Positions 1 to 64,000 of a DNA stretch of 64,000 nucleotides are shown one piece after another. A model generated the notes under the pieces. It saw only the letters and a list, made by a program, of their open reading frames with translations, had not been told where the DNA came from and searched no databases. The number at the start of each line of letters is the position of its first letter. Within the stretch, counting starts at the first letter, position 1. The position numbers were made by a program, and so were the translations under genes. The stretch is from the NCBI RefSeq assembly GCF_947387515.1, contig NZ_CANDOB010000004.1, positions 62,001-126,000 of the forward strand, read 5' to 3'. This DNA is from Alkalihalobacillus sp. CinArs1. GTDB taxonomy: Bacteria > Bacillota > Bacilli > Bacillales > Guptibacillaceae.

Positions 1-139
1 TTGGAATGACTAGTGTGTGCCCCTCCGTTACCTGGGTGAGGTCTAGAAAAGCTAAAACATCTTCTGATTCATAAACTTTAGCTGATGGAATATCGCCATT
101 AATGATTTTACAAAAAATACAGTCAGGAGAATGACTCAT
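1..139 (-). CDS. hit: HIT family protein, partial (N-terminal end only)
   Basis: The reverse strand from 139 encodes an N-terminus beginning MSHSPDCIFCKIINGDIPSA, with the CxxC (residues 7-10) and the 'KVYE..DVLAFLD' segment typical of HIT-domain (histidine triad) nucleotide hydrolases. The frame is open to the window edge, so the catalytic HxHxH part lies outside. A GGAAG ribosome site sits 8 nt before the ATG. In Bacillus the hit gene is divergent from ecsA, the arrangement seen here except for one lipoprotein gene in between. The family hydrolyses or binds nucleoside phosphoramidates and dinucleotides in the cytoplasm; the substrate here is unknown. Confidence 0.88.
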   Translation of the reverse strand, partial: MSHSPDCIFCKIINGDIPSAKVYESEDVLAFLDLTQVTEGHTLVIP

Positions 140-209
140 TACGATCTTCCTTTCATCATTTTTGTTTATCGTACCATATTTTTCATGTTTATTGAAAAAT
201 CAAATAAGG

Positions 210-232
210 CTCTGCCGGGGGTGCAGAGCCAT
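210..232. other. Stable hairpin between hit and the PCYCGC gene
   Basis: A perfect 8-bp stem (GGCTCTGC / GCAGAGCC) with a 7-nt loop lies in the divergent intergenic region. Read on the minus strand it is followed only by a weak T-rich stretch, and on the plus strand by none, so it is not a clear terminator. It lies in the presumed 5' region of hit transcripts. Role unknown. Confidence 0.5.
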
Positions 233-354
233 GAGCGTAACTAGTTTCAGGGAAGACGTCACACTCCGTACTAGGTTGCTCGGAAATAGAACAAACTATT
301 CAACTGTTTTGCGAATATTCTTATGAAAATCTGGATTCCTTCGTTTAATCAAGA

Positions 355-360
355 TATGAT
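355..360 (+). promoter_or_regulatory. Candidate -10 element for the PCYCGC lipoprotein gene
   Basis: TATGAT lies 32 nt before the chosen start codon. No convincing -35 is seen 17 nt upstream, so this is a weak call. Confidence 0.35.
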
Positions 361-392
361 GTGTACAGATTTATAAAATGGAGGAGAGACAA

Positions 393-863
393 ATGAAGTT
401 TCGTTTTCTAGCAATAGTAGGGATTCTTATCGTTTCCGTTATGACGGGGTGCAATAATAATGAAAGTCATATCCAAGAACATTTAAGTAATGGAGATATA
501 CGGGAAACAACAGCATCTAACGAACTCCCTACATTCCTTGAAGATAAACACGATACAGTACAGGCAATCTATTCAAAAGTAGAGTCGGAGGAAGATTTAT
601 TACAACACATACCATGTTATTGCGGTTGTGGAGACACGGCAGGTCACATGAATAATTACGACTGCTTTGTACATGACAAAACAGCTGAACGTACTACTTG
701 GGATGACCATGGTACGAAGTGCGGCGTTTGTCTTGACATCGCTGTGAAAGCCATTGAAATGAAAGAAAATGGAAAGTCGGTTAAAGACATTCGAGCGTTC
801 ATCGATGAGACGTATAAGGTTGGTTATGGCAAACCAACTCCGACGCCGCTACCAGAAGCGTAG
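393..863 (+). CDS. PCYCGC motif-containing lipoprotein
   Basis: A 156-residue protein. The ATG at 393 is chosen over 378 because GGAGGAG ends about 6 nt before it; the upstream ATG overlaps this ribosome site. The N-terminus is a lipoprotein signal with the lipobox VMTGC (Cys20). The mature part contains the hallmark PCYCGCG sequence and further conserved Cys/His residues (YDCFVH, CGVCLDIA), as in the PCYCGC family (Pfam PF13798). These clustered Cys and His residues suggest metal or redox chemistry at the outer face of the membrane, but the family function is not established. It sits between hit and ecsA. Confidence 0.85.
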   Translation: MKFRFLAIVGILIVSVMTGCNNNESHIQEHLSNGDIRETTASNELPTFLEDKHDTVQAIYSKVESEEDLLQHIPCYCGCGDTAGHMNNYDCFVHDKTAERTTWDDHGTKCGVCLDIAVKAIEMKENGKSVKDIRAFIDETYKVGYGKPTPTPLPEA

Positions 864-927
864 TCGTTTCACCGAGGTAATCAAAGTTTGTTAAAATGGA
901 GTCAAATACAGAAATGAGAGGGTCATT

Positions 928-1668
928 ATGTCGAATTCGATCTTAGAAGTGAACAATTTAACTGGTGGATACCAGGCAAATAAACCTGTTTTGCATGATC
1001 TTTCTTTAAATGTGAATGCGAATGAGATCGTAGGATTGATCGGTTTGAACGGAGCAGGAAAAAGTACCACTATTAAGCATGTTCTTGGTCTGCTTGATCC
1101 TATGAAAGGAAACATCCGTGTTGCAGGTAATACTTTCAGTGAAAACAAAGATAAGTACCGAAAACAATTTTCCTACATACCTGAAACACCTTTATTGTAC
1201 GATGAATTGACGCTTTGGGAGCATTTACAATTGACTGCTCTTGCGTACGACTTGGAAGAGGGTTGGGAACAAAGGGCAGATGGTCTTTTGAAAGAGTTTC
1301 GAATGACGAATATGAAAAGCTGGTTTCCGGGTCACTTTTCAAAAGGGATGAGGCAGAAGGTTATGATCATGTGTGCTTTCCTTGTTCAACCTTCTCTCTA
1401 TATTGTCGATGAACCGTTTGTCGGACTCGATCCGATCGGCATCCAGTCTTTCTTGGATATGATGGTCCAAGTGAAAGAGAAGGGTGCTGGCGTATTGATG
1501 TCTACTCATATTCTTTCTACAGCTGAACGATACTGTGATCGCTTCATCATCCTACATGATGGTGTCATTGTTATGTCAGGAACAATGGCGGAGCTTCAGA
1601 AACAAATCGGGCGTAAGGACGCTACATTGGATGACATCTATATCGAAGCGACCAGGAGCGAGAAATGA
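928..1668 (+). CDS. ecsA: ABC transporter ATP-binding protein EcsA
   Basis: A 246-residue ABC ATPase, close to the 247 residues I recall for B. subtilis EcsA. Walker A is GLNGAGKST (39-47), a degenerate signature SKGMRQK lies near 138, and Walker B LYIVDEP near 160. It is the first gene of ecsA-ecsB-ecsC and overlaps ecsB by 4 nt (ATGA), implying translational coupling. In B. subtilis the Ecs transporter affects intramembrane protease RasP activity, secretion, competence and sporulation; the transported substrate is still not firmly known. The family and synteny make this call safe. Confidence 0.95.
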   Translation: MSNSILEVNNLTGGYQANKPVLHDLSLNVNANEIVGLIGLNGAGKSTTIKHVLGLLDPMKGNIRVAGNTFSENKDKYRKQFSYIPETPLLYDELTLWEHLQLTALAYDLEEGWEQRADGLLKEFRMTNMKSWFPGHFSKGMRQKVMIMCAFLVQPSLYIVDEPFVGLDPIGIQSFLDMMVQVKEKGAGVLMSTHILSTAERYCDRFIILHDGVIVMSGTMAELQKQIGRKDATLDDIYIEATRSEK

Positions 1669-2876
1669 TGCAGTTCGAGACCCTGTGGAAGGAAAGAGCG
1701 GGTGCCTTTTGGAAGATTGCGCTTCGTTACTTCCGGTTAATCGGTAATAGCAGCTTTCTATTTACGCTCGTCCTGACCCTTATCTTTGGCGCATATTATT
1801 ATAGTGAATTACTCAAGGTACTGCCCGAAGCGTTTCCAGGCATTGCTGTTATCACGATCATCGCTTCTTTTGTAATCGTAAGGTCCCCTCTAAGGTTCTT
1901 TCTATCAGAAGCTGATCTTGTATTCTTATTACCTGCAGAAAGAAATCTAAAAGACTATTTTAACCGATCACTACTCTATAGCTTTATGCTTCAGGCGTTC
2001 ATCACGATTGTTGCGATGGTAATCCTTGCCCCGTTGTATCAGCATGAAATGGCAGCGGGGACCGCATATTACGTTTTCGTGATCGCGATCATGTTATTAC
2101 TGAAAGCACTAAACATCTTCATGAAATGGATGGAATTACATTTACCTGCACATCGATCTGTTGCTGGATTCGTAGGGTTACGCACAGTGGCTACGTTACT
2201 GTTTACGTACTTCGTTCTCGTTCAAGCATCTTTGATCGTTGTTGCTCTGACTGCTATAGCGCTCGTTAGTCTCTTATGGTTTGTGTTTTATCCCCTTAAT
2301 CGAAAGTATTCGGTTAAATGGGAGAAGCTTCTTGCTTTAGATGAGAAGCAAAGTATGAAATTTTATCGAACAGCAAATCTATTTACAGACGTTCCGAAAC
2401 TAAAACAGTCTGTTAAAGGAAGAAGAATGATCAGTTCGATCGCTGAAAAACTCCTTCCGAATGATACGGTTTACGAAAAGCTTTATCAAAAAGCGTTTGT
2501 ACGAAGCAATGAATACCTTGGAATCTATCTGCGCCTAGCGATCATCGGTCTGTTGGTCGTGGTCTTCGTTCCAGGGACGATAGGTAAGGTAATTGGGGCA
2601 GGGCTATTTATCTATTTGACGGCTACACAGCTGCGCACATTATATCCTCACTATTCAGCACACGTGATGATAAAGCTTTATCCCCTTCCGGAGGACCAAA
2701 AAGATCGTGCATTCAACAAAATGTTAAGACGCTTACTAGGAATTCAAGCTGCCTTGTTTGCGTTGGTCACACTTATTTTAGAACGAGACGTAATCACGTT
2801 TCTTGTAATATGTTTGGTTGGAATTCTAACCGTCCTATTCGCTACTACGAAGAAACAAAAAGCACCACCAATCTGA
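1665..2876 (+). CDS. ecsB: ABC transporter permease EcsB
   Basis: A 403-residue integral membrane protein with several hydrophobic segments (roughly 28-48, 58-75, 105-125, 135-150, 170-215, 295-330 and 360-390) separated by basic loops, as expected for EcsB. It overlaps ecsA by 4 nt, so the two products should be made together. EcsB forms the membrane channel energised by EcsA. The start ATG is fixed by the overlap; a second ATG codon follows immediately. Confidence 0.94.
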   Translation: MMQFETLWKERAGAFWKIALRYFRLIGNSSFLFTLVLTLIFGAYYYSELLKVLPEAFPGIAVITIIASFVIVRSPLRFFLSEADLVFLLPAERNLKDYFNRSLLYSFMLQAFITIVAMVILAPLYQHEMAAGTAYYVFVIAIMLLLKALNIFMKWMELHLPAHRSVAGFVGLRTVATLLFTYFVLVQASLIVVALTAIALVSLLWFVFYPLNRKYSVKWEKLLALDEKQSMKFYRTANLFTDVPKLKQSVKGRRMISSIAEKLLPNDTVYEKLYQKAFVRSNEYLGIYLRLAIIGLLVVVFVPGTIGKVIGAGLFIYLTATQLRTLYPHYSAHVMIKLYPLPEDQKDRAFNKMLRRLLGIQAALFALVTLILERDVITFLVICLVGILTVLFATTKKQKAPPI

Positions 2877-2895
2877 TCCGTAAAGGAAGATTGCA

Positions 2896-3627
2896 ATGAA
2901 CAGCTATGAAGAAGAATTGAGAGATGAACTCTTTATTTGGGAAAAAAAGATGACGCGTAAAGCTCCATTATACTCTAGAGCTACTAAAAAACTTCAAAAC
3001 AAAGTGAACGATGCGATACCTGAGCGTGTCCACACTGTTGTGACGAATAGTATTCGAACGATGGTGGAAGGCGTGCTTGCTGGCAATACGTACGCAGTGA
3101 AAGAGCCATTACAGAATCTCTCACTAAAAGAGAGGGACAGATTGGCGAAGGAAGCAACGGCCACTTTCAAACGAGTTGCCGCTGTTGAAGGAGCAGGAAC
3201 TGGAGCAGGAGGCATACTGTTAGGGCTAGCAGATTTTCCATTACTATTGTCCATCAAGATGAAGTTTTTGTTTGACCTTGCTAGTATTTATGGGTACGAT
3301 GCAAGGCGATTTGAGGAGAGAGTTTTCATCCTTACCATCTTTCAACTTGCTTTTTCTTCAGATAAAACCCGTAAAGAAATTTTCAAACGACTAAAGAATT
3401 GGGAAGAGACGAGCCACCTTTATAAAGAGAAAGATTTCTTTAATGAGGAACACAACTGGAAGTCGTTTCAGCTTGAATACAGGGATTATATTGATCTACC
3501 GAAGCTACTTCAAATGATTCCAGGTTTTGGTGCGATCGTTGGAGCGTTCGTTAATTACCACTTTATCGATTGGCTAGGTGAAACTGCTATGAATGCCTAT
3601 CGCTACAGAATGCTCGCTTCCTCATAA
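2896..3627 (+). CDS. ecsC: EcsC family protein
   Basis: A 243-residue protein, similar to the roughly 236 residues of B. subtilis EcsC, placed 19 nt after ecsB with an AAAGGAAG ribosome site. It has a Gly-rich hydrophobic stretch near 97-115 (AVEGAGTGAGGILLGLADFP) and a second one near 205-225, giving peripheral or membrane-associated character. EcsC has no defined biochemical role. A strong terminator follows at 3633. Confidence 0.92.
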   Translation: MNSYEEELRDELFIWEKKMTRKAPLYSRATKKLQNKVNDAIPERVHTVVTNSIRTMVEGVLAGNTYAVKEPLQNLSLKERDRLAKEATATFKRVAAVEGAGTGAGGILLGLADFPLLLSIKMKFLFDLASIYGYDARRFEERVFILTIFQLAFSSDKTRKEIFKRLKNWEETSHLYKEKDFFNEEHNWKSFQLEYRDYIDLPKLLQMIPGFGAIVGAFVNYHFIDWLGETAMNAYRYRMLASS

Positions 3628-3632
3628 ATTGC

Positions 3633-3663
3633 AAAAGAGCCGGCCAAAATGGCCGGCTCTTTT
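3633..3663. terminator. Bidirectional terminator between ecsC and ferritin-like gene
   Basis: AAAAGAGCCGGCC and GGCCGGCTCTTTT form a perfect 13-bp stem with a 5-nt loop; T-runs on both sides serve the convergent genes. Confidence 0.93.
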
Positions 3664-3667
3664 CACA

Positions 3668-4102
3668 TTATTCAAAGCGAGCGTCGCTTAGGATGCGATC
3701 CATCTCTTCCATGTGATGCGTTTCGTCAGAGATCATATCGTCCAGCTTTACAACAAGCTCCGTGTACCCTAGCTCTTCAGCTTGGACTTTTCGCTTTTCA
3801 TAGCGGTCGATCGTATCTTTTTCAGCTCTTCTTGCTTCTAAGAGCATTTCCTTAACATCACTTAGTTGTTTAACTTCCGCTGGTTTCGTTGTTGGTGTAC
3901 CACCGAGCACCTTGATTTTTTCTGCAAGATACAGTGCGTGGCCCTGCTCATCAGCTATTTCACCTTCAAAGAAAGGTTTCAACGTTTGACGGTACAAGCC
4001 GGATACAACTGCCGCATTGTACGTATACATGATACTCGCAGCATATTCGTTCGCTAGGTCTTCATTTAACCCTTCGATTAGCTCCTGTTTCTTGTCTTCC
4101 AT
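3668..4102 (-). CDS. Ferritin-like domain protein (di-iron, stress type)
   Basis: A 144-residue helical protein with a ferritin-type ligand pattern: E19, E52-x-x-H55 (EQGH), a Glu in the third helix (RRAEKD) and E127-x-x-H130 (ETHH). This is the bacterioferritin/rubrerythrin-like di-iron four-helix bundle without a rubredoxin tail. Likely roles are iron storage or peroxide removal in the cytoplasm. A SigB-like promoter lies 42 nt upstream at 4144-4169, so it is probably a general stress gene. Monocistronic, ended by the 3633 terminator. Exact subfamily not resolved. Confidence 0.85.
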   Translation of the reverse strand: MEDKKQELIEGLNEDLANEYAASIMYTYNAAVVSGLYRQTLKPFFEGEIADEQGHALYLAEKIKVLGGTPTTKPAEVKQLSDVKEMLLEARRAEKDTIDRYEKRKVQAEELGYTELVVKLDDMISDETHHMEEMDRILSDARFE

Positions 4103-4143
4103 TCAAAACACCCTTTCTATACAAAATTCGTTCCACCTTATTT

Positions 4144-4169
4144 TTACCCATTCATGAATTTAATAAAAC
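4144..4169 (-). promoter_or_regulatory. SigB-like promoter for the ferritin-like gene
   Basis: On the minus strand GTTTTA - 14 nt - GGGTAA matches the SigB consensus (GTTTAA N13-15 GGGTAT) at 10 of 12 positions. Confidence 0.7.
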
Positions 4170-4202
4170 ATGGAAAGAATAATTGGTGCTACATACTCTC
4201 AT

Positions 4203-4227
4203 GTTTGCATCGGTGTTGAAGGGGTAA
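4203..4227 (+). promoter_or_regulatory. SigB-like promoter for the DJ-1/PfpI stress gene
   Basis: GTTTGC - 13 nt - GGGTAA, about 39 nt before the start. The B. subtilis homologue YfkM (general stress protein 18) is, as I recall, SigB-controlled, which supports the call. Confidence 0.75.
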
Positions 4228-4265
4228 TAGTCCAACTAGATGGTTAAACAGAAGGAGGACTTACC

Positions 4266-4781
4266 TTGAGTAAAATAGCGGTACTTATGACAAACATGTT
4301 TGAAGATGTGGAGTATACAAAACCGGCTGAGCAATTCAGCAATGCTGGTCATGAATTGACTGTTATCAGTCATAAAGCAGGTGAATCGTTAACTGGGAAG
4401 CAACAAGACGCTACGGTCACATCAGACAAAGGAATCGACGATGTAAATGCAGAGGATTTTGATGTGTTATTCATTCCAGGAGGATTCTCTCCAGATGAAT
4501 TACGAGCCGACGATCGCTTTGTAAACTTTACGAAGAAAATGATGTATTTGAATAAGAAGACACTTGTGATTTGCCATGGTCCACAACTGCTAATTACTGC
4601 AGAAGCGCTACATGGTCGCAACATTACAGGGTTCAAGTCGATCCAAACAGATCTAAAGTATGCTGGAGCGAATGTTTTCGATGAAGAAGTTGTCGTATGT
4701 GGTGGAACATTAGTCAGCAGTAGAAACCCAGATGATATCCCTGCATTTATTGAAAAGTCACTGTCTGTAATGGACAGCTAA
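4266..4781 (+). CDS. DJ-1/PfpI family protein (general stress protein 18-like)
   Basis: A 171-residue protein starting at TTG, with AAGGAGGA 8 nt upstream. It shows the DJ-1/PfpI fold: an N-terminal beta strand, the PGGFSPDELR loop, and the nucleophile elbow VICHGPQLL with catalytic Cys followed by His. Family members include glyoxalase/deglycase-like enzymes and proteases; B. subtilis YfkM is the likely counterpart. A SigB-like promoter is directly upstream and the DUF3243 gene follows after 13 nt, so the two form a stress operon. Exact activity cannot be told from sequence. Confidence 0.9.
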   Translation: MSKIAVLMTNMFEDVEYTKPAEQFSNAGHELTVISHKAGESLTGKQQDATVTSDKGIDDVNAEDFDVLFIPGGFSPDELRADDRFVNFTKKMMYLNKKTLVICHGPQLLITAEALHGRNITGFKSIQTDLKYAGANVFDEEVVVCGGTLVSSRNPDDIPAFIEKSLSVMDS

Positions 4782-4794
4782 GGAGTGTATAGGT

Positions 4795-5151
4795 ATGAGT
4801 GAGAAAAATCACCTTGTAAACAAAAACAGTGAATTAGATCTAAAAAAAGTGGACGACACGATGGATCGTATTAGTGAGGATCGAATCGATGATATTTTAA
4901 GTAATTTTGAACATTTCAAAGGGTACCTTGCTGATAAAGTAGAAGTGGGTGAAAAGCTTGGACTGAGTGAAGAAAGATTAGCTCAAGCTGCAGAGAAAGT
5001 GGCTGATTACTTAGCTCACAAAGAAGAGCCTAAGAACAGAGAAGAAAAGCTTCTTCAAGAACTATGGCTCGTAGGTGAAAAAGAGCACCGTCATGCTTTA
5101 GCTCATCTTCTTGTAAGAATGGTATTAAACGAAGATAACAAAAGCCGCTGA
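4795..5151 (+). CDS. DUF3243 domain-containing protein
   Basis: A 118-residue soluble, charged, helical protein. Residues about 35-80 (NFEHFKGYLADKVEVGEKLG and the following LSEERLAQAAEKVADYLA) match DUF3243, a small Bacillus domain of unknown function (for example YmfJ). The copy has N- and C-terminal extensions rich in charged residues. It starts 13 nt after the DJ-1/PfpI gene behind an AGGAGTG ribosome site, so it likely shares the SigB-like promoter. The TGA stop lies in the terminator hairpin. Confidence 0.8.
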   Translation: MSEKNHLVNKNSELDLKKVDDTMDRISEDRIDDILSNFEHFKGYLADKVEVGEKLGLSEERLAQAAEKVADYLAHKEEPKNREEKLLQELWLVGEKEHRHALAHLLVRMVLNEDNKSR

Positions 5152-5167
5152 GTTTTCAGCGGCTTTT
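5141..5167. terminator. Bidirectional terminator after DUF3243 gene
   Basis: AAAGCCGCTGA / TCAGCGGCTTT stem with T-tracts on both strands, serving the convergent lipid kinase gene too. Confidence 0.9.
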
Positions 5168-5206
5168 GTTTATGCGAAGATTCGACAGGTGCCTGTCACC
5201 TAAAAC

Positions 5207-6091
5207 CTATACTTCTCCTGCGAGGACGGTCAAGTGTTCCGGAAGTAGTTCTAATGTGGAAGGGGTCGTGTAGTTTCGCTCTCCGTCACAATCAATTTTC
5301 TGTTCTGGATCTGCGGAAATACGCAATTCTCTCGTTTGGTAATGGATGATATCTTCATGCAAAGCAGGTTCCTTTGTGAACTTAGATTGAAAGAATGACC
5401 AAAATGTAGGAAGGGACGATTCTTTAATGATCAACACGTCGAATTTACCATCCGTAAGATTGTTCTCAGGGAAGAAAGCCTGTATGCCTCCTGTAAATGG
5501 TCCGTTTCCTACAAGCATCATCACTGCTTCGCCCTCAAATTGGTGCTCTTCTGCCTCCACTTTAAGATGGAATGGAGAAGGGTTGTTGATCGTCTGAGCA
5601 GAGCTGATATAATACGACAGCCTTCCGAACAGTTCTTTTGTATTCGGATCGATATTTTCAGAAGCCTGTGTGATCATCCCGATGCCCCAAAAGTTTAGGA
5701 AGTACTCTTTATCTGAACGTCCGACGTCGATGGTTTTCGTGATGTTCTGGATGATTTGTTCAACGGCCAGAATCGGATTCTGATTGATTCCTATCGCTCT
5801 TGAGAAATCATTACACGTTCCACCGGGGATGATTCCAAAGGTTGGGCGGTTCTGCTTGCTGCAGAGTGCATTTGCTAATTCATAGATCGTTCCATCTCCA
5901 CCGGCTCCGATAATGATATCCACTTCTTCATTAATCTCGTCGACAATCTCAGCTCCATGTCCTGGATATTCGGTTTCATAAAACGTAAATTGCTGATAGT
6001 GTTCATCGAGCCTCGTTTTAATCGTATCGATTTGCTTTATCATTTTTTGATTACCAGCATTAGGATTTAGAATCAGGGCTGCATGCGCCAA
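5207..6091 (-). CDS. Diacylglycerol/lipid kinase family protein (YegS/DgkB/BmrU type)
   Basis: A 294-residue protein starting at TTG with AAAGGAGAG about 10 nt upstream. It has the N-terminal ILNPNAGNQK phosphate-binding strand, the GAGGDGTIYELANAL nucleotide motif (about 61-75) and GIIPGGTCNDFSRAIG, all diagnostic of the DAGK catalytic domain (Pfam PF00781), with the C-terminal beta-sandwich. It would phosphorylate diacylglycerol or a related lipid at the membrane face. Without further data it could be DgkB-like or BmrU-like. It follows the formate/nitrite channel gene by 51 nt on the same strand. Confidence 0.9.
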   Translation of the reverse strand: MAHAALILNPNAGNQKMIKQIDTIKTRLDEHYQQFTFYETEYPGHGAEIVDEINEEVDIIIGAGGDGTIYELANALCSKQNRPTFGIIPGGTCNDFSRAIGINQNPILAVEQIIQNITKTIDVGRSDKEYFLNFWGIGMITQASENIDPNTKELFGRLSYYISSAQTINNPSPFHLKVEAEEHQFEGEAVMMLVGNGPFTGGIQAFFPENNLTDGKFDVLIIKESSLPTFWSFFQSKFTKEPALHEDIIHYQTRELRISADPEQKIDCDGERNYTTPSTLELLPEHLTVLAGEV

Positions 6092-6142
6092 AGTGGAAGC
6101 TCTCCTTTCATATGGTTTTTGGATTAGTATTCCCTAAATAAC

Positions 6143-7012
6143 TTAAGCTTCTTCTCGAGGAAAATGCTCTTCATTGATTTCTTGTTTATAAGCATAAGTG
6201 AACGTAAGTGCTACTAATACTCCTCCGCCTATAAGGTTACCTATACTAGCAGGGACTAGGTTGAAGAATAGAAACTCCACCCACGTATATTCTCCCTTAT
6301 TAAAAATAGCCGTACCGAAATAACCCATGTTGGCTACACTATGTTGGAAATTCCCTGCCACGAATATGATGACTGGGAGCGCCGTAGCGAGTACTTTTCC
6401 TGTTAAGTCTCTGGCTGCAGTTGCAAGGAATGCTGCCATCCCGATCAGCCAGTTTGCGATGACCCCAGATAGCAGAATCTGAAACCATCCTTTCGTTCCT
6501 TCCGATAAAAACTTCATCTTATGTTCGATATAAACGTTTAACTCTGTATAGAATTCAGGTGATAGTGAACCTGATAGTACCACTAAACCTCCGACTAAAA
6601 GTGCTCCAATTAAATTACCAATATAGCAAACTACCCAAAACTTCATGAGCTGTTTTGGAATCCAGAACTTTCTTTGCAGTATATAGCTTGGTAACAAGAC
6701 GTTTACTTCTGTGAACAAAATCGCTCCTGAGATGAACACGATAGCATAGCCTGTTACAAAACCTGCTCCTGCAAGAAGATTATGTATGCCTTTCGTTTCC
6801 ACCCCTAAAGCGATGAGGACAGATAGGATCGAACCAAAGGTAACGAAAGCTCCTGCTAATATCGATAAGATAAACTGCCTGTTGAGTGGTCTTGCACTAT
6901 GAGACTCGCCCTTAACGATAAAGGTTTCAACGATTTGAGCAGGAAAATAAAATTGTCTTTCAGGATATGCTGCTTTTCCTTCCTGCTGTTTCGATTTATC
7001 TTCATTTGCCAT
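6143..7012 (-). CDS. Formate/nitrite transporter (FNT) family channel
   Basis: A 289-residue membrane protein with about six transmembrane segments (roughly 48-70, 78-105, 123-150, 180-205, 212-230, 255-280). The FNT hallmark central histidine lies in the segment GNFQHSVANMGYF, and N-terminal FPAQIVETFIVKGE resembles FNT amphipathic starts. FNT pentamers carry formate, nitrite, hydrosulfide or other small anions. AGGAGA precedes the ATG. No formate or nitrite enzyme gene is nearby, so the substrate cannot be assigned. Confidence 0.9.
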   Translation of the reverse strand: MANEDKSKQQEGKAAYPERQFYFPAQIVETFIVKGESHSARPLNRQFILSILAGAFVTFGSILSVLIALGVETKGIHNLLAGAGFVTGYAIVFISGAILFTEVNVLLPSYILQRKFWIPKQLMKFWVVCYIGNLIGALLVGGLVVLSGSLSPEFYTELNVYIEHKMKFLSEGTKGWFQILLSGVIANWLIGMAAFLATAARDLTGKVLATALPVIIFVAGNFQHSVANMGYFGTAIFNKGEYTWVEFLFFNLVPASIGNLIGGGVLVALTFTYAYKQEINEEHFPREEA

Positions 7013-7128
7013 AACAAGTCTCCTAACGTAATCGATTACTGCAAACGTAAATGCAGTTGATTGAAAAAAACTATTTTTCGGCTAGTATTCACAAAGACCG
7101 CTTGCGGTGTCATGAAGAATAGTAAGGG

Positions 7129-7155
7129 AAAAAAGCGAGATGGTATCCACCTCGC
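7129..7155 (-). terminator. Terminator after the PRC-barrel gene
   Basis: On the minus strand GCGAGGTGG / CCATCTCGC forms a 9-bp stem (one G-T pair) with a 3-nt loop, followed by six T. Confidence 0.85.
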
Positions 7156-7162
7156 CCTTTAT

Positions 7163-7912
7163 TTAAAATTTCCAGTATCCTGTTTTCCCGTAATGAGTAT
7201 AGAGATCTTCTTCAAATCGTCGGGTAAGGCGCTCGTTCAATAGATACTCTGGGGCATTTTCTATTTTGTCTTTCGGTACATTTACGACTACACTACGGTC
7301 ATTCCAATGGATGTCTTCAATCCATTCGGTAGATAACAATACTTTCTTTCCACTTAAAAAGTTTTTCGTATCTACAACAAAATATCTAAGCTTCCATGTT
7401 TCATCGTCAAAGATAAAATCATCAACATGGCCGATTTCGCCATCGATTGCTTGTATATGATAATTCGAAACTTCTTTCGTACTGCGAAGATGGTTATCTT
7501 CATCGCTAGTTTCCTTATAAGAGACTTCAAGTTCTTGAACGTCCATGTGAGGGTTAGGGTGCATCCCGCTCCCCCATGCGCCTGTGCCTACCCAATAGTA
7601 AGGCCAGCCGTAATGCTTGTTCATAGACATTTCATGCTTTCTAGATATCGGTTGATCCGTATCGATCGAGGGGCTGTTTTTTAGCTCCTCCGTCGAAAGT
7701 GAAACGGAAACTGTTTCTTCATCATGAGTAAGCTTTTCGATTGAGTATGGTGATATTAACACCTTTTTTCCAGGCAGCCATTTATGCGTGTCGACAACTA
7801 GGTACCTTACTGTCCAATGCTCGTCATCAAAATAGAGTTCTTTCAGCGCACCTTTTTCTCCGTCGCTTGTATCGATATTGTATTTATAAACTTCATTTTC
7901 ACTTACAAGCAT
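7163..7912 (-). CDS. Protein with two PRC-barrel domains
   Basis: A 249-residue soluble protein built from two related PRC-barrel halves: residues 1-75 (YNIDTSDGEKGALKELYFDD..WTVRYLVVDT..WLPGKKVLIS) and about 143-220 (YHIQAIDGEIGHVDDFIFDD..WKLRYFVVDT..FLSGKKVLLS), joined by an acidic linker and ended by a Tyr-rich tail. PRC barrels occur in RimM and photosynthetic reaction centre H subunits; stand-alone versions are stress-associated but of unknown function. A near-perfect SigB promoter lies upstream at 7953-7978. The ribosome site is AGGAGTG, 9 nt before ATG. Confidence 0.88.
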   Translation of the reverse strand: MLVSENEVYKYNIDTSDGEKGALKELYFDDEHWTVRYLVVDTHKWLPGKKVLISPYSIEKLTHDEETVSVSLSTEELKNSPSIDTDQPISRKHEMSMNKHYGWPYYWVGTGAWGSGMHPNPHMDVQELEVSYKETSDEDNHLRSTKEVSNYHIQAIDGEIGHVDDFIFDDETWKLRYFVVDTKNFLSGKKVLLSTEWIEDIHWNDRSVVVNVPKDKIENAPEYLLNERLTRRFEEDLYTHYGKTGYWKF

Positions 7913-7952
7913 GTGCTAACACTCCTGTATAATTATTTCTGCTGTAATGAAA

Positions 7953-7978
7953 ATACCCTTGAGTCGTTCTAGTTAAAC
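7953..7978 (-). promoter_or_regulatory. SigB promoter for the PRC-barrel gene (consensus match)
   Basis: Minus strand GTTTAA - 14 nt - GGGTAT, an exact match to both SigB boxes. It overlaps the last codons of hmoB. Confidence 0.85.
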
Positions 7979-8479
7979 GCTTGGGGAATCGACATGGTAC
8001 GTTTTAACATAGGGTTTGCCTCTGAAGACTGTTTTCGGTAATCCTTTATCTGTATTACGGTGTTTATGAGCGGTGTTGTAAGCTTCGGAGGATTGCCAGT
8101 TTTTGAAGTCGTCCTCACTACGCCAGAAGGTGGCGACGATGTAGGGGTCATTAGGATCAACGGGCCGTAAAATTCTGATGCCTTCACAGCCGGGTTCGTT
8201 TTCAACCTTTCCTGCCCTGTTTTTGAATCGATCTTCAAAGGTTGGGCGTTCGCTTTCTTCCACTGGTATATGGTTTAAGACGACAAATCTAGGTTCAGTA
8301 ACATTCCCTTTTTGGTCGAGTATGTCATACTCTTTCCCACTTTTAAAAACGGGTTGTGATGCGGTTTGGTGATAGAGTTCTGCACCGTCATCATCAACTA
8401 ATAAAAACATCTCTTCGTTATTCTCTTCTTTTATTTTTAATAAGTAATCGTATGTACCGTATGTAACATAAACCTTCAT
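7973..8479 (-). CDS. hmoB: Haem-degrading monooxygenase HmoB
   Basis: A 168-residue protein (B. subtilis HmoB about 166). The ATG at 8479 is preferred over 8530 because AAAGGGTG precedes it and a SigB-like promoter overlaps the upstream start. The C-terminal half (about 70-165) carries the antibiotic-biosynthesis-monooxygenase fold with NRAGKVENEPGCEGIRILRP, WRSEDDFKNWQSSEAY and a Lys/His segment AHKH expected to contact haem. HmoB converts haem to biliverdin-like products and releases iron. It lies divergently to pbpF and the haem synthesis genes, the conserved Bacillus order. Confidence 0.92.
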   Translation of the reverse strand: MKVYVTYGTYDYLLKIKEENNEEMFLLVDDDGAELYHQTASQPVFKSGKEYDILDQKGNVTEPRFVVLNHIPVEESERPTFEDRFKNRAGKVENEPGCEGIRILRPVDPNDPYIVATFWRSEDDFKNWQSSEAYNTAHKHRNTDKGLPKTVFRGKPYVKTYHVDSPSV

Positions 8480-8522
8480 GCTATACACCCTTTCTACAAT
8501 AAGATAGGAAACGCCTGATACT

Positions 8523-8548
8523 TTACCCATTTTTGGCGAAAACTAAAC
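8523..8548 (-). promoter_or_regulatory. SigB-like promoter for hmoB
   Basis: Minus strand GTTTAG - 14 nt - GGGTAA; predicted transcription start about 36 nt before the chosen hmoB ATG. Confidence 0.7.
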
Positions 8549-8634
8549 AGAACTGTCAAATTATGATGTACAAAAAACATAGTCGGTGATGTAAGCTTAA
8601 TTTTATTCGACTTGTAAGGAGGGTGCCGTACATA

Positions 8635-10797
8635 ATGAAAAAGCTAGGGATAGGCTTAATTGCGACGATTGCTGTTTTTCTAGTAGGATTGCTAGGGTAT
8701 CTAGGCATTCTACTTGCAGGTAATTATGCGATCGATGAGAAAAAGCTTGTGATGAATTCAGCGACTAAGCTTGTAACACCTAAAGACGAGCTTATTACAA
8801 AGCTATATATTGAAAATAGAGATCCTGTATCGATCGAAGATATACCAGAGCACGTACAAGAAGCTTTTATTGCGACGGAAGATAGTCGCTTTTATGATCA
8901 TCATGGACTTGATATAAAAGCGATCGGTCGTGCATTATATCGAGATATCTTGGCAGGTGAGAAAGTTGAAGGCGGTAGTACGATCACGCAACAGCTTGCA
9001 AAAAACGTCTTCTTAACAAACGATAAGTCTTGGTTAAGGAAAACAAAAGAAGCCGTGATTGCGATCAATCTTGAACGCAACTACAGCAAAGAGAAAATCT
9101 TAGAGATGTATTTGAATCAGATTTATTTTGGACACGGTGCATATGGAATACAGTCCGCTTCTAAACTCTATTTCAATAAGAAGACGACTGAACTCAGCAT
9201 AGAGGAAGGAGCGCTATTGGCAGGGCTTCCTAAGGCGCCTTCTAACTATTCCCCGATCGATCAGCCGGAGAAGAGTAAAGAAAGAAGAGACCTGATTCTA
9301 TCCCTTATGGAGAAGCAAGACTATTTAACCGCTGAAAAAGCTGTTCGCTTACAAGGGAAAACGGTGGCGTTAGACATCGCAGAGGTCACGAAAGATCCCT
9401 CGTTTTTAACTTACGTAGATATGACACTAGATGAGGCGAAAACGAAATATAACCTTTCGAATGAAGAAGTATTAAGGGGCGGATATAAAATCGTCGTCCC
9501 AATGGACGTCACGCTACAGAAATCCGCATATACAGAGTTCCAGAATAAAGCGCTATTCCCAGGAAGCGATCCTAACATGCCTCCAGAAGGTGCTTTAACG
9601 ATGATGGATGTTAAAAGCGGTGGTGTACTTGCTGTTCAAGGGGGCAGGAACTACGTTCAAAAAGGGTTGAACCATGTGAATGCACGAAGACAGCCAGGCT
9701 CATCGTTTAAACCGATCGCTGTCTATGGGCCGGCTCTCGATAAAAAAGAGTACGAGCCCTACACGCTTTTACAAGATAAGAAAGAAGAGTATAACGGCTA
9801 TTCACCATCTAATTACAATGGCCAATACTCAGGTGAGATGCCACTGTATGACGCAGTTAGAGTTTCTGCGAATGCGCCAGCGGTCTGGCTTTTAAACGAG
9901 ATCGGGATTTCTTATGCTAAATCTTATTTAGAAAAGAGCGGCATTTCGATTGAAGATCAAGATTTGAAGATTGCCCTTGGCGGCATCGACAAGGGAGTCA
10001 CTCCATTTGAAATGATGGAAGCATATCGACCTTTTGCTTATCAAGGGGAAAGAATAGAACCATATTTTATTGAGAAGCTCTACAATCACGATGGTGAACT
10101 TGTAGGTGAAGCAAAGCCTGAGAAAGAATCCGTTTATAAAAAACAAACGGCTTGGTACATGACGCGTATTCTTGAAGGAGTTGTGAAGAACGGTACTGCC
10201 CAAAGTGGTAAGGTGAACACAGCTCTAGCAGGAAAAACGGGAACAACTTCATTTGAAGGAGTAAAAGGCGGCGTTAGAGATGCTTGGTTTGTTGGTTACA
10301 CACCAGAGATTGTAGGCTCCGTCTGGATGGGGTATGACAGAACAACAAAGGACCAATACCTCAAAGGCGGCAGCGAATATCCTGTACAGCTGTTCAAAAA
10401 AGTTGTGAACGCAAGTGAAGCTAAAACGAAGGCCTTTAAAAAACCTGAAGATGTAAAAGATATGGAGAAGCCTGTCAACCTTCCTGAAATCGATGACTTA
10501 AAAGCTGATATCGATTTCTTATATGGTCTACCAGCAGTAACATTAAAATGGACGGCTTCTTCAGATGATCGAGTGGAGTATGCCATCTATGAAGTAAAAG
10601 ACGGTAACAGAAAGAAGATTGATTCAGTGACAGGAAAAGGCGAATACACGAAACATTCCGTTTCTTTCTTCGGCTCTGTATCATATCAAGTCGTACCTGT
10701 TAATCCACTTACAGACCAAGAAGGAACGCCTTCGAATGAAACGTCGATCCGTCTTTTTGATCGATTTATGGACCGCAATGAAGAGGAAGCAGGGTAG
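8635..10797 (+). CDS. pbpF: Class A penicillin-binding protein (PbpF-like)
   Basis: A 720-residue bifunctional peptidoglycan synthase. The ATG at 8635 follows AAGGAGG with a long 12-nt spacer; the in-frame GTG at 8623 overlaps that site and is rejected. An N-terminal membrane anchor (about 5-27) precedes a glycosyltransferase domain (about 55-230, with EDSRFYDHHG and GGSTITQQLAKN) and a transpeptidase domain with S356-S-F-K, the SAN triad (VSANAPAVW) and K534-T-G. A C-terminal fibronectin-III-like region (about 630-715) follows. It builds cell wall outside the membrane; B. subtilis PbpF is spore-associated. It lies between hmoB and hemE as in B. subtilis. Confidence 0.93.
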   Translation: MKKLGIGLIATIAVFLVGLLGYLGILLAGNYAIDEKKLVMNSATKLVTPKDELITKLYIENRDPVSIEDIPEHVQEAFIATEDSRFYDHHGLDIKAIGRALYRDILAGEKVEGGSTITQQLAKNVFLTNDKSWLRKTKEAVIAINLERNYSKEKILEMYLNQIYFGHGAYGIQSASKLYFNKKTTELSIEEGALLAGLPKAPSNYSPIDQPEKSKERRDLILSLMEKQDYLTAEKAVRLQGKTVALDIAEVTKDPSFLTYVDMTLDEAKTKYNLSNEEVLRGGYKIVVPMDVTLQKSAYTEFQNKALFPGSDPNMPPEGALTMMDVKSGGVLAVQGGRNYVQKGLNHVNARRQPGSSFKPIAVYGPALDKKEYEPYTLLQDKKEEYNGYSPSNYNGQYSGEMPLYDAVRVSANAPAVWLLNEIGISYAKSYLEKSGISIEDQDLKIALGGIDKGVTPFEMMEAYRPFAYQGERIEPYFIEKLYNHDGELVGEAKPEKESVYKKQTAWYMTRILEGVVKNGTAQSGKVNTALAGKTGTTSFEGVKGGVRDAWFVGYTPEIVGSVWMGYDRTTKDQYLKGGSEYPVQLFKKVVNASEAKTKAFKKPEDVKDMEKPVNLPEIDDLKADIDFLYGLPAVTLKWTASSDDRVEYAIYEVKDGNRKKIDSVTGKGEYTKHSVSFFGSVSYQVVPVNPLTDQEGTPSNETSIRLFDRFMDRNEEEAG

Positions 10798-10806
10798 TAA
10801 TCTACA

Positions 10807-10838
10807 AAAGAGGGTAATAATGTGATAATACCTCTTAA
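10807..10838 (+). terminator. Weak hairpin after pbpF
   Basis: AAGAGG...CCTCTT arms flank an A/T-rich interior and are followed by TAATC rather than a T-run. It may weakly terminate pbpF transcripts. The rest of 10839-11004 shows only A/T-rich DNA and possible promoter elements (TATAGT at 10942) for hemE. Confidence 0.4.
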
Positions 10839-11004
10839 TCAAGGTTTTCAGTGTGTTAAGGTAAGAAGTGTAAACGGCATCAAACAAGGACAATTTTATG
10901 ACAGTTTATTTCAATGACTATACACGTAAGACATGCACAGCTATAGTATGTAGGGATGCATAAATGAACGTAAAGCACTAAGAGTGTGGGAAAGGTGGAC
11001 AACG

Positions 11005-12045
11005 ATGAGTAAAGCGCCATTCAATGATCAATTTCTTCGCGCATGTCGCGGGGAGGAAACAGATTTTACGCCAGTCTGGTATATGAGACAAGCTGGACGA
11101 TATCAGGCTGAATATAGAAAGATTAGAGAAAAGTACTCTTTTCATGAAATGAACTTAAATCCAGAGGTTGCTGCAGAAGTAACAAGGTTTGCCGTCGAGC
11201 AGCTAGGTGTAGATGCGGCGATCCTATTTGCAGATATCATGACTCCACTTCCATCAATCGGAGTCGATGTTGAAATTAAAAAAGGGATTGGTCCTGTAAT
11301 CGACAACCCGATCCGCACCGTATCAGATATCGATCGACTAGGAGAGTTAGATCCGCTTAAGGATGTTCCGTATGTCATGGAAACGATCAAGATGCTTCGT
11401 GAAGAGTTATCTGTACCTTTGATCGGTTTCAGTGGTGCTCCTTTTACCGTTGCTAGTTATATGATAGAAGGCGGCCCTTCTAAAAACTATTACAAAACGA
11501 AAGCGCTTATGTACTCAGATCCTGAAGCATGGCACCGTCTTATGGATAAATTAGGAGATATGACGATCGCGTATCTTAAAGCCCAAGTACAAGCTGGCGC
11601 TCAGGCGCTTCAATTGTTCGATTCTTGGGTTGGAGCTCTAAACGAAGCTGATTATAGAACGTACATAGCGCCAGTCATGAATCGTATTTTCTCTAGTCTT
11701 AGAGAGACCGGTGTTCCTCTTATCATCTTCGGTGTCGGAGCGAGCCATCTTATTCAAGAATGGAACAAGCTCCCTGTCGATGTGATTGGGATCGATTGGA
11801 GAATCACGATTAAGAATGCACGAGTGAAAGAGGGAATCACTAAACCTCTTATGGGCAACCTCGAGCCAGCATTGCTTCTTGCGCCTTGGGACGTGATCGA
11901 AGAGCGTACAAAAGAAATCTTAGATCAAGGGATGCAGGATCCTGGGTTTATCTTCAACCTCGGTCATGGTGTATTCCCGCAAGTTGAAGTTGAAACGTTG
12001 CAGAGATTAACTCGTTTTGTACACGAATATACAAGTAAGAAATAG
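11005..12045 (+). CDS. hemE: Uroporphyrinogen decarboxylase HemE
   Basis: A 346-residue enzyme. ATG 11005 follows AAAGGTGG by 8 nt; the longer GTG frame at 10984 is less likely. The N-terminal signature [14 protein letters not shown] contains the conserved Arg residues that bind substrate, followed by [15 protein letters not shown] and [17 protein letters not shown]. It decarboxylates uroporphyrinogen III to coproporphyrinogen III in the cytoplasm. First gene of hemE-hemH-hemY, with 22 nt to hemH. Confidence 0.97.
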
Positions 12046-12067
12046 GCAGGGGAACGGGAGGTAAACT

Positions 12068-13024
12068 ATGCCGAAACGAACAATAGGTCTCCTTGTAATG
12101 GCTTATGGTACACCGCGGAACGAAGCGGAAATCGAACCATATTATACTCATATTCGAAGAGGGAAAAGGCCGACAGAGGACATGCTACAAGATCTAGTTG
12201 AACGGTATGAGGCAATCGGGGGCATTTCTCCGCTGTATGAGATTACGAAAGAACAATCTGAGAAGCTTGAGGTCAGGATGAATGAGCTTTTTGGAGAAGA
12301 CATTGCGTTTAAGAGCTATTTAGGCTTGAAGCATATCGAACCCTTTGTAGAAGATGCAGTGAAAAATATGCAGAGAGATGGCATCCAAGAAGCGATCAGC
12401 ATCGTTCTTGCGCCACATTATTCGAGTTATAGTGTACAAGCTTATAATGATAGAGCGAATAAGGCTGCTGCAAAGCTAGGGTTCCCGCATATCCACTGCA
12501 TCGACGAATGGTACACAGAGCCAAAATTCATTCAATACTGGGTTGAACAACTAAACTCCTGTTTGAGAAAGCTAGATGACAAGGAGAAGAAAAAGACTGT
12601 CGTCATCTTTACTGCTAATAGCTTACCTGAGAAAGTATTGCAACACGGAGACCCTTATCCTTCCCAATTAGAAGAAACTGCAAGTCATATTGCTACAAGA
12701 GCGGGTATCCAAAATTATGCTGTTGCGTGGCAAAGTGAAGGAAATACACCAGAACCTTGGATCGGTCCTGACGTTCAGGATTTAACTCGGGATCTATTTG
12801 AACAAGAAGGGTATACAGGGTTCATTTATTGCCCGGTTGGTTTCGTGGCAGATCATCTCGAAGTACTCTATGACAACGATTATGAATGTAAACAGGTAAC
12901 AGATGAGCTAGGGGCTACCTATCATAGGCCTGATATGCCGAATGCACGAGACGAATTTATAGAGATATTAGCTTCTGTTGTGACAAAAGAATTAATAAAA
13001 AAGAAGATGATAAATCATGAATAA
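12068..13024 (+). CDS. hemH: Coproporphyrin III ferrochelatase (HemH/CpfC)
   Basis: A 318-residue ferrochelatase, similar in length to Bacillus HemH (about 310). It contains [10 protein letters not shown] at the start, YIGL-like [15 protein letters not shown], and the metal-insertion His/Glu region ([26 protein letters not shown]). In Firmicutes this enzyme inserts Fe(II) into coproporphyrin III, so cpfC is the functional name. It overlaps hemY by 8 nt, indicating coupling. Confidence 0.96.
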
Positions 13025-14432
13025 TAAAGAAAAACGAATTGTGATAGTTGGCGGGGGTATCACTGGCTTAACTGCCGCGTACTATCTTCAGAAAGAAATG
13101 AAAGACTCCGGCGAACCTTTTCAGATTACACTTCTCGAAGGCAGTGAACGCCTCGGAGGGAAGATTTATACCGACACAACCAATGGTTTTGTGATCGAGA
13201 GAGGCCCTGATTCATTTCTAGCAAGAAAGAAGAGTGCCGCGACGTTAGCGAAAGAGGTAGGGCTAGAAGATCAGCTTGTACCGAACTCGACCGGTAACGC
13301 ATTTATTTTAAATAACGATCAGCTCTTTCCCATTCCTGGTGGATCTGTAATGGGGATACCAACGGAAGTAGCTCCGTTTGTTTCGACGCGTTTATTCAGC
13401 TTGAAAGGAAAACTAAGAGCAGCCCTCGACCTAGCACTCCCAAGACGAGATAGTCATGGCGAGGACCAGTCATTAGGTCTTTTCTTCAGAAGAAGATTGG
13501 GTAATGAAGTCGTTGAAAATTTGATCGAACCATTATTATCAGGAATTTATGCTGGGAATATTGATAAATTGAGTCTGATGTCTACGTTTCCTCAATTCTA
13601 TGAAGTTGAAAAGAAGCATCGTAGTTTAATATTAGGGATGAAGAAGACAACGCCAGCTTCAAGGAGAAAAACGGGTAAAAAGAAACCAGCGTTTTTAACG
13701 ATTAAATCAGGGCTGCAATCGCTAGTAAAGGCGATTGAAGATCACCTAACTGAAGTAGATATTAGAAAAAATACTAAAGTTGATTCGATTGAAAAAGATG
13801 GGGAGTCATATAAGCTTACAACGATGAGCGGTGAACAGATCGAGGCTGATGCTGTGATCGTTACGACTCCACATCAGCAAGTGACAAAGATGTTCAGGGA
13901 TCACGAGGAAGTTGCTCCATTAGAAGATATGCCTTCAACAACGGTGGCAACAGTAGCTATGGCTTTTCCGGAAGAAGCAGTTAAGAAATCATTAGATGGT
14001 ACAGGATTTGTCGTATCTAGAAATGCCGATTATACGATTACGGCTTGCACGTGGACACATCGAAAATGGCAGCATGCTGCACCGAAAGGGAAAGTCCTTC
14101 TTAGGTGCTACGTAGGTAGAGCGGGTGAGGAAGAAATCGTTGAGAAGAGCGATGAGGAAATTGTCCAAACCGTTCTAAATGATTTGAATCAAATCATGGA
14201 AATTGAAGGGCACCCAGAGTTCTACCGCATTACGAGATGGCGTGAGGCTATGCCGCAGTATGAAGTAGGACATAGAAACCGCTTTGAGGAAGTACAAACA
14301 GGATTAAGAAGTAAAATGCCTGGCGTCTTTCTCGCAGGAGCTTCCTATGGAGGAGTTGGGCTTCCTGATTGTATCGATCAAGGAGTCGAATCCGTAACAT
14401 CAGTCGTTTCATACCTCAGTAGTCACAAGTAG
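13017..14432 (+). CDS. hemY: Coproporphyrinogen III oxidase (HemY/CgoX)
   Basis: A 471-residue FAD enzyme with the dinucleotide-binding motif [17 protein letters not shown] (about 8-24) and the C-terminal FAD segment [20 protein letters not shown]. In Gram-positives it oxidises coproporphyrinogen III to coproporphyrin III, the step before iron insertion by HemH. Last of the three hem genes; the final haem-forming decarboxylase HemQ is not in this window. A terminator begins at its stop codon. Confidence 0.96.
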
Positions 14433-14457
14433 ATTCACCAATTGGTGAATCTTTTTT
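14431..14457 (+). terminator. Terminator after hemEHY
   Basis: AGATTCACC / GGTGAATCT stem with a 4-nt AATT centre, followed by six T. Confidence 0.92.
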
Positions 14458-14547
14458 GTGCGGCAGTAGTAACTGTATATAGGATAGTCTCTTTGCGTCT
14501 CTAATGATAAAATGAAATGGCAACATATAGAAAAAGGAGACTTGGCA

Positions 14548-15795
14548 ATGTTAGATATGGCAAGACCTCTACTTGTGAATATTGCGATGCTATTTTCAGT
14601 GCTATTTATCTGGAACATGGTCATGCCTTTTACACGGTCAAGGTCGTTAAGTTTAAAAGATAAAATCTTATATGGTGTGATTAGCTCCTTAATGGCCCTT
14701 TTGTGTATGCTGTTTCCGTTAGAAAAATTCGGAGATACTGTATTTGACCTGCGGGTGGTTCCTCTCATTCTTGTTACGTTATATGGAGGAGCAGTCCCGG
14801 GAGTCATCTGTGCTGTCGTTATCTCGATCACTCGATTCTCAATGGGCGGGGAGTTCGCTTATGTAGGTGTCAGTTTAGCGATCATTGCATTTGTCTTAGC
14901 TTGGGGATATAGAGGTCTATTCGAAAGGTCGATCCAGAAATGGAATGTTATCTTAAAAGTAGGCAGTATCTTTATCATTACTTATATATCGATCATCTTA
15001 TGGTTAGTAAAACCATCAGAACCGTACTTTTATCCGATCTATTTTCTGTCTTTTGCAATCGCCTATTTTTTTATTTTCTATTTAACGGAGAAACTTGTTA
15101 TCATTAACCTCCAGCTCGAGGAGACAGTCTATCTTGAAAAACTTTCTGTTGCCGGAAAAATGGCTGCTTCAATTGCCCACGAGATCAGAAATCCACTCAC
15201 AACGGTTAGGGGACTTCTTCAATTTATTTCTACAGGTGCAAAAGATCAGCAGGTGAAAAAATATGCGCCACTGATGCTAGATGAAATCGATCGAACGAAT
15301 AAAATTATTACCGATTACCTGACTCTCATCAAACCAACAAAGTTGGATCATGTTGAGGTCCATTTAAATAAAGTTGTCAGTGATACGATCGAGTTGACAT
15401 CCGTTCTAGGGGTTTACCATGCTGTTAAAATTTCTTACGAAGAGAACGGTGATTTCAGGATCTTAACCAATCCTCAAGAGATGAAACAGTGTTTGATCAA
15501 TCTAATTAAGAATTCCATCGAAGCGATAGAGAAAGATGGACTGATCGAAATCTCTCTGCAGAATGGAACAAAGAGAAACACGGTCGATATCGTTATAAAA
15601 GACAATGGATCTGGCATGAGTGATGAAGAGCTAAAAAAGATCGGCCTTCCTTTTTACACTACGAAATCAAAAGGTACTGGGTTAGGTACGATGATAACAA
15701 ATAGACTCATAAGAAATATGAATGGAAAAATATCGTATGAAAGTACGATTGGTTTGGGAACGACCGTTACGGTAACGCTCCCTACATTAAAATAA
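14548..15795 (+). CDS. Membrane sensor histidine kinase with LytS-type 5TM domain (KinB-like)
   Basis: A 415-residue kinase; ATG 14548 follows AAAAGGAGA. Six hydrophobic segments fill residues 5-180, with RVVPLILVTLYGGAVPGV typical of the 5TMR-LYT sensor fold. Then comes a HisKA domain (MAASIAHEIRNPLTTVRGLL, phosphoacceptor His about 211) and a HATPase domain with N-box INLIKNSIEAI and G-boxes DNGSGMS and SKGTGLGT. The architecture recalls sporulation kinase KinB. No response regulator is adjacent, which fits phosphorelay or orphan kinases. It sits between hemY and the TetR gene, a position not occupied in B. subtilis as I recall, and is followed by the TetR gene after 12 nt. Confidence 0.9.
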   Translation: MLDMARPLLVNIAMLFSVLFIWNMVMPFTRSRSLSLKDKILYGVISSLMALLCMLFPLEKFGDTVFDLRVVPLILVTLYGGAVPGVICAVVISITRFSMGGEFAYVGVSLAIIAFVLAWGYRGLFERSIQKWNVILKVGSIFIITYISIILWLVKPSEPYFYPIYFLSFAIAYFFIFYLTEKLVIINLQLEETVYLEKLSVAGKMAASIAHEIRNPLTTVRGLLQFISTGAKDQQVKKYAPLMLDEIDRTNKIITDYLTLIKPTKLDHVEVHLNKVVSDTIELTSVLGVYHAVKISYEENGDFRILTNPQEMKQCLINLIKNSIEAIEKDGLIEISLQNGTKRNTVDIVIKDNGSGMSDEELKKIGLPFYTTKSKGTGLGTMITNRLIRNMNGKISYESTIGLGTTVTVTLPTLK

Positions 15796-15807
15796 AGGGG
15801 GAGGACA

Positions 15808-16383
15808 ATGGGATTTGACCGAAAGATAAGCATTATCAATGCTGCAGAAAAATCTTTTTCAATGTTTGGATACAAAGCAACAACGATGGACCAAGTAGCG
15901 AAAATAGCGAATGTGGGAAAAGGGACGATCTACACTTTTTTTCGGAATAAAGAAGAGCTTTTCAATGAGATCGTAAACCAGATGGTGAGTGAGATGAAAG
16001 AGCTTGCTCAAACCTCGATCAATGAAGAGGATACGTTTTTTGAGAATCTTCATAGAGGCTTGTTCGATGTACTTGAGCACCGGAAGGAACATAAACTCGC
16101 AATTAAACTATCACAAGAAGTTCGAGAGATAGGAACGCCAGCTGCTTTAGAAGCACTCAATCTTGTAGAACAAGCGATTACGTCCTTTATTAAGCAAGAA
16201 ATCGAGCGAGGAATACGGAACAATGAGATAAAAGAATGCGATCCTTCTCTCACTGCATTCCTGCTTTTCAAAATGTATATCGCTCTCGTGTTTGATTGGG
16301 AGAAATCAAACCGTTCTCTGACAAAAGAAGAAATTGCACACCACATCGAGTTATTCACGATGGAAGGGATTAAGAAGGTATAA
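15808..16383 (+). CDS. yhgD: TetR/AcrR family regulator (YhgD-like)
   Basis: A 191-residue regulator with an N-terminal TetR helix-turn-helix: AAEKSFSMFGYKATTMDQVAK (written in part) and NVGKGTIYTFFRNKEELFNE, residues about 10-52. The C-terminal part is helical ligand-binding. It lies between a kinase gene (12 nt, GGGGGAGG ribosome site) and yhgE. Two matching palindromes at 16439 and 16507 in front of yhgE are likely operators. In B. subtilis yhgD-yhgE occupy the same place after hemY. Confidence 0.88.
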   Translation: MGFDRKISIINAAEKSFSMFGYKATTMDQVAKIANVGKGTIYTFFRNKEELFNEIVNQMVSEMKELAQTSINEEDTFFENLHRGLFDVLEHRKEHKLAIKLSQEVREIGTPAALEALNLVEQAITSFIKQEIERGIRNNEIKECDPSLTAFLLFKMYIALVFDWEKSNRSLTKEEIAHHIELFTMEGIKKV

Positions 16384-16438
16384 AAGATCCTATTGCCTAA
16401 ATAAAAAAAGGATGATATATTACTATCTGTAGTTAAAA

Positions 16439-16461
16439 TGACTAAATTTTGATTTTGGTCA
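16439..16461. promoter_or_regulatory. Candidate TetR operator 1 upstream of yhgE
   Basis: TGACTAA - 9 nt - TTGGTCA; one mismatch from a perfect inverted repeat and the same 7-9-7 design as the site at 16507. Confidence 0.6.
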
Positions 16462-16506
16462 AAACGTAGTCGAGATAGTATGGATTGTTCTTTTTTTTAG
16501 CATTAA

Positions 16507-16529
16507 TGACCAAATGACAAAATTGGTCA
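16507..16529. promoter_or_regulatory. Candidate TetR operator 2 upstream of yhgE
   Basis: TGACCAA - 9 nt - TTGGTCA, a perfect inverted repeat 26 nt before the yhgE start, extendable by one base on each side. Confidence 0.7.
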
Positions 16530-16554
16530 TATAGACAATAGGAGGTCATCAACT

Positions 16555-18861
16555 ATGAATTTTCGTCATCTCCGTTCTGAGTGGCGTGCATTGTTCACTA
16601 ATAAAAAAATTCTCATACCTGTTCTAGCAGTCATATTCATCCCTGTTTTATACAGTGGTATGTTTTTATGGGCATTCTGGGATCCGTATGAAAATCTCGA
16701 TCAAATTCCTGTCGCTGTTGTAAATGAGGATAGCGGTGCTGATTTTGAAGGAGAGCATATTGAAATAGGAAATGAACTAATAGAAAAGCTGAAAGAAAAT
16801 CCGCAATTCAAATGGGACTTTGTTGATGAGGAAAAAGCGAATGAGGGTCTCGAAGATCAGACCTACTATATGAAGATTCAGATCCCTGAAGATTTCTCAG
16901 AACGATCAACGACTGTGCTTGATGAAAAGCCTGAAAAACTTAATTTAGAGTATGTGCCGAATGAAAGTTTTAACTTCCTTGCGGGGCAAATAGGTGGTAC
17001 AGCTGTAGGTGAAATCAAGTCTCAAATCGCGAACAATATAACAGAGAATTATAGTGAACTTGTTTTTGATACGTTTAGCGAGATTGCAGAGGGGTTGTCA
17101 GATGCATCAGATGGTGCAGGAGATTTAGCTGATGGCTCTTCAGAATTAAAAGATGGAACAGCGCAGTTAAAAGCAAATCTAGCAGAGTTAAACAATGGAT
17201 CGATCGAAATCACGAATGGCGTGAGTGAATTACAAAATGGATCAGAGGAACTTGCAAAGGGGTTAGACGAAGCGAGTCAAGGTTCCACTACTTTGTTAAC
17301 AACATTGAAAGAAAGACAATCTAAAGTAAATGATCTAACTGTTGGTGCCAATCAAGTCAGTGATGGTGTGACAAAGTTAAACGATGGTTTCAATGAATTT
17401 AAGTCAGGGCAAGAAAGCCTGGCAAGTGGAGTGAAACAAAGTCAACAAGGCATCGAACAAATTTTAACGAACCTTAAGGAAAAATCGTCAGAAGTGACCG
17501 CTTTAGGTACGACTGCTGAAAGCATAAAAGAACCGATTGTTAATGGTGGTCACGGAGCTGCTCAAGTTTCAAAAGAGCTTCAGGGCGTGATTCAAGGTAT
17601 TCAATCAAATGATGCTTATACAGAAGAAGAGAAACAAGCGTTGATCAGTCAACTGCAACCAATCGCAGAAAAATCTGCAGGTGCCGCTCAGTCCATTCAG
17701 GAGGGAGCTACAACGTTAGAAACCGTTTCAAAGGGTGTTTCTTCAAGCATAAGTGAGATGAAAACGAGTCAATCAGAGCTTATTTCGGCACTAGAATCTC
17801 TATATGATGGACAAGTAAAGCTTGAACAAGGTCTCGATCAGTTTGGAACAGAGATAAATGATGCGAAAGAAAAGGTATCAAAACTTGAAGCCGGTGCTGC
17901 TCAAGTAGCTCAAGGAACGAGCGACGTGTCATCTGGCTGGCAAGATATGATAACGAATGTAGGAAAACTCAATAGAGGTGTTGTTGAATTATCTAATGGA
18001 TCAGAGAAGCTCGTCACCGGTTTAACCGATTTAGAAGGAGGAACGTCTGATCTAACAACAGGTGCAGGCAAGCTTCTAGAAGGGTCAAAGAAGGTAGATA
18101 GTGGTGCTGAAAAAGTAAGTGACGGATCGAACGAACTTCATACTAAGCTAGATGAAGCTGCCAAAGAAACGTCTCAAACAAAAGCAGATGAAGAAAACTA
18201 CAACATGTTTGCAGACCCAGTCGATGTAGAAAGTGATGCAACTTCTTCTGTTCCAAACTATGGAACAGGTTTCGCTCCATACTTTCTGTCCCTCGGATTA
18301 TTTGTAGGCGCTCTTCTTATGTCGATCGTCTTCCCGCTTCGGGAACCTGCAGCAGATCCTAAGTCTGCTTTAGGATGGTTTGTGAGTAAGTATGGAATTC
18401 TTCTTACAGTAGGCGTTATTCAAGCAGTGATCGCGGATGCTGTATTACTGTATGGATTAGGAATCGAAGTTAAGAGCGTACCGTTATTCGTCATGTTTTC
18501 AATTGTTTCGAGTTTAACGTATATGGCGATGATCCAGTTTTTCGTGACGACGATGGGCGATCCTGGACGCTTTGTCGCTATTATTATTTTGATTCTGCAA
18601 TTAACGACAAGTGCAGGTACATTCCCACTTGAGTTAATTCCGGAGAGTCTTCAAATCTTTAATTCATGGCTTCCGATGACGTACACCGTTTCTGGACTCA
18701 AGGCTGTAATCTCTAGTGGAGATTTTGCATTTATGTGGGATAACGTATGGGTATTAGTCGGGTTCACCACTATATTCATAGTTGGGACAATTGTATTTTT
18801 CTTCATGGAAATGAAAAAACGCAAAGCTCAGAGGTTTGATGAACCTGCTGTAACGAAATAA
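16555..18861 (+). CDS. yhgE: YhgE/Pip domain membrane protein
   Basis: A 768-residue protein. One N-terminal transmembrane helix (about 20-42) is followed by a very long extracytoplasmic region (about 45-570) full of repeated xLxxGxxxLxxG heptad-like units (DGSSELKDGTAQL, NGSEELAKGLDEA), then a C-terminal five-to-six-helix ABC-2-type membrane domain (about 585-750). This is the YhgE/Pip (phage infection protein) family, related to type VII secretion EsaA-like proteins. The transported or sensed ligand is unknown. It is likely repressed by the TetR protein encoded upstream. Confidence 0.92.
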   Translation: MNFRHLRSEWRALFTNKKILIPVLAVIFIPVLYSGMFLWAFWDPYENLDQIPVAVVNEDSGADFEGEHIEIGNELIEKLKENPQFKWDFVDEEKANEGLEDQTYYMKIQIPEDFSERSTTVLDEKPEKLNLEYVPNESFNFLAGQIGGTAVGEIKSQIANNITENYSELVFDTFSEIAEGLSDASDGAGDLADGSSELKDGTAQLKANLAELNNGSIEITNGVSELQNGSEELAKGLDEASQGSTTLLTTLKERQSKVNDLTVGANQVSDGVTKLNDGFNEFKSGQESLASGVKQSQQGIEQILTNLKEKSSEVTALGTTAESIKEPIVNGGHGAAQVSKELQGVIQGIQSNDAYTEEEKQALISQLQPIAEKSAGAAQSIQEGATTLETVSKGVSSSISEMKTSQSELISALESLYDGQVKLEQGLDQFGTEINDAKEKVSKLEAGAAQVAQGTSDVSSGWQDMITNVGKLNRGVVELSNGSEKLVTGLTDLEGGTSDLTTGAGKLLEGSKKVDSGAEKVSDGSNELHTKLDEAAKETSQTKADEENYNMFADPVDVESDATSSVPNYGTGFAPYFLSLGLFVGALLMSIVFPLREPAADPKSALGWFVSKYGILLTVGVIQAVIADAVLLYGLGIEVKSVPLFVMFSIVSSLTYMAMIQFFVTTMGDPGRFVAIIILILQLTTSAGTFPLELIPESLQIFNSWLPMTYTVSGLKAVISSGDFAFMWDNVWVLVGFTTIFIVGTIVFFFMEMKKRKAQRFDEPAVTK

Positions 18862-18869
18862 AAACTACT

Positions 18870-18903
18870 AAGCCTTCTCGATTGTGAGAAGGCTTATTTC
18901 TTT
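18870..18903 (+). terminator. Terminator after yhgE
   Basis: AAGCCTTCTC / GAGAAGGCTT stem with a 6-nt loop, then ATTTCTTTG. Confidence 0.85.
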
Positions 18904-18958
18904 GAATTATACTGCGAAAAAGGATAGAGTATTAGTAAGATTGTAATAGTATCGTTCA

Positions 18959-18983
18959 GTTTGAAACGAGCACGTTAGGGTAT
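18959..18983 (+). promoter_or_regulatory. SigB-like promoter for the osmoprotectant transporter
   Basis: GTTTGA - 13 nt - GGGTAT, 45 nt before the ATPase start. Osmoprotectant uptake under SigB control is known for other opu genes of B. subtilis. Confidence 0.75.
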
Positions 18984-19028
18984 TCACTTAGAATAGGAAT
19001 TTTTAAGGAGGCAGGGTGAAGGGGAAGA

Positions 19029-20168
19029 ATGATTACTTTTAAAAATGTTAGCAAACAATTTCCTGATGGAACAACTGCTTTAAAGGACATTAACTTACAT
19101 ATTGAAAAAGGCGAACTTTTGACCTTGATCGGTCCAAGTGGTTGTGGAAAAACAACGACTATGAAAATGATCAATCGGTTGATCGAACCAACAGGAGGTC
19201 AGATCTACATAGACGGCATACAGATTGCCGAGCAGGATCCAGTAGAGCTCAGACGAAGCATCGGGTACGTGATTCAACAAATTGGGCTTCTACCACATAT
19301 GACGATTGCAGAGAACATTTCGTTGATACCGAAGCTAAAGAAATGGGAGAAAAATAAAATTGATAAACGTGTTGATGAGTTATTGGATCTTGTTGGACTA
19401 GAGCCTTCAACATTTCGCTCTCGTTATCCTCTAGAGTTAAGTGGAGGACAACAGCAGCGTGTCGGGGTTATCCGTGCTTTAGCTGCAGAGCCTCCGATCA
19501 TACTGATGGACGAGCCTTTTAGTGCTCTTGATCCGATCAGCCGTGAACAGCTCCAAGATGAATTGATCAAACTGCAGAAGGAGATACAAAAGACGATTGT
19601 TTTCGTAACTCATGATATGGACGAAGCGATGAAGATCGCTGACCGTATCGCTATCATGAAAGACGGCGAGATCCTCCAGCTCGATACTCCTGATCGTATT
19701 CTGCGCCATCCCAAAAATGAGTTTGTCCGTGATTTTGTAGGTGATGAACGAATTGCTAAAGGACAAACGCCTTCAGCTCGTGATTTGATGATCCGAAAAG
19801 TCGCTACTGTGAAAGATAGCCGTGGCCTAGCCGAGGCATTTCGATTAATGAAGTCAGAACGCGTCGACAGTCTTGTCGTTACAGGTCCTGAACAAGTTTA
19901 TCAGGGAGTGATTACACTTGAGGTGGTTCAAGAGCATTATGAGGATGACTCTAAGCGCATCGTCGATGTGATGAGTGAACCTGAACCTGTTACGAGTGAT
20001 ACGGTTTACCCAGAAATCGCAAAACGGTTTGCTGAAGAAACAGTGAAGATGATTCCGGTAGTGAATGAGAAAAAGCTTGAAGGTGTCATCACAAATGGCA
20101 GTATGATGAGAGGGCTAGCCGGTCTCGATCAAGTGAGTCAGCGAAAGGAAGGTGCCCTAAATGAATGA
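19029..20168 (+). CDS. Osmoprotectant ABC transporter ATP-binding protein (OpuCA-like)
   Basis: A 379-residue ATPase with Walker A GPSGCGKTT (35-43), signature LSGGQQQRVG, Walker B ILMDEPFSALDP and a C-terminal pair of CBS domains (about 255-370; PSARDLMIRKVATV, IVDVMSEPEPVTSD). CBS modules gate OpuA/OpuC-type transporters by ionic strength or c-di-AMP. Substrates of the family are glycine betaine, carnitine and choline. It overlaps the permease gene by 8 nt. GGGGAAG is the ribosome site. Confidence 0.92.
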   Translation: MITFKNVSKQFPDGTTALKDINLHIEKGELLTLIGPSGCGKTTTMKMINRLIEPTGGQIYIDGIQIAEQDPVELRRSIGYVIQQIGLLPHMTIAENISLIPKLKKWEKNKIDKRVDELLDLVGLEPSTFRSRYPLELSGGQQQRVGVIRALAAEPPIILMDEPFSALDPISREQLQDELIKLQKEIQKTIVFVTHDMDEAMKIADRIAIMKDGEILQLDTPDRILRHPKNEFVRDFVGDERIAKGQTPSARDLMIRKVATVKDSRGLAEAFRLMKSERVDSLVVTGPEQVYQGVITLEVVQEHYEDDSKRIVDVMSEPEPVTSDTVYPEIAKRFAEETVKMIPVVNEKKLEGVITNGSMMRGLAGLDQVSQRKEGALNE

Positions 20169-20823
20169 TCGAAATTTCTTTGTTTTGTTCATTGAAACCA
20201 TTCAAGGCCGATGGGATGATATTCTAGTTGCCCTACAAGAACATCTCTTTCTATCGTTCATATCGATCGTGATCGCAATCGTAATATCAGTTCCACTTGG
20301 CATCTTTATCTCTCGAAGAAAAAAACTTGCAGAACCGTTTATCGCAATTTCAGCGATCTTTCAAACAGTACCAAGTTTAGCGCTTTTTGGTTTTTTAATT
20401 CCTTTCCTAGGAATTGGGAACACAACTGCAATCATCGCTTTGACAGTTTATGCGTTGCTCCCAATCTTGAGAAATACATACACTGGAATCACTTCAGTCG
20501 ATCAATCCTCGATCGAAGCCGGTAGAGGTATGGGGATGACGAATTTGCAGATCCTTCAGAAAATCGAGATTCCTCTTTCTTTACCTGTTATTATGGCAGG
20601 TGTAAGAACTGCGACTGTATTGACGATTGGTGTTGCAACGTTAGCCACGTTCGTTGGCGCTGGAGGACTTGGAGACATCATCTATAGAGGACTTACATCG
20701 AACAAGGATGAGCTTGTGTTAGCTGGTGCACTTCCAGCTACGATTCTAGCATTAGGGTTCGACTTGATCTTAAAGTTATTAGAAAATGCAGCAACTCCAA
20801 AAGGGATTAAAGCAAAAAAATAA
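20161..20823 (+). CDS. Osmoprotectant ABC transporter permease (OpuCB/OpuBB-like)
   Basis: A 220-residue permease with about six transmembrane segments (30-50, 60-80, 85-105, 140-160, 170-190, 190-208) and the EAA-type loop SSIEAGRGMGMTNLQILQKIEIP that contacts the ATPase. It lies between ATPase and binding-protein genes with an overlap and a short gap. Only one permease is encoded here, whereas OpuC/OpuB operons have two, so it may act as a homodimer. Confidence 0.9.
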   Translation: MNDRNFFVLFIETIQGRWDDILVALQEHLFLSFISIVIAIVISVPLGIFISRRKKLAEPFIAISAIFQTVPSLALFGFLIPFLGIGNTTAIIALTVYALLPILRNTYTGITSVDQSSIEAGRGMGMTNLQILQKIEIPLSLPVIMAGVRTATVLTIGVATLATFVGAGGLGDIIYRGLTSNKDELVLAGALPATILALGFDLILKLLENAATPKGIKAKK

Positions 20824-20836
20824 AGGGGAGATTAAT

Positions 20837-21736
20837 TTGAAGAAGTTTACGGTATTCATTATTGGCCTCGCTATGGTACTGGCTGCTTGCGGTAACGATA
20901 GCGGAAGTAGTGAGGATGATCCAATCGTTATTTCAGGGAAGCCATGGACAGAGCAATATATTTTACCGCACCTTATTGGTGAATACATAAAGGCGAATAG
21001 CGATTATGAAGTCGAGATCGATGAAGCTGTAGGTGAGGTAAGTGTTATCCATCAAGCTTTAGTGGATGGCGATGTGGACATGTATGTTGAGTATACGGGA
21101 ACAGGGCTTGAAACGGTCTTAAAAGATACTGCGGATTCTAGTGAATCTGCTGATGATATCTTTAATCGTGTTAAAGAGGGGTACAAGGACGAATTCGACC
21201 TCGTTTGGCTTGAGCCGCTAGGTTTTGAGAATGGTTATACTCTTGCGATCACACAAGAAACGAATAAAGACTTGAATGCTGAAACGTACTCAGACTTAGT
21301 GCCAGTATCGAACGAAATGGTATTTGGAGGACCACACCCATTCTATGAACGCATCGATGGTTACGAAGCGATGGTAGAAACGTATGGATTTGATTTTAAA
21401 GAAACAGAAAGTCTTGATCCGAACATCATGTACGATGCTTTGAATGAAGGCGAAGTAGATGTGATTCCTGCTTTTACAACAGATGGTCGTATCGCTCGTT
21501 TTAACCTTGTAAGTACGGAAGATGATAAGAACTTCTTCCCACCTTATTACGCTGCACCTGTTGTAAGACAAGAAACGCTGGATTCTCATCCAGAGTTAGC
21601 TGATATTGTGAATGAACTAGCAGGTAAGATCTCTGAAGAAGAAATGTCTGAAATGAACGCGAAGGTTGACCTGGATGGAGAAGAGCCGGAAGATGTCGCG
21701 ATGAACTTCTTGAAAGATAAAGGTCTTATCGACTAA
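20837..21736 (+). CDS. Osmoprotectant ABC transporter substrate-binding lipoprotein
   Basis: A 299-residue lipoprotein starting at TTG 20837, 6 nt after AAAGGGGAG; the signal ends in the lipobox VLAAC. The mature protein matches the OpuAC/OpuCC binding-protein family: GKPWTEQYILPHLIGEYI, VIHQALVDGDVDMYVEYTGT and the domain-2 segment PFYERIDGYEAM. It should deliver a quaternary amine (carnitine, choline or betaine) to the permease. Last gene of the operon, ended by the 21774 terminator. Confidence 0.91.
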   Translation: MKKFTVFIIGLAMVLAACGNDSGSSEDDPIVISGKPWTEQYILPHLIGEYIKANSDYEVEIDEAVGEVSVIHQALVDGDVDMYVEYTGTGLETVLKDTADSSESADDIFNRVKEGYKDEFDLVWLEPLGFENGYTLAITQETNKDLNAETYSDLVPVSNEMVFGGPHPFYERIDGYEAMVETYGFDFKETESLDPNIMYDALNEGEVDVIPAFTTDGRIARFNLVSTEDDKNFFPPYYAAPVVRQETLDSHPELADIVNELAGKISEEEMSEMNAKVDLDGEEPEDVAMNFLKDKGLID

Positions 21737-21773
21737 AGGGAATAGTGAGGAGAAGTCATTATTTTCTACTTAA

Positions 21774-21806
21774 AAACGTGCAGATCAGTGATCTGCACGT
21801 TTTTTT
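21774..21806. terminator. Bidirectional terminator between opu-like operon and GlnQ-like gene
   Basis: ACGTGCAGATCA / TGATCTGCACGT inverted repeat flanked by A-run and seven T. Confidence 0.93.
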
Positions 21807-22533
21807 ATAGTATTTTACTTAAGAATGCTTTTGTTCGTTCATTTTGTGGATTTTTAAAGATTTCTTCCGGTACATTTTCTTCTACAATGTAGCCTCCGTC
21901 CATGAACAGTACGCGATCTCCTACTTCTCTTGCGAAGCCCATCTCGTGAGTAACGACTACCATCGTCATTCCTTCTTTAGCAAGCTGCTTCATAACTTCG
22001 AGCACTTCTCCGATCATTTCAGGGTCAAGCGCTGAAGTCGGTTCGTCAAACAGCATGACGCTTGGTTCCATAGCTAGTGCTCTAGCGATGGCAACACGTT
22101 GTTTTTGACCACCAGAGAGCTCGCCAGGGTAGCTGTTTGCCTTCTCCTTTAGTCCTACTTTTTGAAGCAGTTCCAAAGCTTGTTCTTTGGATTCTTGTTT
22201 GTTGTTTCCCTTTACTTTGATAGGTGCAACCGTGATATTTTCAAGAACAGTTTTGTGTGGAAAGAGATTAAAGTGCTGAAAGACCATTCCGACATCTTGC
22301 CTAACTTTGTTAATTTTGGTCTTTGGATCAGCGATATCATGACCATTCACGATGACGCTACCACCGGTTATATCTTCTAATTTATTTAAACAACGAAGAA
22401 ACGTACTTTTACCTGACCCAGATGGGCCCACAACACAGACGACTTCTTTTTCATTTATTTCAGTATTGATCTCTTTTAGAACTTCTAAATCACCGAATGA
22501 TTTCTTTAAGTTTTTAACTTGAATGATACTCAT
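21805..22533 (-). CDS. Polar amino acid ABC transporter ATPase (GlnQ-like), orphan
   Basis: A 242-residue ATPase with Walker [10 protein letters not shown] (35-43), Q-loop, signature LSGGQKQR, Walker [14 protein letters not shown] and the H-loop VVTHEMG. The spacing and [14 protein letters not shown] motif are those of polar amino acid importers (GlnQ, ArtM, TcyC). No permease or binding-protein gene is on this strand next to it: the upstream neighbour is divergent alpha-glucosidase and the downstream one convergent. It must pair with membrane subunits encoded elsewhere. Confidence 0.9.
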
Positions 22534-22645
22534 GTAGTATAGCCCCTCTCGACAAAACTCTTTCTGCCTATTAGATACTGAAGAATAGACCTATTATACC
22601 AATTTTCATACTAGAAATAAAAGAAGCTCGCTTCGCATCCCTCAT

Positions 22646-22674
22646 TTGTACTTCAATAGAATCTCTTATATAAT
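22646..22674 (+). promoter_or_regulatory. SigA promoter for alpha-glucosidase
   Basis: TTGTAC - 17 nt - TATAAT. The predicted start of transcription falls at the cre-like site. Confidence 0.8.
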
Positions 22675-22680
22675 AGGTTG

Positions 22681-22694
22681 TGAAAACGTTTGCG
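22681..22694. promoter_or_regulatory. cre-like site (CcpA) at the alpha-glucosidase promoter
   Basis: TGAAAACGTTTGCG matches the cre consensus TGWAANCGNTNWCA at 12 of 14 positions and lies at about +1, where CcpA would block transcription in good carbon sources. Confidence 0.65.
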
Positions 22695-22721
22695 CAATTT
22701 TATGATCAGGAGGGTTTCGAC

Positions 22722-24395
22722 GTGGGGAAGCAATGGTGGAAAGATAGTGTCGTTTATCAAATATATCCAAGAAGTTTTAATGATAGTAATGGTGACGGTA
22801 TCGGTGATATTAAAGGAATTACAGAGAAACTCGATTACTTAAAAGAACTAGGGATCGATGTCGTGTGGTTGTCACCAGTATATCAATCACCAAACGATGA
22901 CAATGGGTATGATATTAGTAACTATAGAGAGATTATGGATGAATTCGGTACAATGAAAGACTGGGAAGAGATGTTGGATGGGATGCATAAGCGTGGCATT
23001 CGACTCGTGATGGATCTCGTTGTTAACCATTCTTCAGATGAGCATGCATGGTTTGCAGAATCTCGTAAATCAAAGGACAATCCATATCGAGACTATTATA
23101 TTTGGCGTCCTGGTGTTGATGGACATGAACCAAACAACTGGGGGTCGATCTTCGGTGGGTCTGCATGGCAGTATGATGAGACGACTGAAGAGTATTACCT
23201 TCATCTTTTCTCAAAGAAGCAGCCAGACTTAAACTGGGAAAATCCAACGTTACGTGAAGAAGTGTATGAACTGATGAGCTTCTGGCTTGATAAAGGTGTT
23301 GATGGTTTTCGAATGGATGTCATCAACTTCATATCGAAAGAGCCTGGTCTTCCTGATGCTGAAGTAACTTCACCTGATAAATACCAGTGGGGTGGCGACT
23401 ATTTCGTTAATGGGCCGAAATTCTTTGAGTATATGAAAGACATGAACGAAAGGGTATTGAGCCAGTATGGAGCCATGACGGTAGGGGAGATGCCGCTTGC
23501 TACACCTGAAGATGGTGTGAAGTATACAGACGAAAAAGATGGTATCGTCAGCATGCTGTTTCAATTTGAACATATGGACGTAACGAGTGGTCCAGGAGGA
23601 AAATGGGACCAGCAGCCATGGAAGCTGACAGATTTAAAGAAAATCATCTCTAAGTGGCAAACCGAGTTACATGGTAGAGGTTGGAACAGTCTTTATATGG
23701 AAAATCATGATCAACCTCGATCTGTATCTGTCTTTGGTGATGATCAATCGTATCGCGTTGAATCAGCAAAAATGCTTGCAGCCTGGCTTCACTTGCTTCA
23801 AGGAACGCCATACATCTATCAAGGTCAAGAGCTTGGTATGACAAATGTATACTTCGATTCGATTGAGGAATATAAAGATATCGAAACACTGAACATGTAT
23901 AAAGAAGAGGTAGAAGAAAAAGGGAGAGAGCATGAGGAAATCCTTCAAGCTATCCATAAAAAAGGACGAGACAATGCTAGAACGCCAATGCAGTGGACAG
24001 ATGAGCAGCATGCTGGATTCACCTCTGGCACGCCATGGATTAAACTTAACCCGAACTATACCGAAGTGAATGCAAAAAAAGCATTGAGCGACGAAAACTC
24101 AACCTTCTACTTCTATAAAGAGCTTATTCGCCTAAGAAAAGAACACGACATCATCGTTCACGGTGATTACAAACTTCTACTAGAAGACAACGAGCAATTG
24201 TACGTCTATACCAGATCATACAAAGACCAAACACTCATCGTAGCCGCTAACTTCTCAGGCGAAAACGTAACACATGAACTAGATGAATCACTGCAAGGAG
24301 GCAACCTCCTTATCAAGAACTATGAGAGTACTTCGGATAAATTAGAGCAAACCTCTACGATGCGTCCTTACGAAGTAAAAGCTTATTTGATTTAA
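22722..24395 (+). CDS. Alpha-glucosidase / oligo-1,6-glucosidase (GH13, MalL-like)
   Basis: A 557-residue GH13 enzyme, close to the 561 of B. subtilis MalL. The GTG start at 22722 follows AGGAGGG by 7 nt; the longer frame from 22680 would include the promoter/cre DNA and is rejected. Motifs: DVVWLSPVYQSPNDDNGYD, DLVVNHSSDEH, the nucleophile Asp in GVDGFRMDVINF, acid/base Glu in TVGEMP and NHDQPRSVS. The enzyme cleaves alpha-1,6 or alpha-1,4 bonds of small malto/isomalto-oligosaccharides in the cytoplasm. No sugar transporter is adjacent. Confidence 0.93.
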   Translation: MGKQWWKDSVVYQIYPRSFNDSNGDGIGDIKGITEKLDYLKELGIDVVWLSPVYQSPNDDNGYDISNYREIMDEFGTMKDWEEMLDGMHKRGIRLVMDLVVNHSSDEHAWFAESRKSKDNPYRDYYIWRPGVDGHEPNNWGSIFGGSAWQYDETTEEYYLHLFSKKQPDLNWENPTLREEVYELMSFWLDKGVDGFRMDVINFISKEPGLPDAEVTSPDKYQWGGDYFVNGPKFFEYMKDMNERVLSQYGAMTVGEMPLATPEDGVKYTDEKDGIVSMLFQFEHMDVTSGPGGKWDQQPWKLTDLKKIISKWQTELHGRGWNSLYMENHDQPRSVSVFGDDQSYRVESAKMLAAWLHLLQGTPYIYQGQELGMTNVYFDSIEEYKDIETLNMYKEEVEEKGREHEEILQAIHKKGRDNARTPMQWTDEQHAGFTSGTPWIKLNPNYTEVNAKKALSDENSTFYFYKELIRLRKEHDIIVHGDYKLLLEDNEQLYVYTRSYKDQTLIVAANFSGENVTHELDESLQGGNLLIKNYESTSDKLEQTSTMRPYEVKAYLI

Positions 24396-24431
24396 AAATG
24401 GGAATTTGCAAAAAAAAAAAAAGACTTTCAC

Positions 24432-24466
24432 AGCTGTCGATACGATTTCGACAGCTTATTTCTGTT
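24432..24466 (+). terminator. Terminator after alpha-glucosidase
   Basis: AGCTGTCGA / TCGACAGCT stem, 7-nt loop, then TATTTCTGTTTT. A 12-A run precedes it. Confidence 0.85.
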
Positions 24467-24515
24467 TTACTCTTTCTAAGGTACGACTTCTCTATCTCTG
24501 GTATTCTCTTAAAAA

Positions 24516-24631
24516 GTAGGAGCTAATACCGCGAGACTCCTGCGGAAAAACGGGCGACCGAGACCCCGGAGCGTTCTTTGCGAGGAGGCTCGGGCGTTCG
24601 TCCGCGGAAAGCGAGCGGTATTTGCACCTAC
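24516..24631. repeat. GC-rich palindromic dispersed-type repeat (116 bp)
   Basis: Ends are inverted repeats of 17 nt matching at 15 positions (24516-24532 and 24615-24631). The interior contains GCGAGACTCCTGCGG, AGACCCCGGAGCG, CGAGGAGGCTCGG and CCGCGGAAAGCGAGCGG, blocks that I recognise from a family of palindromic repeats scattered through intergenic DNA of many Bacillaceae. It is far more G+C-rich than its surroundings and has no reading frame. Likely a REP/MITE-like element or a structured RNA; function unknown. Confidence 0.75.
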
Positions 24632-24872
24632 GGTAGGTACCCAGTGTATTTTACAAACTGAAGACAGCTAAATATTATTTTCTTTTGGATAATAAAACTT
24701 TCATGATTGAAAACTCATTTTCGAGGGAAGATAATTTTGTGGTCTAGATGTTTTTTTGTAAAATCAGACATCTTTCCTTTTTCTTTTTCGAGCACTGATG
24801 TATAATAATGAATGTACATTTGTTCAAAAGACATTTTACTAAATTTCACAATAAAAAAAGGAGTGTATACAT

Positions 24873-26873
24873 ATGACAACAAATCAAATGGATTCACTTG
24901 CAGTAAATACAATTCGTACTTTATCCATCGATGCAGTCGAAAAGGCTAACTCTGGACATCCAGGAATGCCGATGGGAGCTGCGCCGATGGCATATACATT
25001 ATGGAGCCAGTTCATGGATCACAGTCCATCTAACCCAGAGTGGTTTAACCGTGATCGTTTCGTCCTTTCAGCAGGACACGGCTCAGCGCTACTCTATAGC
25101 ATGCTTCACTTGTTCGGCTACGATGTTAGCATGGAAGATCTTAAATCTTTCCGTCAATGGGGTAGTAACACTCCAGGACACCCTGAGTTTGGTGAAACTC
25201 CAGGAGTCGATGCTACGACTGGTCCATTAGGACAAGGACTTGCAATGTCAGTCGGAATGGCTATGGCAGAGCGTCATCTAGCAGCGACATACAACAGAGA
25301 TGACTTTAACGTGATCGATCACTACACTTATAGCATTTGTGGTGACGGAGACTTAATGGAAGGTGTTTCATCTGAATCAGCTTCATTAGCTGGTCACCTT
25401 AAGCTTGGCCGTCTAATCGTTATGTATGATTCGAACGATATCTCTCTTGACGGTGAATTAAACCAGTCATTCTCAGAAGATGTTCAAAAGCGTTATGAAG
25501 CTTATGGCTGGCAAGTGATTCGCGTTGAAGACGGTAACGATATGGCAGCAATTGCTGATGCTCTAAAACAAGCGAAGAGCAACACAGAGCAGCCAACTAT
25601 GATCGAAGTGAAGACAACGATCGGTTATGGTTCTCCGAATAAAGGTGGAAGCAACACATCTCATGGTGCACCACTTGGATCAGATGAAATTTCTCTAGTA
25701 AAAGAAAACTACAACTGGTCTTATGAAAATGACTTCCATATTCCTGAAGAAGTGAAGAGTGTCTTCGCAGAGCTTAAGGAAGAAGGAGATAAGAAAGAGA
25801 AGCAGTGGAACGATCTTTTCGCTAGCTATAAAGAAAAATACCCTGAACTAGCTGCACAGTTGACAGCAGCGATCAAAGGGGAGCTTCCTGAAGGATGGGA
25901 TAGTGAAATTCCTTCTTATGAAAAAGGTACGAGCACTGCTTCACGTGCTGCATCTGGTGAAGTACTAAATGCGATCGCTAAGAACAATCCACAAATCTTC
26001 GGTGGCTCTGCTGACCTAGCTTCTTCTAACAAGACGATGCTTAAGGGCGAGAATGATTTCTCAGCAGCAGATTATAGCGGAAGAAATATCTGGTTCGGTG
26101 TTCGTGAATTCGGAATGGCAGCTGCGATGAACGGTATCGCACTTCACAAAGGTCTTAAGATCTTTGGCGCGACATTCTTTGTATTCTCTGATTACCTTCG
26201 TCCTGCACTTCGTTTATCAGCATTGATGGGTGTACCAGCAACATATGTGTTCACTCACGATAGCGTAGCAGTTGGTGAAGATGGACCAACGCATGAGCCT
26301 GTAGAGCAGCTAGCTTCTCTTCGTGCGATGCCTGGATTATCTGTTATCAGACCAGCTGATGGTAACGAAACGGCTGCGGCTTGGAAAGTAGCACTAGAAT
26401 CTTCTAAGAATCCTACAGCACTTGTTTTGTCTCGTCAGAACCTTCCTGTAGTAACTGACTCTCACGAAGAAGCTTACGAAGGCGTTAAGCGTGGTGCTTA
26501 CATCGTGGAAGGCAGCACAAATGCGGATGCTCTTCTACTCGCATCTGGTTCTGAGGTTGGTCTTGCAGTTGAAGCACAAAAGCTTCTTGAAAAAGAAGGA
26601 ATCACGGCTTCTGTAGTTAGCATGCCAAGCTGGGATCTTTTCGAACAGCAGTCAGAAGACTACAAGAAAACAGTGTTGCCTGATGATGTAACTGTTCGTC
26701 TTGGAATTGAAATGGGAGCATCCATGGGCTGGGATCGCTATGTAGGACAACAAGGTGATGTCCTAGCGATCGACCGTTTCGGAGCTTCAGCACCAGGAAA
26801 TACGGTCATCAAAGAATTTGGCTTCACTCCAGAAAACGTCGTTAAAAGAGTAAAAGCAATGCTATCAAGATAA
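24873..26873 (+). CDS. tkt: Transketolase
   Basis: A 666-residue transketolase with the thiamine diphosphate motif ([20 protein letters not shown], about 155-174), the N-terminal [16 protein letters not shown] and the pyrimidine-domain segment [18 protein letters not shown]. It interconverts pentose-phosphate and glycolytic sugar phosphates in the cytoplasm. An AAAAAAGGAGTG site lies 8 nt before ATG. Single gene, closed by the 26882 terminator. Confidence 0.97.
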
Positions 26874-26881
26874 CACTTGAG

Positions 26882-26923
26882 AGGCTTTCAGAAGGCGAAA
26901 AGGTCTTTCTGAAAGCCTTTTTT
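26882..26923 (+). terminator. Terminator after tkt
   Basis: AGGCTTTCAGAA / TTCTGAAAGCCT 12-bp stem with a 13-nt loop, then a T-run. Confidence 0.92.
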
Positions 26924-26967
26924 AAAGGTGTTTAGGTGGCAAATAATACGGAATTACAGGTGTTGCT

Positions 26968-27915
26968 ATGGATAAGGGAAAACTTGAAAAGGTTGTAGAG
27001 GCAGCCCGCTTATATTATCAGCTTGATTTCAGTCAGCAAGAAATCGCCAGCAAGTTGTCGGTATCTAGGCCAACCGTATCCAGGCTGTTGAAACAAGCGA
27101 AAGCGGAAGGTGTCGTGGAGATAACCATTCATGATCCTTCTGAGGATGTCCATCGATTAAGCACCGAGCTCGTCGAGGCTTTTGGCCTGATGGACGCCGA
27201 AGTGACCATCGTTCCCCAATATGAAGACAGTATCGTAAAACACCATGTGGGAAAGACAGCTGCTCTGTATCTTAATGACACGATAAAAGATAATGATCTA
27301 ATTGGAGTTTCCTGGGGAACGACCTTACATGAGGTGGGGAAAAACCTCCGTCATAAATTATTGAAGAATGTGACTGTCGTTCAGTTAAATGGTGGGATCA
27401 GCTATTCAGAAACCAATACGTTTGCATATGAAGTTATACAGATGCTCAGTCGTTCGTTCCATGCAGCGGGTCACTTCTTACCTGTACCTGCTATCGTAGA
27501 TCAGCTGCTTGTGAAAGAGACGATGGAGGCTGATCGACATATTCGGAAGGTACTCGATATGGGGCGCGATGCGAACGTAGCTCTCTTTAGCGTAGGCATT
27601 CCAACAAAAGATTCTGTAATCGTTCAAGCAGAGTATGTGAGTGAGGAAGAATTAGATGTCATCCACTCAAGGTCTGTCGGTGAAATCTGCTCTCGTTTTT
27701 TCGATCGCAATGGACGGCCGATTCATAAGGATTTAAATGATCGGACAATAGGAATCGACCTAGAAGAACTTTCGAAAAAGGAAAAATCGATTTTGATCGC
27801 GGGCGGTCCAAAGAAGGTAGAGGCCATTTTTGGGGCGTTAAAAGGCGGCTATGCAAACATTTTAATTACTGATCAATATACTGCAAGAGCATTACTTGAG
27901 TTGAAAGGAGCGTGA
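26968..27915 (+). CDS. deoR: SorC/DeoR-type sugar-binding transcriptional regulator
   Basis: A 315-residue protein. Residues 1-60 contain a helix-turn-helix (DFSQQEIASKLSVSRPTVSRLLKQA), and the rest is a sugar-phosphate binding domain with the SWGTTLHEV, NGG and GGPKK loops of the SorC family. Length and sequence resemble B. subtilis DeoR (313 residues), which represses dra-nupC-pdp in response to deoxyribose-5-phosphate. No deoxyribonucleoside genes are nearby, so its targets may be elsewhere. It overlaps the hydrolase gene by 4 nt. The ribosome site (AGGTG) is weak. Confidence 0.82.
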   Translation: MDKGKLEKVVEAARLYYQLDFSQQEIASKLSVSRPTVSRLLKQAKAEGVVEITIHDPSEDVHRLSTELVEAFGLMDAEVTIVPQYEDSIVKHHVGKTAALYLNDTIKDNDLIGVSWGTTLHEVGKNLRHKLLKNVTVVQLNGGISYSETNTFAYEVIQMLSRSFHAAGHFLPVPAIVDQLLVKETMEADRHIRKVLDMGRDANVALFSVGIPTKDSVIVQAEYVSEEELDVIHSRSVGEICSRFFDRNGRPIHKDLNDRTIGIDLEELSKKEKSILIAGGPKKVEAIFGALKGGYANILITDQYTARALLELKGA

Positions 27916-28655
27916 AAAAGATGAAAGTGACAGTTCTCGGCCCGTGGGGAGGATATCCTAAAGTGGGAGAAGCTAGCGCTGGTTATCTTGTACAATCAGA
28001 CGGCTTTAACTTACTAGTAGATTGCGGTAGTGGAGTCTTGGCACAGCTACAGCACTATCTGTCTGTTGAGGAGCTGAATGCCGTAGTGATCAGTCATTAT
28101 CATCCTGATCACATCGCGGATATCGGTGTTCTCTATCATGGAAGGCTCATACAATCAAAGATTGGTAAGGAACTTCCTGAGCTGCCGATTTATGCGCCTC
28201 CTCATGATAAAGCAGAATTTAAACGACTCAGTCATGAACCATATACAGTGGCAAAACCTTATAAGGAAGACGAAGAGCTTACGATTGGCCCATTTACGAT
28301 TACGTTCCTCAAAACGAAGCATCCAGTGACTTGTTTTGCTATGAGAATTACGGATGAACAAACAAGCATGGTGTTTACTGCAGATTCAAGTTATATGAAA
28401 GAGTTCGAAGCGTTTGCACGAGATGCTGATCTCTTTATATGTGAATGTAATCTATACAGTCATATGGACGGGACCGCCATGGGTCATATGAATAGTACGG
28501 ATGCGGCGACAATTGCAAATTCAGCGAATGTGGGCACGCTAATGCTAACTCACCTGCCACACTTTGGTGTGTTAGAAGAGTTAGAGGACGATGCGAAGAA
28601 GTATTTTGATGGAGAAGTTGTCCTTGCGAAAAGTGGATTAACGTGGGAAAGATGA
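27912..28655 (+). CDS. yhfI: Metallo-beta-lactamase fold hydrolase (YhfI-like)
   Basis: A 247-residue MBL-fold protein with the metal motif SHYHPDHIAD (H-x-H-x-D-H type), later His/Asp ligands in KHPVTCF, FTADSSY and MLTHLPH. It resembles B. subtilis YhfI and RNase Z-like phosphodiesterases, but lacks features to set the substrate. It overlaps the deoR-type gene by 4 nt. In B. subtilis yhfI precedes lplJ, as here. Confidence 0.87.
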   Translation: MKKMKVTVLGPWGGYPKVGEASAGYLVQSDGFNLLVDCGSGVLAQLQHYLSVEELNAVVISHYHPDHIADIGVLYHGRLIQSKIGKELPELPIYAPPHDKAEFKRLSHEPYTVAKPYKEDEELTIGPFTITFLKTKHPVTCFAMRITDEQTSMVFTADSSYMKEFEAFARDADLFICECNLYSHMDGTAMGHMNSTDAATIANSANVGTLMLTHLPHFGVLEELEDDAKKYFDGEVVLAKSGLTWER

Positions 28656-28657
28656 GT

Positions 28658-28689
28658 AAAGGACTGGAGGGGTTCCCTTCAGTCCTTTT
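28658..28689 (+). terminator. Terminator after yhfI-like gene
   Basis: AAAGGACTG .. GGG / CCC .. CAGTCCTTTT two-part stem with a T-run. Confidence 0.88.
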
Positions 28690-28695
28690 GAAATA

Positions 28696-28887
28696 TTAAT
28701 CTAGATTTGATTCGAGTTTACCGTTCATATCCATTAAGAAACCAATTTCTCTTCCAAGAAGTCTTGCGATTTCCTTACACTTTTTTTCGCCTTCTGCTTT
28801 AATTTGCTCTATCGTTAAGCTTGAATTTAAACTCGAAGCACCTACAATAACTGGGATATCCCCTTTTTCGTAATACACAATCTTCAT
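28696..28887 (-). CDS. Small conserved-looking protein, unknown function
   Basis: A 63-residue protein starting at ATG 28887 after a strong AGAGGAGGAG site; the longer frame to 28959 has no such site. The sequence begins MKIVYYEKGDIPVIVGASS and is basic/acidic mixed with no membrane segment. It lies divergently to lplJ and convergently to the yhfI-like gene. I do not recognise the family. Confidence 0.7.
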   Translation of the reverse strand: MKIVYYEKGDIPVIVGASSLNSSLTIEQIKAEGEKKCKEIARLLGREIGFLMDMNGKLESNLD

Positions 28888-28986
28888 TTGTGCTCCTCCT
28901 CTTTTGCGTTTACTAGAAGTATTCGTAGCATAGGACAAAAGAACGGGGAGGAAGCGCATAACATTTTATGGGAGAGCGTAGGTTTT

Positions 28987-29015
28987 TTGCTTAGTTTAAG
29001 ACAATTCATTACAAT
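28987..29015 (+). promoter_or_regulatory. SigA promoter for lplJ
   Basis: TTGCTT - 17 nt - TACAAT, 28 nt before the start codon. Confidence 0.6.
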
Positions 29016-29043
29016 AGAATCAGTACAAACTGGAGGGAATGCT

Positions 29044-30033
29044 ATGCGGTATATCGATAATGAAAACATTATGGATGCTGGGATTAACCTGGCTATTGAA
29101 GAATACATTCTAAAAGAACTCGACCCTGATGAAACCTATCTGCTCTTTTACTCAATGAATCCTACGGTAATTGTCGGAAAGAATCAGAACACGATCGAAC
29201 AGATCGATACTGCTTATATTCGAGAGAATGATGTTGATGTCATCAGACGTCTCTCAGGTGGCGGAGCCGTGTACAATGATCAGGGTAATCTAAGCTTTAG
29301 TATTATCACGAAAGACGATGGAAATAGTTTTCACAACTATAAAAAGTTCACTGACCCAGTCGTAAAAGCATTACATAAGATGGGAGTAGAAGCTGAGTTA
29401 AGCGGGAGGAACGATCTTCTCGTAAACGGAAAAAAGATATCAGGGAATGCTCAGTTTTCAACGAAAGGTAGAATGTATAGTCATGGAACATTGATGTTTG
29501 ATGTGAATCTAGAAAACGTCGTAAAAGCATTAAAAGTAAACAAAGAGAAGATAGAATCAAAGGGAATTAAATCGATCCGAAGCAGAGTGACGAACATCAG
29601 TGAGCATATGGACGACGATATGACTCGTGAAGTATTTAAACAAAAGCTATTGGATTCAATTTTTGAAGAGTATGATACTATCCCCACCTATCAGCTAACT
29701 GAGGAAGATTGGCAGAAAATACATGAGATTGCAGAGAAGCGATATAAGAATTGGGATTGGAACTATGGACGGTCCCCAAAATTCAACGTTCAGCATTCAA
29801 AGCGGTTCTCAATCGGATCGATCGATGTTAGGTTAGAAGTGAAGAAGGGTTACATTAAGGAAGCAACGATTTTTGGAGACTTCTTCGGGGTAGGAGATGT
29901 AAAAGAGTTAGAACAACGTCTAAACGATACCAGGTATGATCCAGCGTCCATTCGAGATGCGATTGAAGATATTGATGTAAAACATTATTTTGGAAATATT
30001 ACTGAAGAAGAATTTATAAATCTTCTTTATTAA
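29044..30033 (+). CDS. lplJ: Lipoate-protein ligase LplJ
   Basis: A 329-residue lipoate ligase. ATG 29044 follows CTGGAGGG; upstream codons of the frame are rejected. The N-terminal half has the LplA signature VIRRLSGGGAVYNDQGNLSFS and GRNDLLVNGKKISGNAQF with the catalytic Lys; the C-terminal accessory domain (about 245-329) is present. It activates free lipoate as lipoyl-AMP and attaches it to E2/GcvH lysines, which includes the E2 encoded at 45919. The B. subtilis neighbour order yhfI-lplJ-yhfL is kept. Confidence 0.94.
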   Translation: MRYIDNENIMDAGINLAIEEYILKELDPDETYLLFYSMNPTVIVGKNQNTIEQIDTAYIRENDVDVIRRLSGGGAVYNDQGNLSFSIITKDDGNSFHNYKKFTDPVVKALHKMGVEAELSGRNDLLVNGKKISGNAQFSTKGRMYSHGTLMFDVNLENVVKALKVNKEKIESKGIKSIRSRVTNISEHMDDDMTREVFKQKLLDSIFEEYDTIPTYQLTEEDWQKIHEIAEKRYKNWDWNYGRSPKFNVQHSKRFSIGSIDVRLEVKKGYIKEATIFGDFFGVGDVKELEQRLNDTRYDPASIRDAIEDIDVKHYFGNITEEEFINLLY

Positions 30034-30038
30034 CGGAT

Positions 30039-30060
30039 AGGAGCTGATATATCAGCTCCT
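30039..30060. terminator. Hairpin after lplJ
   Basis: AGGAGCTGATATATCAGCTCCT is a perfect 22-nt palindrome followed by ATTTCTATT; a moderate terminator. Confidence 0.65.
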
Positions 30061-30097
30061 ATTTCTATTGGATCGAGCTGGAAAGAGGATTCCCCCC

Positions 30098-30126
30098 TTG
30101 CTTGATAAATTTTCTTCCAATATAAT
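30098..30126 (+). promoter_or_regulatory. SigA promoter for the acyl-CoA ligase gene
   Basis: TTGCTT - 17 nt - TATAAT, followed by a FadR-type palindrome at 30146. Confidence 0.7.
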
Positions 30127-30145
30127 ATATTTAGAAAATTAAAAA

Positions 30146-30163
30146 TGAATGACTATTCATTCA
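30146..30163. promoter_or_regulatory. FadR-type operator
   Basis: TGAATGACTATTCATTCA has perfect 7-nt arms with a 4-nt centre and matches the B. subtilis FadR (YsiA) box TGAATGAMTANTCATTCA. It lies about 20 nt after the -10 box, 17 nt before the start codon. Confidence 0.82.
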
Positions 30164-30180
30164 TATCAGGAGGAGAGCGA

Positions 30181-31707
30181 ATGAATCTTTCGGAACAACT
30201 GAAACGAGCCGCATTATCGCATCCAAATAAACAAGCGTATATTTATGAGGATGAGGCAGTAACGTATGAACAGCTTGACCAGAAAGTATCTCTTTTCGCA
30301 GCAAACCTTGCAGCTGAGGATATCAACAAAGGCGATCACGTGGCATTAATACTTGGAAATTCACCAGAATTTCTCATCAGTTATTATGGCGTATTACGAG
30401 CGGGTGCAGTTGTCATTCCAATCAATCCGGTCTATACCCCTAGTGAGATCGGCTATTTGCTTCACAATGGAGATGTTAAGGCGATCGTAACGCTCGAACA
30501 AGCATTACCCCTTGTAGAAGGTATGGCAGGTCAGCTTCCTGGAGTGAACCTCGTTACGTATGTAGGAGAAGGAACGGATTCAAAGGTCATTTCAAACATA
30601 AAATTGAAACCGTTTACAAGTATGGTTGCCGAAGAAGGAAACCCTGTACCATCTCTTCACACAGAAGAAGATGATGTTGCAGTGATTCTCTATACATCGG
30701 GGACAACTGGTCGACCAAAAGGAGCGATGTTATCTCACAAAAATATCGTGAGTAATGCTTCTGACACAGCCGATTATCTTGAGTTTAATTCTGACGACGT
30801 CGTTATCACAGCCCTCCCAATGTTCCATGTATTTTGTATGACCGTTTCTATGAATGCTCCTCTTATTTCAGGTGGAACACTTCTGATCATGCCGAAATTT
30901 AGTCCACAAGAAGTATTTCGTGTTGCTGAAAAGTACAAAGCAACCGTTTTTGCAGGTGTTCCAACGATGTATAATTTTCTCTATCAGTATCCAGAAGGAC
31001 GAAGTGAATATTTTAAGCATGTTAGGATATGTATTTCTGGAGGTTCACCGCTGCCTGTTGCGCTCCTTCATCGCTTTGAAGAAAAGTTCAACGTAAGAGT
31101 ATCTGAAGGGTACGGATTATCTGAAGCGGCACCGGTTACATGTTTCAATCCGTTAGATCGTCCGAGAAAGCCTGGTTCAATCGGCACGAATATTACGAAT
31201 GTAGAGAATAAAGTAGTAGATGAGCTAGGTCAAGAAGTGTCTCCTGGTGTCGTTGGTGAACTTATTGTAAAAGGTCCTAATGTCATGACGGGCTATTACA
31301 AGCTCCCTGAAGATACGTCTGCAACAATTAGAGACGGCTGGCTTTATACCGGAGACCTCGCAAAGATGGATGAAGAAGGGTATTTCTATATTGTAGATCG
31401 TAAAAAAGACCTCGTGATCGTAGGCGGATATAATGTCTACCCGAGAGAAGTGGAAGAGGTATTATACCAGCATCCAGGTATTGTGGAAGCAGCTGTTGTA
31501 GGAGTACCCGACCCTGATTTCGGAGAAGCGGTACAAGCCTTTATCGTTTCAAAAGACACGCTTACGGAAGAGGATGTAAAGACCTATTGTAGGGAACATC
31601 TTGCGAAATATAAATGCCCAACGATCGTCGAGTTTATCGATGAACTACCGAAGAACACTACTGGAAAGATTCTAAGGAAAGCGTTAAGAAAGCATGTAAA
31701 TGCGTAG
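30181..31707 (+). CDS. lcfB: Long-chain fatty-acid-CoA ligase (LcfB/YhfL-like)
   Basis: A 508-residue ANL-family enzyme. ATG 30181 follows AGGAGGAG by 6 nt. It has the AMP-binding P-loop YTSGTTGRPKGAMLSH (about 177-192), the A5 motif EGYGLSEAAPV, the YTGDLA motif and the C-terminal catalytic Lys in PKNTTGKILRK. It activates fatty acids to acyl-CoA for beta-oxidation; a phenylacetate ligase role is less likely from these motifs. FadR box and synteny with yhfL support the fatty acid role. Confidence 0.9.
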   Translation: MNLSEQLKRAALSHPNKQAYIYEDEAVTYEQLDQKVSLFAANLAAEDINKGDHVALILGNSPEFLISYYGVLRAGAVVIPINPVYTPSEIGYLLHNGDVKAIVTLEQALPLVEGMAGQLPGVNLVTYVGEGTDSKVISNIKLKPFTSMVAEEGNPVPSLHTEEDDVAVILYTSGTTGRPKGAMLSHKNIVSNASDTADYLEFNSDDVVITALPMFHVFCMTVSMNAPLISGGTLLIMPKFSPQEVFRVAEKYKATVFAGVPTMYNFLYQYPEGRSEYFKHVRICISGGSPLPVALLHRFEEKFNVRVSEGYGLSEAAPVTCFNPLDRPRKPGSIGTNITNVENKVVDELGQEVSPGVVGELIVKGPNVMTGYYKLPEDTSATIRDGWLYTGDLAKMDEEGYFYIVDRKKDLVIVGGYNVYPREVEEVLYQHPGIVEAAVVGVPDPDFGEAVQAFIVSKDTLTEEDVKTYCREHLAKYKCPTIVEFIDELPKNTTGKILRKALRKHVNA

Positions 31708-31715
31708 AAACAAAG

Positions 31716-31742
31716 AAGTCGGCTGAGAGCCGGCTTTTTTAT
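31716..31742 (+). terminator. Terminator after acyl-CoA ligase
   Basis: AAGTCGGCT / AGCCGGCTT stem with a 3-nt loop and six T. Confidence 0.9.
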
Positions 31743-31749
31743 TTCGAAA

Positions 31750-31764
31750 AGTATTCAGAAAATA
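31750..31764. promoter_or_regulatory. CodY-like box upstream of paaA
   Basis: AGTATTCAGAAAATA matches the CodY consensus AATTTTCWGAAAATT at 12 of 15 positions and ends 1 nt before the -35 of the paaA promoter. Suggestive only. Confidence 0.4.
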
Positions 31765-31765
31765 T

Positions 31766-31794
31766 TTGATATTTATATAACAATAAAATATAAT
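31766..31794 (+). promoter_or_regulatory. SigA promoter of the paaABCD operon
   Basis: TTGATA - 17 nt - TATAAT; the predicted start is at about 31801, inside the operator palindrome. Confidence 0.82.
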
Positions 31795-31795
31795 G

Positions 31796-31810
31796 ACGTT
31801 AAATAAACGT
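31796..31810. promoter_or_regulatory. Shared operator, site 1 (paaA)
   Basis: ACGTT-AAATA-AACGT, a perfect inverted repeat centred 9 nt after the -10 box. The same CGTW-N5-WACG design recurs at 36488, 38070 and 42245. Confidence 0.75.
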
Positions 31811-31830
31811 TATATTGGAGGTGTGTGGGT

Positions 31831-32778
31831 ATGGAAGCTGTTTATCAGCAAAATATTGATCATTTCATGGATAGAATTAACAATGGCGAAAAAATCGAAG
31901 CGGACGATTGGATGCCAGATGAGTATCGTGAAGCATTGATCCGTTTGATATCAATGCATGGAATCAGTGAAATAATGGGGGCACTTCCCGAGAAGGAATG
32001 GGTTCCAAAAGCACCTACGCTTCATCGAAAATTAGCGATCATGGCAAAGGTTCAGGATGAGATGGGGCATGGGCAGCTTTTACTTCGTGTAGCTGAAGAT
32101 TTAATGGCACCGCTTGGAAAGAATAGAGATGACATCATGAAGGACCTGTTCTCAGGACGCTTAAAGTTTCACAACGTGTTTCATATGGAGGCACCAACGT
32201 GGGGCGATGCGGGAATAATTGCATGGCTAGTGGATGGTGCTGCGATCATCTCACAAACGATGATGCTAGGCACTTCTTATGGACCATATGGAAGAGCTCT
32301 GAAACGGATTTGTGCTGAGGAGGTCTTTCATGCGCAGCATGGCGAGAGCATCATCATGGCACTTGCAGAAGGCACAGAAGAGCAAAGGGAACTTTTGCAG
32401 GACGCGCTAAACAGATGGTGGACGTCGCTCCTAATGTTCTTCGGTCCTAAATCAAAAAATGAAACGGGTCACTCGAATCAAGATAAAAACATGCAGTACA
32501 AACTGCGTACGAAAACGAATGAAGAGCTACGCCAGGAATTTTTAACGAAATATGTTCCAAGAATCTGGGCGTTAGGATTAACGATTCCAGATCCTACATT
32601 AAAATTTGATGAAGAAAAATCAGAGTGGGAGTACGCAGATCCTGATTGGTCGGAATTTAAGAAAATCGTTACTGGAAATGGTCCGAAGTCTAAAGAACGA
32701 CTAGCGCTTAGAGTGCGCTCATATGAAATGAATAGCTGGGTGCGTGAGGCGCTTGGTAAAAGACCACAGCATATATAG
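31831..32778 (+). CDS. paaA: Phenylacetyl-CoA 1,2-epoxidase catalytic subunit PaaA
   Basis: A 315-residue protein (E. coli PaaA 309). ATG 31831 follows GGAGG by 10 nt. It is a di-iron carboxylate oxygenase: ligand motifs VQDEMGHGQLLLRVAEDL and ICAEEVFHAQHGESI (EExxH) are visible. With PaaB, C and E it inserts one oxygen atom into the aromatic ring of phenylacetyl-CoA, giving the 1,2-epoxide. First gene of paaA-B-C-D-ethD-paaG; PaaE is not present in the window. Confidence 0.95.
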   Translation: MEAVYQQNIDHFMDRINNGEKIEADDWMPDEYREALIRLISMHGISEIMGALPEKEWVPKAPTLHRKLAIMAKVQDEMGHGQLLLRVAEDLMAPLGKNRDDIMKDLFSGRLKFHNVFHMEAPTWGDAGIIAWLVDGAAIISQTMMLGTSYGPYGRALKRICAEEVFHAQHGESIIMALAEGTEEQRELLQDALNRWWTSLLMFFGPKSKNETGHSNQDKNMQYKLRTKTNEELRQEFLTKYVPRIWALGLTIPDPTLKFDEEKSEWEYADPDWSEFKKIVTGNGPKSKERLALRVRSYEMNSWVREALGKRPQHI

Positions 32779-32793
32779 AGAGGTGTTCTTGAA

Positions 32794-33135
32794 GTGAGTG
32801 AAGGTGAAAAGGATTTCTACCAAGTTTATGAAGTGTTTAGTAAGAAGAATGACAAAGCGCCGCTACAGTACCAATTCAGCCTGCTTGCTCCAAATCGTGA
32901 GCTTGCTTTTATCATGGCAAAGGAAAACTTCTTCCGACGAGAACAGCCTGCAGATATCTGGGTCGTAAAACGAGACGATATCCGAACGATGACACAAGAA
33001 GAACGAGAGGGAATGAAGAATCTCGATAAATCTTATAGAGAAACAAAAGGATATGGTTACTTGAAGAAAAAGTGGCGCAAATACGAACAGGAACAGCTTA
33101 CTGAAAAAGATATTATGGGAGGAGGCAATCATTGA
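32794..33135 (+). CDS. paaB: Phenylacetyl-CoA epoxidase subunit PaaB
   Basis: A 113-residue protein with a GTG start 8 nt after AGAGGTG. It matches the PaaB family: YEVFSKKNDKAPLQYQFSLL, LAPNRELAFIMAKENFFRRE and PADIWVVKRDDI. PaaB is a small non-catalytic subunit that bridges the PaaA-PaaC heterodimers. It is slightly longer than the E. coli protein (about 95) by a C-terminal basic tail. Stop overlaps the paaC start by one base. Confidence 0.93.
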   Translation: MSEGEKDFYQVYEVFSKKNDKAPLQYQFSLLAPNRELAFIMAKENFFRREQPADIWVVKRDDIRTMTQEEREGMKNLDKSYRETKGYGYLKKKWRKYEQEQLTEKDIMGGGNH

Positions 33136-33911
33136 TGGAGTCCGCCGAATACCGCAATAGTCTAATCGAGCTCATTTACCAGCTTGCAGATGATGATTTT
33201 ATCCTTGCCTATAGAGGATCAGAGTGGTTAGGACTCGCTCCCCATATTGAAGAGGATGTCGCCTTTTCTTCGATCAGTCAGGATTTAATGGGGCATGCAA
33301 CCCTCTACTATTCGTTACTCGAAGAGCTTGGTGAAGGGGACGCTGACAAACTCACACATGCGAGGTCACCTCATGACTTCCATAATGCAGTTTTATTAGA
33401 ACTTCCGAACGGGCAAGGAACATATCTCGAAGAACCTAACTACGATTGGGCTTTTACTGTAGTAAGAAACTATTTCTACACGTTAGCGAAAAAAGTACGC
33501 TTGCAATCCATCAAGGAAAACTCTTATGAATCCCTTCAACAAATCGTGAAAAAGATTTCTGTCGAGATGTCGTACCACCTCATGCACTGGGAAACGTGGT
33601 TCGATCAACTAATGAACAGTACGCCAGAAGCTAAAAGAAGAATGACAGACGCGATCAATATCGTACTCAAAGAAATGAGGGGCGTTTTCTCATATGGAGA
33701 AAATGGAGAAAAGATCGTACGTCTTTCCTTGATAGAACGTGAAGAGGTACTGATTCAGAGGTGGAAGGACATTCTTAACGAGAAGGTGGACTTTAGCCTA
33801 GATATTGAAATGAGCTTAGATGGAAGAAACGGCAAGCATACTGACCACCTTGAGGGCGCGTTATCAACACTGTCAGAAGTTTATCAATCGGTACCATCAG
33901 CAGAATGGTAG
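33135..33911 (+). CDS. paaC: Phenylacetyl-CoA epoxidase structural subunit PaaC
   Basis: A 258-residue protein (E. coli 248). ATG 33135 is 9 nt after GGAGG; a TTG at 33132 is possible. Ferritin-like helices are evident (LADDDFILAYRGSEWLGLAPHIEEDVAFSS in part, and MSYHLMHWETWF), but the complete set of iron ligands of PaaA is not kept, as expected for the inactive structural partner. Coupled to paaB. Confidence 0.94.
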   Translation: MESAEYRNSLIELIYQLADDDFILAYRGSEWLGLAPHIEEDVAFSSISQDLMGHATLYYSLLEELGEGDADKLTHARSPHDFHNAVLLELPNGQGTYLEEPNYDWAFTVVRNYFYTLAKKVRLQSIKENSYESLQQIVKKISVEMSYHLMHWETWFDQLMNSTPEAKRRMTDAINIVLKEMRGVFSYGENGEKIVRLSLIEREEVLIQRWKDILNEKVDFSLDIEMSLDGRNGKHTDHLEGALSTLSEVYQSVPSAEW

Positions 33912-33929
33912 TTTGAGAGGAGCTTTGTT

Positions 33930-34403
33930 ATGACAACGAGAATGAAAGTTCTACAGAAGCTTGATTCTGTAAAAGACCCTGAAATTCCTTCGGTTAGTGT
34001 TGTCGACCTCGGTATCATTTACGATGTGAAGGTGGATGAAGGAAACGTTGAAGTAGAGGCGATGCCTACATTCTCCGGGTGTCCTGCTCTTGATATCATC
34101 AAACGAGATATTAAAGAAGCAATTGAAGCAATAGAAGGAATTACATCCGTAGAAGTGAAGTATATACGTGAACCGATATGGACCACCGATCGTGTTACGG
34201 AAAGAGGGAAGGTACAACTGAAAGATTACGGAATCGCTCCTCCAGAAGAGAGAAGCGGGGACGAATGGCGTGTTCCTTGTCCTTACTGTGACTCTGTATA
34301 CACTACGATGGACAACATTTTTGGTCCAGCAGCATGTCGAAGTATTCTTTATTGTAAAAGCTGTAAAAATCCGTTTGAAGCCATGAAGCCTGTAGCAATT
34401 TAA
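33930..34403 (+). CDS. paaD: PaaD (MIP18/DUF59-type maturation factor)
   Basis: A 157-residue protein with an N-terminal DUF59/MIP18 domain (LDSVKDPEIPSVSVVDLGIIY; FSGCPALDIIKRDI, with conserved Cys) and a C-terminal zinc-ribbon-like part with C-x2-C pairs (CPYCDSVYT and CKSCKNPF). PaaD is thought to assist iron-sulfur or di-iron assembly for the epoxidase system, probably the PaaE cluster. That it is kept while paaE is missing here hints paaE exists elsewhere. ATG follows GAGAGGAG. Confidence 0.92.
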   Translation: MTTRMKVLQKLDSVKDPEIPSVSVVDLGIIYDVKVDEGNVEVEAMPTFSGCPALDIIKRDIKEAIEAIEGITSVEVKYIREPIWTTDRVTERGKVQLKDYGIAPPEERSGDEWRVPCPYCDSVYTTMDNIFGPAACRSILYCKSCKNPFEAMKPVAI

Positions 34404-34429
34404 TTTTAAAATAGAAAGGTTGATGAAAG

Positions 34430-34753
34430 ATGGTTAAAGTTATCGCATTGTATAAGCAGCCGGAGAACAAGCAGAAATTTGATGAGCATTATTTCAACAC
34501 GCACGCGCCGATCACGTCAAAGATCCCAGGGTTAAAGAAGATGGAAGTAACGAGAATCGTTGGTTCTCCTATGGGAGAAAGTGAATTTTATCTACTTTGC
34601 GAGATGTACTATGAAGATCATGAATCTATGAAGGCAGGTATGAAATCACAAGAAGGAAAAGCGTCAGGAAAAGACTTGATGAGCTTTGCTGGAGATCTTG
34701 TTACGCTGATGATCGGAGAAGAAGTACACGAAACAGCTGATACTAAGCAATAG
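34430..34753 (+). CDS. EthD family protein
   Basis: A 107-residue ferredoxin-like fold protein: VKVIALYKQPENKQKFDEHY, FNTHAPITSKIPGLKK and the C-terminal DLVTLMIGEE identify the EthD family (Pfam PF07110). Members help P450 or other degradative systems, or act as small isomerases/monooxygenase partners. Located between paaD (26 nt) and paaG (15 nt), it is probably made with the epoxidase operon; its role there is unknown. Confidence 0.85.
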   Translation: MVKVIALYKQPENKQKFDEHYFNTHAPITSKIPGLKKMEVTRIVGSPMGESEFYLLCEMYYEDHESMKAGMKSQEGKASGKDLMSFAGDLVTLMIGEEVHETADTKQ

Positions 34754-34768
34754 AAAAGGGGCACGAGA

Positions 34769-35542
34769 ATGTACGAAACGATTGAATACGAAACAAGGGA
34801 TCGGATTGCATGGATCCGCCTAAATCGACCAGATAAAATGAATGCGTTTACAATGGTGATGAATAAAGAAGTTCAAGAAGCGGTTGAGCGTGGCGAGGCC
34901 AATGAAGACGTACGCTGTATCGTGATTACCGGAAATGGAAGAGCATTTTGTGCAGGACAGGATTTGAATGGAGTTGACGAAGGACTCGATCATGGTGACG
35001 TACTTCGATCAGCATATAATCCTATGGTCAAGCAAGTCGTGAACTGTGAGAAACCAGTCGTTGCAGCTGTTAATGGTGTAGCTGCTGGTGCAGGGATGAG
35101 CCTTGCTCTCGCATGTGATTTCCGTCTTGCACATGAGAACGCTAGTTTTATTGAGGCATTCGTACACGTCGGGCTTGTTCCTGATTCTGGCAGCATGTAT
35201 TTTTTACCTCGATTGATCGGTCATGCAAAAGCGTTAGAGCTTGCGATGCTTGGTGATAAAGTGAGTGCATCGAATGCGAAGGAACTTGGTATGGTCAACG
35301 ATGTGTATGAGCATGATGCTTGGGAAGAAAAAGTCAGTAAGTTTGCTGCGCGTCTATCGAATCTACCACCTAAAGCGGTCTCACTCATCAAAGAAGGGAT
35401 GGCAAAAAGTTGGGACAGCAGTCTTGAGGAAGTGCTAGAATTTGAAGCAGAAGCGCAGCGTAAAGCAGGTCGAACCAACGATCATCATGAAGGTGTAAAA
35501 GCTTTTATTGAGAAGAGACGCCCGGTGTTTCAAGGTTCATAA
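34769..35542 (+). CDS. paaG: 1,2-epoxyphenylacetyl-CoA isomerase PaaG
   Basis: A 257-residue crotonase-fold enzyme (E. coli PaaG 262). Oxyanion-hole motifs GRAFCAGQDLNG and GVAAGAGMSLALACDFR and the catalytic-Asp segment HVGLVPDSGSMYFLPRL are visible; the Asp after VP replaces the Glu of hydratases, as in PaaG. It isomerises the ring epoxide to oxepin-CoA. Last clear member of the paaABCD-ethD-paaG operon. Confidence 0.9.
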   Translation: MYETIEYETRDRIAWIRLNRPDKMNAFTMVMNKEVQEAVERGEANEDVRCIVITGNGRAFCAGQDLNGVDEGLDHGDVLRSAYNPMVKQVVNCEKPVVAAVNGVAAGAGMSLALACDFRLAHENASFIEAFVHVGLVPDSGSMYFLPRLIGHAKALELAMLGDKVSASNAKELGMVNDVYEHDAWEEKVSKFAARLSNLPPKAVSLIKEGMAKSWDSSLEEVLEFEAEAQRKAGRTNDHHEGVKAFIEKRRPVFQGS

Positions 35543-35602
35543 TGCTTTAAAGAAGGAAACTGGGGGAAATATCGAGAATAATAGATGTTAGGGGGAAGGG
35601 GT

Positions 35603-35627
35603 CCTGGAGGTTAATTATCCTACCAGG
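35603..35627 (+). other. Imperfect hairpin between paaG and the second hydratase
   Basis: CCTGGAGG and CCTACCAGG can pair with one bulge around a short A/T loop. There is no T-run, so it may be an mRNA processing or stability element rather than a terminator. Confidence 0.35.
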
Positions 35628-35663
35628 CTCTTTCCTATGTTCTTAACTAGAGGAGGATGCAAA

Positions 35664-36440
35664 TTGGCTGTCGTTACATATGAAGTAAAGAATCACGTAG
35701 GATACGTTACATTGAATCGTCCGGATGTTCTAAACTGCTTTAACTATGAAACGCTTTCTGTACTTCAAGGAATCATCGATGATATTTATACCGATAAGAA
35801 TGTACGTGTTGTTATTTTTATGGGGGCTGGTGAAAAGGCTTTCAGTGCAGGAGCGGACTTAAAAGAAAGACGATCACTCTCTGAAAGTGAAGTGAAGCGG
35901 AACGTCAAAAAGATTCGCGAGGTATTTTCATCCGTTGAAGCTCTTCCTCAACCGACGATCGCAGCGCTCAACGGCTATGCATTCGGAGGCGGATTTGAAC
36001 TCGCACTAGCATGTGACTTTCGTTATGCAGTAGAAGGAACTAAGATGGGGCTTACTGAAACGAGTCTAGGTATTATACCTGGTGCCGGTGGAACACAGAG
36101 GCTTCCACGCCTTATCGGTTCTGCTAAAGCACTCGAACTGGTATTGACCGCAAGAAAACTAACTTCAGAAGAAGCGTTTGATTATGGCATCCTGAATGGT
36201 GTCGTAAAAGTTGAAGCCTTGGTATCTCAGTGTGAGGACCTTGCTTCTGAAATTTGTAAGAATGCGCCGGTGGCTGTTCAACAAGCGAAGTTTGCAGTCC
36301 GAGAAGGCATGAATGTCGATCGACATACGGGCATGGCTATCGAATCGAAAGCGTATGAAGTGACAATTCCCACGAAGGATCGTTTAGAAGCTCTTGAAGC
36401 TTTTGCTGAGAAGCGAAAGCCTGAGTTTAAAGGAGAGTAG
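35664..36440 (+). CDS. Enoyl-CoA hydratase/isomerase family (PaaF-like)
   Basis: A 258-residue crotonase. The TTG at 35664 lies 7 nt after AGGAGG and is preferred to the longer frame. Motifs EKAFSAGADLKERR, GYAFGGGFELALACDFR and TSLGIIPGAGGTQRLPRLIG, with the catalytic Glu pair of true hydratases, distinguish it from PaaG. It could hydrate 2,3-dehydroadipyl-CoA (PaaF role) or another enoyl-CoA such as methylglutaconyl-CoA. It is 121 nt after paaG with no clear promoter. Confidence 0.85.
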   Translation: MAVVTYEVKNHVGYVTLNRPDVLNCFNYETLSVLQGIIDDIYTDKNVRVVIFMGAGEKAFSAGADLKERRSLSESEVKRNVKKIREVFSSVEALPQPTIAALNGYAFGGGFELALACDFRYAVEGTKMGLTETSLGIIPGAGGTQRLPRLIGSAKALELVLTARKLTSEEAFDYGILNGVVKVEALVSQCEDLASEICKNAPVAVQQAKFAVREGMNVDRHTGMAIESKAYEVTIPTKDRLEALEAFAEKRKPEFKGE

Positions 36441-36469
36441 TTGCGATGTCCTTCGCTCTTTGGTAGTAT
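36441..36469 (+). promoter_or_regulatory. Candidate promoter of paaX
   Basis: TTGCGA - 17 nt - TAGTAT with an extended TG at 36461-36462; overlaps the end of the hydratase gene region. Confidence 0.55.
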
Positions 36470-36487
36470 AACATCATATTTAGGGTG

Positions 36488-36500
36488 CGTTTTATTAACG
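36488..36500. promoter_or_regulatory. Shared operator, site 2 (paaX)
   Basis: CGTT-TTATT-AACG, perfect arms and the same spacing as the paaA site, 27 nt before the paaX ATG. Suggests autoregulation. Confidence 0.65.
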
Positions 36501-36526
36501 GTATACCTTGAGCGGAGGAAAATGTT

Positions 36527-37417
36527 ATGAATGAAGGTTTAAATACAAGGTCGATGATCTTTACGCTGTATGGGGATTATATCCGCCACTACGGTAATGA
36601 GATTTGGATCGGAAGTTTGATCAGGCTGTTGAAGGAGTTTGGACACAATGATCAGTCAGTTCGAGCTGCAATCTCAAGAATGAACAAACAAGGATGGGTA
36701 CAATCAAGAAAAGAAGGTAACAAAAGCTATTACTTCTTAACAGAGCGTGGGGTAAAACGGATCGATGAAGCGGCAAGGCGTATCTTTAAGCTTCAGCCGT
36801 TCAGTTGGGATGGAAGATGGCGCATGCTTCTTTACACGATTCCAGAAGAAAAAAGACACATTCGTGACGAGCTACGAAAAGAACTTGTCTGGAGCGGCTT
36901 TGGAAGTTCTTCTGCGAGTTTGTGGATGTCTCCTAATCATCTGGAAGAGCAAGTGGATGTATTGATCGAGAAATACGATATTAAAGAACATATTCATTTC
37001 TTTGTAGCTGATTACAAAGGTCCACACGAAAATACTGCTCTTGTGAATGAATGCTGGGATTTGAAGGACATCAGCGATAAATATCGCTCCTTTATCAAAC
37101 GTTACAGTGAGAAGTTCGTCATCGATCGTAATAAGATCGAAAAAGGGAACATGACAGACGGAGAATGTTTTGTTGAAAGGGCAAAACTTGTTCATGAATA
37201 TCGTAAGTTTCTATTCGTGGATCCGGGTCTTCCTCCTCAGCTGCTGCCAGATGAGTGGCCGGGAGAACATGCGGCGAAGCTATTCAGCGACTACTACCGT
37301 ACGCTTGCAAAACCTTCATCACGCTTTTTTGAGGAGGTCTTTAAAGAAGGCAATGAATTGAAGAAGAAAGACGATCGTTATGATGCGCTTCAGCATCCAC
37401 TATTGATCGATAGATAA
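36527..37417 (+). CDS. paaX: PaaX family transcriptional repressor
   Basis: A 296-residue regulator (E. coli PaaX 316). The N-terminal winged helix (TRSMIFTLYGDYIRHYGNEI; NDQSVRAAISRMNKQGWVQSR) and the middle segment WDGRWRMLLYTIPEEKR are characteristic of PaaX. In E. coli PaaX represses paa genes and is released by phenylacetyl-CoA. Here it likely binds the CGTW-N5-WACG palindromes, one of which lies in its own leader. GCGGAGG precedes the ATG. Confidence 0.93.
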   Translation: MNEGLNTRSMIFTLYGDYIRHYGNEIWIGSLIRLLKEFGHNDQSVRAAISRMNKQGWVQSRKEGNKSYYFLTERGVKRIDEAARRIFKLQPFSWDGRWRMLLYTIPEEKRHIRDELRKELVWSGFGSSSASLWMSPNHLEEQVDVLIEKYDIKEHIHFFVADYKGPHENTALVNECWDLKDISDKYRSFIKRYSEKFVIDRNKIEKGNMTDGECFVERAKLVHEYRKFLFVDPGLPPQLLPDEWPGEHAAKLFSDYYRTLAKPSSRFFEEVFKEGNELKKKDDRYDALQHPLLIDR

Positions 37418-37446
37418 AAAAAGGAACGGGCTCCCGTTCCTTTTTT
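37416..37446. terminator. Bidirectional terminator paaX / paaY-like
   Basis: AAGGAACGGG / CCCGTTCCTT stem with long A and T runs at both sides. Confidence 0.94.
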
Positions 37447-37450
37447 GGTA

Positions 37451-37981
37451 TCAGCGAATTTCTTCAACGCCTTCGATTTGTTCAAGAAATTCTTTTCCTT
37501 TTTTCTTGTAGGTATCAATCGTTAACTTAATCAATTCTCGATCTTTGTCAGTAAGTTCTCTAACGACTTTGCCTGGTGAGCCGAGAACCATCGTGTTTGG
37601 TGGAATCTTCTTTCCTGCAGGTATAAGTGTATTCGCTCCAATTAATGCACCTTCACCAATTTCAGCTCCGTCAAGTACGATAGCACCCATTCCAATGAGA
37701 GCACCTTTCTTTACCTTGCATCCATGAAGAATCGCGTTATGTCCAACCGAAACTTCATCTTCTAGCACAAGAGGATACCCTTCAAACAAATGGCACGTAC
37801 AATTATCTTGAATGTTACATCCGTTTCCGATTGTAATCGGTGCTTCGTCTCCTCTTAATACAGTATTGAACCACACGCTTGATTCTTCTCCAATCGTAAC
37901 ATCCCCGATAATTTTAGCTCCTGGAGCTACGAAAACATCTTTGCCTACCGATGGTTTATGACCGTTATAAGAAATTAGCAT
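37451..37981 (-). CDS. Gamma carbonic anhydrase family protein (PaaY/YtoA-like)
   Basis: A 176-residue left-handed beta-helix protein with hexapeptide repeats (IIGDVTIGEESSVWFNTVLRG in part, ALIGMGAIVLDGAEIGEGALIG). The three zinc-type His ligands are visible in CTCHLFEG, SVGHNAILHGC. In E. coli PaaY is a thioesterase that clears dead-end CoA esters of phenylacetate degradation; the same fold includes YtoA-type proteins. Its place beside paaX and a shared operator at 38070 favours the PaaY role. Confidence 0.85.
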   Translation of the reverse strand: MLISYNGHKPSVGKDVFVAPGAKIIGDVTIGEESSVWFNTVLRGDEAPITIGNGCNIQDNCTCHLFEGYPLVLEDEVSVGHNAILHGCKVKKGALIGMGAIVLDGAEIGEGALIGANTLIPAGKKIPPNTMVLGSPGKVVRELTDKDRELIKLTIDTYKKKGKEFLEQIEGVEEIR

Positions 37982-38069
37982 CGAAAAAATCCTCTCTTTC
38001 TCATTTTTTTGCAGGAATTCAGTGTCTGTTTTTTGAATGTTTAGTATGAGTATAACACGTAATCTATTA

Positions 38070-38086
38070 AACGTAATAAATACGTT
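38070..38086. promoter_or_regulatory. Shared operator, site 3 (divergent paaY-like / flavoprotein)
   Basis: AACGTA-ATAAA-TACGTT, perfect 6-nt arms; CGT-to-CGT spacing of 11 as in the other sites. It can serve both divergent genes. A TATACT -10 candidate for the minus strand is at 38049-38054. Confidence 0.7.
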
Positions 38087-38109
38087 ACAGGAAAAGGGGC
38101 GAAGACATC

Positions 38110-39084
38110 ATGAATCGGATTTGTGAAACGCTATCGATCAACTATCCCATCATACAAGGGGGGATGGGAAATATCTCAAGCTCAGAACTAGCATCTGCAG
38201 TCTCGAAGGCTGGAGGTCTTGGCACGATCGGAACTGGAACGATGTCGCCAGATGAGGTCGAGAAATTATTAGTAGATATTAAAATGCTTACATCACTACC
38301 ATTCGCTGTGAACATCCCGATCACCGTAACTCCATACTTTAAAGAAATGTGTGAGCTGGTAGTGAAGCATGACGTCAAAGTAGTGTCTCTCTCAGCAGGG
38401 AATCCCTCGCCACATATTTCTTTTTTTAAAGAGCATGGCATAAAAGTGATCTGCGTGACAGCGAGTGTGAAGCATGCGATGAAAGCTGAAAATGCCGGAG
38501 CAGACATCATTGTTGGAGAAGGTTTTGAAGCAGCAGGGATCAACTCATCTCTAGAGCTAACGACCTTGACGTTGATTCCTCAGTTAAAAGCTAGTGTATC
38601 CATTCCAGTCATCGCTGCTGGTGGAGTAGGAGATGGCAAAGGATTAGCGGCAGCCTTTGTGCTCGGAGCTGAAGGGGTTCAGATGGGGACAAGACTCGTC
38701 GCAACGAAAGATTCTCCGTATCATTCAAATTATTTAGATCAAATTTTGCAGTCGAAAGACACTGGTACTGTGATCGTTGGACGAAGTGTAGGCAAAGTAA
38801 GAAGGATATTAAAAACAAGTTATTCATCAATGATAGAAGAAGCAGAAAGAAATGGAGTACATCCTAACGATTTTGCCAAGATGACGGCTGAAGATAAGCA
38901 CATTATTGGAGCGGTTGAAGGACGGCTGGAAGAAGGGTTCATCAATGGTGGACAAGTTAGTGGACTGATCAATTCGTTACCTACTGTGGAAGAGCTTTTT
39001 GTAACGATGATACGAGAAGCTTCAGAAACACTAAACGATCAATCCCTACAGTTCAACAAGTTTAAACAACCTAATAACGGATAA
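38110..39084 (+). CDS. Nitronate monooxygenase / FabK-type flavoprotein
   Basis: A 324-residue TIM-barrel FMN protein: PIIQGGMGNISSSELASAVS, IPVIAAGGVGDGKGLAAAF and GAEGVQMGTRLVAT mark the nitronate monooxygenase/FabK/IMP-dehydrogenase-like family. The FabK catalytic EAGGH segment is replaced by EAAGINS, so the active-site His is missing and enoyl-ACP reductase activity is unlikely. Promoter control shared with the paaY-like gene suggests a part in aromatic degradation, for example a redox step on a ring-derived intermediate; the reaction is unknown. AAAAGGGGC is the ribosome site. Confidence 0.82.
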   Translation: MNRICETLSINYPIIQGGMGNISSSELASAVSKAGGLGTIGTGTMSPDEVEKLLVDIKMLTSLPFAVNIPITVTPYFKEMCELVVKHDVKVVSLSAGNPSPHISFFKEHGIKVICVTASVKHAMKAENAGADIIVGEGFEAAGINSSLELTTLTLIPQLKASVSIPVIAAGGVGDGKGLAAAFVLGAEGVQMGTRLVATKDSPYHSNYLDQILQSKDTGTVIVGRSVGKVRRILKTSYSSMIEEAERNGVHPNDFAKMTAEDKHIIGAVEGRLEEGFINGGQVSGLINSLPTVEELFVTMIREASETLNDQSLQFNKFKQPNNG

Positions 39085-39167
39085 GGGGGAAGCCCTTGTC
39101 TAAGACAAATATTTTAAAAATATACAATAGTAATAATTGTTTGATAATTCGTTGACAAGTTTCACAA

Positions 39168-39197
39168 TTGCAGTGTACCATTACGATAAAATATGAC
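39168..39197 (+). promoter_or_regulatory. Candidate promoter of the ABC importer operon
   Basis: TTGCAG - 18 nt - TATGAC; a TTGACA at 39152 has no well-spaced -10. No T-box or operator palindrome is visible in this 157-nt leader. Confidence 0.4.
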
Positions 39198-39241
39198 AGA
39201 TAGCTACATGTAGGTTCTCATTAAATGAACAGGGGGAGAAA

Positions 39242-40264
39242 ATGATGTTGAAATCATGGAAAAAATGGGTTGGGATTTCTCTTGTCAGTAGTGTCTTGGT
39301 GCTTGCAGGGTGTGGAAGCAACAATGCATCGTCAGACTCTGACAGCGGGGGAGAAGGGTCAGAAGATAAGATGTATACGATCGGAGTAACGCAGATCGTT
39401 GAACATCCGTCGTTGGATGCGGCATTCGAAGGCTTTAAGATGGCGCTAGAAGAGAACGGCTTTAAAGAAGGAGAGAACGTTACATACGATGTGCAAAATG
39501 CGCAGAATGATATGAACAACAGCAATACCATCGCTCAAAACTTAGTTGGAGATAATGTCGATCTGATCTTTGCAAACTCTACACCAAGTGCTCAATCAGC
39601 ATTGAACGCAACGTCAGATATACCGATCATCTTCACTTCGGTTACAGATCCTGTTGGAGCGAAGCTAGTAGAATCGTTTGATAAGCCAGGAGAGAATATA
39701 ACAGGTACAACTGATACTCATCCTGATGCGATTCCAAAGACGATTGAATTTATCTCGAGTGAATTCGACGCTGAGAACGTTGGGTTAATTTATAACGCTG
39801 GGGAGCAAAACTCTGTTGCACAAGTCAAAGTTGTAAAAGAAGCGCTAGAAAGTAACGGATTGAAGCCTGTTGAGAAAAGCGTTTCGACTTCAGCTGAAGT
39901 AAAGCAAGCTGCTGAAGCCCTAGTAGGAAAAGTCGATGTGATCTATATTGCTACTGACAATACGGTCGTATCTGCCCTTGAATCTGTTATCAGCGTTGCG
40001 AACGACAAAGACATTCCAATGTTTGCAGGGGAATTCGATTCTGTTGAACGAGGCGCGTTTGCTGCCTACGGATTCGACTATAAAGATATTGGGTACGAAG
40101 CAGGTTTGATGGCAGCAAAGATCTTAAATGGTGAAGCAACTGCATCTGAATTACCTGTTCAATATCCTCAAAATCTGAAGCTTAAGATGAATAAGAGTGC
40201 TGCTGAAGAAATGCGAATCGATATTAAACAAGAATGGGAGGAAGAAGGAGAATATATCGAGTAA
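39242..40264 (+). CDS. ABC importer substrate-binding lipoprotein (TrpX-like)
   Basis: A 340-residue lipoprotein with lipobox VLAGC (about residue 23-24) and a mature domain of the ABC_sub_bind family (Pfam PF04392): IGVTQIVEHPSLDAAFEGF, NDMNNSNTIAQNLV, LIFANSTPSAQSALNAT, PIIFTSVTDPVGAKLV. TrpXYZ-type systems are predicted aromatic amino acid (tryptophan) importers. Next to a phenylalanine dehydrogenase, a phenylalanine or other aromatic substrate is a fair guess. Two ATG codons are adjacent; a terminator separates it from the permease. Confidence 0.88.
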   Translation: MMLKSWKKWVGISLVSSVLVLAGCGSNNASSDSDSGGEGSEDKMYTIGVTQIVEHPSLDAAFEGFKMALEENGFKEGENVTYDVQNAQNDMNNSNTIAQNLVGDNVDLIFANSTPSAQSALNATSDIPIIFTSVTDPVGAKLVESFDKPGENITGTTDTHPDAIPKTIEFISSEFDAENVGLIYNAGEQNSVAQVKVVKEALESNGLKPVEKSVSTSAEVKQAAEALVGKVDVIYIATDNTVVSALESVISVANDKDIPMFAGEFDSVERGAFAAYGFDYKDIGYEAGLMAAKILNGEATASELPVQYPQNLKLKMNKSAAEEMRIDIKQEWEEEGEYIE

Positions 40265-40271
40265 CAGGACA

Positions 40272-40314
40272 GGTTCGAGAAAGAAGTCAGCTTCTTTTTC
40301 GAACCATTTTTTTT
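40272..40314 (+). terminator. Strong terminator inside the ABC operon
   Basis: GGTTCGA..AAAGAAG / CTTCTTT..TCGAACC 14-15-bp stem, 4-nt loop, then eight T. It lies between binding protein and permease genes, probably lowering permease and ATPase expression relative to the binding protein. Confidence 0.9.
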
Positions 40315-40349
40315 ACTCGTGAGAATGAAATTAAGGGGGAGGCTTACAT

Positions 40350-41375
40350 ATGGGCTCAGCATTATTTGGTGCGGTTGAATCTGGTGTGATTTATGCTATC
40401 ATGGCGCTCGGTGTATATCTATCATTTCGAATATTAGACTTTCCAGATTTAACGGTAGACGGAAGCTTTGTAACTGGGGCTGCAATTGCCGCTATTCTGA
40501 TCGTTAATGGAACAAATCCTTTCTTTGCAACTTTGATTGCAATCGGTGCAGGATTTTTAGCAGGATGTGTGACAGGATTACTACATACAAAAGGAAAAAT
40601 AAATCCACTGCTTTCAGGGATTTTAATGATGATCGCACTTTACTCGATCAATCTCAGAATCATGGGCCGTTCGAATGTGCCCCTGTTGAACGAAGAGTCG
40701 ATCTTTACAAAAGTAGAATTCATTTTCTCATCACTAGGAATTGAGTCGTTAGTAAACAGCATAGCATCGGCCGTTGGGCTAGGAGGTATCACCTCTACAT
40801 GGTCGATTTTAATCAGTATGCTGTTGCTTACAGCTGTTATTAAAATCTTGACCGACTATTTCCTTAAGACGCAGGTCGGTCTTGCATTACGTGCGACAGG
40901 CGATAACAAACGAATGATTAGGAGTTTTTCAGCCAACACTGATCAACTGACAATCCTAGGTCTTGGTATTTCAAATGCTCTTGTCGCACTGTCTGGAGCG
41001 CTCATTGCGCAGTATAGTTCATTTGCAGATGTAGGAATGGGAATCGGGATGATTATTATCGGTCTTGCCTCCGTCATAATTGGAGAAGCGATATTCGGAA
41101 CGAAAACGATCGCGATCACAACGTTTGCCGTTATTGGGGGAGCCATCGTTTACCGATTGGTTGTAAGTCTGGCACTTCGAGTTGATTTTCTTGAAACAGG
41201 TGATATGAAATTGATCACAGCAGTCATTGTTATCGGAGCATTGATCTTCCCGCAGTTAATCGATGGGCAAAAGGAGCGAAATCGAAAGAAACGGAAACGT
41301 CTACAGCAAACGAAACTGAAAGAGAATGGAGGAAATGAGTATGCTTCTTCTAAATCAGATTCACAAAGTGTTTAA
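40350..41375 (+). CDS. ABC importer permease (TrpY-like)
   Basis: A 341-residue membrane protein with about eight hydrophobic segments and the family motifs SGVIYAIMALGVYLSFRILDFPDLTVDGSF (in parts) and TGDNKRMIRSFSANT, as in branched-chain/sugar-type BPD_transp_2 permeases that accompany ABC_sub_bind proteins. The C-terminus is strongly basic. GGGGGAGG lies 8 nt before ATG. The end overlaps the ATPase gene by 35 nt. Confidence 0.9.
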   Translation: MGSALFGAVESGVIYAIMALGVYLSFRILDFPDLTVDGSFVTGAAIAAILIVNGTNPFFATLIAIGAGFLAGCVTGLLHTKGKINPLLSGILMMIALYSINLRIMGRSNVPLLNEESIFTKVEFIFSSLGIESLVNSIASAVGLGGITSTWSILISMLLLTAVIKILTDYFLKTQVGLALRATGDNKRMIRSFSANTDQLTILGLGISNALVALSGALIAQYSSFADVGMGIGMIIIGLASVIIGEAIFGTKTIAITTFAVIGGAIVYRLVVSLALRVDFLETGDMKLITAVIVIGALIFPQLIDGQKERNRKKRKRLQQTKLKENGGNEYASSKSDSQSV

Positions 41376-42135
41376 CGAAGGAACACTAGACGAGAAGGTT
41401 GCGCTAGAAGATATCGATCTAAAATTACAACCTGGTGATTTTGTAACTGTGATCGGAAGTAACGGTGCAGGAAAATCGACGTTGATGAATATGATCTCTG
41501 GCGTGTTAACTCCAGACGTAGGTGATGTTTTTATCGATGACAAGAAAGTAACGACGATGCCAGAGTATAAGCGGTCGAGGTTAATTGGGCGAGTCTTTCA
41601 AGATCCGATGGCAGGGACAGCCCCTTCGATGACGATTCAAGAGAACTTAGCGATGGCCTACTGTCGGAACCGTAGGCGTACCCTTGTAAAAGGCGTTACG
41701 AAAAAACTAAGAACCACTTTCCAGGAAGCTCTCGAAAGCCTTCACCTTGGACTTGAAGATCGACTGAACGCGAAAGTAGGATTATTATCCGGTGGAGAAA
41801 GACAAGCACTCTCTCTACTGATGGCCACGTTTACTGATCCGAAAATTCTCTTGCTTGATGAACATACGGCAGCACTCGACCCAGCTCGAGCAGAGCTCAT
41901 AACTAAGCTTACAGGAGAAATCGTTGAGAAGACGGGCCTAACCACAGTGATGGTTACGCATAATATGCAACAAGCGCTAGATCTCGGAAATCGCTTGATC
42001 ATGATGGACAGCGGAAAGATTATTCTAGAAGTCGATGGTGAGGACAAGCAGAATCTTACGATCGAAGCCCTGCTACATGAATTTCAAAGAATCAAAGGTT
42101 CAAAGTTGAATAGTGACAAGGCACTGCTTGGATAA
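41341..42135 (+). CDS. ABC importer ATP-binding protein (TrpZ-like)
   Basis: A 264-residue ATPase. ATG 41341 is chosen because GGAGG ends 8 nt before it; ATGs at 41326 and 41335 overlap or crowd that site. It has Walker A GSNGAGKST, signature LSGGERQALSL, Walker B ILLLDEHTAALDP and the H-loop VTHNMQ. The Asp-Glu-His 'DEHTAALD' form is typical of this subfamily. It overlaps the permease gene. Confidence 0.9.
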   Translation: MLLLNQIHKVFNEGTLDEKVALEDIDLKLQPGDFVTVIGSNGAGKSTLMNMISGVLTPDVGDVFIDDKKVTTMPEYKRSRLIGRVFQDPMAGTAPSMTIQENLAMAYCRNRRRTLVKGVTKKLRTTFQEALESLHLGLEDRLNAKVGLLSGGERQALSLLMATFTDPKILLLDEHTAALDPARAELITKLTGEIVEKTGLTTVMVTHNMQQALDLGNRLIMMDSGKIILEVDGEDKQNLTIEALLHEFQRIKGSKLNSDKALLG

Positions 42136-42152
42136 ACCTTGTGAACGTTACG

Positions 42153-42180
42153 GCTGTCGAAGTAGGTTCGGCAGCTTTTC
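42153..42180 (+). terminator. Terminator after the ABC importer
   Basis: GCTGTCGAA / TTCGGCAGC stem (one G-T pair) with a 5-nt loop and TTTTC. Confidence 0.8.
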
Positions 42181-42214
42181 TAACGCGAAAGGGTCGTAAT
42201 TTTTTGACAATTAA

Positions 42215-42243
42215 TTGACGGTTATTATACGTGATGTTATTAT
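42215..42243 (+). promoter_or_regulatory. SigA promoter of the thioesterase-PheDH-dehydrogenase operon
   Basis: TTGACG - 17 nt - TATTAT. The distance to the operator centre (9 nt) equals that in the paaA promoter. Confidence 0.7.
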
Positions 42244-42244
42244 A

Positions 42245-42259
42245 TCGTTAAATAAACGT
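42245..42259. promoter_or_regulatory. Shared operator, site 4 (PheDH/2-oxoacid dehydrogenase operon)
   Basis: TCGTT-AAATA-AACGT, nearly identical in sequence to the paaA site including the AAATA centre. A weaker copy (ACGGT-TATTA-TACGT) may lie 27 nt upstream at 42218-42232. Confidence 0.75.
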
Positions 42260-42295
42260 CATATATTTTAGTGTGATGATTAGGGGATGAAGCGA

Positions 42296-42691
42296 GTGAA
42301 GGATGGTATCGCCATCGGACAAAAAGCAACAGTTACAACAACAGTGACATCAGAAATGTTCGCTCAGTTTGAAGGGAACGTTGTCCATCCAGCTTATTCT
42401 ACCGTTTCAATGGTCTACCATATGGAATGGGCATCGAGAAAGCTCATTCTTCCATACTTAGAAGAGGAAGAAGAGGGAATTGGCGGAGGGGTCGAAATGA
42501 AGCATCTTGGGCCAGCATGTGAAGGTCAAGAGATCACGATCACCGCAACGATCACCTCATTGACGAGTAAATCAGTTATTAGCTATGTGGAAGTGAGAAG
42601 AGGATTGGATATTATTGGAACGGGATCAGTCGTTCAGTTCATCCTACCTAAGAAAGCAATAGAAGAGAAATTAGCAAATGCTAAATTGTAA
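42296..42691 (+). CDS. Hotdog-fold thioesterase (FlK-like)
   Basis: A 131-residue protein. GTG 42296 stands 9 nt after AGGGG; the ATG at 42287 abuts that site. It resembles the fluoroacetyl-CoA-thioesterase-like hotdog family (ATVTTTVTSEMFAQFEG, HPAYSTVSMVYHMEWASR, VEMKHLGPACEGQEITITA). As first gene of the PheDH/2-oxoacid dehydrogenase operon it may hydrolyse unwanted aryl-CoA or acyl-CoA esters, comparable to PaaI in other bacteria. Substrate not known. Confidence 0.8.
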   Translation: MKDGIAIGQKATVTTTVTSEMFAQFEGNVVHPAYSTVSMVYHMEWASRKLILPYLEEEEEGIGGGVEMKHLGPACEGQEITITATITSLTSKSVISYVEVRRGLDIIGTGSVVQFILPKKAIEEKLANAKL

Positions 42692-42716
42692 GCGATTTCA
42701 TTAAGGGGTGAAAATC

Positions 42717-43817
42717 ATGTTTGATCGAATAGCTGAGCATGAACAAGTACTTTTTTGTAATGACGCAGATACAGGACTTAAGGCCATCATCGCGATACAT
42801 AATACAACGCTTGGTCCTGCTCTTGGTGGCTGTCGGATGAGACCGTATGAAACCGTAGACGATGCTTTAGAAGATGTCCTAAGACTCTCTAAAGGAATGA
42901 CATATAAATGTGCTGCAGCAGATGTGGATTTCGGAGGAGGTAAAGCTGTAATTATCGGAGATCCTCTTACAGATCGCACTCCTGAATTATTCCGTGCATT
43001 CGGTCAGTTTGTGGAATCGCTTAACGGGCGATTTTATACAGGAACAGATATGGGGACGACACCAGATAACTTTGTACATTCTCTACGTGAGACGAACTGT
43101 ATCGTCGGCGTTCCAGAAGAATATGGTGGAAGCGGAGACTCTTCTATTCCTACTGCAAAAGGTGTTTTATACGGCATACAAGCTACGAACAAAATGGTAT
43201 TTGGAAATGAAGAGTTCGGAGGTAAGACGTATGCGATTCAAGGTCTTGGAAAAGTAGGGTATAAAGTTGCTGAAATGTTGCTTGAAGAGGGCGCCGAAAT
43301 TATCGTTACTGATATTAACCGCTCCGCTATCGATCGACTCATTCAGCGTGCGATCGAACTGAAGGGTGAGGTCAAGGTCGTCTCAGGTGATGAGATCTAC
43401 GAAGCTGACGCAGATGTGTTCGTACCATGTGCGCTAGGTGGGATCATCAATGATCGTACGATCGATATGTTAAAAGTCAGTGCTGTTGTCGGATCAGCTA
43501 ACAATCAACTTCTCACTCTTGAGCACGGAGACCGCCTTCATAATAGAGGGATTCTATATGCACCGGACTATATTGTGAACAGCGGAGGGTTGATACAAGT
43601 ATCTGATGAGCTATATTCTCCTCACCCGATGCGTGTACTTCAAAAGACGAAAGCAATTTACGATACGCTTCATACGGTGTTCAAAAACGCAGAAGAAAAT
43701 TCAATATCGACTGTCCAGGCTGCGAATTATTTTTGTGAAGAAAGAATTGAAAGCCGTAAAAGAAGAAATAGCTTCTTTTCTCACAAAAAGCCTGGCAAAT
43801 GGGCTGTGCGTTCTTAA
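42717..43817 (+). CDS. pdh: Phenylalanine dehydrogenase
   Basis: A 366-residue Glu/Leu/Phe/Val dehydrogenase. ATG 42717 is 8 nt after AAGGGGTG. The sequence follows the known Bacillus/Lysinibacillus phenylalanine dehydrogenases closely as I recall them: [36 protein letters not shown] (in parts) with catalytic Lys64 and Lys76, YTGTDMGT with Asp111, NAD motif [12 protein letters not shown] and SANNQLL. Leucine dehydrogenases instead have GGTRM and GLNLGGAK. It converts L-phenylalanine to phenylpyruvate with NAD. Situated 25 nt after the thioesterase and 23 nt before E1alpha. Confidence 0.88.
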
Positions 43818-43840
43818 ATGCAGATAATAGGAGGATACGT

Positions 43841-44911
43841 ATGGATATGAATGAGAAATTCCCTATCGTACAGCTAATCACTGGTGACGGCAGGAGAACC
43901 GGAGCTATTTCTGAAAACATTACGATCGAAAAAGCAAAACGTTTTTATCAGCATATGGTGTTTTCTCGTTTGTTCGACCGAAAAGCAGTAAATCTTCAAA
44001 GACAGGGGCGTATTGGGACATACGCTCCTTTTGAAGGGCAGGAAGCTTCTCAGATCGGAAGTGCACTTGCTATGGAAGATGGCGACTGGATGTTTCCGAC
44101 TTATCGCGATCATGCAGCTACTGCTGCATTTGGTCATTCTTTAAAAAATATATTCCTCTATTGGAAAGGGTGTATCGAAGGCTGTGTGCCTCCGAAAGGA
44201 AAGCATATCTTTCCACCTTCCGTTCCGATTGCATCTCAGATTCTTCACGCTACAGGTACCGCATGGGCGGAGCAAAAGAAAGGGACCGACAGAGTGTCGA
44301 TCGTCTATTTTGGCGACGGTGCAACTTCTGAGGGAGATTTTCATGAGGGGCTAAACTTTTCCAGTGTGTTTAATATTCCTGTCGTATTTTTCAACCAAAA
44401 TAATGGCTATGCGATCAGTGTTCCTCTTGAACGTCAGATGAAAACAAAAACGATTGCCCAGAAGGCTTTAGCATATGATATCCCTGGCGTTCGCGTCGAT
44501 GGAAACGATGTGTTTGCTGTTTACGATGAAACGATCAAAGCGGTCGAGCGAGCAAGAAGCGGCGGTGGACCGACGTTGATCGAAGCAGTCACCTGGAGGT
44601 ACGGCGCTCATACAACGACGGATGAGCCTTCGAAATATCGTGACCAGTCTGAAAGTAAAAGAAGAAGAGAGAATGAAGACCCAATTACAAGAGTAGAGAG
44701 GTTTCTTGAACATGAAGGGGCATGGGATTCAAATTGGGCAGAAAATGTTCATGAAGAGGCAGAACAAAAGCTTGATGAAGCGGTGATCGAAATGGAAAAA
44801 ACGATTAAATCTGATGAATCACTCATGTTTGACCATGTGTTTGGGACGGATGTTTGGCCAGTTCAGGAGCAAAAGCATCGTTTCTTTTATGAAGGGAGCG
44901 AGAAGGGATGA
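43841..44911 (+). CDS. 2-oxoacid dehydrogenase E1 alpha subunit
   Basis: A 356-residue thiamine-diphosphate enzyme subunit. ATG 43841 follows TAGGAGGAT. It carries LQRQGRIGTYAPFEGQEASQ, the ThDP motif YFGDGATSEGDFHEG..NQNN, and the phosphorylation-loop type region WRYGAHTTTDEPSKYR. The N-terminal part is pyruvate-dehydrogenase-like, while YGAHTTTDEP is between PDH and branched-chain types, so the substrate is open. Context with PheDH suggests phenylpyruvate. It overlaps E1beta by 4 nt. Confidence 0.9.
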   Translation: MDMNEKFPIVQLITGDGRRTGAISENITIEKAKRFYQHMVFSRLFDRKAVNLQRQGRIGTYAPFEGQEASQIGSALAMEDGDWMFPTYRDHAATAAFGHSLKNIFLYWKGCIEGCVPPKGKHIFPPSVPIASQILHATGTAWAEQKKGTDRVSIVYFGDGATSEGDFHEGLNFSSVFNIPVVFFNQNNGYAISVPLERQMKTKTIAQKALAYDIPGVRVDGNDVFAVYDETIKAVERARSGGGPTLIEAVTWRYGAHTTTDEPSKYRDQSESKRRRENEDPITRVERFLEHEGAWDSNWAENVHEEAEQKLDEAVIEMEKTIKSDESLMFDHVFGTDVWPVQEQKHRFFYEGSEKG

Positions 44912-45903
44912 GTACTGCCGTAAATACAAAGAAATTGACTATCGTCCAAGCGATTACGGATGCGTTAAGAGAAATGCTAGCTGAAGATGAATCCGTATTG
45001 GTGCTCGGAGAAGACGTAGGTAAGAACGGAGGGGTATTCAGAGCGACAGATGGTCTTTTTGAGCAGTTCGGTGATGATCGCGTAATCGATACGCCTCTAG
45101 CAGAATCAGGATTGATCGGGTCATCGATCGGTCTTGCGATGAACGGCTTTAAACCCGTTGTAGAAATACAGTTCCTTGGGTTTATCTATCCTGGTTTTAA
45201 TCAATTGATCACCCATGCCACGCGCATTCGAACTAGGACGCAAAGCCGCTATACCGTTCCGTTAACTGTACGAGCTCCATATGGATCAGGCGTAAGAGCA
45301 CCAGAAATTCATAGTGACAGTACTGAAGCTCTTTTCACTCATATTCCGGGCTTAAAAGTGGTTGTACCTTCAAACCCTTATGATGCAAAAGGTCTTCTGA
45401 TCAGTTCTATTAAAGATCCAGACCCAGTTCTATTCCTTGAACCTATGAAAATATATCGTGCAGGGAAAGAAGATGTACCAACTGAAAGCTATTCTGTTCC
45501 ACTTGGTAAAGCTTCAGTCAAACGAACAGGTGATGATGTCTCGATCTTCGCCTGGGGTGCTATGGTGAGAGTTGCAGAAAAAGCAGCTGAAGAAGCAAGT
45601 AAGAATGGAATGCACTGTGATGTCATCGACCTAAGAACGTTATATCCGTTAGATAAAGATGCAATCGCTGAATCTGTACAGAAAACGGGAAGAGCCATTA
45701 TCGTCCATGAAGCTCCTTCAACTGGTGGCGTTAGCAATGACGTGATCGAGATCATCAACGATACTTCCTTCCTTTTCATGAGAGCCCCAATTAAAAAAGT
45801 GACAGGCTACGATACGCCTGTACCTCTATTTACACTTGAAGACGACTATGCGCCTGATGAAAAGAAAATCTATCGAGCAATTGAAGAAGTGACGCGTTTC
45901 TAA
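44908..45903 (+). CDS. 2-oxoacid dehydrogenase E1 beta subunit
   Basis: A 331-residue transketolase-like subunit with VLGEDVGKNGGVFRATDGL, DTPLAESGLIGSSIGLAMNG, EIQFLGFIYPGFNQL and APYGSGVRAPEIHSDS, standard for PDH/BCKDH E1beta. It completes the alpha2beta2 E1 that decarboxylates a 2-oxo acid and passes the acyl group to lipoyl-E2. Coupled to E1alpha by ATGA overlap, 15 nt before E2. Confidence 0.93.
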   Translation: MSTAVNTKKLTIVQAITDALREMLAEDESVLVLGEDVGKNGGVFRATDGLFEQFGDDRVIDTPLAESGLIGSSIGLAMNGFKPVVEIQFLGFIYPGFNQLITHATRIRTRTQSRYTVPLTVRAPYGSGVRAPEIHSDSTEALFTHIPGLKVVVPSNPYDAKGLLISSIKDPDPVLFLEPMKIYRAGKEDVPTESYSVPLGKASVKRTGDDVSIFAWGAMVRVAEKAAEEASKNGMHCDVIDLRTLYPLDKDAIAESVQKTGRAIIVHEAPSTGGVSNDVIEIINDTSFLFMRAPIKKVTGYDTPVPLFTLEDDYAPDEKKIYRAIEEVTRF

Positions 45904-45918
45904 GGAGGGTGAACGTTA

Positions 45919-47091
45919 ATGGAAGTGAAACTTCATGATATAGGTGAAGGGATGTCTGAGGGAGAAGTCGTTCAACTTCTCGTTAATCCTGGCGATGTTG
46001 TAACTGTGGATCAACCGTTGCTTGAAGTCCAAACAGATAAAGTGACGGCTGAGCTTCCGGCACCTATCGCTGGAAAGATTGAGAATATCCTTGTTTCTCC
46101 TGGAGATGTGATCGAGGTAGGGAATGTGATGTTAACGATCAATCCGGCTCAGGAAAGCGAGCGGCCTCCTGCTGAGTCAACAGAACGGGGATGGCGCAAT
46201 CACAATAGAATACTAGCTGCTCCTTTTACTAGAAAGATTGCGAGGGAAAACGGGGTAGATATCGAGAAGGTTGTTGGAACTGGTCCTGCAGGGCGCGTCA
46301 TGGATGAAGACGTGATCAACCATATGAAAACAAGTGTTAAGAAGCCGGCACCGATCAAGGAGAAAAAAGAAGTCAGGAAAGAAGCTCCACATGAAAGCTC
46401 GACAACGACCATACCATTCAAGGGGAGGCGTAAACAGATTGCAGCGAAGATGTCACATTCGCGACTTGCGATTCCTCACGTCTCACACTTTGATGAAGTC
46501 GACGTCTCCAATGTTCTGGAAATGAAAGCACAGTTAGAACAAAGGGGAGAGGCGATATCAGTTGCTGCGTTTTATATTAAAGCGGTTTGTACTGCCCTTA
46601 GAGACTTTCCTATTTTCAATGCAGTGCTCGATGAAGATGAAGGGGTTATCCATTTAAAGCCTTCTATTCATATTGGTCTTGCGGCTGATACGGAGGATGG
46701 ATTGATCGTTCCAGTTATTCATGATTGTGACAAGCTTTCAGTTAAGGAAATCCATAAAGAAATGAAGAGGTTATATGAAGCTGCAAGTACGAATACGCTT
46801 CTTCCGAAAGAAATGTCTGGTAGTACATTTACCATCAGCAATGCTGGTCCCCTAGGTAGTACTGGTGCAACTCCGATTATCAATTACCCAGAAGTAGCGT
46901 TGATGGCTTTTCATAAAACAAAGAGAATGCCTGTCGTAGGTAAAAATGATGAAATCGTGATCCGTTCGATCATGAATCTATCGATGACGTTCGATCATAG
47001 GATAGCTGATGGTGCACATTCGATGCGATTTACGAATCGTGTGATGGAATTAATCGAGCAGCCTGCACTGCTCTTAACGGAGTTGAAATAA
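45919..47091 (+). CDS. 2-oxoacid dehydrogenase E2 (dihydrolipoamide acyltransferase)
   Basis: A 390-residue protein with one lipoyl domain (1-75, lipoyl-Lys41 in TDKVTA), an E3-binding domain (about 95-130, ILAAPFTRKIARENGVDIEK) and the catalytic acyltransferase domain with H360-R-I-A-D364-G365. It transfers the acyl group to CoA; with phenylpyruvate as substrate the product would be phenylacetyl-CoA. Lipoylation could be by LplJ encoded at 29044. AAGGAGGGTG is the ribosome site; the stop shares a base with the E3 start. Confidence 0.93.
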   Translation: MEVKLHDIGEGMSEGEVVQLLVNPGDVVTVDQPLLEVQTDKVTAELPAPIAGKIENILVSPGDVIEVGNVMLTINPAQESERPPAESTERGWRNHNRILAAPFTRKIARENGVDIEKVVGTGPAGRVMDEDVINHMKTSVKKPAPIKEKKEVRKEAPHESSTTTIPFKGRRKQIAAKMSHSRLAIPHVSHFDEVDVSNVLEMKAQLEQRGEAISVAAFYIKAVCTALRDFPIFNAVLDEDEGVIHLKPSIHIGLAADTEDGLIVPVIHDCDKLSVKEIHKEMKRLYEAASTNTLLPKEMSGSTFTISNAGPLGSTGATPIINYPEVALMAFHKTKRMPVVGKNDEIVIRSIMNLSMTFDHRIADGAHSMRFTNRVMELIEQPALLLTELK

Positions 47092-48503
47092 TGGTAGTAG
47101 GAGAATTGGTATATGAAAAAGATCTGGTAATCATTGGAGCAGGCCCAGGAGGCTATCAGGCAGCGATCCGTGCAGCGAACTACGGACGTGATGTGACCTT
47201 GATCGATCGCACTGAACCTGGTGGGGAGTGCTTACATAGCGGGTGTATCCCTTCAAAACTGCTTGCTGTTTCTGCGAGTAAGATGAACGAAGCAGCTCCT
47301 GGCCTTACATTGTCAGCTTCCTTTTCGATGAAACAGTGGAACAGTGACAAAAAAGAAGTGGTAAAGAAACTAGAAACAGGACTTCACTCATTGTTCAAAA
47401 CGAGTAAAATCGAATTTATACAAGGAAACGCCTCTTTCTTATCAGAGGAGCGGATCGGTGTTGAGCAAGGCGAGAAATTTGAAGTATGGTCTTTTAACCA
47501 TGCGATCGTCGCAACAGGAAGCAGTCCGAAGATCCCCTCCTTTTATGAAGAACATAGTGATTTTGTACAATCTGTCGAAGACCTTTACAATCTGGAACGT
47601 GTGCCAGAGACCCTCGTTCTATATGGATCGGACTATGTGACTGCAGAAGCAGCAAGTAGCTTTCAAGCCCTTGGTTCTCATGTCCATGTGATGACAGATG
47701 AGGCGTCATTTCTATCTGAACTTGATGAAACGATTGGAAAAGAAGTAAGAAGACAGTTCAAGAAACAGGGAATCCGTGTTTCTACAGGGGTTACAAATAT
47801 AACGATAAACGAAGAAGGAAGCTCTATAAAAGTTACGGCGCACGATTCTAAGGGGAAAGATTTACAGATGTTTGCCGATATATTAGGATATTCAGCCGGA
47901 AGAAGGCGTAATCTTGAAGCCCTCGGTTTAGAGAATGCGAGAGTTAAGGTGAATGACGATCACTTTATTACGATCGACGATTCATGTCAGTCATCTAATG
48001 ATCGCATCTATGCTTGTGGTGATATTACAAACGGACCGTCACTTGCGGTTAAAGCGATCAAGCAAGGTAAGGTAGCAGCAGACAACTGCTGTGGGGTTTC
48101 TTCTGTATGTGATCTTACTTTTTTACCTGTCGTCATGCACACGTTACCTCAAGTAGCATCTGTCGGATTAACCGAAGCGGAAGCGAAAGAAGCAGGGTAC
48201 CAAGTATCTACAGGGCTATCTCATATGAGAGCAAACGGCTATGCGACGTTACAAGGGCAACCTGAAGGTCTTGTAAAAGTGATAAGAGATGAGGAGACGC
48301 ATCTTTTACTAGGCTTTCATGCAATTGGAAGCGGTGCGATCGAACTCATCGAAAAAGGAACGCTCGCCCTGGAGATGGTTGCTAGAGATGAAGACTTTAT
48401 TTACCCATTTGCGCCTCACCCGGGATTTGGAGAAGCATGGATCGAAGCAGCTGAAAATTCACTTCAAACATTTAAAACAGAATCAAAACAAAAACAACGC
48501 TGA
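47091..48503 (+). CDS. Dihydrolipoyl dehydrogenase (E3)
   Basis: A 470-residue flavoprotein disulfide reductase: FAD motif VIIGAGPGGYQAAIRAA, redox disulfide GGECLHSGCIPSK (Cys47, Cys52), second GD motif ACGDITNGPSLAVKA and the C-terminal catalytic HPGFGEAW. It reoxidises dihydrolipoyl-E2 with NAD. The NAD-binding glycine motif is atypical (LYGSDYVTAEAASSFQALG) compared with the usual GGGYIGxE, a point worth checking for cofactor use. Last gene of the operon. Confidence 0.92.
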   Translation: MVVGELVYEKDLVIIGAGPGGYQAAIRAANYGRDVTLIDRTEPGGECLHSGCIPSKLLAVSASKMNEAAPGLTLSASFSMKQWNSDKKEVVKKLETGLHSLFKTSKIEFIQGNASFLSEERIGVEQGEKFEVWSFNHAIVATGSSPKIPSFYEEHSDFVQSVEDLYNLERVPETLVLYGSDYVTAEAASSFQALGSHVHVMTDEASFLSELDETIGKEVRRQFKKQGIRVSTGVTNITINEEGSSIKVTAHDSKGKDLQMFADILGYSAGRRRNLEALGLENARVKVNDDHFITIDDSCQSSNDRIYACGDITNGPSLAVKAIKQGKVAADNCCGVSSVCDLTFLPVVMHTLPQVASVGLTEAEAKEAGYQVSTGLSHMRANGYATLQGQPEGLVKVIRDEETHLLLGFHAIGSGAIELIEKGTLALEMVARDEDFIYPFAPHPGFGEAWIEAAENSLQTFKTESKQKQR

Positions 48504-48519
48504 TTGGCGTTGTTTTTTT
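48492..48519. terminator. Terminator after the E3 gene
   Basis: ACAACGC / GCGTTGT stem with a 6-nt loop and a T-run; also T-rich on the minus strand for the convergent regulator gene. Confidence 0.88.
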
Positions 48520-48521
48520 GC

Positions 48522-49091
48522 TCACCTATGACGCGTGGGGTAATGAATGATCATCATCGCGTTACAAAGAGATTTTGATGGATTCACATAACGGTGTGGA
48601 TAATTTGCGGTAAAGCGCAAGCTCTCACCTTTCTTAATCGTATACGAGATATCATTCACAACGAGCTGCATGTCCCCTTCTTCGACAAAAAGGTATTCTT
48701 CCACGCCTTCTGGATGAGGGTTAGAGTGATAATCGCAGCCTACATCTAACGTTATCGCGAAACTTTCAAACGATTTCCCTGGTTCCATTGGAAACAGGGG
48801 AACGACTTTCATTTTTCCACCTTCCTCAAAAAGCGGTTCAATTTCGTCTCTGTTCACCTTTTTTATCACTGGTTGTTCCTCATCTATAAAGGCTGTGAAG
48901 GAAACACCAAGGCCATTTGCAATTTTCCAAAGTGTATTTACGGTCGGGTTTGAGGCTCCTCTTTCAATTTGAGCGAGCATCGGCTTGCTAACTGAACATT
49001 GAGAGCTAAGCTGATCGAGACTCAGACCATTCTCCTGGCGTAGCTTCTTAAGCTTTTCACCGATTTGTTTTGTTAAAGAGTTGTCACTCAT
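48522..49091 (-). CDS. XRE-family regulator with C-terminal cupin
   Basis: A 189-residue regulator: helix-turn-helix (about 8-65; LRQENGLSLDQLSSQCSVSKPMLAQIERGA in parts) and a cupin domain (about 105-180; DYHSNPHPEGVEEYLFVEEGDMQL with His and Glu, YPHRYVN). Such proteins control amino acid or polyamine genes. It is divergent from azlCD by about 100 nt, so azlC and its own promoter are likely targets. GGAGATAAGA precedes the ATG. Confidence 0.9.
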   Translation of the reverse strand: MSDNSLTKQIGEKLKKLRQENGLSLDQLSSQCSVSKPMLAQIERGASNPTVNTLWKIANGLGVSFTAFIDEEQPVIKKVNRDEIEPLFEEGGKMKVVPLFPMEPGKSFESFAITLDVGCDYHSNPHPEGVEEYLFVEEGDMQLVVNDISYTIKKGESLRFTANYPHRYVNPSKSLCNAMMIIHYPTRHR

Positions 49092-49130
49092 TCTTATCTC
49101 CTATTCTATGGTAAAATACCTATTGATGTT

Positions 49131-49160
49131 TTGTTTAATATAACATACAATCAGTATAAT
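49131..49160 (+). promoter_or_regulatory. SigA promoter of azlCD
   Basis: TTGTTT - 18 nt - TATAAT, 34 nt before the azlC start, in the divergent region shared with the XRE-cupin gene. Confidence 0.6.
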
Positions 49161-49194
49161 ATATTGAACAACTAACGCCAATAGGAGTGATGGT

Positions 49195-49905
49195 ATGCAG
49201 GCGATCACGAGTGTTACAAGAAGTGAGTCAGGATTTGCAACAGGTCTTAGAGCAGGAACAAGCATAGCGATTGGCTATATGCCAGTAGCGCTCACATTTG
49301 GCTTATTAGCTAGAACGACAGGGCTTACTGTGTTTGAAGCGATTTTAATGAGCATGCTAGTTTTTGCTGGCGCAGCACAGTACATAACGCTAAGCCTACT
49401 TGCAATCGGAACAGGTGCATTAGAAATTATATTTACAATATTCATTGTAAATATTCGACATCTATTGATGAGTGCCTCCATTAACGAAAGAGTAACAGAA
49501 GATTCGGTCTGGAAAAAGGCTCTATATGCATTTGGTATTACAGATGAGACGTTTACTGTAGCAGCTACAAAGAGTGGAAACGTGACGACAGGTTATATGT
49601 TTGGACTCTGCTTGATCTCCTACACGAGTTGGGTGGTTTTCACGGGAGCAGGATATATGGTGGGAGCATCACTTCCGGGTGTTATCCAACAGGGGATGAG
49701 CGTTGCACTATATGCGATGTTTGTTGGACTGCTTGTTCCGTCCTCTAAGAAGAGTCGGAAAGTCATCATTCTAGCAGGTTTGGCTGCACTCTTAAATAGT
49801 TTCTTTTCTTATCTTAGCATCTCGACAGGTTGGTCTATTGTCCTAGCTACATTATTATCATCCGTGCTAGTAGAGATTGTTATGGGGAGGAAAGAGAATG
49901 TCTAG
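49195..49905 (+). CDS. azlC: Branched-chain amino acid exporter large subunit AzlC
   Basis: A 236-residue membrane protein of the AzlC family with seven or so hydrophobic segments and the motifs IGYMPVALTFGLLARTTG, LVFAGAAQYITLSLLAIG and NIRHLLMSASI. AzlCD-type pairs export branched-chain amino acids or analogues. It overlaps azlD by 8 nt and follows AATAGGAGTG. Confidence 0.93.
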   Translation: MQAITSVTRSESGFATGLRAGTSIAIGYMPVALTFGLLARTTGLTVFEAILMSMLVFAGAAQYITLSLLAIGTGALEIIFTIFIVNIRHLLMSASINERVTEDSVWKKALYAFGITDETFTVAATKSGNVTTGYMFGLCLISYTSWVVFTGAGYMVGASLPGVIQQGMSVALYAMFVGLLVPSSKKSRKVIILAGLAALLNSFFSYLSISTGWSIVLATLLSSVLVEIVMGRKENV

Positions 49906-50206
49906 TACAATGCTGTTGATCATCGTTGGTATGGCTGTCGTGACGTATATTCCAAGAATGGTGCCACTCGTATTCTTCAACTCTGATCACATACCTGCCT
50001 CTCTTCAAAACATACTGAAAAATGTACCGTTTGCGATTTTAGGCGCACTAATTTTTCCTGGTATCTTAACGATTCATGAAGACATGACATTTGGTCTGAT
50101 CGGAGCAGCCGTCGCTTTCATCACTGCTTACCTTGGTGCCAACCTAATTGTCGTAGTGATGACTTCTGTTGGAGCTCTTAGTGTTTATGCGTATTTCTTT
50201 TTGTAA
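49898..50206 (+). CDS. azlD: Branched-chain amino acid exporter small subunit AzlD
   Basis: A 102-residue protein with three to four transmembrane helices and the AzlD motif MAVVTYIPRMVPLVFF. ATG 49898 follows GGGAGGAAAG; it overlaps the azlC end, indicating joint translation. AzlC and AzlD form the export complex. Confidence 0.91.
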   Translation: MSSTMLLIIVGMAVVTYIPRMVPLVFFNSDHIPASLQNILKNVPFAILGALIFPGILTIHEDMTFGLIGAAVAFITAYLGANLIVVVMTSVGALSVYAYFFL

Positions 50207-50295
50207 AGAGACATTTCAAGGATTATTGAACAATTTCTACTTCATTACAGGATGGTTAAATTAACGAAATAGTCAAAAATATTAGTGGTATTTAC

Positions 50296-50320
50296 GTTTC
50301 AGTTCCTTTTGAGCGGGAAA
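50296..50320 (+). promoter_or_regulatory. SigB-like promoter for the zinc-ribbon protein
   Basis: GTTTCA - 13 nt - GGGAAA, leaving a 5' leader of about 90 nt. The leader contains a second AAAAGGAGGG at 50350 with no usable start nearby. Confidence 0.55.
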
Positions 50321-50417
50321 TTGTGTTACCAGGAAGGGATTCCCATCTAAAAAGGAGGGTTTCCGGAGCCTTGTTTCTCGCAGTCTAGAGAAATAATCTG
50401 CTAAAGGAGCTGGAAAC

Positions 50418-50669
50418 ATGTTAAAACCAACTGAAATTGAGGAAAAATCAACTTGTAGAATGTGCGATAATGATTATACTTGGTTCATTCCGATAGCAAA
50501 GGATAATTATCAATCACAAGGTAGGGTTGAAGCGACTGCAATTACGACAAAAAGCAGTCAAGCTCCAGTGGTTGAGCTCCATGTGATTGCACAATGTCCA
50601 CATTGTGGAGTGATGAACCGATTTGATCACAGCTATGATCGCACGAACGTCTATGTGGAGAGTAAATAA
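50418..50669 (+). CDS. Small zinc-ribbon-like protein, unknown function
   Basis: An 83-residue soluble protein with two C-x2-C pairs, CRMC (near 12-15) and CPHC (near 60-63), consistent with one zinc-binding ribbon. ATG follows AAAGGAGC. It is a single gene behind a SigB-like promoter and before a strong terminator. I do not recognise a named family. Confidence 0.75.
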   Translation: MLKPTEIEEKSTCRMCDNDYTWFIPIAKDNYQSQGRVEATAITTKSSQAPVVELHVIAQCPHCGVMNRFDHSYDRTNVYVESK

Positions 50670-50679
50670 ACTGAAATGA

Positions 50680-50708
50680 AATCGGCGGTTATCCCGCCGA
50701 TTTTTTTG
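50680..50708 (+). terminator. Terminator after the zinc-ribbon gene
   Basis: AATCGGCGG / CCGCCGATT stem with 5-nt loop, then seven T. Confidence 0.93.
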
Positions 50709-50849
50709 TTCAACGTTTGTAATAATATTGATCTAAATCATAACAATATAGGTAAAGTACTAATACATAACCCTACAATACAGACAGGTTCTATTTGTGA
50801 GGTTTGCTCGTACAAATAATATAGAGAAAGTATCGGGAGGAGAAATATT

Positions 50850-52121
50850 ATGAGGAAACGAGTAACCTGGTGGTTTATTCTTGGCTTCTCCGCATACGCG
50901 CTCTTAATGGGGCTTTATTTGTTTTATTGGGCTGACTTTGGAGTACCGAAAGCGTATCAAGGGACAGCGGCAGATCCAGCTACCTTCATGTCTGAACGGC
51001 AGCTTGAACTTTCGGAAGAATATTCACGCTACAGAAGTTTTTTATCATTCCTGTCAATTCCCTTTGAATGGGGGATCTACCTTCTTGTACTAGGATTCGG
51101 TCTATCGAAAATGTTCAAGTCGTTTGGGGAAGGAATCTCAAAGAAAGGTTTCGTTATCGTTCCTGTCTATATTGTTCTTCTCTCTGCCTTTACGTGGATC
51201 GTTACATTTCCTCTTAAATTTTGGAGCAGGTCCCTTTCAGTAAAATATGGCATCAATACCCAGGCTTTTTCCGATTGGATGAAGGACGAAATGATTTCTT
51301 TCTGGATAGAGATCGGTCTCACCTCAATCATAATCGGAGTGCTGTATTTCTTGATCAAACGCTTTGAGAAAAGATGGTGGCTTGCTGCATGGGGGCTGAT
51401 GGTCCCGTACTTAGCTTTTATGATGTACATTCAACCCGTCGTTATCGATCCTTTGTACAACGACTTCAGTTCACTTTCAGATAAAGAACTTGAGGAGCAA
51501 ATTCTCGGGTTAGCGAATGAGGCCAATATACCAGCTGACAGAGTATTTGAAGTGAACATGTCTGAAAAAACGAATGCAATGAATGCATATGTTACGGGAA
51601 TAGGCTCAAATTTACGAATTGTGCTATGGGATACGACAACGAACAAGTTACAAGATGATGAAGTGCTTTTCATCATGGCCCACGAGATGGGGCACTATGT
51701 CATGAACCACTTGTATGGGAACCTTGCAGGTGCTTTGATCATGAGCTTGTTCGGTTTGTATATCGCTTATCGCCTTTTAGGTAAAATTGTTGCGAAGTGG
51801 GGAGATGCATGGGGGGCAACATCAGTCTCCGATATAACGACACTTCCTGCATTGCTGCTTCTCTTTTCAATCATGTCATTTATTGCAAGTCCGGTAGAAC
51901 TTGCTATCTCGAGGCATGCTGAAATGAATGCCGATCAATATGCTATTGAGATGACAGACGATGTGGATGCTGCAGTAGGGTCTTTCCAGAAGCTAACAAT
52001 AAACAGTTTAAACGAAGTGAATCCACCGATCTTAGTAAAGTTTTTCAAATACGGTCATCCAACAATGATGGAACGTTTAATCATGCTAAATCAATACGAA
52101 AACGATGCGCCTTCTGAATAA
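50850..52121 (+). CDS. M48 family metallopeptidase (Ste24-like, YhfN)
   Basis: A 423-residue membrane protease (B. subtilis YhfN about 426) with several transmembrane helices (about 8-28, 65-85, 100-125, 150-168, 175-195, 290-310, 330-350) and the zinc motif H278-E-M-G-H282, with a third ligand Glu in the later segment ELAISRHAEMNADQYA. CAAX-protease-1 architecture. It likely acts in membrane protein quality control. In B. subtilis yhfN follows yhfL closely; here about 19 kb lie between. Confidence 0.92.
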   Translation: MRKRVTWWFILGFSAYALLMGLYLFYWADFGVPKAYQGTAADPATFMSERQLELSEEYSRYRSFLSFLSIPFEWGIYLLVLGFGLSKMFKSFGEGISKKGFVIVPVYIVLLSAFTWIVTFPLKFWSRSLSVKYGINTQAFSDWMKDEMISFWIEIGLTSIIIGVLYFLIKRFEKRWWLAAWGLMVPYLAFMMYIQPVVIDPLYNDFSSLSDKELEEQILGLANEANIPADRVFEVNMSEKTNAMNAYVTGIGSNLRIVLWDTTTNKLQDDEVLFIMAHEMGHYVMNHLYGNLAGALIMSLFGLYIAYRLLGKIVAKWGDAWGATSVSDITTLPALLLLFSIMSFIASPVELAISRHAEMNADQYAIEMTDDVDAAVGSFQKLTINSLNEVNPPILVKFFKYGHPTMMERLIMLNQYENDAPSE

Positions 52122-52139
52122 CTCAGAAAGGCGTTTTTT
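52108..52139 (+). terminator. Terminator overlapping the M48 gene stop
   Basis: CGCCTTCTGA / TCAGAAAGGCG (one bulged base), 5-nt loop, then six T. Confidence 0.85.
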
Positions 52140-52235
52140 ATTTAGAGAAATGTCTAAGTTCGAATCTCTCTTTACTAGCATTTCAATCATACTATGTGAG
52201 ACACTATTCTTAATCATCAAGAAGAGGTGGATGAA

Positions 52236-52616
52236 TTGGACAAAGAGATCAAACAAGCATTAGAAGCTGGAATACATGGTACTCCTGAGTTAAAGCCTGC
52301 TGAAAAAGCACTTTACTTATCAACGTTCAGGGAGCGAGTTTACGTTGCACTTACGAAAAGACAAGTAGCTCAAAAACTGTATCCTTCTGTAAAGAACGAG
52401 ATGAGTAGGGGGCGTGTTTTACTCCTAAATGGAGATTTACCGTATTCCATGCTATCGAAATATATAAAAGAAGCAAACAAAGCTTCAATACCGTTTACGA
52501 TCATTAATGATAAAGAGACCGATACTCCTTTAGGGCTAGTGCTAGCATCAAAAGATGATGCAGTAAATCGTGAAGAAATCTTCGTTCGCGATGAATATTT
52601 CTCTCTAGATACGTAA
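52236..52616 (+). CDS. yueI: YueI family protein (DUF1694)
   Basis: A 126-residue protein; TTG 52236 lies 5 nt after GAGGTGG, while the GTG at 52227 overlaps that site. The sequence fits DUF1694/YueI: GIHGTPELKPAEKALYLSTFRERV, KNEMSRGRVLLLNGDLP, FTIINDKETDTPLGLVLA. Cytoplasmic, function unknown. 17 nt before the thioredoxin-like gene, probably cotranscribed. Confidence 0.85.
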   Translation: MDKEIKQALEAGIHGTPELKPAEKALYLSTFRERVYVALTKRQVAQKLYPSVKNEMSRGRVLLLNGDLPYSMLSKYIKEANKASIPFTIINDKETDTPLGLVLASKDDAVNREEIFVRDEYFSLDT

Positions 52617-52633
52617 TAAAGGAGTGAAACGAG

Positions 52634-53149
52634 ATGCTTAAACGAATCGTGCTTCTCATCCTTGTCGCTGCGCTTGGATGGGGAGTTTATAGTACGGTAA
52701 TCGCAGAACCAAGTGTTGGTACAGAAATAAACGATCGTGCACCTGACTTCACTCTTACGACACTTGAAGATGAAGAAAAAGTAAGCTTGTCGGATTTTGA
52801 AGGAAAACCGGTGTTTTTAAATTTCTGGGCAACCTGGTGTCCACCTTGTGAAGAGGAAATGCCAGATATTCAGGCCTTCGCTGATCAATACGGGGAAGAG
52901 GTCGAAGTGATATCGGTGAACTTTACGAAGTTTGAACCTAAAAAGGATGAGATTCCGATCTTTGTTGAAGAAAATAACTTGAGATTTCCTGTTTTGATGG
53001 ATAATGAGGGGAAGGTAGGAGAAGATCTCTACAAAGTTATTTCTATGCCTACTTCCTACATGATCGATCGTGAAGGAGTTATTGTTGAAAAACGGGTAGG
53101 CCCTTTAACCCTTGAAGAAATGGAAGAGTGGTTGCAATCTGCATCATAA
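52634..53149 (+). CDS. Membrane-anchored thioredoxin-like protein (TlpA/ResA type)
   Basis: A 171-residue protein with an N-terminal anchor (about 4-22), and a TlpA/AhpC-TSA fold with the active site W68-C69-P-P-C72, NFWATW upstream and the cis-Pro segment SMPTSYMID. ResA-like proteins reduce haem-binding cysteines of apocytochrome c on the outer face of the membrane or serve other disulfide reduction. No cytochrome genes adjoin it. Confidence 0.92.
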   Translation: MLKRIVLLILVAALGWGVYSTVIAEPSVGTEINDRAPDFTLTTLEDEEKVSLSDFEGKPVFLNFWATWCPPCEEEMPDIQAFADQYGEEVEVISVNFTKFEPKKDEIPIFVEENNLRFPVLMDNEGKVGEDLYKVISMPTSYMIDREGVIVEKRVGPLTLEEMEEWLQSAS

Positions 53150-53151
53150 AC

Positions 53152-53177
53152 AAAAACGGCCCATATCGGCCGTTTTT
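53152..53177. terminator. Bidirectional terminator
   Basis: AAAAACGGCC / GGCCGTTTTT stem between convergent genes. Confidence 0.92.
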
Positions 53178-53183
53178 TGTGTT

Positions 53184-54521
53184 TTAGACTGGCTTTTTGA
53201 GAGGCGTATAAGCCTCTTCAAATCCGGTTGCTTTTGCCACCTTTTTTAATTTTTCATTGATAAATCGAAAATCCAGATCATCTAGAACATTTGGATCAAA
53301 TCCTCTTATCACAAACTGACCGAACTCCCATATCGTCTCATGAATGTCATGCTTATTCCCGTCTGCTGCAAGTTCTAGTGAGTGAAGGATCGAGCCAAGA
53401 ACGGATACGTCCTCACGCGCATAATGCCTGATTTGGTAAAAACTTTTATAAAGGTACGTACTATAGGTTACTGGGTTCGTTATGACGCGAAGGTTTTTGT
53501 TTTCATCATGGTATAAAGGTTGTGGGATATGCTTTTGCCCTAACCTTGATAACACCCTTCCTAAGCGATTGATGCAATTGATCGCAGTATTAGGATCGTT
53601 GATTCCAGGGGAAATTGCTCTTAATGCAATTTCAACGAGCTTTTGGATTCCATATTCAATATCTTGATCTGTTGTTCGTTCCGTTCCAAGCGATAAGGCA
53701 TCTAATATTTTTTCTTCTCCGGGATAATCTTTTGCAGACCAATAAGAGATGACGACTGTACCTTCGTCGATGAATTCACCAATATCTCTATCAAGTTTAA
53801 TAATAAGATCATGTTGAATTGCGATCTTTAATAGATCTTTGATCGCTACATTTTGTAGATAACCAGATACTCTAGAAGAAATTGTACGAGGTTCTTTCAT
53901 TTTGATTTCATCGAGTTCCCAAGAGTCCCATGAAGCGGATCCACCTTCGTTCGCCTTTTCAAAATCCATAAATGTTCGATCGATTGTATCCATCGTGTTC
54001 TTTGAGATATGTTTGATTAAGTTTCCGACTAGAATCCAGTTTGCAACGTGGTGGATAAAGTACACAAAATAAGCGACGCATACAATAGCATAAGTGACTG
54101 CCAAAACCGGCGCAAAGTAAACGAATCCATCCTCTGCGGTTTGTTCGATCAGTAGGAGAAGGATGATGAAGTAGATGATCCCACCTACAAAAATCCCAAG
54201 GACACGCTTCGTAATGCGATCTGTTATGAAGTTCTGAAGTGTTCTTGGAGAAAAATTTGATAAATAGGTAGTAAGTACAACCATGATGGTAGAGAAAGTA
54301 ATGGTGGTCATCGTTAACATTGAAGACACGAGTGTGCTTAAGATTGTTATACTTGTATCATAGGTAGCGAAGAAGAAGTAAGGTAGGATAATGGCATTTC
54401 CTTGAATGAAGTGCCTGTCAAAAACAAGCGTAAGAATCGCTGCAATGAAAGCTCCCACTCCATAGAAGGTTGGAATGAACCAAAAGCTGGATCGGATTTG
54501 TCGTAATTTACTATACTTCAC
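53184..54521 (-). CDS. DUF2254 membrane protein
   Basis: A 445-residue protein with four transmembrane segments in the first half (about 12-34, 55-85, 103-125, 133-160) and a long soluble C-terminal domain. MTTITFSTIMVVLTTYLSNFSPR and NDPNTAINCINRLGR are DUF2254 hallmarks. The GTG at 54521 is 8 nt after AGGGGG; GTG 54530 or ATG 54527 are alternatives crowding that site. Function unknown; no neighbours in the same operon. Confidence 0.87.
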   Translation of the reverse strand: MKYSKLRQIRSSFWFIPTFYGVGAFIAAILTLVFDRHFIQGNAIILPYFFFATYDTSITILSTLVSSMLTMTTITFSTIMVVLTTYLSNFSPRTLQNFITDRITKRVLGIFVGGIIYFIILLLLIEQTAEDGFVYFAPVLAVTYAIVCVAYFVYFIHHVANWILVGNLIKHISKNTMDTIDRTFMDFEKANEGGSASWDSWELDEIKMKEPRTISSRVSGYLQNVAIKDLLKIAIQHDLIIKLDRDIGEFIDEGTVVISYWSAKDYPGEEKILDALSLGTERTTDQDIEYGIQKLVEIALRAISPGINDPNTAINCINRLGRVLSRLGQKHIPQPLYHDENKNLRVITNPVTYSTYLYKSFYQIRHYAREDVSVLGSILHSLELAADGNKHDIHETIWEFGQFVIRGFDPNVLDDLDFRFINEKLKKVAKATGFEEAYTPLKKPV

Positions 54522-54590
54522 TACCATCACCCCCTACTATATACTTAGGTTAGTATTTGATAATGAAGTCATAATTCATACATCTGCCGT

Positions 54591-54614
54591 GTTACTTTTA
54601 ATTTAAAAGGGTAT
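54591..54614 (+). promoter_or_regulatory. Possible SigB promoter for the 57-aa protein
   Basis: GTTACT - 12 nt - GGGTAT; perfect -10, weak -35, slightly short spacer. Confidence 0.4.
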
Positions 54615-54649
54615 GAAAAATATAAGAGATTCAAGAGGAGGCGTTGTCT

Positions 54650-54823
54650 ATGATCATTCATAAATCTGGAGTCTATCGCAATATTCATGAAAAGCGCTAC
54701 GAATACTGGGTAGTAAAGTCGGAGGACCTAAAAGTGATGGCTTCTTGGATCAGTTGGGATGTACCACAGCACGCAATCGATAAATGGATGAACGAAGTAA
54801 CTGATATCGAAACGACATATTAA
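54650..54823 (+). CDS. Small protein, 57 residues, unknown function
   Basis: ATG at 54650 follows AGAGGAGGCG and the frame runs to TAA at 54821. The product begins MIIHKSGVYRNIHEKRYEYW and contains VVKSEDLKVMASWISWDV; Trp- and Tyr-rich and soluble. Strong ribosome site, possible SigB promoter and clean codons support a real gene. I do not recognise the family. Confidence 0.72.
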   Translation: MIIHKSGVYRNIHEKRYEYWVVKSEDLKVMASWISWDVPQHAIDKWMNEVTDIETTY

Positions 54824-54849
54824 AAACCTCCCGAAGCATTAGGAGGTTT
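54824..54849 (-). terminator. Terminator for the minus-strand Cys-rich protein/phosphatase operon
   Basis: AAACCTCC / GGAGGTTT stem; on the minus strand it ends in a TTTTTAATA tail, so it mainly serves the minus-strand genes. Confidence 0.8.
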
Positions 54850-55033
54850 AGGGTAAGTCTTTTTTTATCCGCTTTTTTACAACGTCTTTAGGTTCCCAGC
54901 AGTCGAATCGATACGTAGGTTTGGTTTCAAAACCGAGCCGTTTGCATCTGTAAGAAGTACGTGGGTTTTTAACGATTTCAAAATGAATGCACGTAGCACA
55001 ACAATGGTATTTTGAATAAAATCCGGTCTTCAT
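54848..55033 (-). CDS. Small Cys-rich protein, unknown function
   Basis: A 61-residue basic protein with Cys residues in HCCATCIHF, YRCKRLGF and FDCWEPK, a pattern that could bind zinc. It overlaps the histidine phosphatase gene by 4 nt, so the two are coupled. Start ATG is fixed by that overlap. No family recognised. Confidence 0.78.
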   Translation of the reverse strand: MKTGFYSKYHCCATCIHFEIVKNPRTSYRCKRLGFETKPTYRFDCWEPKDVVKKRIKKDLP

Positions 55034-55581
55034 GTAGGGATCACATTCACATGATCGATCGAAACGATTTTATCATTTTCGAAAACCAGCTTAAAACAAT
55101 CAGGGTTCTTTAACGACTTCCAAGTATTGAATCCGTGTGAGGATTCAAAGTGATTGAGAATTAGTGTGAAGAGATTTCCATGCGTTACCACAAGTGAATT
55201 TTCATTTGTTACTTGAACAACATCCATCACAGCTTCTACTCCTCTAGTTGCTGCTTCAGAACTAGATTCCCCGCCCGTTAGCTTGTAAGAGAAATCATCA
55301 AACGTTTTTTCTAATTCAGTCATCCAGTCATCTAGACTTACTTCTGAGAGTCTTCGTTCTTCTAACCTTTCATCGATCGTGATCTGCTTGTCTAGTTTTA
55401 GCGCAATCGGTTCAATCGACTGAAGAGCTCTTGTGAAAGGAGAAGAATAAAGTTTATCGAATTTTATACCTTGTAGATGGTCCGCTAACATCACGGCCTG
55501 CTCCCGGCCTTTCGCAGTCAATGAAGCATCATGAGCTTGACCTTCTGCTTCACAGTGACGAATGAGGTACAGGTTTTTCAC
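55030..55581 (-). CDS. Histidine phosphatase family protein (YhfR-like)
   Basis: A 183-residue phosphatase. The GTG at 55581 is about 8 nt after AAGGAG, and the GTG at 55590 overlaps that site. It has the phosphohistidine motif LYLIRHCEAEG, the YSSPFTRALQS segment and the second His in LVVTHGNLF. Substrate unknown; related proteins act on phosphoglycerate-like or sugar phosphates. In B. subtilis yhfR lies in the same chromosomal area. Confidence 0.88.
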   Translation of the reverse strand: MKNLYLIRHCEAEGQAHDASLTAKGREQAVMLADHLQGIKFDKLYSSPFTRALQSIEPIALKLDKQITIDERLEERRLSEVSLDDWMTELEKTFDDFSYKLTGGESSSEAATRGVEAVMDVVQVTNENSLVVTHGNLFTLILNHFESSHGFNTWKSLKNPDCFKLVFENDKIVSIDHVNVIPT

Positions 55582-55695
55582 TAAGATCACTCCTTCACTA
55601 CTCTGAATAATTTTTCATCATAAATTTTACCATGATTAGCTTATGAGCAAAAAATAAATTCAAAAAATTGAAACTTAATTGTTTCTCAATCGTCT

Positions 55696-55701
55696 TATAA
55701 T
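55696..55701 (+). promoter_or_regulatory. Candidate -10 element of the GNAT gene
   Basis: TATAAT; a TTGAAA at 55668 is 22 nt away, too far for a normal -35. Predicted leader begins about 55708. Confidence 0.45.
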
Positions 55702-55732
55702 TGATCCCCTTATTTTATGTTTTTTTATTTTG

Positions 55733-55765
55733 CCTGGAGAGCAGACGTTCTCCAGGAATTTTTTT
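55733..55765 (+). terminator. Leader terminator in front of the GNAT gene
   Basis: CCTGGAGA / TCTCCAGG 8-bp stem, 8-nt loop, then AATTTTTTT, 20 nt before the GTG start. It can only act on transcripts starting just upstream, so it looks like an attenuator. Confidence 0.75.
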
Positions 55766-55785
55766 GAAGTGGAGAGGATGTTTAC

Positions 55786-56325
55786 GTGAACGTATTTCCT
55801 GAACTTATTACAACAAGGCTGCGTTTAAGAGAGATTAAAGAAGAAGATGTTACGGCGTTATTTACGATTTTTTCTAGTGCACACACAATGAAGTATTATG
55901 GCAATGATACGATTCAGAACTTAGAAGAAGCTGAAGGAATCATGATGAGTTTTAGAAAAGGGTTCGAGAACAAGCGAGCATGGAGATGGGGAATCACACT
56001 TAAAGAGTCTGATGAGTTAATCGGAACATGTGGTTTCCATAACTGGGCTGAGCGTGTTGGAAGAATCGAGATTGGCTATGATTTAGTAGAAAAAGCAGAA
56101 GGAAAGGGATATATGACAGAGGCTCTATCCGCCATTATCCCGTTTGGTTTTGATGAGTTGCACCTCAATCGTATAGGGGCATTGGTTCATCCTGATAACA
56201 CATCCTCCCGAAAGTTAGTAACGAAGCTCGGTTTTCAGGAGGAGGGGGTTCTTAGAGACTATGCATACGCAGGAGGCAAGCACTTTGATCTTATGATGCA
56301 CGCTCTCTTAAAAAAAGATTGGTGA
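55786..56325 (+). CDS. GNAT family N-acetyltransferase (RimJ/RimL-like)
   Basis: A 179-residue acetyltransferase with TTRLRLREIKEEDVTALF, the acetyl-CoA region GYDLVEKAEGKGYMTEALSAII (Q/RxxGxG/A-like) and LHLNRIGALVHPDNTSSRKLVTKLGF. This is the RimJ/RimL/YdaF type that acetylates ribosomal proteins, amino sugars or drugs. GTG start behind GGAGAGGAT. The upstream leader terminator suggests inducible expression. Confidence 0.9.
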   Translation: MNVFPELITTRLRLREIKEEDVTALFTIFSSAHTMKYYGNDTIQNLEEAEGIMMSFRKGFENKRAWRWGITLKESDELIGTCGFHNWAERVGRIEIGYDLVEKAEGKGYMTEALSAIIPFGFDELHLNRIGALVHPDNTSSRKLVTKLGFQEEGVLRDYAYAGGKHFDLMMHALLKKDW

Positions 56326-56330
56326 TGTCA

Positions 56331-57830
56331 TTAGAGAACGGGAGAAAATAACCTTGCGAAGGATTCTTTCGTACGGTGAAGCAATCCTCTTTCGTTATAT
56401 CTGTTCTTATCTACTTTTATAGAGTCTTTTATATCTTCTTGGTAGGCGTTTATTAAGTCGGTAATGGTGTTCGCCTGAAATAAGAAAACATTCACTTCAA
56501 AGTTTAAGTGCATCGAACGCATGTCCATATTTGCTGTTCCAATCGTTGCGATATCATCATCCACAATCATAATCTTCTGGTGAAGAAACCCTCGTTGGTA
56601 CATATACACTTCTACACCGTACTCCAGAAGCTGTGAGAAGTAGGATCGAGTAGCGTATTGTGTAAGAAAACCATCACTCACTTCAGGAACGATTAACTTA
56701 ACCTCCACACCACGCATCGCAGCGATGGAAAGAGCTGCTCTAAGAGCTTTGTTTGGAACGAAATAAGGTGTTGCGATCCACACGCGATCTTTTGCAGTTG
56801 TGATCAAGCTGAAGTAAAGGTCGGTCATAGCACTTCTCTTTGTATCAGGTCCGCTCGGGACAACCTGAGCACCGCCGTCACCTTCCACATCATACGTTTC
56901 TAGATACTTTTCCGATAACAGGCTTTCTCCAGACATGTATTCCCAATCCATAAGGAAAACACCGTGTACAGCAGAAATGATTTCACCTTTTACGAGAAGG
57001 TGGGTATCTCTCCAGTAGTTCCTATTATTGTAATCGCCGGCGTACTCATCTCCGATATTAAGGCCTCCGACAAAAGCGGTACGTCCATCGATCACGATGA
57101 TTTTTCTATGGTTTCGAAAATTAACGGTTTGATTGAAGAAACCGTATTTAATGGGAAGGAACTGCTGAACACTTGCCCCTGCAGCTCTTAGAGCATTCTT
57201 AGAAGCCCTCGAAAGATTATGACTGCCGATTGAATCATAGAGCACTCGAACTTCAACGCCTTCTTTCGCTTTTTCAACGAGGAGCTCAATGATCGATTTT
57301 CCTAACTCATCGGAACGGAAAGTGTAGTATTCCATGTGAATGTACGTTTTTGCTTTTTTTATTTCTTCCTTAATAGCAGGAAATGTATCACTTCCGTTTA
57401 AAAGAAGCTTCGTTTGGGATCGCATGCTGATAGGACTAGACACCATCGTAGCAATTAGGTTTGAAAAGTTTTGGTTCCGCTCATTCAAGTCATGCCAGCG
57501 CTCTGATGCAGAGAAATTAACATATTTCTGAAAAAACTCGAGGCCGTTTGTACGTTTCTCTTTAAACAAGTGCCCCTTTACCTCTAACTGACCTGAGAAG
57601 AGGAAGAACACATACCCTATAATGGGAAAGAAAATCAGCACGTACATCCACAACAACGTTTTATAAGGTGACCTTTGTTCAAGCATGAGGACGAAGAGAA
57701 TAGAAAATAAGATCACAAGATAGATTGTTCCAAAAACCCACTTCCATAGGGTGGGGATCGATGTGAACAACACGCTATAAAGGCTTGTTGTCATCAGAAT
57801 AAAGAAAATGATTTGTCTAATTTGTTTCAT
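56331..57830 (-). CDS. cls: Cardiolipin synthase
   Basis: A 499-residue phospholipase-D-type enzyme: two N-terminal transmembrane helices (about 5-22 and 30-58), then two HKD motifs, NHRKIIVIDGRTAFVGGLN and LHQKIMIVDDDIATIGTANMD, each H-x-K-x4-D. It condenses two phosphatidylglycerols to cardiolipin at the membrane. Convergent with the GNAT gene with only 5 nt between and no clear terminator. Confidence 0.94.
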   Translation of the reverse strand: MKQIRQIIFFILMTTSLYSVLFTSIPTLWKWVFGTIYLVILFSILFVLMLEQRSPYKTLLWMYVLIFFPIIGYVFFLFSGQLEVKGHLFKEKRTNGLEFFQKYVNFSASERWHDLNERNQNFSNLIATMVSSPISMRSQTKLLLNGSDTFPAIKEEIKKAKTYIHMEYYTFRSDELGKSIIELLVEKAKEGVEVRVLYDSIGSHNLSRASKNALRAAGASVQQFLPIKYGFFNQTVNFRNHRKIIVIDGRTAFVGGLNIGDEYAGDYNNRNYWRDTHLLVKGEIISAVHGVFLMDWEYMSGESLLSEKYLETYDVEGDGGAQVVPSGPDTKRSAMTDLYFSLITTAKDRVWIATPYFVPNKALRAALSIAAMRGVEVKLIVPEVSDGFLTQYATRSYFSQLLEYGVEVYMYQRGFLHQKIMIVDDDIATIGTANMDMRSMHLNFEVNVFLFQANTITDLINAYQEDIKDSIKVDKNRYNERGLLHRTKESFARLFSPVL

Positions 57831-57862
57831 AAGTAGCCCACCTAATAAGTTGTTTTGCAGTA

Positions 57863-57890
57863 CAAAAAAAGTAAGGGCTGCGCCCTTACT
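57863..57890 (-). terminator. Terminator after the DUF948 gene
   Basis: Minus strand AGTAAGGGC / GCCCTTACT stem with a 3-nt loop and a run of T. Confidence 0.9.
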
Positions 57891-58290
57891 CCGCTCTCGA
57901 TTTTCTCTTAACGCGGTAGCGGCCCCACATGTCGATCAGTCGATCGCCTAGTTCGACCAACCTTTCATCTGATGTATCTTTTTGTGGGTTTGGTGTGTTC
58001 TTAATCGATGTGAAAAGTTTTTTGAATGGTTCAGGAGTTGCTTTCGCTTCTCCGATCACGCCTTGAATCGTTTCTTTTTTCGATTGAATGTTCTCTGTTA
58101 TTTGATTCGATGTGTTTGTTAAGTTCGTTGTTTCTTCGTTGATCTTATCTACTTTTTCTTGCAGTCTTGCTGCAGTGGCAGAAAAATCGTTCAGTGATAC
58201 TTTTGTTTCTTTAGAGGTTTTTACTGCAACGATGCCGAGATAAATGAGTGAAAGGACAACTAGTGCAATACTTACATACACGATGATCAA
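57886..58290 (-). CDS. DUF948 domain-containing protein
   Basis: A 134-residue protein with an N-terminal transmembrane helix (about 2-22) and a coiled-coil region (VSLNDFSATAARLQEKVDK, EETTNLTNTSNQITENIQ), typical of DUF948 (YtxG/general stress type). TTG 58290 is 6 nt after GGAGGT; the ATG at 58296 abuts it and a longer frame to 58350 is unlikely. Function unknown, often stress-linked. Confidence 0.8.
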   Translation of the reverse strand: MIIVYVSIALVVLSLIYLGIVAVKTSKETKVSLNDFSATAARLQEKVDKINEETTNLTNTSNQITENIQSKKETIQGVIGEAKATPEPFKKLFTSIKNTPNPQKDTSDERLVELGDRLIDMWGRYRVKRKSRAE

Positions 58291-58440
58291 GGTCATACCT
58301 CCAGTCTTAGTCTTATACGTTTTAATGTACCCTGTGCTGGAATGATCCAAACAGTCTATATCTACAGTCTAAACCAACTGTGTGAGAAGTTATAGCGATT
58401 ATTGTAAAATGGTGGTAAGAAATAGAAGGGAGAGGTTTTT

Positions 58441-59139
58441 GTGAATCGATACTCGATGGATGAGTTCGTAAAATCAACAGAGCAAAAGGATAAAGGTGAA
58501 GGTTTTTTTGAACTTGAAACTGAAAGAATGTTGGAAGTGAACTTAAACGGTAAAGTATGGGCAAAAGCCGGATCTATGATCACGTATAATGGGGAAATAA
58601 AATTCGAACGTGAAGGAATTTTAGAACATGGGTTAGGTAAAATGTTCAAAAAAGCATTCACAGGTGAAGGTGCTTCTCTTATGAAAGCTGAAGGAAGAGG
58701 GAAGCTATACTTAGCTGATTCTGGGAAAAAGATTTCAATCATTCATTTAGGTCATGGTGAGTCGATCAGCGTAAACGGCAATGATCTTCTTTCATTTGAA
58801 GAACGAATCGATTGGGATATTCGAATGATGAAGCGAATTACTGGGATGATGGCTGGTGGTTTATTTAATGTAACATGTAATGGACCTGGCATGATTGCCG
58901 TAACGAGTCATTATGAGCCGCTCACGATTCGAGTAACACCAGATAAACCAGTTATTACTGATCCAAACGCAACGGTAGCATGGTCTGGTAATTTAAACCC
59001 AGATTTTCAAACTGATGTGTCTCTGAAGTCCTTTTTTGGAAGAGGCAGTGGAGAGTCGATCCAGATGAAATTCGAGGGAGAAGGGTTTGTGGTTGTTCAG
59101 CCTTTCGAAGAAGTATACATGCAAAACAACCAGGGATAA
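58441..59139 (+). CDS. AIM24 family protein
   Basis: A 232-residue all-beta protein of the AIM24/TIGR00266 family: GFFELETERMLEVNLNGKVWAKAGSMITY (in parts), GEGASLMKAEGRGKLYLAD and VTCNGPGMIAVTSHYEPL. Related proteins are found from bacteria to mitochondria; the function is not established. GTG start behind GGGAGAGG. Confidence 0.88.
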   Translation: MNRYSMDEFVKSTEQKDKGEGFFELETERMLEVNLNGKVWAKAGSMITYNGEIKFEREGILEHGLGKMFKKAFTGEGASLMKAEGRGKLYLADSGKKISIIHLGHGESISVNGNDLLSFEERIDWDIRMMKRITGMMAGGLFNVTCNGPGMIAVTSHYEPLTIRVTPDKPVITDPNATVAWSGNLNPDFQTDVSLKSFFGRGSGESIQMKFEGEGFVVVQPFEEVYMQNNQG

Positions 59140-59227
59140 AGAGGGGATAAAAAACTTTTTTCATAGGAAGATCCTATTAAAATAGCGAAACCTATCATTT
59201 TATGCAGAACGAAGGAAAATATTCCTA

Positions 59228-59255
59228 TTGAATTTATCTGATTTTTCATTATAAT
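59228..59255 (+). promoter_or_regulatory. SigA promoter of the macro-domain gene
   Basis: TTGAAT - 16 nt - TATAAT, 34 nt before the ATG. Confidence 0.7.
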
Positions 59256-59289
59256 CATACAAAAGGGTTCTCTAAAGGAGAGTGCATGT

Positions 59290-59730
59290 ATGATTCGATT
59301 AGAAAAAGGCAACCTTCTTAAAAGTGATTGTACTGTTATTGCTCACCAATGTGATTGCTTCAATGCATTAGATGTCGGTATTGCAAAATCAGTGAAAGAA
59401 ACGTACCCTGAAGCAGCGAAAGCAGACGAAAACTTTCCATTTCCACCAAAAAAGAAGCTAGGTAAATGTTCGTTTGCTTTGAGTCATGATAATAAAAGAA
59501 TTATTGCTAATCTATACGGTCAATATAAACCAGCCGGTCTTCAAACCAACTACCCAGCCTGGTTGAAATCTTTTGAGAGTATGATTAAAGAATTAAAGCC
59601 CTTTGAAGAAAAAGGTTTTAAAATAAAAATCGGTTGTGGAATCGATAAAGACGATTTGATCAACGTAAAGAAATCACTAGAAAAGCTTTCTAAGAAATAC
59701 GAAAGACCAATCCATGTGTACTACTCTTAA
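59290..59730 (+). CDS. Macro-domain protein (ADP-ribose-binding/hydrolase type)
   Basis: A 146-residue protein with IRLEKGNLLKSDCTVIAHQCDC, followed by FNALDVGIAKSVKETYPEA and KIKIGCGID, the pattern of macro domains of the TARG1/Appr-1-p-processing kind. Such domains bind ADP-ribose and may remove it from proteins, DNA or metabolites. It is monocistronic with its own promoter and terminator; no ADP-ribosyltransferase is next to it. Confidence 0.82.
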   Translation: MIRLEKGNLLKSDCTVIAHQCDCFNALDVGIAKSVKETYPEAAKADENFPFPPKKKLGKCSFALSHDNKRIIANLYGQYKPAGLQTNYPAWLKSFESMIKELKPFEEKGFKIKIGCGIDKDDLINVKKSLEKLSKKYERPIHVYYS

Positions 59731-59736
59731 TCGCTA

Positions 59737-59762
59737 AGCCCCCAAGTTGGGGGCTTTTTTTT
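59737..59762 (+). terminator. Terminator after the macro-domain gene
   Basis: AGCCCCCAA / TTGGGGGCT inverted repeat followed by eight T. Confidence 0.93.
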
Positions 59763-59826
59763 GTGTGAAGAAAACATAGCATGTTGGTAAGATTGGCTTA
59801 TATTTGTAAAATAACCCCATTATTTG

Positions 59827-59851
59827 GTTTTGAAAAAGTCTACCGTGGAAT
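59827..59851 (+). promoter_or_regulatory. SigB-like promoter for the first gsiB-like gene
   Basis: GTTTTG - 13 nt - TGGAAT; moderate match. gsiB of B. subtilis is a classic SigB gene. Confidence 0.5.
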
Positions 59852-59902
59852 ACCACAACTGTAGCAAAAAAAGAAAAAAGTATCTTAAAGGAGGAAGAGA
59901 AC

Positions 59903-60271
59903 ATGGCAAATAACAATGAAAAGATGAGCAGAGAAGAAGCTGGTCGAAAAGGTGGAAACAAAACCGCGAGAGAACATAACAAAGAGTTTTACCAAGATAT
60001 CGGCCAAAAAGGTGGAGAAACAACTGCAAATGAACATGACAAAGAATTCTATCAAGAAATAGGAGAAAAAGGTGGAAACAAAACAGCAAGAGAACACGAT
60101 AAGGAATTCTACGAAGAGATCGGCGAAAAGGGCGGAAACAAAACTGCACGTGAACACGATAAAGAGTTTTATCAGGAGATAGGAGAAAAAGGCGGAGAGC
60201 AAACGTCTAAGAATCATGATAAAGAGTTCTATAAGGAAATAGGAAAAAAAGGTGGAAATCAGAACAAATAA
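59903..60271 (+). CDS. gsiB: GsiB-like stress protein, copy 1 (five repeat units)
   Basis: A 122-residue hydrophilic protein made of 20-residue repeats of the form KGGNKTAREHDKEFYQEIGE, preceded by KMSREEAGRKGG. Six KGG and five EFY occurrences are visible. This is the KGG-repeat/LEA-like family of B. subtilis GsiB and fungal Con-10, thought to protect against drying and other stress. AAGGAGGAAGAG precedes ATG. A second, shorter copy follows in the same direction. Confidence 0.95.
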   Translation: MANNNEKMSREEAGRKGGNKTAREHNKEFYQDIGQKGGETTANEHDKEFYQEIGEKGGNKTAREHDKEFYEEIGEKGGNKTAREHDKEFYQEIGEKGGEQTSKNHDKEFYKEIGKKGGNQNK

Positions 60272-60640
60272 AAAAAGAGCGGTTTGGGCCCGCTCTCTCT
60301 AAATGATACTTCACATAGAGTGTACCAAATTTATGAAAAACAGTAAAATACGTAAATTGAGTGAGATATAAACACACATTCTAAAGGAGGATTTTCAAAT
60401 GGCTGATAATAACAATAACAAGATGAGTAGAGAAGAAGCAGGGCGTAAAGGCGGAAATAAGACTGCTAGGGAGCACGACAAAGAATTCTACGAAGAAATT
60501 GGTGAAAAAGGCGGAAACAAAACAGCGCGTGAGCATGATAAAGAGTTTTATCAAGAAATAGGAGAAAAAGGCGGAGAGCAAACATCTAAGAATCATGACA
60601 AAGAATTTTACGAAGAGATTGGAAAAAAAGGCGGTAAAAA
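59950..60640 (+). repeat. 60-nt tandem coding repeats in two gsiB-like genes
   Basis: About five 60-nt units in the first gene and three in the second, each coding for 20 residues and differing mainly at third codon positions. The genes are separated by 127 nt of unrelated DNA. The pattern suggests gene duplication followed by change of unit number. Confidence 0.85.
60277..60300 (+). terminator. Terminator between the two gsiB-like genes
   Basis: GAGCGG / CCGCTC stem, 7-nt loop, followed by TCTCT rather than a pure T-run; weak to moderate. Confidence 0.65.
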
Positions 60641-60668
60641 TAGCGGAAACGGCAGCAACAGTAATTGA
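60399..60668 (+). CDS. GsiB-like stress protein, copy 2 (three repeat units)
   Basis: An 89-residue KGG-repeat protein nearly identical in unit sequence to the first copy but with two fewer units, ending in a Gly/Asn/Ser-rich tail. Same N-terminus (MSREEAGRKGG) after a poly-Asn start. AAAGGAGGA lies 8-9 nt before ATG. No convincing SigB promoter was found in its own 127-nt leader, so regulation may differ from copy 1. Confidence 0.94.
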   Translation: MADNNNNKMSREEAGRKGGNKTAREHDKEFYEEIGEKGGNKTAREHDKEFYQEIGEKGGEQTSKNHDKEFYEEIGKKGGKNSGNGSNSN

Positions 60669-60676
60669 TCGGTACG

Positions 60677-60708
60677 AAGAGCGGAGAAGCCTCCGCTCTT
60701 TTTTTTTA
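60677..60708 (+). terminator. Terminator after second gsiB-like gene
   Basis: AAGAGCGGAG / CTCCGCTCTT stem, 4-nt loop, nine T. Confidence 0.94.
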
Positions 60709-60726
60709 TGGACTTAAACAAAATTA

Positions 60727-60749
60727 AAACCCCTTCTATTGAAAGGGGC
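60727..60749 (-). terminator. Terminator after the DUF2188 gene
   Basis: Minus strand CCCCTTT / AAGGGG stem followed by TTTTAATTTT. Confidence 0.82.
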
Positions 60750-60760
60750 TAGAGTAGTTA

Positions 60761-60958
60761 TTAAAATTTACGCTCTTCCTCGACTTCATGCTGATCATTC
60801 AAGATCAATACTTTACTAGGAGTATCTTCCTTTGCAAGTTCCTCTGCCTTCTCAACAGCATCTGAACGCATTTTATATAAATCTGTAGGTGCAATATCTT
60901 CCACCTTAACATACCAGCCTGTTACATCTTTGTTTGGTGCTACTGTGAATTCTTTCAT
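60761..60958 (-). CDS. DUF2188 domain-containing protein
   Basis: A 65-residue protein: FTVAPNKDVTGWYVKVED followed by DAVEKAEELAKEDTPSKVLIL matches the small DUF2188 family, which often occurs beside stress genes. AAAGGAGGAAC precedes ATG. A SigB-like promoter at 60996-61021 drives it. Function unknown. Confidence 0.85.
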   Translation of the reverse strand: MKEFTVAPNKDVTGWYVKVEDIAPTDLYKMRSDAVEKAEELAKEDTPSKVLILNDQHEVEEERKF

Positions 60959-60995
60959 GATTTTGTTCCTCCTTTAGTTGGTGTATATGTACTTC

Positions 60996-61021
60996 TTTCC
61001 CAACAAGATGGAAGCTAAAAC
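60996..61021 (-). promoter_or_regulatory. SigB-like promoter for the DUF2188 gene
   Basis: Minus strand GTTTTA - 14 nt - GGGAAA. Confidence 0.65.
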
Positions 61022-61046
61022 CTGCCTAAAACGATTCAGAAAAAAT

Positions 61047-61070
61047 AAAAAACCAGCGGTCCGCTGGTTT
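61047..61070 (-). terminator. Terminator after the 38-residue membrane protein
   Basis: AAACCAGCGG / CCGCTGGTTT stem with a T-run on the minus strand; touches the stop codon. Confidence 0.88.
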
Positions 61071-61185
61071 ATTGAGGTCTTGTTGTGATATAGAAACCGA
61101 CGATAAAAGCGATAGGTACAGCCCACACCATAAATGCAAGCGCCCATACAGTAAAACGGTTCCATTCTTTTCCTTTTGCAGTCAA
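61069..61185 (-). CDS. Small single-pass membrane protein (38 residues)
   Basis: TTG at 61185 is 7-8 nt after GTGGAGGG and the frame ends at TAA just inside the terminator. The product starts MTAKGKEWNRFTVWALAFMV and continues with one hydrophobic helix (about 12-33) and a TTRPQ tail. An extended -10 (TGTTATAAT) lies at 61217-61225. Other frames over this DNA lack a ribosome site. Family not recognised. Confidence 0.7.
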   Translation of the reverse strand: MTAKGKEWNRFTVWALAFMVWAVPIAFIVGFYITTRPQ

Positions 61186-61270
61186 GGCACACCCTCCACA
61201 TTCTAAGTTTACTTCCATTATAACATGGACATACCTAAATTATGTGGAAACATTAAAAATTAGTCGAATG

Positions 61271-61633
61271 TTAGGTGATCATTCGAAACGTCAGCGGGTA
61301 CCGATAATCTTCGCCCTGATTCGATTTTACTGAAGCGATGATAATAAAAACAAGTTGGACGATAAAAACTGCAGGTAGAAGGATGAATCCGATTAAGACG
61401 AGCGTGAGTATTCCTGCGATGATGCCGTAGATGGTCATGCAAATTTGGAAATTCAATGCTTCTTTTGCTTGCTCATTAATAAAAGGATGAACATCCTTCT
61501 TTAGTGACCAAATGATTAATGGAGCAATGATGTTACCAAACGGAATTAAATAGCCTGATAGTGCAGAAAGATGCGCAAACATAGCCCATGAACGCGTTTC
61601 GTCATCGGGGGTTTGAATGTTCTTTTCTTCCAT
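61271..61633 (-). CDS. DUF4870 domain-containing membrane protein
   Basis: A 120-residue protein with three hydrophobic segments (about 25-45, 60-85, 88-103) and the DUF4870 signature WAMFAHLSALSGYLIPFGNI, FINEQAKEALNFQI. Function unknown; family is common in Bacillaceae. AGGAGGTA precedes ATG. Confidence 0.88.
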   Translation of the reverse strand: MEEKNIQTPDDETRSWAMFAHLSALSGYLIPFGNIIAPLIIWSLKKDVHPFINEQAKEALNFQICMTIYGIIAGILTLVLIGFILLPAVFIVQLVFIIIASVKSNQGEDYRYPLTFRMIT

Positions 61634-61713
61634 GAAGTACCTCCTTCATAACCGTCTATATACAAGGTATTATTAAGGCTTCTTAGATATTCTTTGCGAT
61701 TTGTTCCCAACGA

Positions 61714-61743
61714 AAAAAAGGAACCTGTCGCTGGCTCCTTCTA
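61714..61743 (-). terminator. Terminator after the 115-residue hypothetical gene
   Basis: Minus strand AAGGAGCC / GGTTCCTT stem (one G-T pair), 7-nt loop and seven T. Confidence 0.82.
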
Positions 61744-62088
61744 GTTGGAATTATAAGTAATCACGTAATGTGCTCTCTCTGTCGTTATTTTTAGCTCATT
61801 TGCTGAACGATCGATTTCTTTTAAATCTTCTAATTGTACTTCATAGTTAGCGTCTGGAAGGGAAACGGGATTTTTTTCAGATATGATCTTACCTTTTCCC
61901 TCTAGTTGTAGGAGGGAAGAAGGCGTGTAATTATCGATCGTTTCCTCTCTGTGAAACAAAGAAATGCGATCTAATACCATGATTACCTTATCCAAGTCTT
62001 CATTCTCTTGTTTTTGAATGATAAGATGTCCGCCAACCCAATCGTTTAAGGTTTCTTGTATACGAGATACCATTTCAGTAGTTTCCAT
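61741..62088 (-). CDS. Hypothetical soluble protein (115 residues)
   Basis: ATG 62088 follows GAGGTGA; the longer frame to 62310 would run into mnmH and lacks a site. The sequence begins METTEMVSRIQETLNDWVGG and is acidic, beta-rich in the C-terminal half, without membrane segments. A SigB-like promoter lies at 62110-62134. I do not recognise the family. Confidence 0.75.
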   Translation of the reverse strand: METTEMVSRIQETLNDWVGGHLIIQKQENEDLDKVIMVLDRISLFHREETIDNYTPSSLLQLEGKGKIISEKNPVSLPDANYEVQLEDLKEIDRSANELKITTERAHYVITYNSN

Positions 62089-62109
62089 ATTTTTCACCTC
62101 AATATAAAC

Positions 62110-62134
62110 TTCCCCGAATTTAAGGTACATAAAC
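62110..62134 (-). promoter_or_regulatory. SigB-like promoter for the 115-residue hypothetical gene
   Basis: Minus strand GTTTAT - 13 nt - GGGGAA, 22 nt before the ATG. Confidence 0.6.
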
Positions 62135-62161
62135 AAGGGTTTAAAAGGTTTAAGTCTAGAA

Positions 62162-62170
62162 TGATATAAT
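62162..62170 (+). promoter_or_regulatory. Extended -10 promoter of mnmH
   Basis: TGATATAAT, 34 nt before the ATG; no good -35. Confidence 0.5.
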
Positions 62171-62203
62171 GAGCTAATAATGAGATACAAAGGATGAGTC
62201 GTT

Positions 62204-63265
62204 ATGAGAACTATTTCGATAGATGAATGTTTCGATAGAAAATTACCGATCATAGATGTTCGAACCCCAGCCGAATTCGAGCAGTTCCACATTCCAGGAG
62301 CAGTTAACATGCCGATCTTTTCAAACGAAGAAAGAGAGTTAGTTGGAACAACTTACAAACAACAAGGCACAGAAGCAGCGAAGGATTTAGGGATCTCGCT
62401 TGTGTCTCCATCTCTTCCCGATTTTTATCAGAAGGCAAAAGTTCTATCAAAAGGACAGGAGTTTGTCGTTTACTGTTGGAGAGGTGGTATGAGGAGTAGA
62501 AGCCTTGCTGTGATTTTTGAGATGATGGGGCTGCCATGTCGTCAACTTGTTGGTGGCATTCGGTCATATCGTCAAAATGTCATGAGAATACTTGAAAGCC
62601 ATGCTAAAAAAAACGTATCTTTTCTTATAGTGGAAGGGTTTACTGGGACATCTAAGACAGACATTTTACATTATTTAAAAAACAAAGGCTACCCAGTCAT
62701 TGATCTTGAAGGCTTAGCTGCACATAAAGGATCAGTTTTCGGAAGAGTGAATTTACCTGAAAGAAGTCAAAAGGAGTTTGAAGCGAAGCTTTCTCATCGG
62801 TTAAATGAAATAGGGGAGACAGATTATTATGTAATTGAGTCTGAAAGTAAGCGACTTGGGAACATTATCGTTCCGGACTTTATCTTTGAGGGCAAACAAA
62901 AAGGGACGCGCATACATGTTCACGCCCCGCTTTCTTATCGAATAAAAACCATTTTAGATACATATCATCCCGAACAGAATAGAGAGAAAATAGTAAAGGG
63001 CATCCAAAGAATCGAGAAACGTCTGCCAGATAATGAACGACGTTATATATCCCTCGCACTTGAGGAAGAGAACTATGAAGCAGTCGTCGAAAGCCTTCTG
63101 GTGAATTATTACGATCCTAGGTACACCTACAAGGCGACAGAGAATGTGGGTGAGGTTATAAAAGTTCACTATGAGTCTCTTGATGAAGGATGCCAACTTG
63201 TCCAGAATGAAGTGGAGCGTCTAGTGTCTAAGCTTCGATTAGAAGGCGAGAAAGTTTCGCTTTAA
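62204..63265 (+). CDS. mnmH: tRNA 2-selenouridine synthase MnmH (SelU/YbbB)
   Basis: A 353-residue protein: rhodanese domain (1-120) with the active Cys in VVYCWRGGMRSRS and the N-terminal IIDVRTPAEFEQFHIPGA, then a P-loop domain (about 135-350) with VEGFTGTSKTDIL. It exchanges sulfur for selenium (via geranylation) on the wobble uridine of certain tRNAs using selenophosphate. The P-loop has Ser where the family and Walker A consensus have Gly (GxxxxGKT). Its 3' end overlaps the convergent gene by 38 nt. No selD is in the window. Confidence 0.9.
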   Translation: MRTISIDECFDRKLPIIDVRTPAEFEQFHIPGAVNMPIFSNEERELVGTTYKQQGTEAAKDLGISLVSPSLPDFYQKAKVLSKGQEFVVYCWRGGMRSRSLAVIFEMMGLPCRQLVGGIRSYRQNVMRILESHAKKNVSFLIVEGFTGTSKTDILHYLKNKGYPVIDLEGLAAHKGSVFGRVNLPERSQKEFEAKLSHRLNEIGETDYYVIESESKRLGNIIVPDFIFEGKQKGTRIHVHAPLSYRIKTILDTYHPEQNREKIVKGIQRIEKRLPDNERRYISLALEEENYEAVVESLLVNYYDPRYTYKATENVGEVIKVHYESLDEGCQLVQNEVERLVSKLRLEGEKVSL

Positions 63266-63692
63266 TTGATTTTCTCTGCTCTTTGCCCGGTTCATTATTG
63301 TATTGTTCAATTAAATCATCGATCCGTTTGAAGTACAGGTGGCTGATCCACGCTACATAGTTCTTGTAGATAGAAGAGGTTAGGAATTTCACTAGCATGT
63401 TATCTTCTGGGCCAAAATAATACGTTTTATCATCGAAAAAAGTAGAAAATCGACTGAACGAAAGCTTTGTATAAGAGTTGTCCAAATCATAGCGGAATTT
63501 GTTCAACACATCAGGAATTAAACGAATGGCAAAGACATCATCGTTATCAAACATTTCTTTAGGAGTAGGTAGGATAAGGTACGGGTAATCACAGTCATCC
63601 AGGGCAATGAAGAAATCATTAGGTGATTCATGACAGGTAGGCACGCGCTTGACGGTCGTTTCAACTATCAATTGATAGACTGAATCATTCAT
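63228..63692 (-). CDS. Hypothetical protein (154 residues)
   Basis: ATG 63692 follows AGGGAGG by 8 nt. The product starts MNDSVYQLIVETTVKRVPTC and has CHESPNDFFIALDDCDYPYLI, LKFSRFSTFF-like aromatic-rich segments and a basic C-terminus; soluble, no known motif. It converges on mnmH with overlapping 3' ends and no terminator between them. Function unknown. Confidence 0.8.
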   Translation of the reverse strand: MNDSVYQLIVETTVKRVPTCHESPNDFFIALDDCDYPYLILPTPKEMFDNDDVFAIRLIPDVLNKFRYDLDNSYTKLSFSRFSTFFDDKTYYFGPEDNMLVKFLTSSIYKNYVAWISHLYFKRIDDLIEQYNNEPGKEQRKSIKAKLSRLLIEA

Positions 63693-63830
63693 TGGTATTC
63701 CTCCCTTTATAATCTATCACCATTGTTGCCAGACTAGTAAACTTGTATACCCTTTGTCGAAAAGTAGTTTAATACAATCTATTATCCAACCCTCAAAAAA
63801 ATTCCTTTATTTCAAATATTACATTTTTTT

Positions 63831-63860
63831 AGCCGCGATACAATTATCGCGGCTTTGTTT
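63831..63860 (+). terminator. Plus-strand terminator far downstream of mnmH
   Basis: AGCCGCGATA / TATCGCGGCT perfect 10-bp stem, CAAT loop, then TTTGTTT. It would end mnmH transcripts after they run antisense across the convergent gene. Confidence 0.8.
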
Positions 63861-63889
63861 ATAAGAACAGATTAGAAAATGCATAACAC

Positions 63890-63918
63890 TTGAAAGTCAA
63901 AGATAGTCAGATTATAAT
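63890..63918 (+). promoter_or_regulatory. SigA promoter of a gene beyond the right edge
   Basis: TTGAAA - 17 nt - TATAAT, embedded between two CtsR boxes. Confidence 0.8.
63895..63911 (+). promoter_or_regulatory. CtsR box 1
   Basis: AGTCAAA-GAT-AGTCAGA, one mismatch from the CtsR heptad direct repeat (RGTCAAA N3 RGTCAAA); overlaps the -35 and spacer. Confidence 0.7.
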
Positions 63919-63928
63919 ATGGTTACAA

Positions 63929-63945
63929 GGTCAAATATAGTCAAA
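63929..63945 (+). promoter_or_regulatory. CtsR box 2 (perfect)
   Basis: GGTCAAA-TAT-AGTCAAA, exact CtsR consensus, placed at about the transcription start; a further GTCAAA half-site follows directly. Confidence 0.85.
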
Positions 63946-64000
63946 GTCAAAACAAAATACATTGACCTTAACTAATACAAGTAACGCACTATTATATAAC

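Follow-up and report, generated by a model that had tools for sequence, protein, structure and literature searches.

The closest described system is the PaaX regulon of E. coli and Pseudomonas (paaZ, paaABCDEFGHIJK and paaXY). According to the accessible part of PMC9493321, PaaX in these bacteria works from an operator at the promoter, represses its own promoter and has phenylacetyl-CoA as its effector, as is known for Proteobacteria. PaaR of Thermus thermophilus and Burkholderia cenocepacia likewise represses paa genes and responds to phenylacetyl-CoA, but it belongs to another protein family, TetR (PMC6651687 and PMC9493321, accessible parts). In the literature searched, which for the most part lacked subscription papers, preprints and RegPrecise, PaaX operators are described for E. 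coli and Pseudomonas only, and we found no description of one in Bacillota. A 2026 paper reports, in its accessible part, that PaaY is encoded together with PaaX in about half of the Bacilli genomes that have the pathway; the motifs given in that part are protein motifs of the ligase, not operators, and the words ‘binding site’ and ‘palindrom’ are absent from its main text (PMC13186573).

The window analysed here, a 64-kb stretch of DNA, shares with E. coli and Pseudomonas a predicted PaaX-family repressor of paa genes, and its gene set further includes a transporter and a dehydrogenase for amino acids and a 2-oxoacid dehydrogenase. Whereas the E. coli operator is given as TGATTC(N27)GAATCA (PMC9493321, accessible part), the candidate found here is a short palindrome of 15 bp whose CGTT/AACG arms lie 11 bp apart. 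An earlier note on this DNA had remarked that the two differ, and it was right by the site quoted in that paper. Sites of the E. coli type show no enrichment in the window: 10 matches with at most two mismatches compare with 6.3 expected, and at least as many turn up in 9 of 100 shuffles, so that the claim is one of a PaaX regulon with another operator. We consider the palindrome to be the predicted operator of PaaX in Bacilli, lying near the start site, with a probability of roughly 0.87.

Sites and genes in the window

The pattern CGTWNNNNNWACG has eight matches in the window against 2.2 expected, a number reached in none of 100 shuffles. Four of these are the palindromes named in the earlier note, found within 1–2 nt of where it had placed them, with inverted arms and the C-to-C spacing of 11 nt that holds for all CGTWNNNNNWACG sites (Table 1). 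The remaining matches (15765, 45081, 45260 and 52343) all fall within ORFs, and the statement that intergenic DNA holds no further site is therefore correct for this pattern; it overlooked, however, a degenerate site upstream of the trpX-like gene, CGATAAAATATGA, which gives no match under the 15-nt matrix and of which relatives have full versions. A tandem copy suspected at 42218 turned out to be a fifth site, operator 4b.

Table 1 Predicted regulatory sites and genes of the locus (window positions)
Feature	Position	Strand	Description
paaA promoter	31766–31794	+	TTGATA (−35), 17-nt spacer, TATAAT (−10)
Extra half-site ACAAT	31780–31784		In −35/−10 spacer, exactly 16 nt upstream of operator 1
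Operator 1, ACGTTAAATAAACGT	31796–31810		Upstream of paaA; top window score, 20.8 (matrix from outside the family)
paaABCD, EthD-domain gene, two enoyl-CoA hydratase/isomerase genes	31831–36440	+	Run under operator 1
Operator 2, GCGTTTTATTAACGG	36487–36501		Upstream of paaX; score 13.0 (matrix from outside the family)
paaX, predicted repressor	36527–37417	+	NCBIfam TIGR02277, 347.7 bits (cut-off 264.55)
Gamma-carbonic-anhydrase-like / PaaY-like hexapeptide protein	37451–37981	−	NF050158, 223.7 bits (cut-off 250)
Operator 3, ACGTAATAAATACGT	38071–38085		Between the divergent gamma-carbonic-anhydrase-like (PaaY-like) and NMO flavoprotein genes; score 14.3
NMO/FabK-like flavoprotein	38110–39084	+	Pfam NMO, 204.7 bits
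Degenerate site CGATAAAATATGA	39184–39196		Upstream of trpX-like gene; the left arm is preserved, the right one decayed
trpXYZ-like ABC transporter (substrate-binding protein, permease, ATPase)	39242–42135	+	NF041285, 264.5 bits (below cut-off of 390); Pfam
Thioesterase-operon promoter	42215–42243	+	TTGACG, 17-nt spacer, TATTAT; conserved
Operator 4b, ACGGTTATTATACGT	42218–42232		27 nt upstream of 4a; score 14.8, third in window (matrix from outside the family)
Operator 4a, TCGTTAAATAAACGT	42245–42259		Upstream of FlK-like thioesterase operon; score 19.0
Run under operators 4a/4b	42287–48503	+	Genes named in the text

As had been noted, the first and last sites share the core CGTTAAATAAACG, and their centres lie exactly 9 nt past a −10 box (TATAAT at 31789–31794, centre 31803; TATTAT at 42238–42243, centre 42252). 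The −10 of paaA ends 2 nt ahead of operator 1; this geometry is conserved, and relatives carry the site at the same place. AC[GA] is found at −16 in 25 of 30 operator-bearing paaA promoters. At the thioesterase promoter, operator 4b reaches from the end of the −35 into the spacer, and its right arm is the −16 half-site, conserved in 22 of 25 FlK promoters. Operator 2 lies 17 nt past the likely −10 of paaX (TAGTAT, 36464–36469). The constant position of the palindrome at paaA and FlK, 2 nt past the −10, might suggest that the sequence belongs to the core promoter or the 5′ leader (as a start-site region or RNA element) and is no binding site at all. This is very improbable: the sequence is a symmetric palindrome that strictly keeps its 11-nt spacing and is found at promoters with several different functions, its distance to the −10 varies at NMO and paaX, and the −16 half-site in the spacer lies upstream of any transcript of that promoter.

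The paaX product contains PF07848, PF20803 and PF08223 (the N-terminal, Cas2-like middle and C-terminal domains), each above its gathering score, and is matched by the E. coli PaaX structure 8a39 over residues 8–270. The PaaY-like protein reaches 144.3 bits with the PaaY profile, where the cut-off is 319.6, and so stays below both family cut-offs. The run under operators 4a and 4b comprises an FlK-like thioesterase, a Leu/Phe-type amino-acid dehydrogenase and 2-oxoacid dehydrogenase E1 alpha, E1 beta, E2 and E3.

Conservation and specificity

De novo motif discovery in 150 upstream regions, with the window’s family excluded, gave ACGTTAA.TTAACGT, whose top five matches in the window are the five operator sites. 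A matrix made from the four window sites was tested on loci outside L107–L115, using the 99% level of dinucleotide shuffles as threshold. It passes upstream of FlK in 50/59, paaA in 37/62, NMO in 35/65, trpX in 29/53, the gamma-carbonic-anhydrase-like gene in 24/40 (a divergent region shared with NMO) and paaX in 20/71, and in 0/59 for the control, the PheDH gene inside the operon. At the same shuffle level, a matrix refined on the very 39 non-redundant Bacilli loci that it was used to score finds sites at paaA (30/36), the FlK-thioesterase/amino-acid-dehydrogenase operon (27/32), the trpXYZ-like transporter (20/28) and NMO (19/35), with the internal PheDH control again empty (0/32). The consensus of the predicted operator is ACGTTAANTTAACGT, with CGTT/AACG half-sites 11 bp apart and an A/T core. 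On these results, one candidate operator is shared by the paa operon, paaX and linked promoters, paaX being included in part of the loci only (11/39). Phylogenetic footprinting gives strong support to the regulon proposed in the earlier note. The regulon extends beyond the promoters listed there: in relatives it includes the trpXYZ-like transporter.

The site also extends to other orders of the class, where it precedes paaA in 11 of 15 loci; PaaX there is 47–68% identical and gene order is often different. The other four have no site ahead of paaA, though some keep a similar winged-helix core. In at least eight loci named Rossellomorea or Bacillus, the paaA promoter has a different inverted repeat, TATCACAC...GTGTGATA, instead. 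The NMO site is often degenerate (CATTATTTTAACG).

Specificity within the genome depends on how the pattern is written. In the loose form first proposed it is common, with 314 genome places against 210 for the reversed control, and it was rejected as stand-alone evidence; with an A/T-only core it is specific, with 18 places against 4. The window holds four of the 18, each of them in promoter DNA; of the 14 elsewhere, 12 lie within ORFs. The 314 occurrences might be taken to mean that a loose palindrome has simply been matched by chance in A/T-rich intergenic DNA. This is hardly credible, given the excess in the window, the conservation across genera beside an empty control gene, and the recovery of all five window sites by a matrix from other families; conservation already refutes it.

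The genome-wide test consisted of pattern scans, and these revealed no further convincing target elsewhere in the genome. Allowing up to two mismatches gives 21 places, of which 2 are window sites, 17 are in ORFs of at least 80 aa (the shorter of which may in part be spurious) and 2 are intergenic. Both intergenic matches were set aside, one lying between converging genes and the other, with a broken arm, some 180 nt ahead of a gene for a membrane protein. Also rejected was a site at C1:907062, in the promoter of a ferredoxin-NADP reductase that we take to be yumC-like. It is present only in this genome and G002; 12 other members of the genus have ATG for ACG in the right arm, and the family’s 15th genome is without the site. 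The paaK gene, located elsewhere in this genome, has no site.

PaaX as the candidate binder

Binding of PaaX to the operator is suggested by co-occurrence and neighbourhood. PaaX is encoded in 80/80 loci (which were themselves collected via PaaX), and every other regulator was seen in 7 of the 80 at most, as judged by eye from ORF clusters. In a sample of 397 genomes, all 168 with paaA also have PaaX, and this complete co-occurrence leaves no paaA-positive, PaaX-negative genome as a control. The pattern CGTTRAATWAACGTNAT occurs in 87/180 genomes with PaaX and in 1/217 without (the Fisher test applied here treats genomes as unrelated); all 87 also carry paaA, and 110 of 125 CGTTRAATWAACGTNAT sites are no more than 40 kb away from paaX or paaA. 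The sole PaaX-negative genome with this 17-nt pattern, G364, has two matches, one within an ORF and the other adjoining a short helix-turn-helix-like ORF; both were dismissed, no paa gene being seen nearby. All 11 distant loci that bear the operator retain the winged-helix core [QP][SA][VI]R.A.SR[MI], at which E. coli PaaX differs. At the paaX promoter itself, 15 family genomes have the site, with both arms intact in 11 and a single arm base changed in 4. Taken together, these observations bear out the earlier choice of PaaX as the natural candidate, in that it is the best one available on comparative grounds.

The operator could be real and yet be bound by a different regulator whose gene lies elsewhere and always goes with paa, for instance one of the TetR type such as Thermus PaaR. 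PaaR is reported alongside PaaX in several Bacilli (PMC13186573, accessible part), genomes without PaaX cannot single PaaX out when paaA and PaaX co-occur completely in the sample, and the CGTT/AACG half-sites resemble AACG/CGTT in the Thermus PaaR sites, CNAACGNNCGTTNG and, by selection, AACnAACGTTnGTT (PMC6651687 and PMC9493321, accessible parts). Nevertheless, the Thermus patterns differ in arm order or spacing (CNAACGNNCGTTNG has inverted arm order and a 2-nt spacing) and show no enrichment in the window (13 matches against 18.4 expected when up to two mismatches are allowed, and 2 against 3.5), which gives no sign of CNAACGNNCGTTNG or AACNAACGTTNGTT operators. PaaX is the only conserved regulator seen in the 80 loci, a count that covers locus-encoded regulators, and paaX’s own promoter carries a site throughout the 15 family genomes. 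Inspection by eye of the conserved ORF clusters in those loci showed no TetR gene; of the three regulator-like ORFs besides PaaX scanned in the window, one is a TetR gene, at 15808, 16 kb from paaA. We consider a different binder unlikely.

A proposed switch for phenylalanine catabolism

With PaaX as the presumed binder, a simple mechanism can be proposed. In the absence of pathway substrate, a PaaX dimer on the operator would block RNA polymerase. The operators of paaA and of the thioesterase operon begin 2 nt after the −10 and should therefore overlap the start site; that of paaX lies further downstream. Phenylacetyl-CoA would free the operator of PaaX, and the regulon would then turn on uptake of aromatic amino acids, their deamination, oxidative decarboxylation to phenylacetyl-CoA and aerobic Paa breakdown, with paaX itself induced as well. 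One switch would link phenylacetate catabolism to the uptake and breakdown of aromatic amino acids. An operator common to Bacilli would allow the regulon to be read from genomes, and could be used directly as a gel-shift probe and in reporters that respond to phenylacetyl-CoA. If PaaX binds it, PaaX orthologues have switched their DNA target yet kept their pathway.

The −16 half-site in the −35/−10 spacer of the paaA and thioesterase promoters may hold a second PaaX unit, and the thioesterase promoter of the window has two complete copies of the predicted operator 27 nt apart. A more tentative extension, which we hold to be somewhat less than an even chance, is that this undescribed Bacilli PaaX operator has half-sites phased at −16/0/+11 (and −27 at one promoter of the genus), on which two or more PaaX dimers, or PaaX in a higher-order form, clamp the promoter. 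It would in this way control a complete, class-wide unit leading from phenylalanine to central metabolism: uptake, dehydrogenase, 2-oxoacid dehydrogenase and Paa. Outside L107–L115, a second copy 27 nt away is found at just four FlK promoters.

Occurrence of the palindrome in the window and genome

The palindrome CGTW-N5-WACG, which the earlier note had placed in four promoter regions, has 8 matches in the window where 2.2 would be expected. Half of them are the places that it named, all in promoter DNA, and the remaining four lie within ORFs. Taken alone this pattern says little, since it is common across the genome (314 places versus 210 for the reversed control). Pattern searches of the whole genome were unspecific for the loose form and gave convincing sites, for the form with an A/T-only core (CGTWWWWWWWACG), in the window only. 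This stricter form has 18 genome places versus 4 for its reversed control. Four are the window's sites, and of the 14 elsewhere 12 lie within ORFs. The two intergenic ones are C2:238375, beside a hairpin and without a nearby gene start, and the promoter of a yumC-like gene, where the site is found in this genome and one close relative only and its right arm is altered in the other 12 genus members. Every convincing site found therefore falls in the window (bases 62001-126000 of contig 4), which is 1.6% of the 4.03-Mb genome.

De novo discovery from random starts on 150 upstream regions, with the loci of the window's own family (L107-L115) left out, gave ACGTTAA.TTAACGT, whose five top scores in the window are the five operators listed in the table. 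Among these the site at 42218, suspected earlier of being a weak tandem copy, ranks third and is a full site. The sixth-ranked match is probably due to chance.

Features of the window, with scores of operator-like sites for the de novo motif
Feature	Position	Score	Remark
Acyl-CoA ligase gene	30145		first in cluster order
cre-like box	30605-30618
paaABCD			after acyl-CoA ligase gene
Operator, paaA	31796	20.8
EthD-domain gene	34430-34753		between paaD and paaG-like gene
cre-like box	34839-34852
Two enoyl-CoA hydratase/isomerase genes			between EthD-domain gene and paaX
Operator, paaX	36487	13.0
paaX	36527-37417
PaaY-like (gamma-carbonic-anhydrase-like) gene			minus strand; next after paaX
Operator, PaaY-like/flavoprotein	38071	14.3	divergent pair
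NMO-type flavoprotein gene			after PaaY-like gene
Single operator arm, trpX	39184-39196
trpXYZ-like ABC transporter			after flavoprotein gene
Operator, FlK	42218	14.8
Operator, FlK	42245	19.0
FlK-like thioesterase, then Leu/Phe-type dehydrogenase			after transporter
cre-like box	42687-42700		over thioesterase gene end, just before dehydrogenase start
2-oxoacid dehydrogenase E1 alpha, E1 beta, E2, E3			end of run, after Leu/Phe-type dehydrogenase
Sixth-ranked match	63422-63436	12.1	ACGTTTTATCATCGA; inside ORF at window end

Conservation of the operator and its proposed link to PaaX

The loci compared come from a PaaX-alignment search that retained the best 80 of 412 relatives, each a named locus with as much as 10 kb of flanking sequence on either side; counts out of 80 refer to this set. 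The closest named PaaX (95% identity) is from the Alkalihalobacillus algicola AmN0-13 record, which stands among records named Pseudalkalibacillus. Gene order, namely paa, paaX, (PaaY-like), NMO, trpXYZ, FlK, dehydrogenase, E1, E2, is largely conserved, with paaA present in 72 loci, NMO in 72, the dehydrogenase in 67, FlK in 63, E1 alpha in 63, trpX in 60 and the PaaY-like gene in 44. The EthD-domain family is found in 70/80. A paaE-like reductase gene, by contrast, was not noticed among the window's paa genes on inspection. Thiolase-, 3-hydroxyacyl-CoA-dehydrogenase- and aldehyde-dehydrogenase-like genes (named by eye) are absent among the window's paa genes and lie in-cluster in many of the other loci.

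A matrix made from the four window sites only was applied to those loci outside L107-L115 and judged at the 99% level of dinucleotide shuffles. This level was exceeded upstream of FlK in 50/59, paaA in 37/62, NMO in 35/65, trpX in 29/53, the PaaY-like gene in 24/40 and paaX in 20/71; the dehydrogenase gene, an internal control, gave 0/59 (3/59 at the 95% level). A second test used 39 non-redundant loci, four from the window's family, with mononucleotide shuffles and a matrix refined on the same loci. Here the 99% level was exceeded for paaA (30/36), FlK (27/32), trpX (20/28), NMO (19/35) and paaX (11/39), and for the control in 0/32. In at least eight loci named Rossellomorea or Bacillus (L139, L144, L150, L151, L161, L166, L168, L185), the operator upstream of paaA gives way to a long inverted repeat, TATCACAC...GTGTGATA, with an often ACGT-like centre, and the usual site is retained at paaX, trpX and FlK; this repeat was not found in the 64-kb window.

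From other orders of the class, 20 stretches with PaaX 44-69% identical were compared, 15 of which carry a paaA of at least 69% identity. An operator (score at least 12) precedes paaA in 11 of the 15, often in a different gene order, and in four (L252, L253, L263, L269) it does not. The operator therefore tracks paaA and PaaX, and not one inherited gene arrangement.

PaaX is present in 80/80 loci, as the search itself required, and any further regulator gene was seen in 7 of them at most (ORFs of at least 80 aa, 45 largest clusters, judged by eye). A sample of 397 genomes of the order includes 180 with PaaX and 168 with paaA, all 168 of which also carry PaaX. The 17-nt pattern CGTTRAATWAACGTNAT occurs in 88 genomes, 87/180 with PaaX versus 1/217 without, a comparison in which the Fisher test ignores relatedness; its reversed control matched few genomes. 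All 87 also carry paaA, and the one PaaX-free genome, G364, has no paa context at either of its two sites. The pattern has 125 matches: 110 are no more than 40 kb from paaX or paaA, 10 lie farther away or on other contigs, and 5 have no listed anchor. The winged-helix DNA-reading core is similar across the 11 distant operator-bearing loci (e.g., QAVRAAISRM), and E. coli PaaX differs at the same place (RFVRTALFRL); loci lacking the site at paaA, such as L252 and L253, nonetheless retain a similar core. We infer that PaaX would bind this operator.

The E. coli PaaX site is quoted in the review PMC9493321 as TGATTC(N27)GAATCA, and neither sites of this type nor Thermus PaaR sites are enriched in the window. 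The main text of a 2026 pathway survey places PaaX and PaaY in Bacilli and contains neither 'binding site' nor 'palindrom' (PMC13186573). A PaaX operator in Bacillota was not found described in the literature covered, from which subscription papers are mostly absent.

Promoter architecture

At the paaA and FlK promoters of the window, and with identical geometry in the relatives' consensus, the operator begins 2 nt past the -10 box and so should cover the predicted start site. The paaX site lies 17 nt beyond the likely -10. An extra half-site, AC[GA], precedes the operator start by exactly 16 nt in 25/30 paaA and 22/25 FlK promoters (6 and 8, respectively, at the next commonest distance), and does not characterize trpX (1/16), NMO (3/19) or, for the most part, paaX (4/12). 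At the FlK promoter, the window shows half-sites at four positions: -27, -16, 0 and +11. As relatives have a full site at trpX and the window one arm only, this transporter gene would be under predicted PaaX control in the relatives and perhaps weakly here.

Pathway and catabolite control

The predicted regulon is consistent with conversion of aromatic amino acids to phenylacetyl-CoA, which, according to the review PMC9493321, releases PaaX of Proteobacteria. The nearest solved structures to the dehydrogenase are leucine dehydrogenases, and its motif reads TGTDMGT, against TAEDVGT or TAEDVNT in those shown. Glycine at this place marks Bacillus phenylalanine dehydrogenases, which makes a phenylalanine dehydrogenase (PheDH) likely. 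E1 alpha belongs with the pyruvate/2-oxoacid dehydrogenases, with phenylpyruvate as its presumed substrate. Against the tryptophan-transporter family, the transporter scores below the cut-off set for that family.

The sole strong phenylacetate-CoA ligase match in the genome, paaK (G000:C2:683806-685080, L241), lies far from the cluster, scores just below the cut-off (642.9 versus 646.3 bits) and has no operator. Its promoter holds a stretch, read by eye, one base off the cre-like catabolite-control consensus, TGNNARCGNWWWCA. The window has 3 cre-like boxes versus 0.6 expected. Within 200 nt upstream in the 39 non-redundant loci, such boxes occur at PheDH in 14/32 and trpX in 7/28 (0.05 expected each), and at FlK in 1/32, NMO in 1/35, paaA in 0/36 and paaX in 0/39. 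This distribution suggests CcpA control in addition to the predicted PaaX control.
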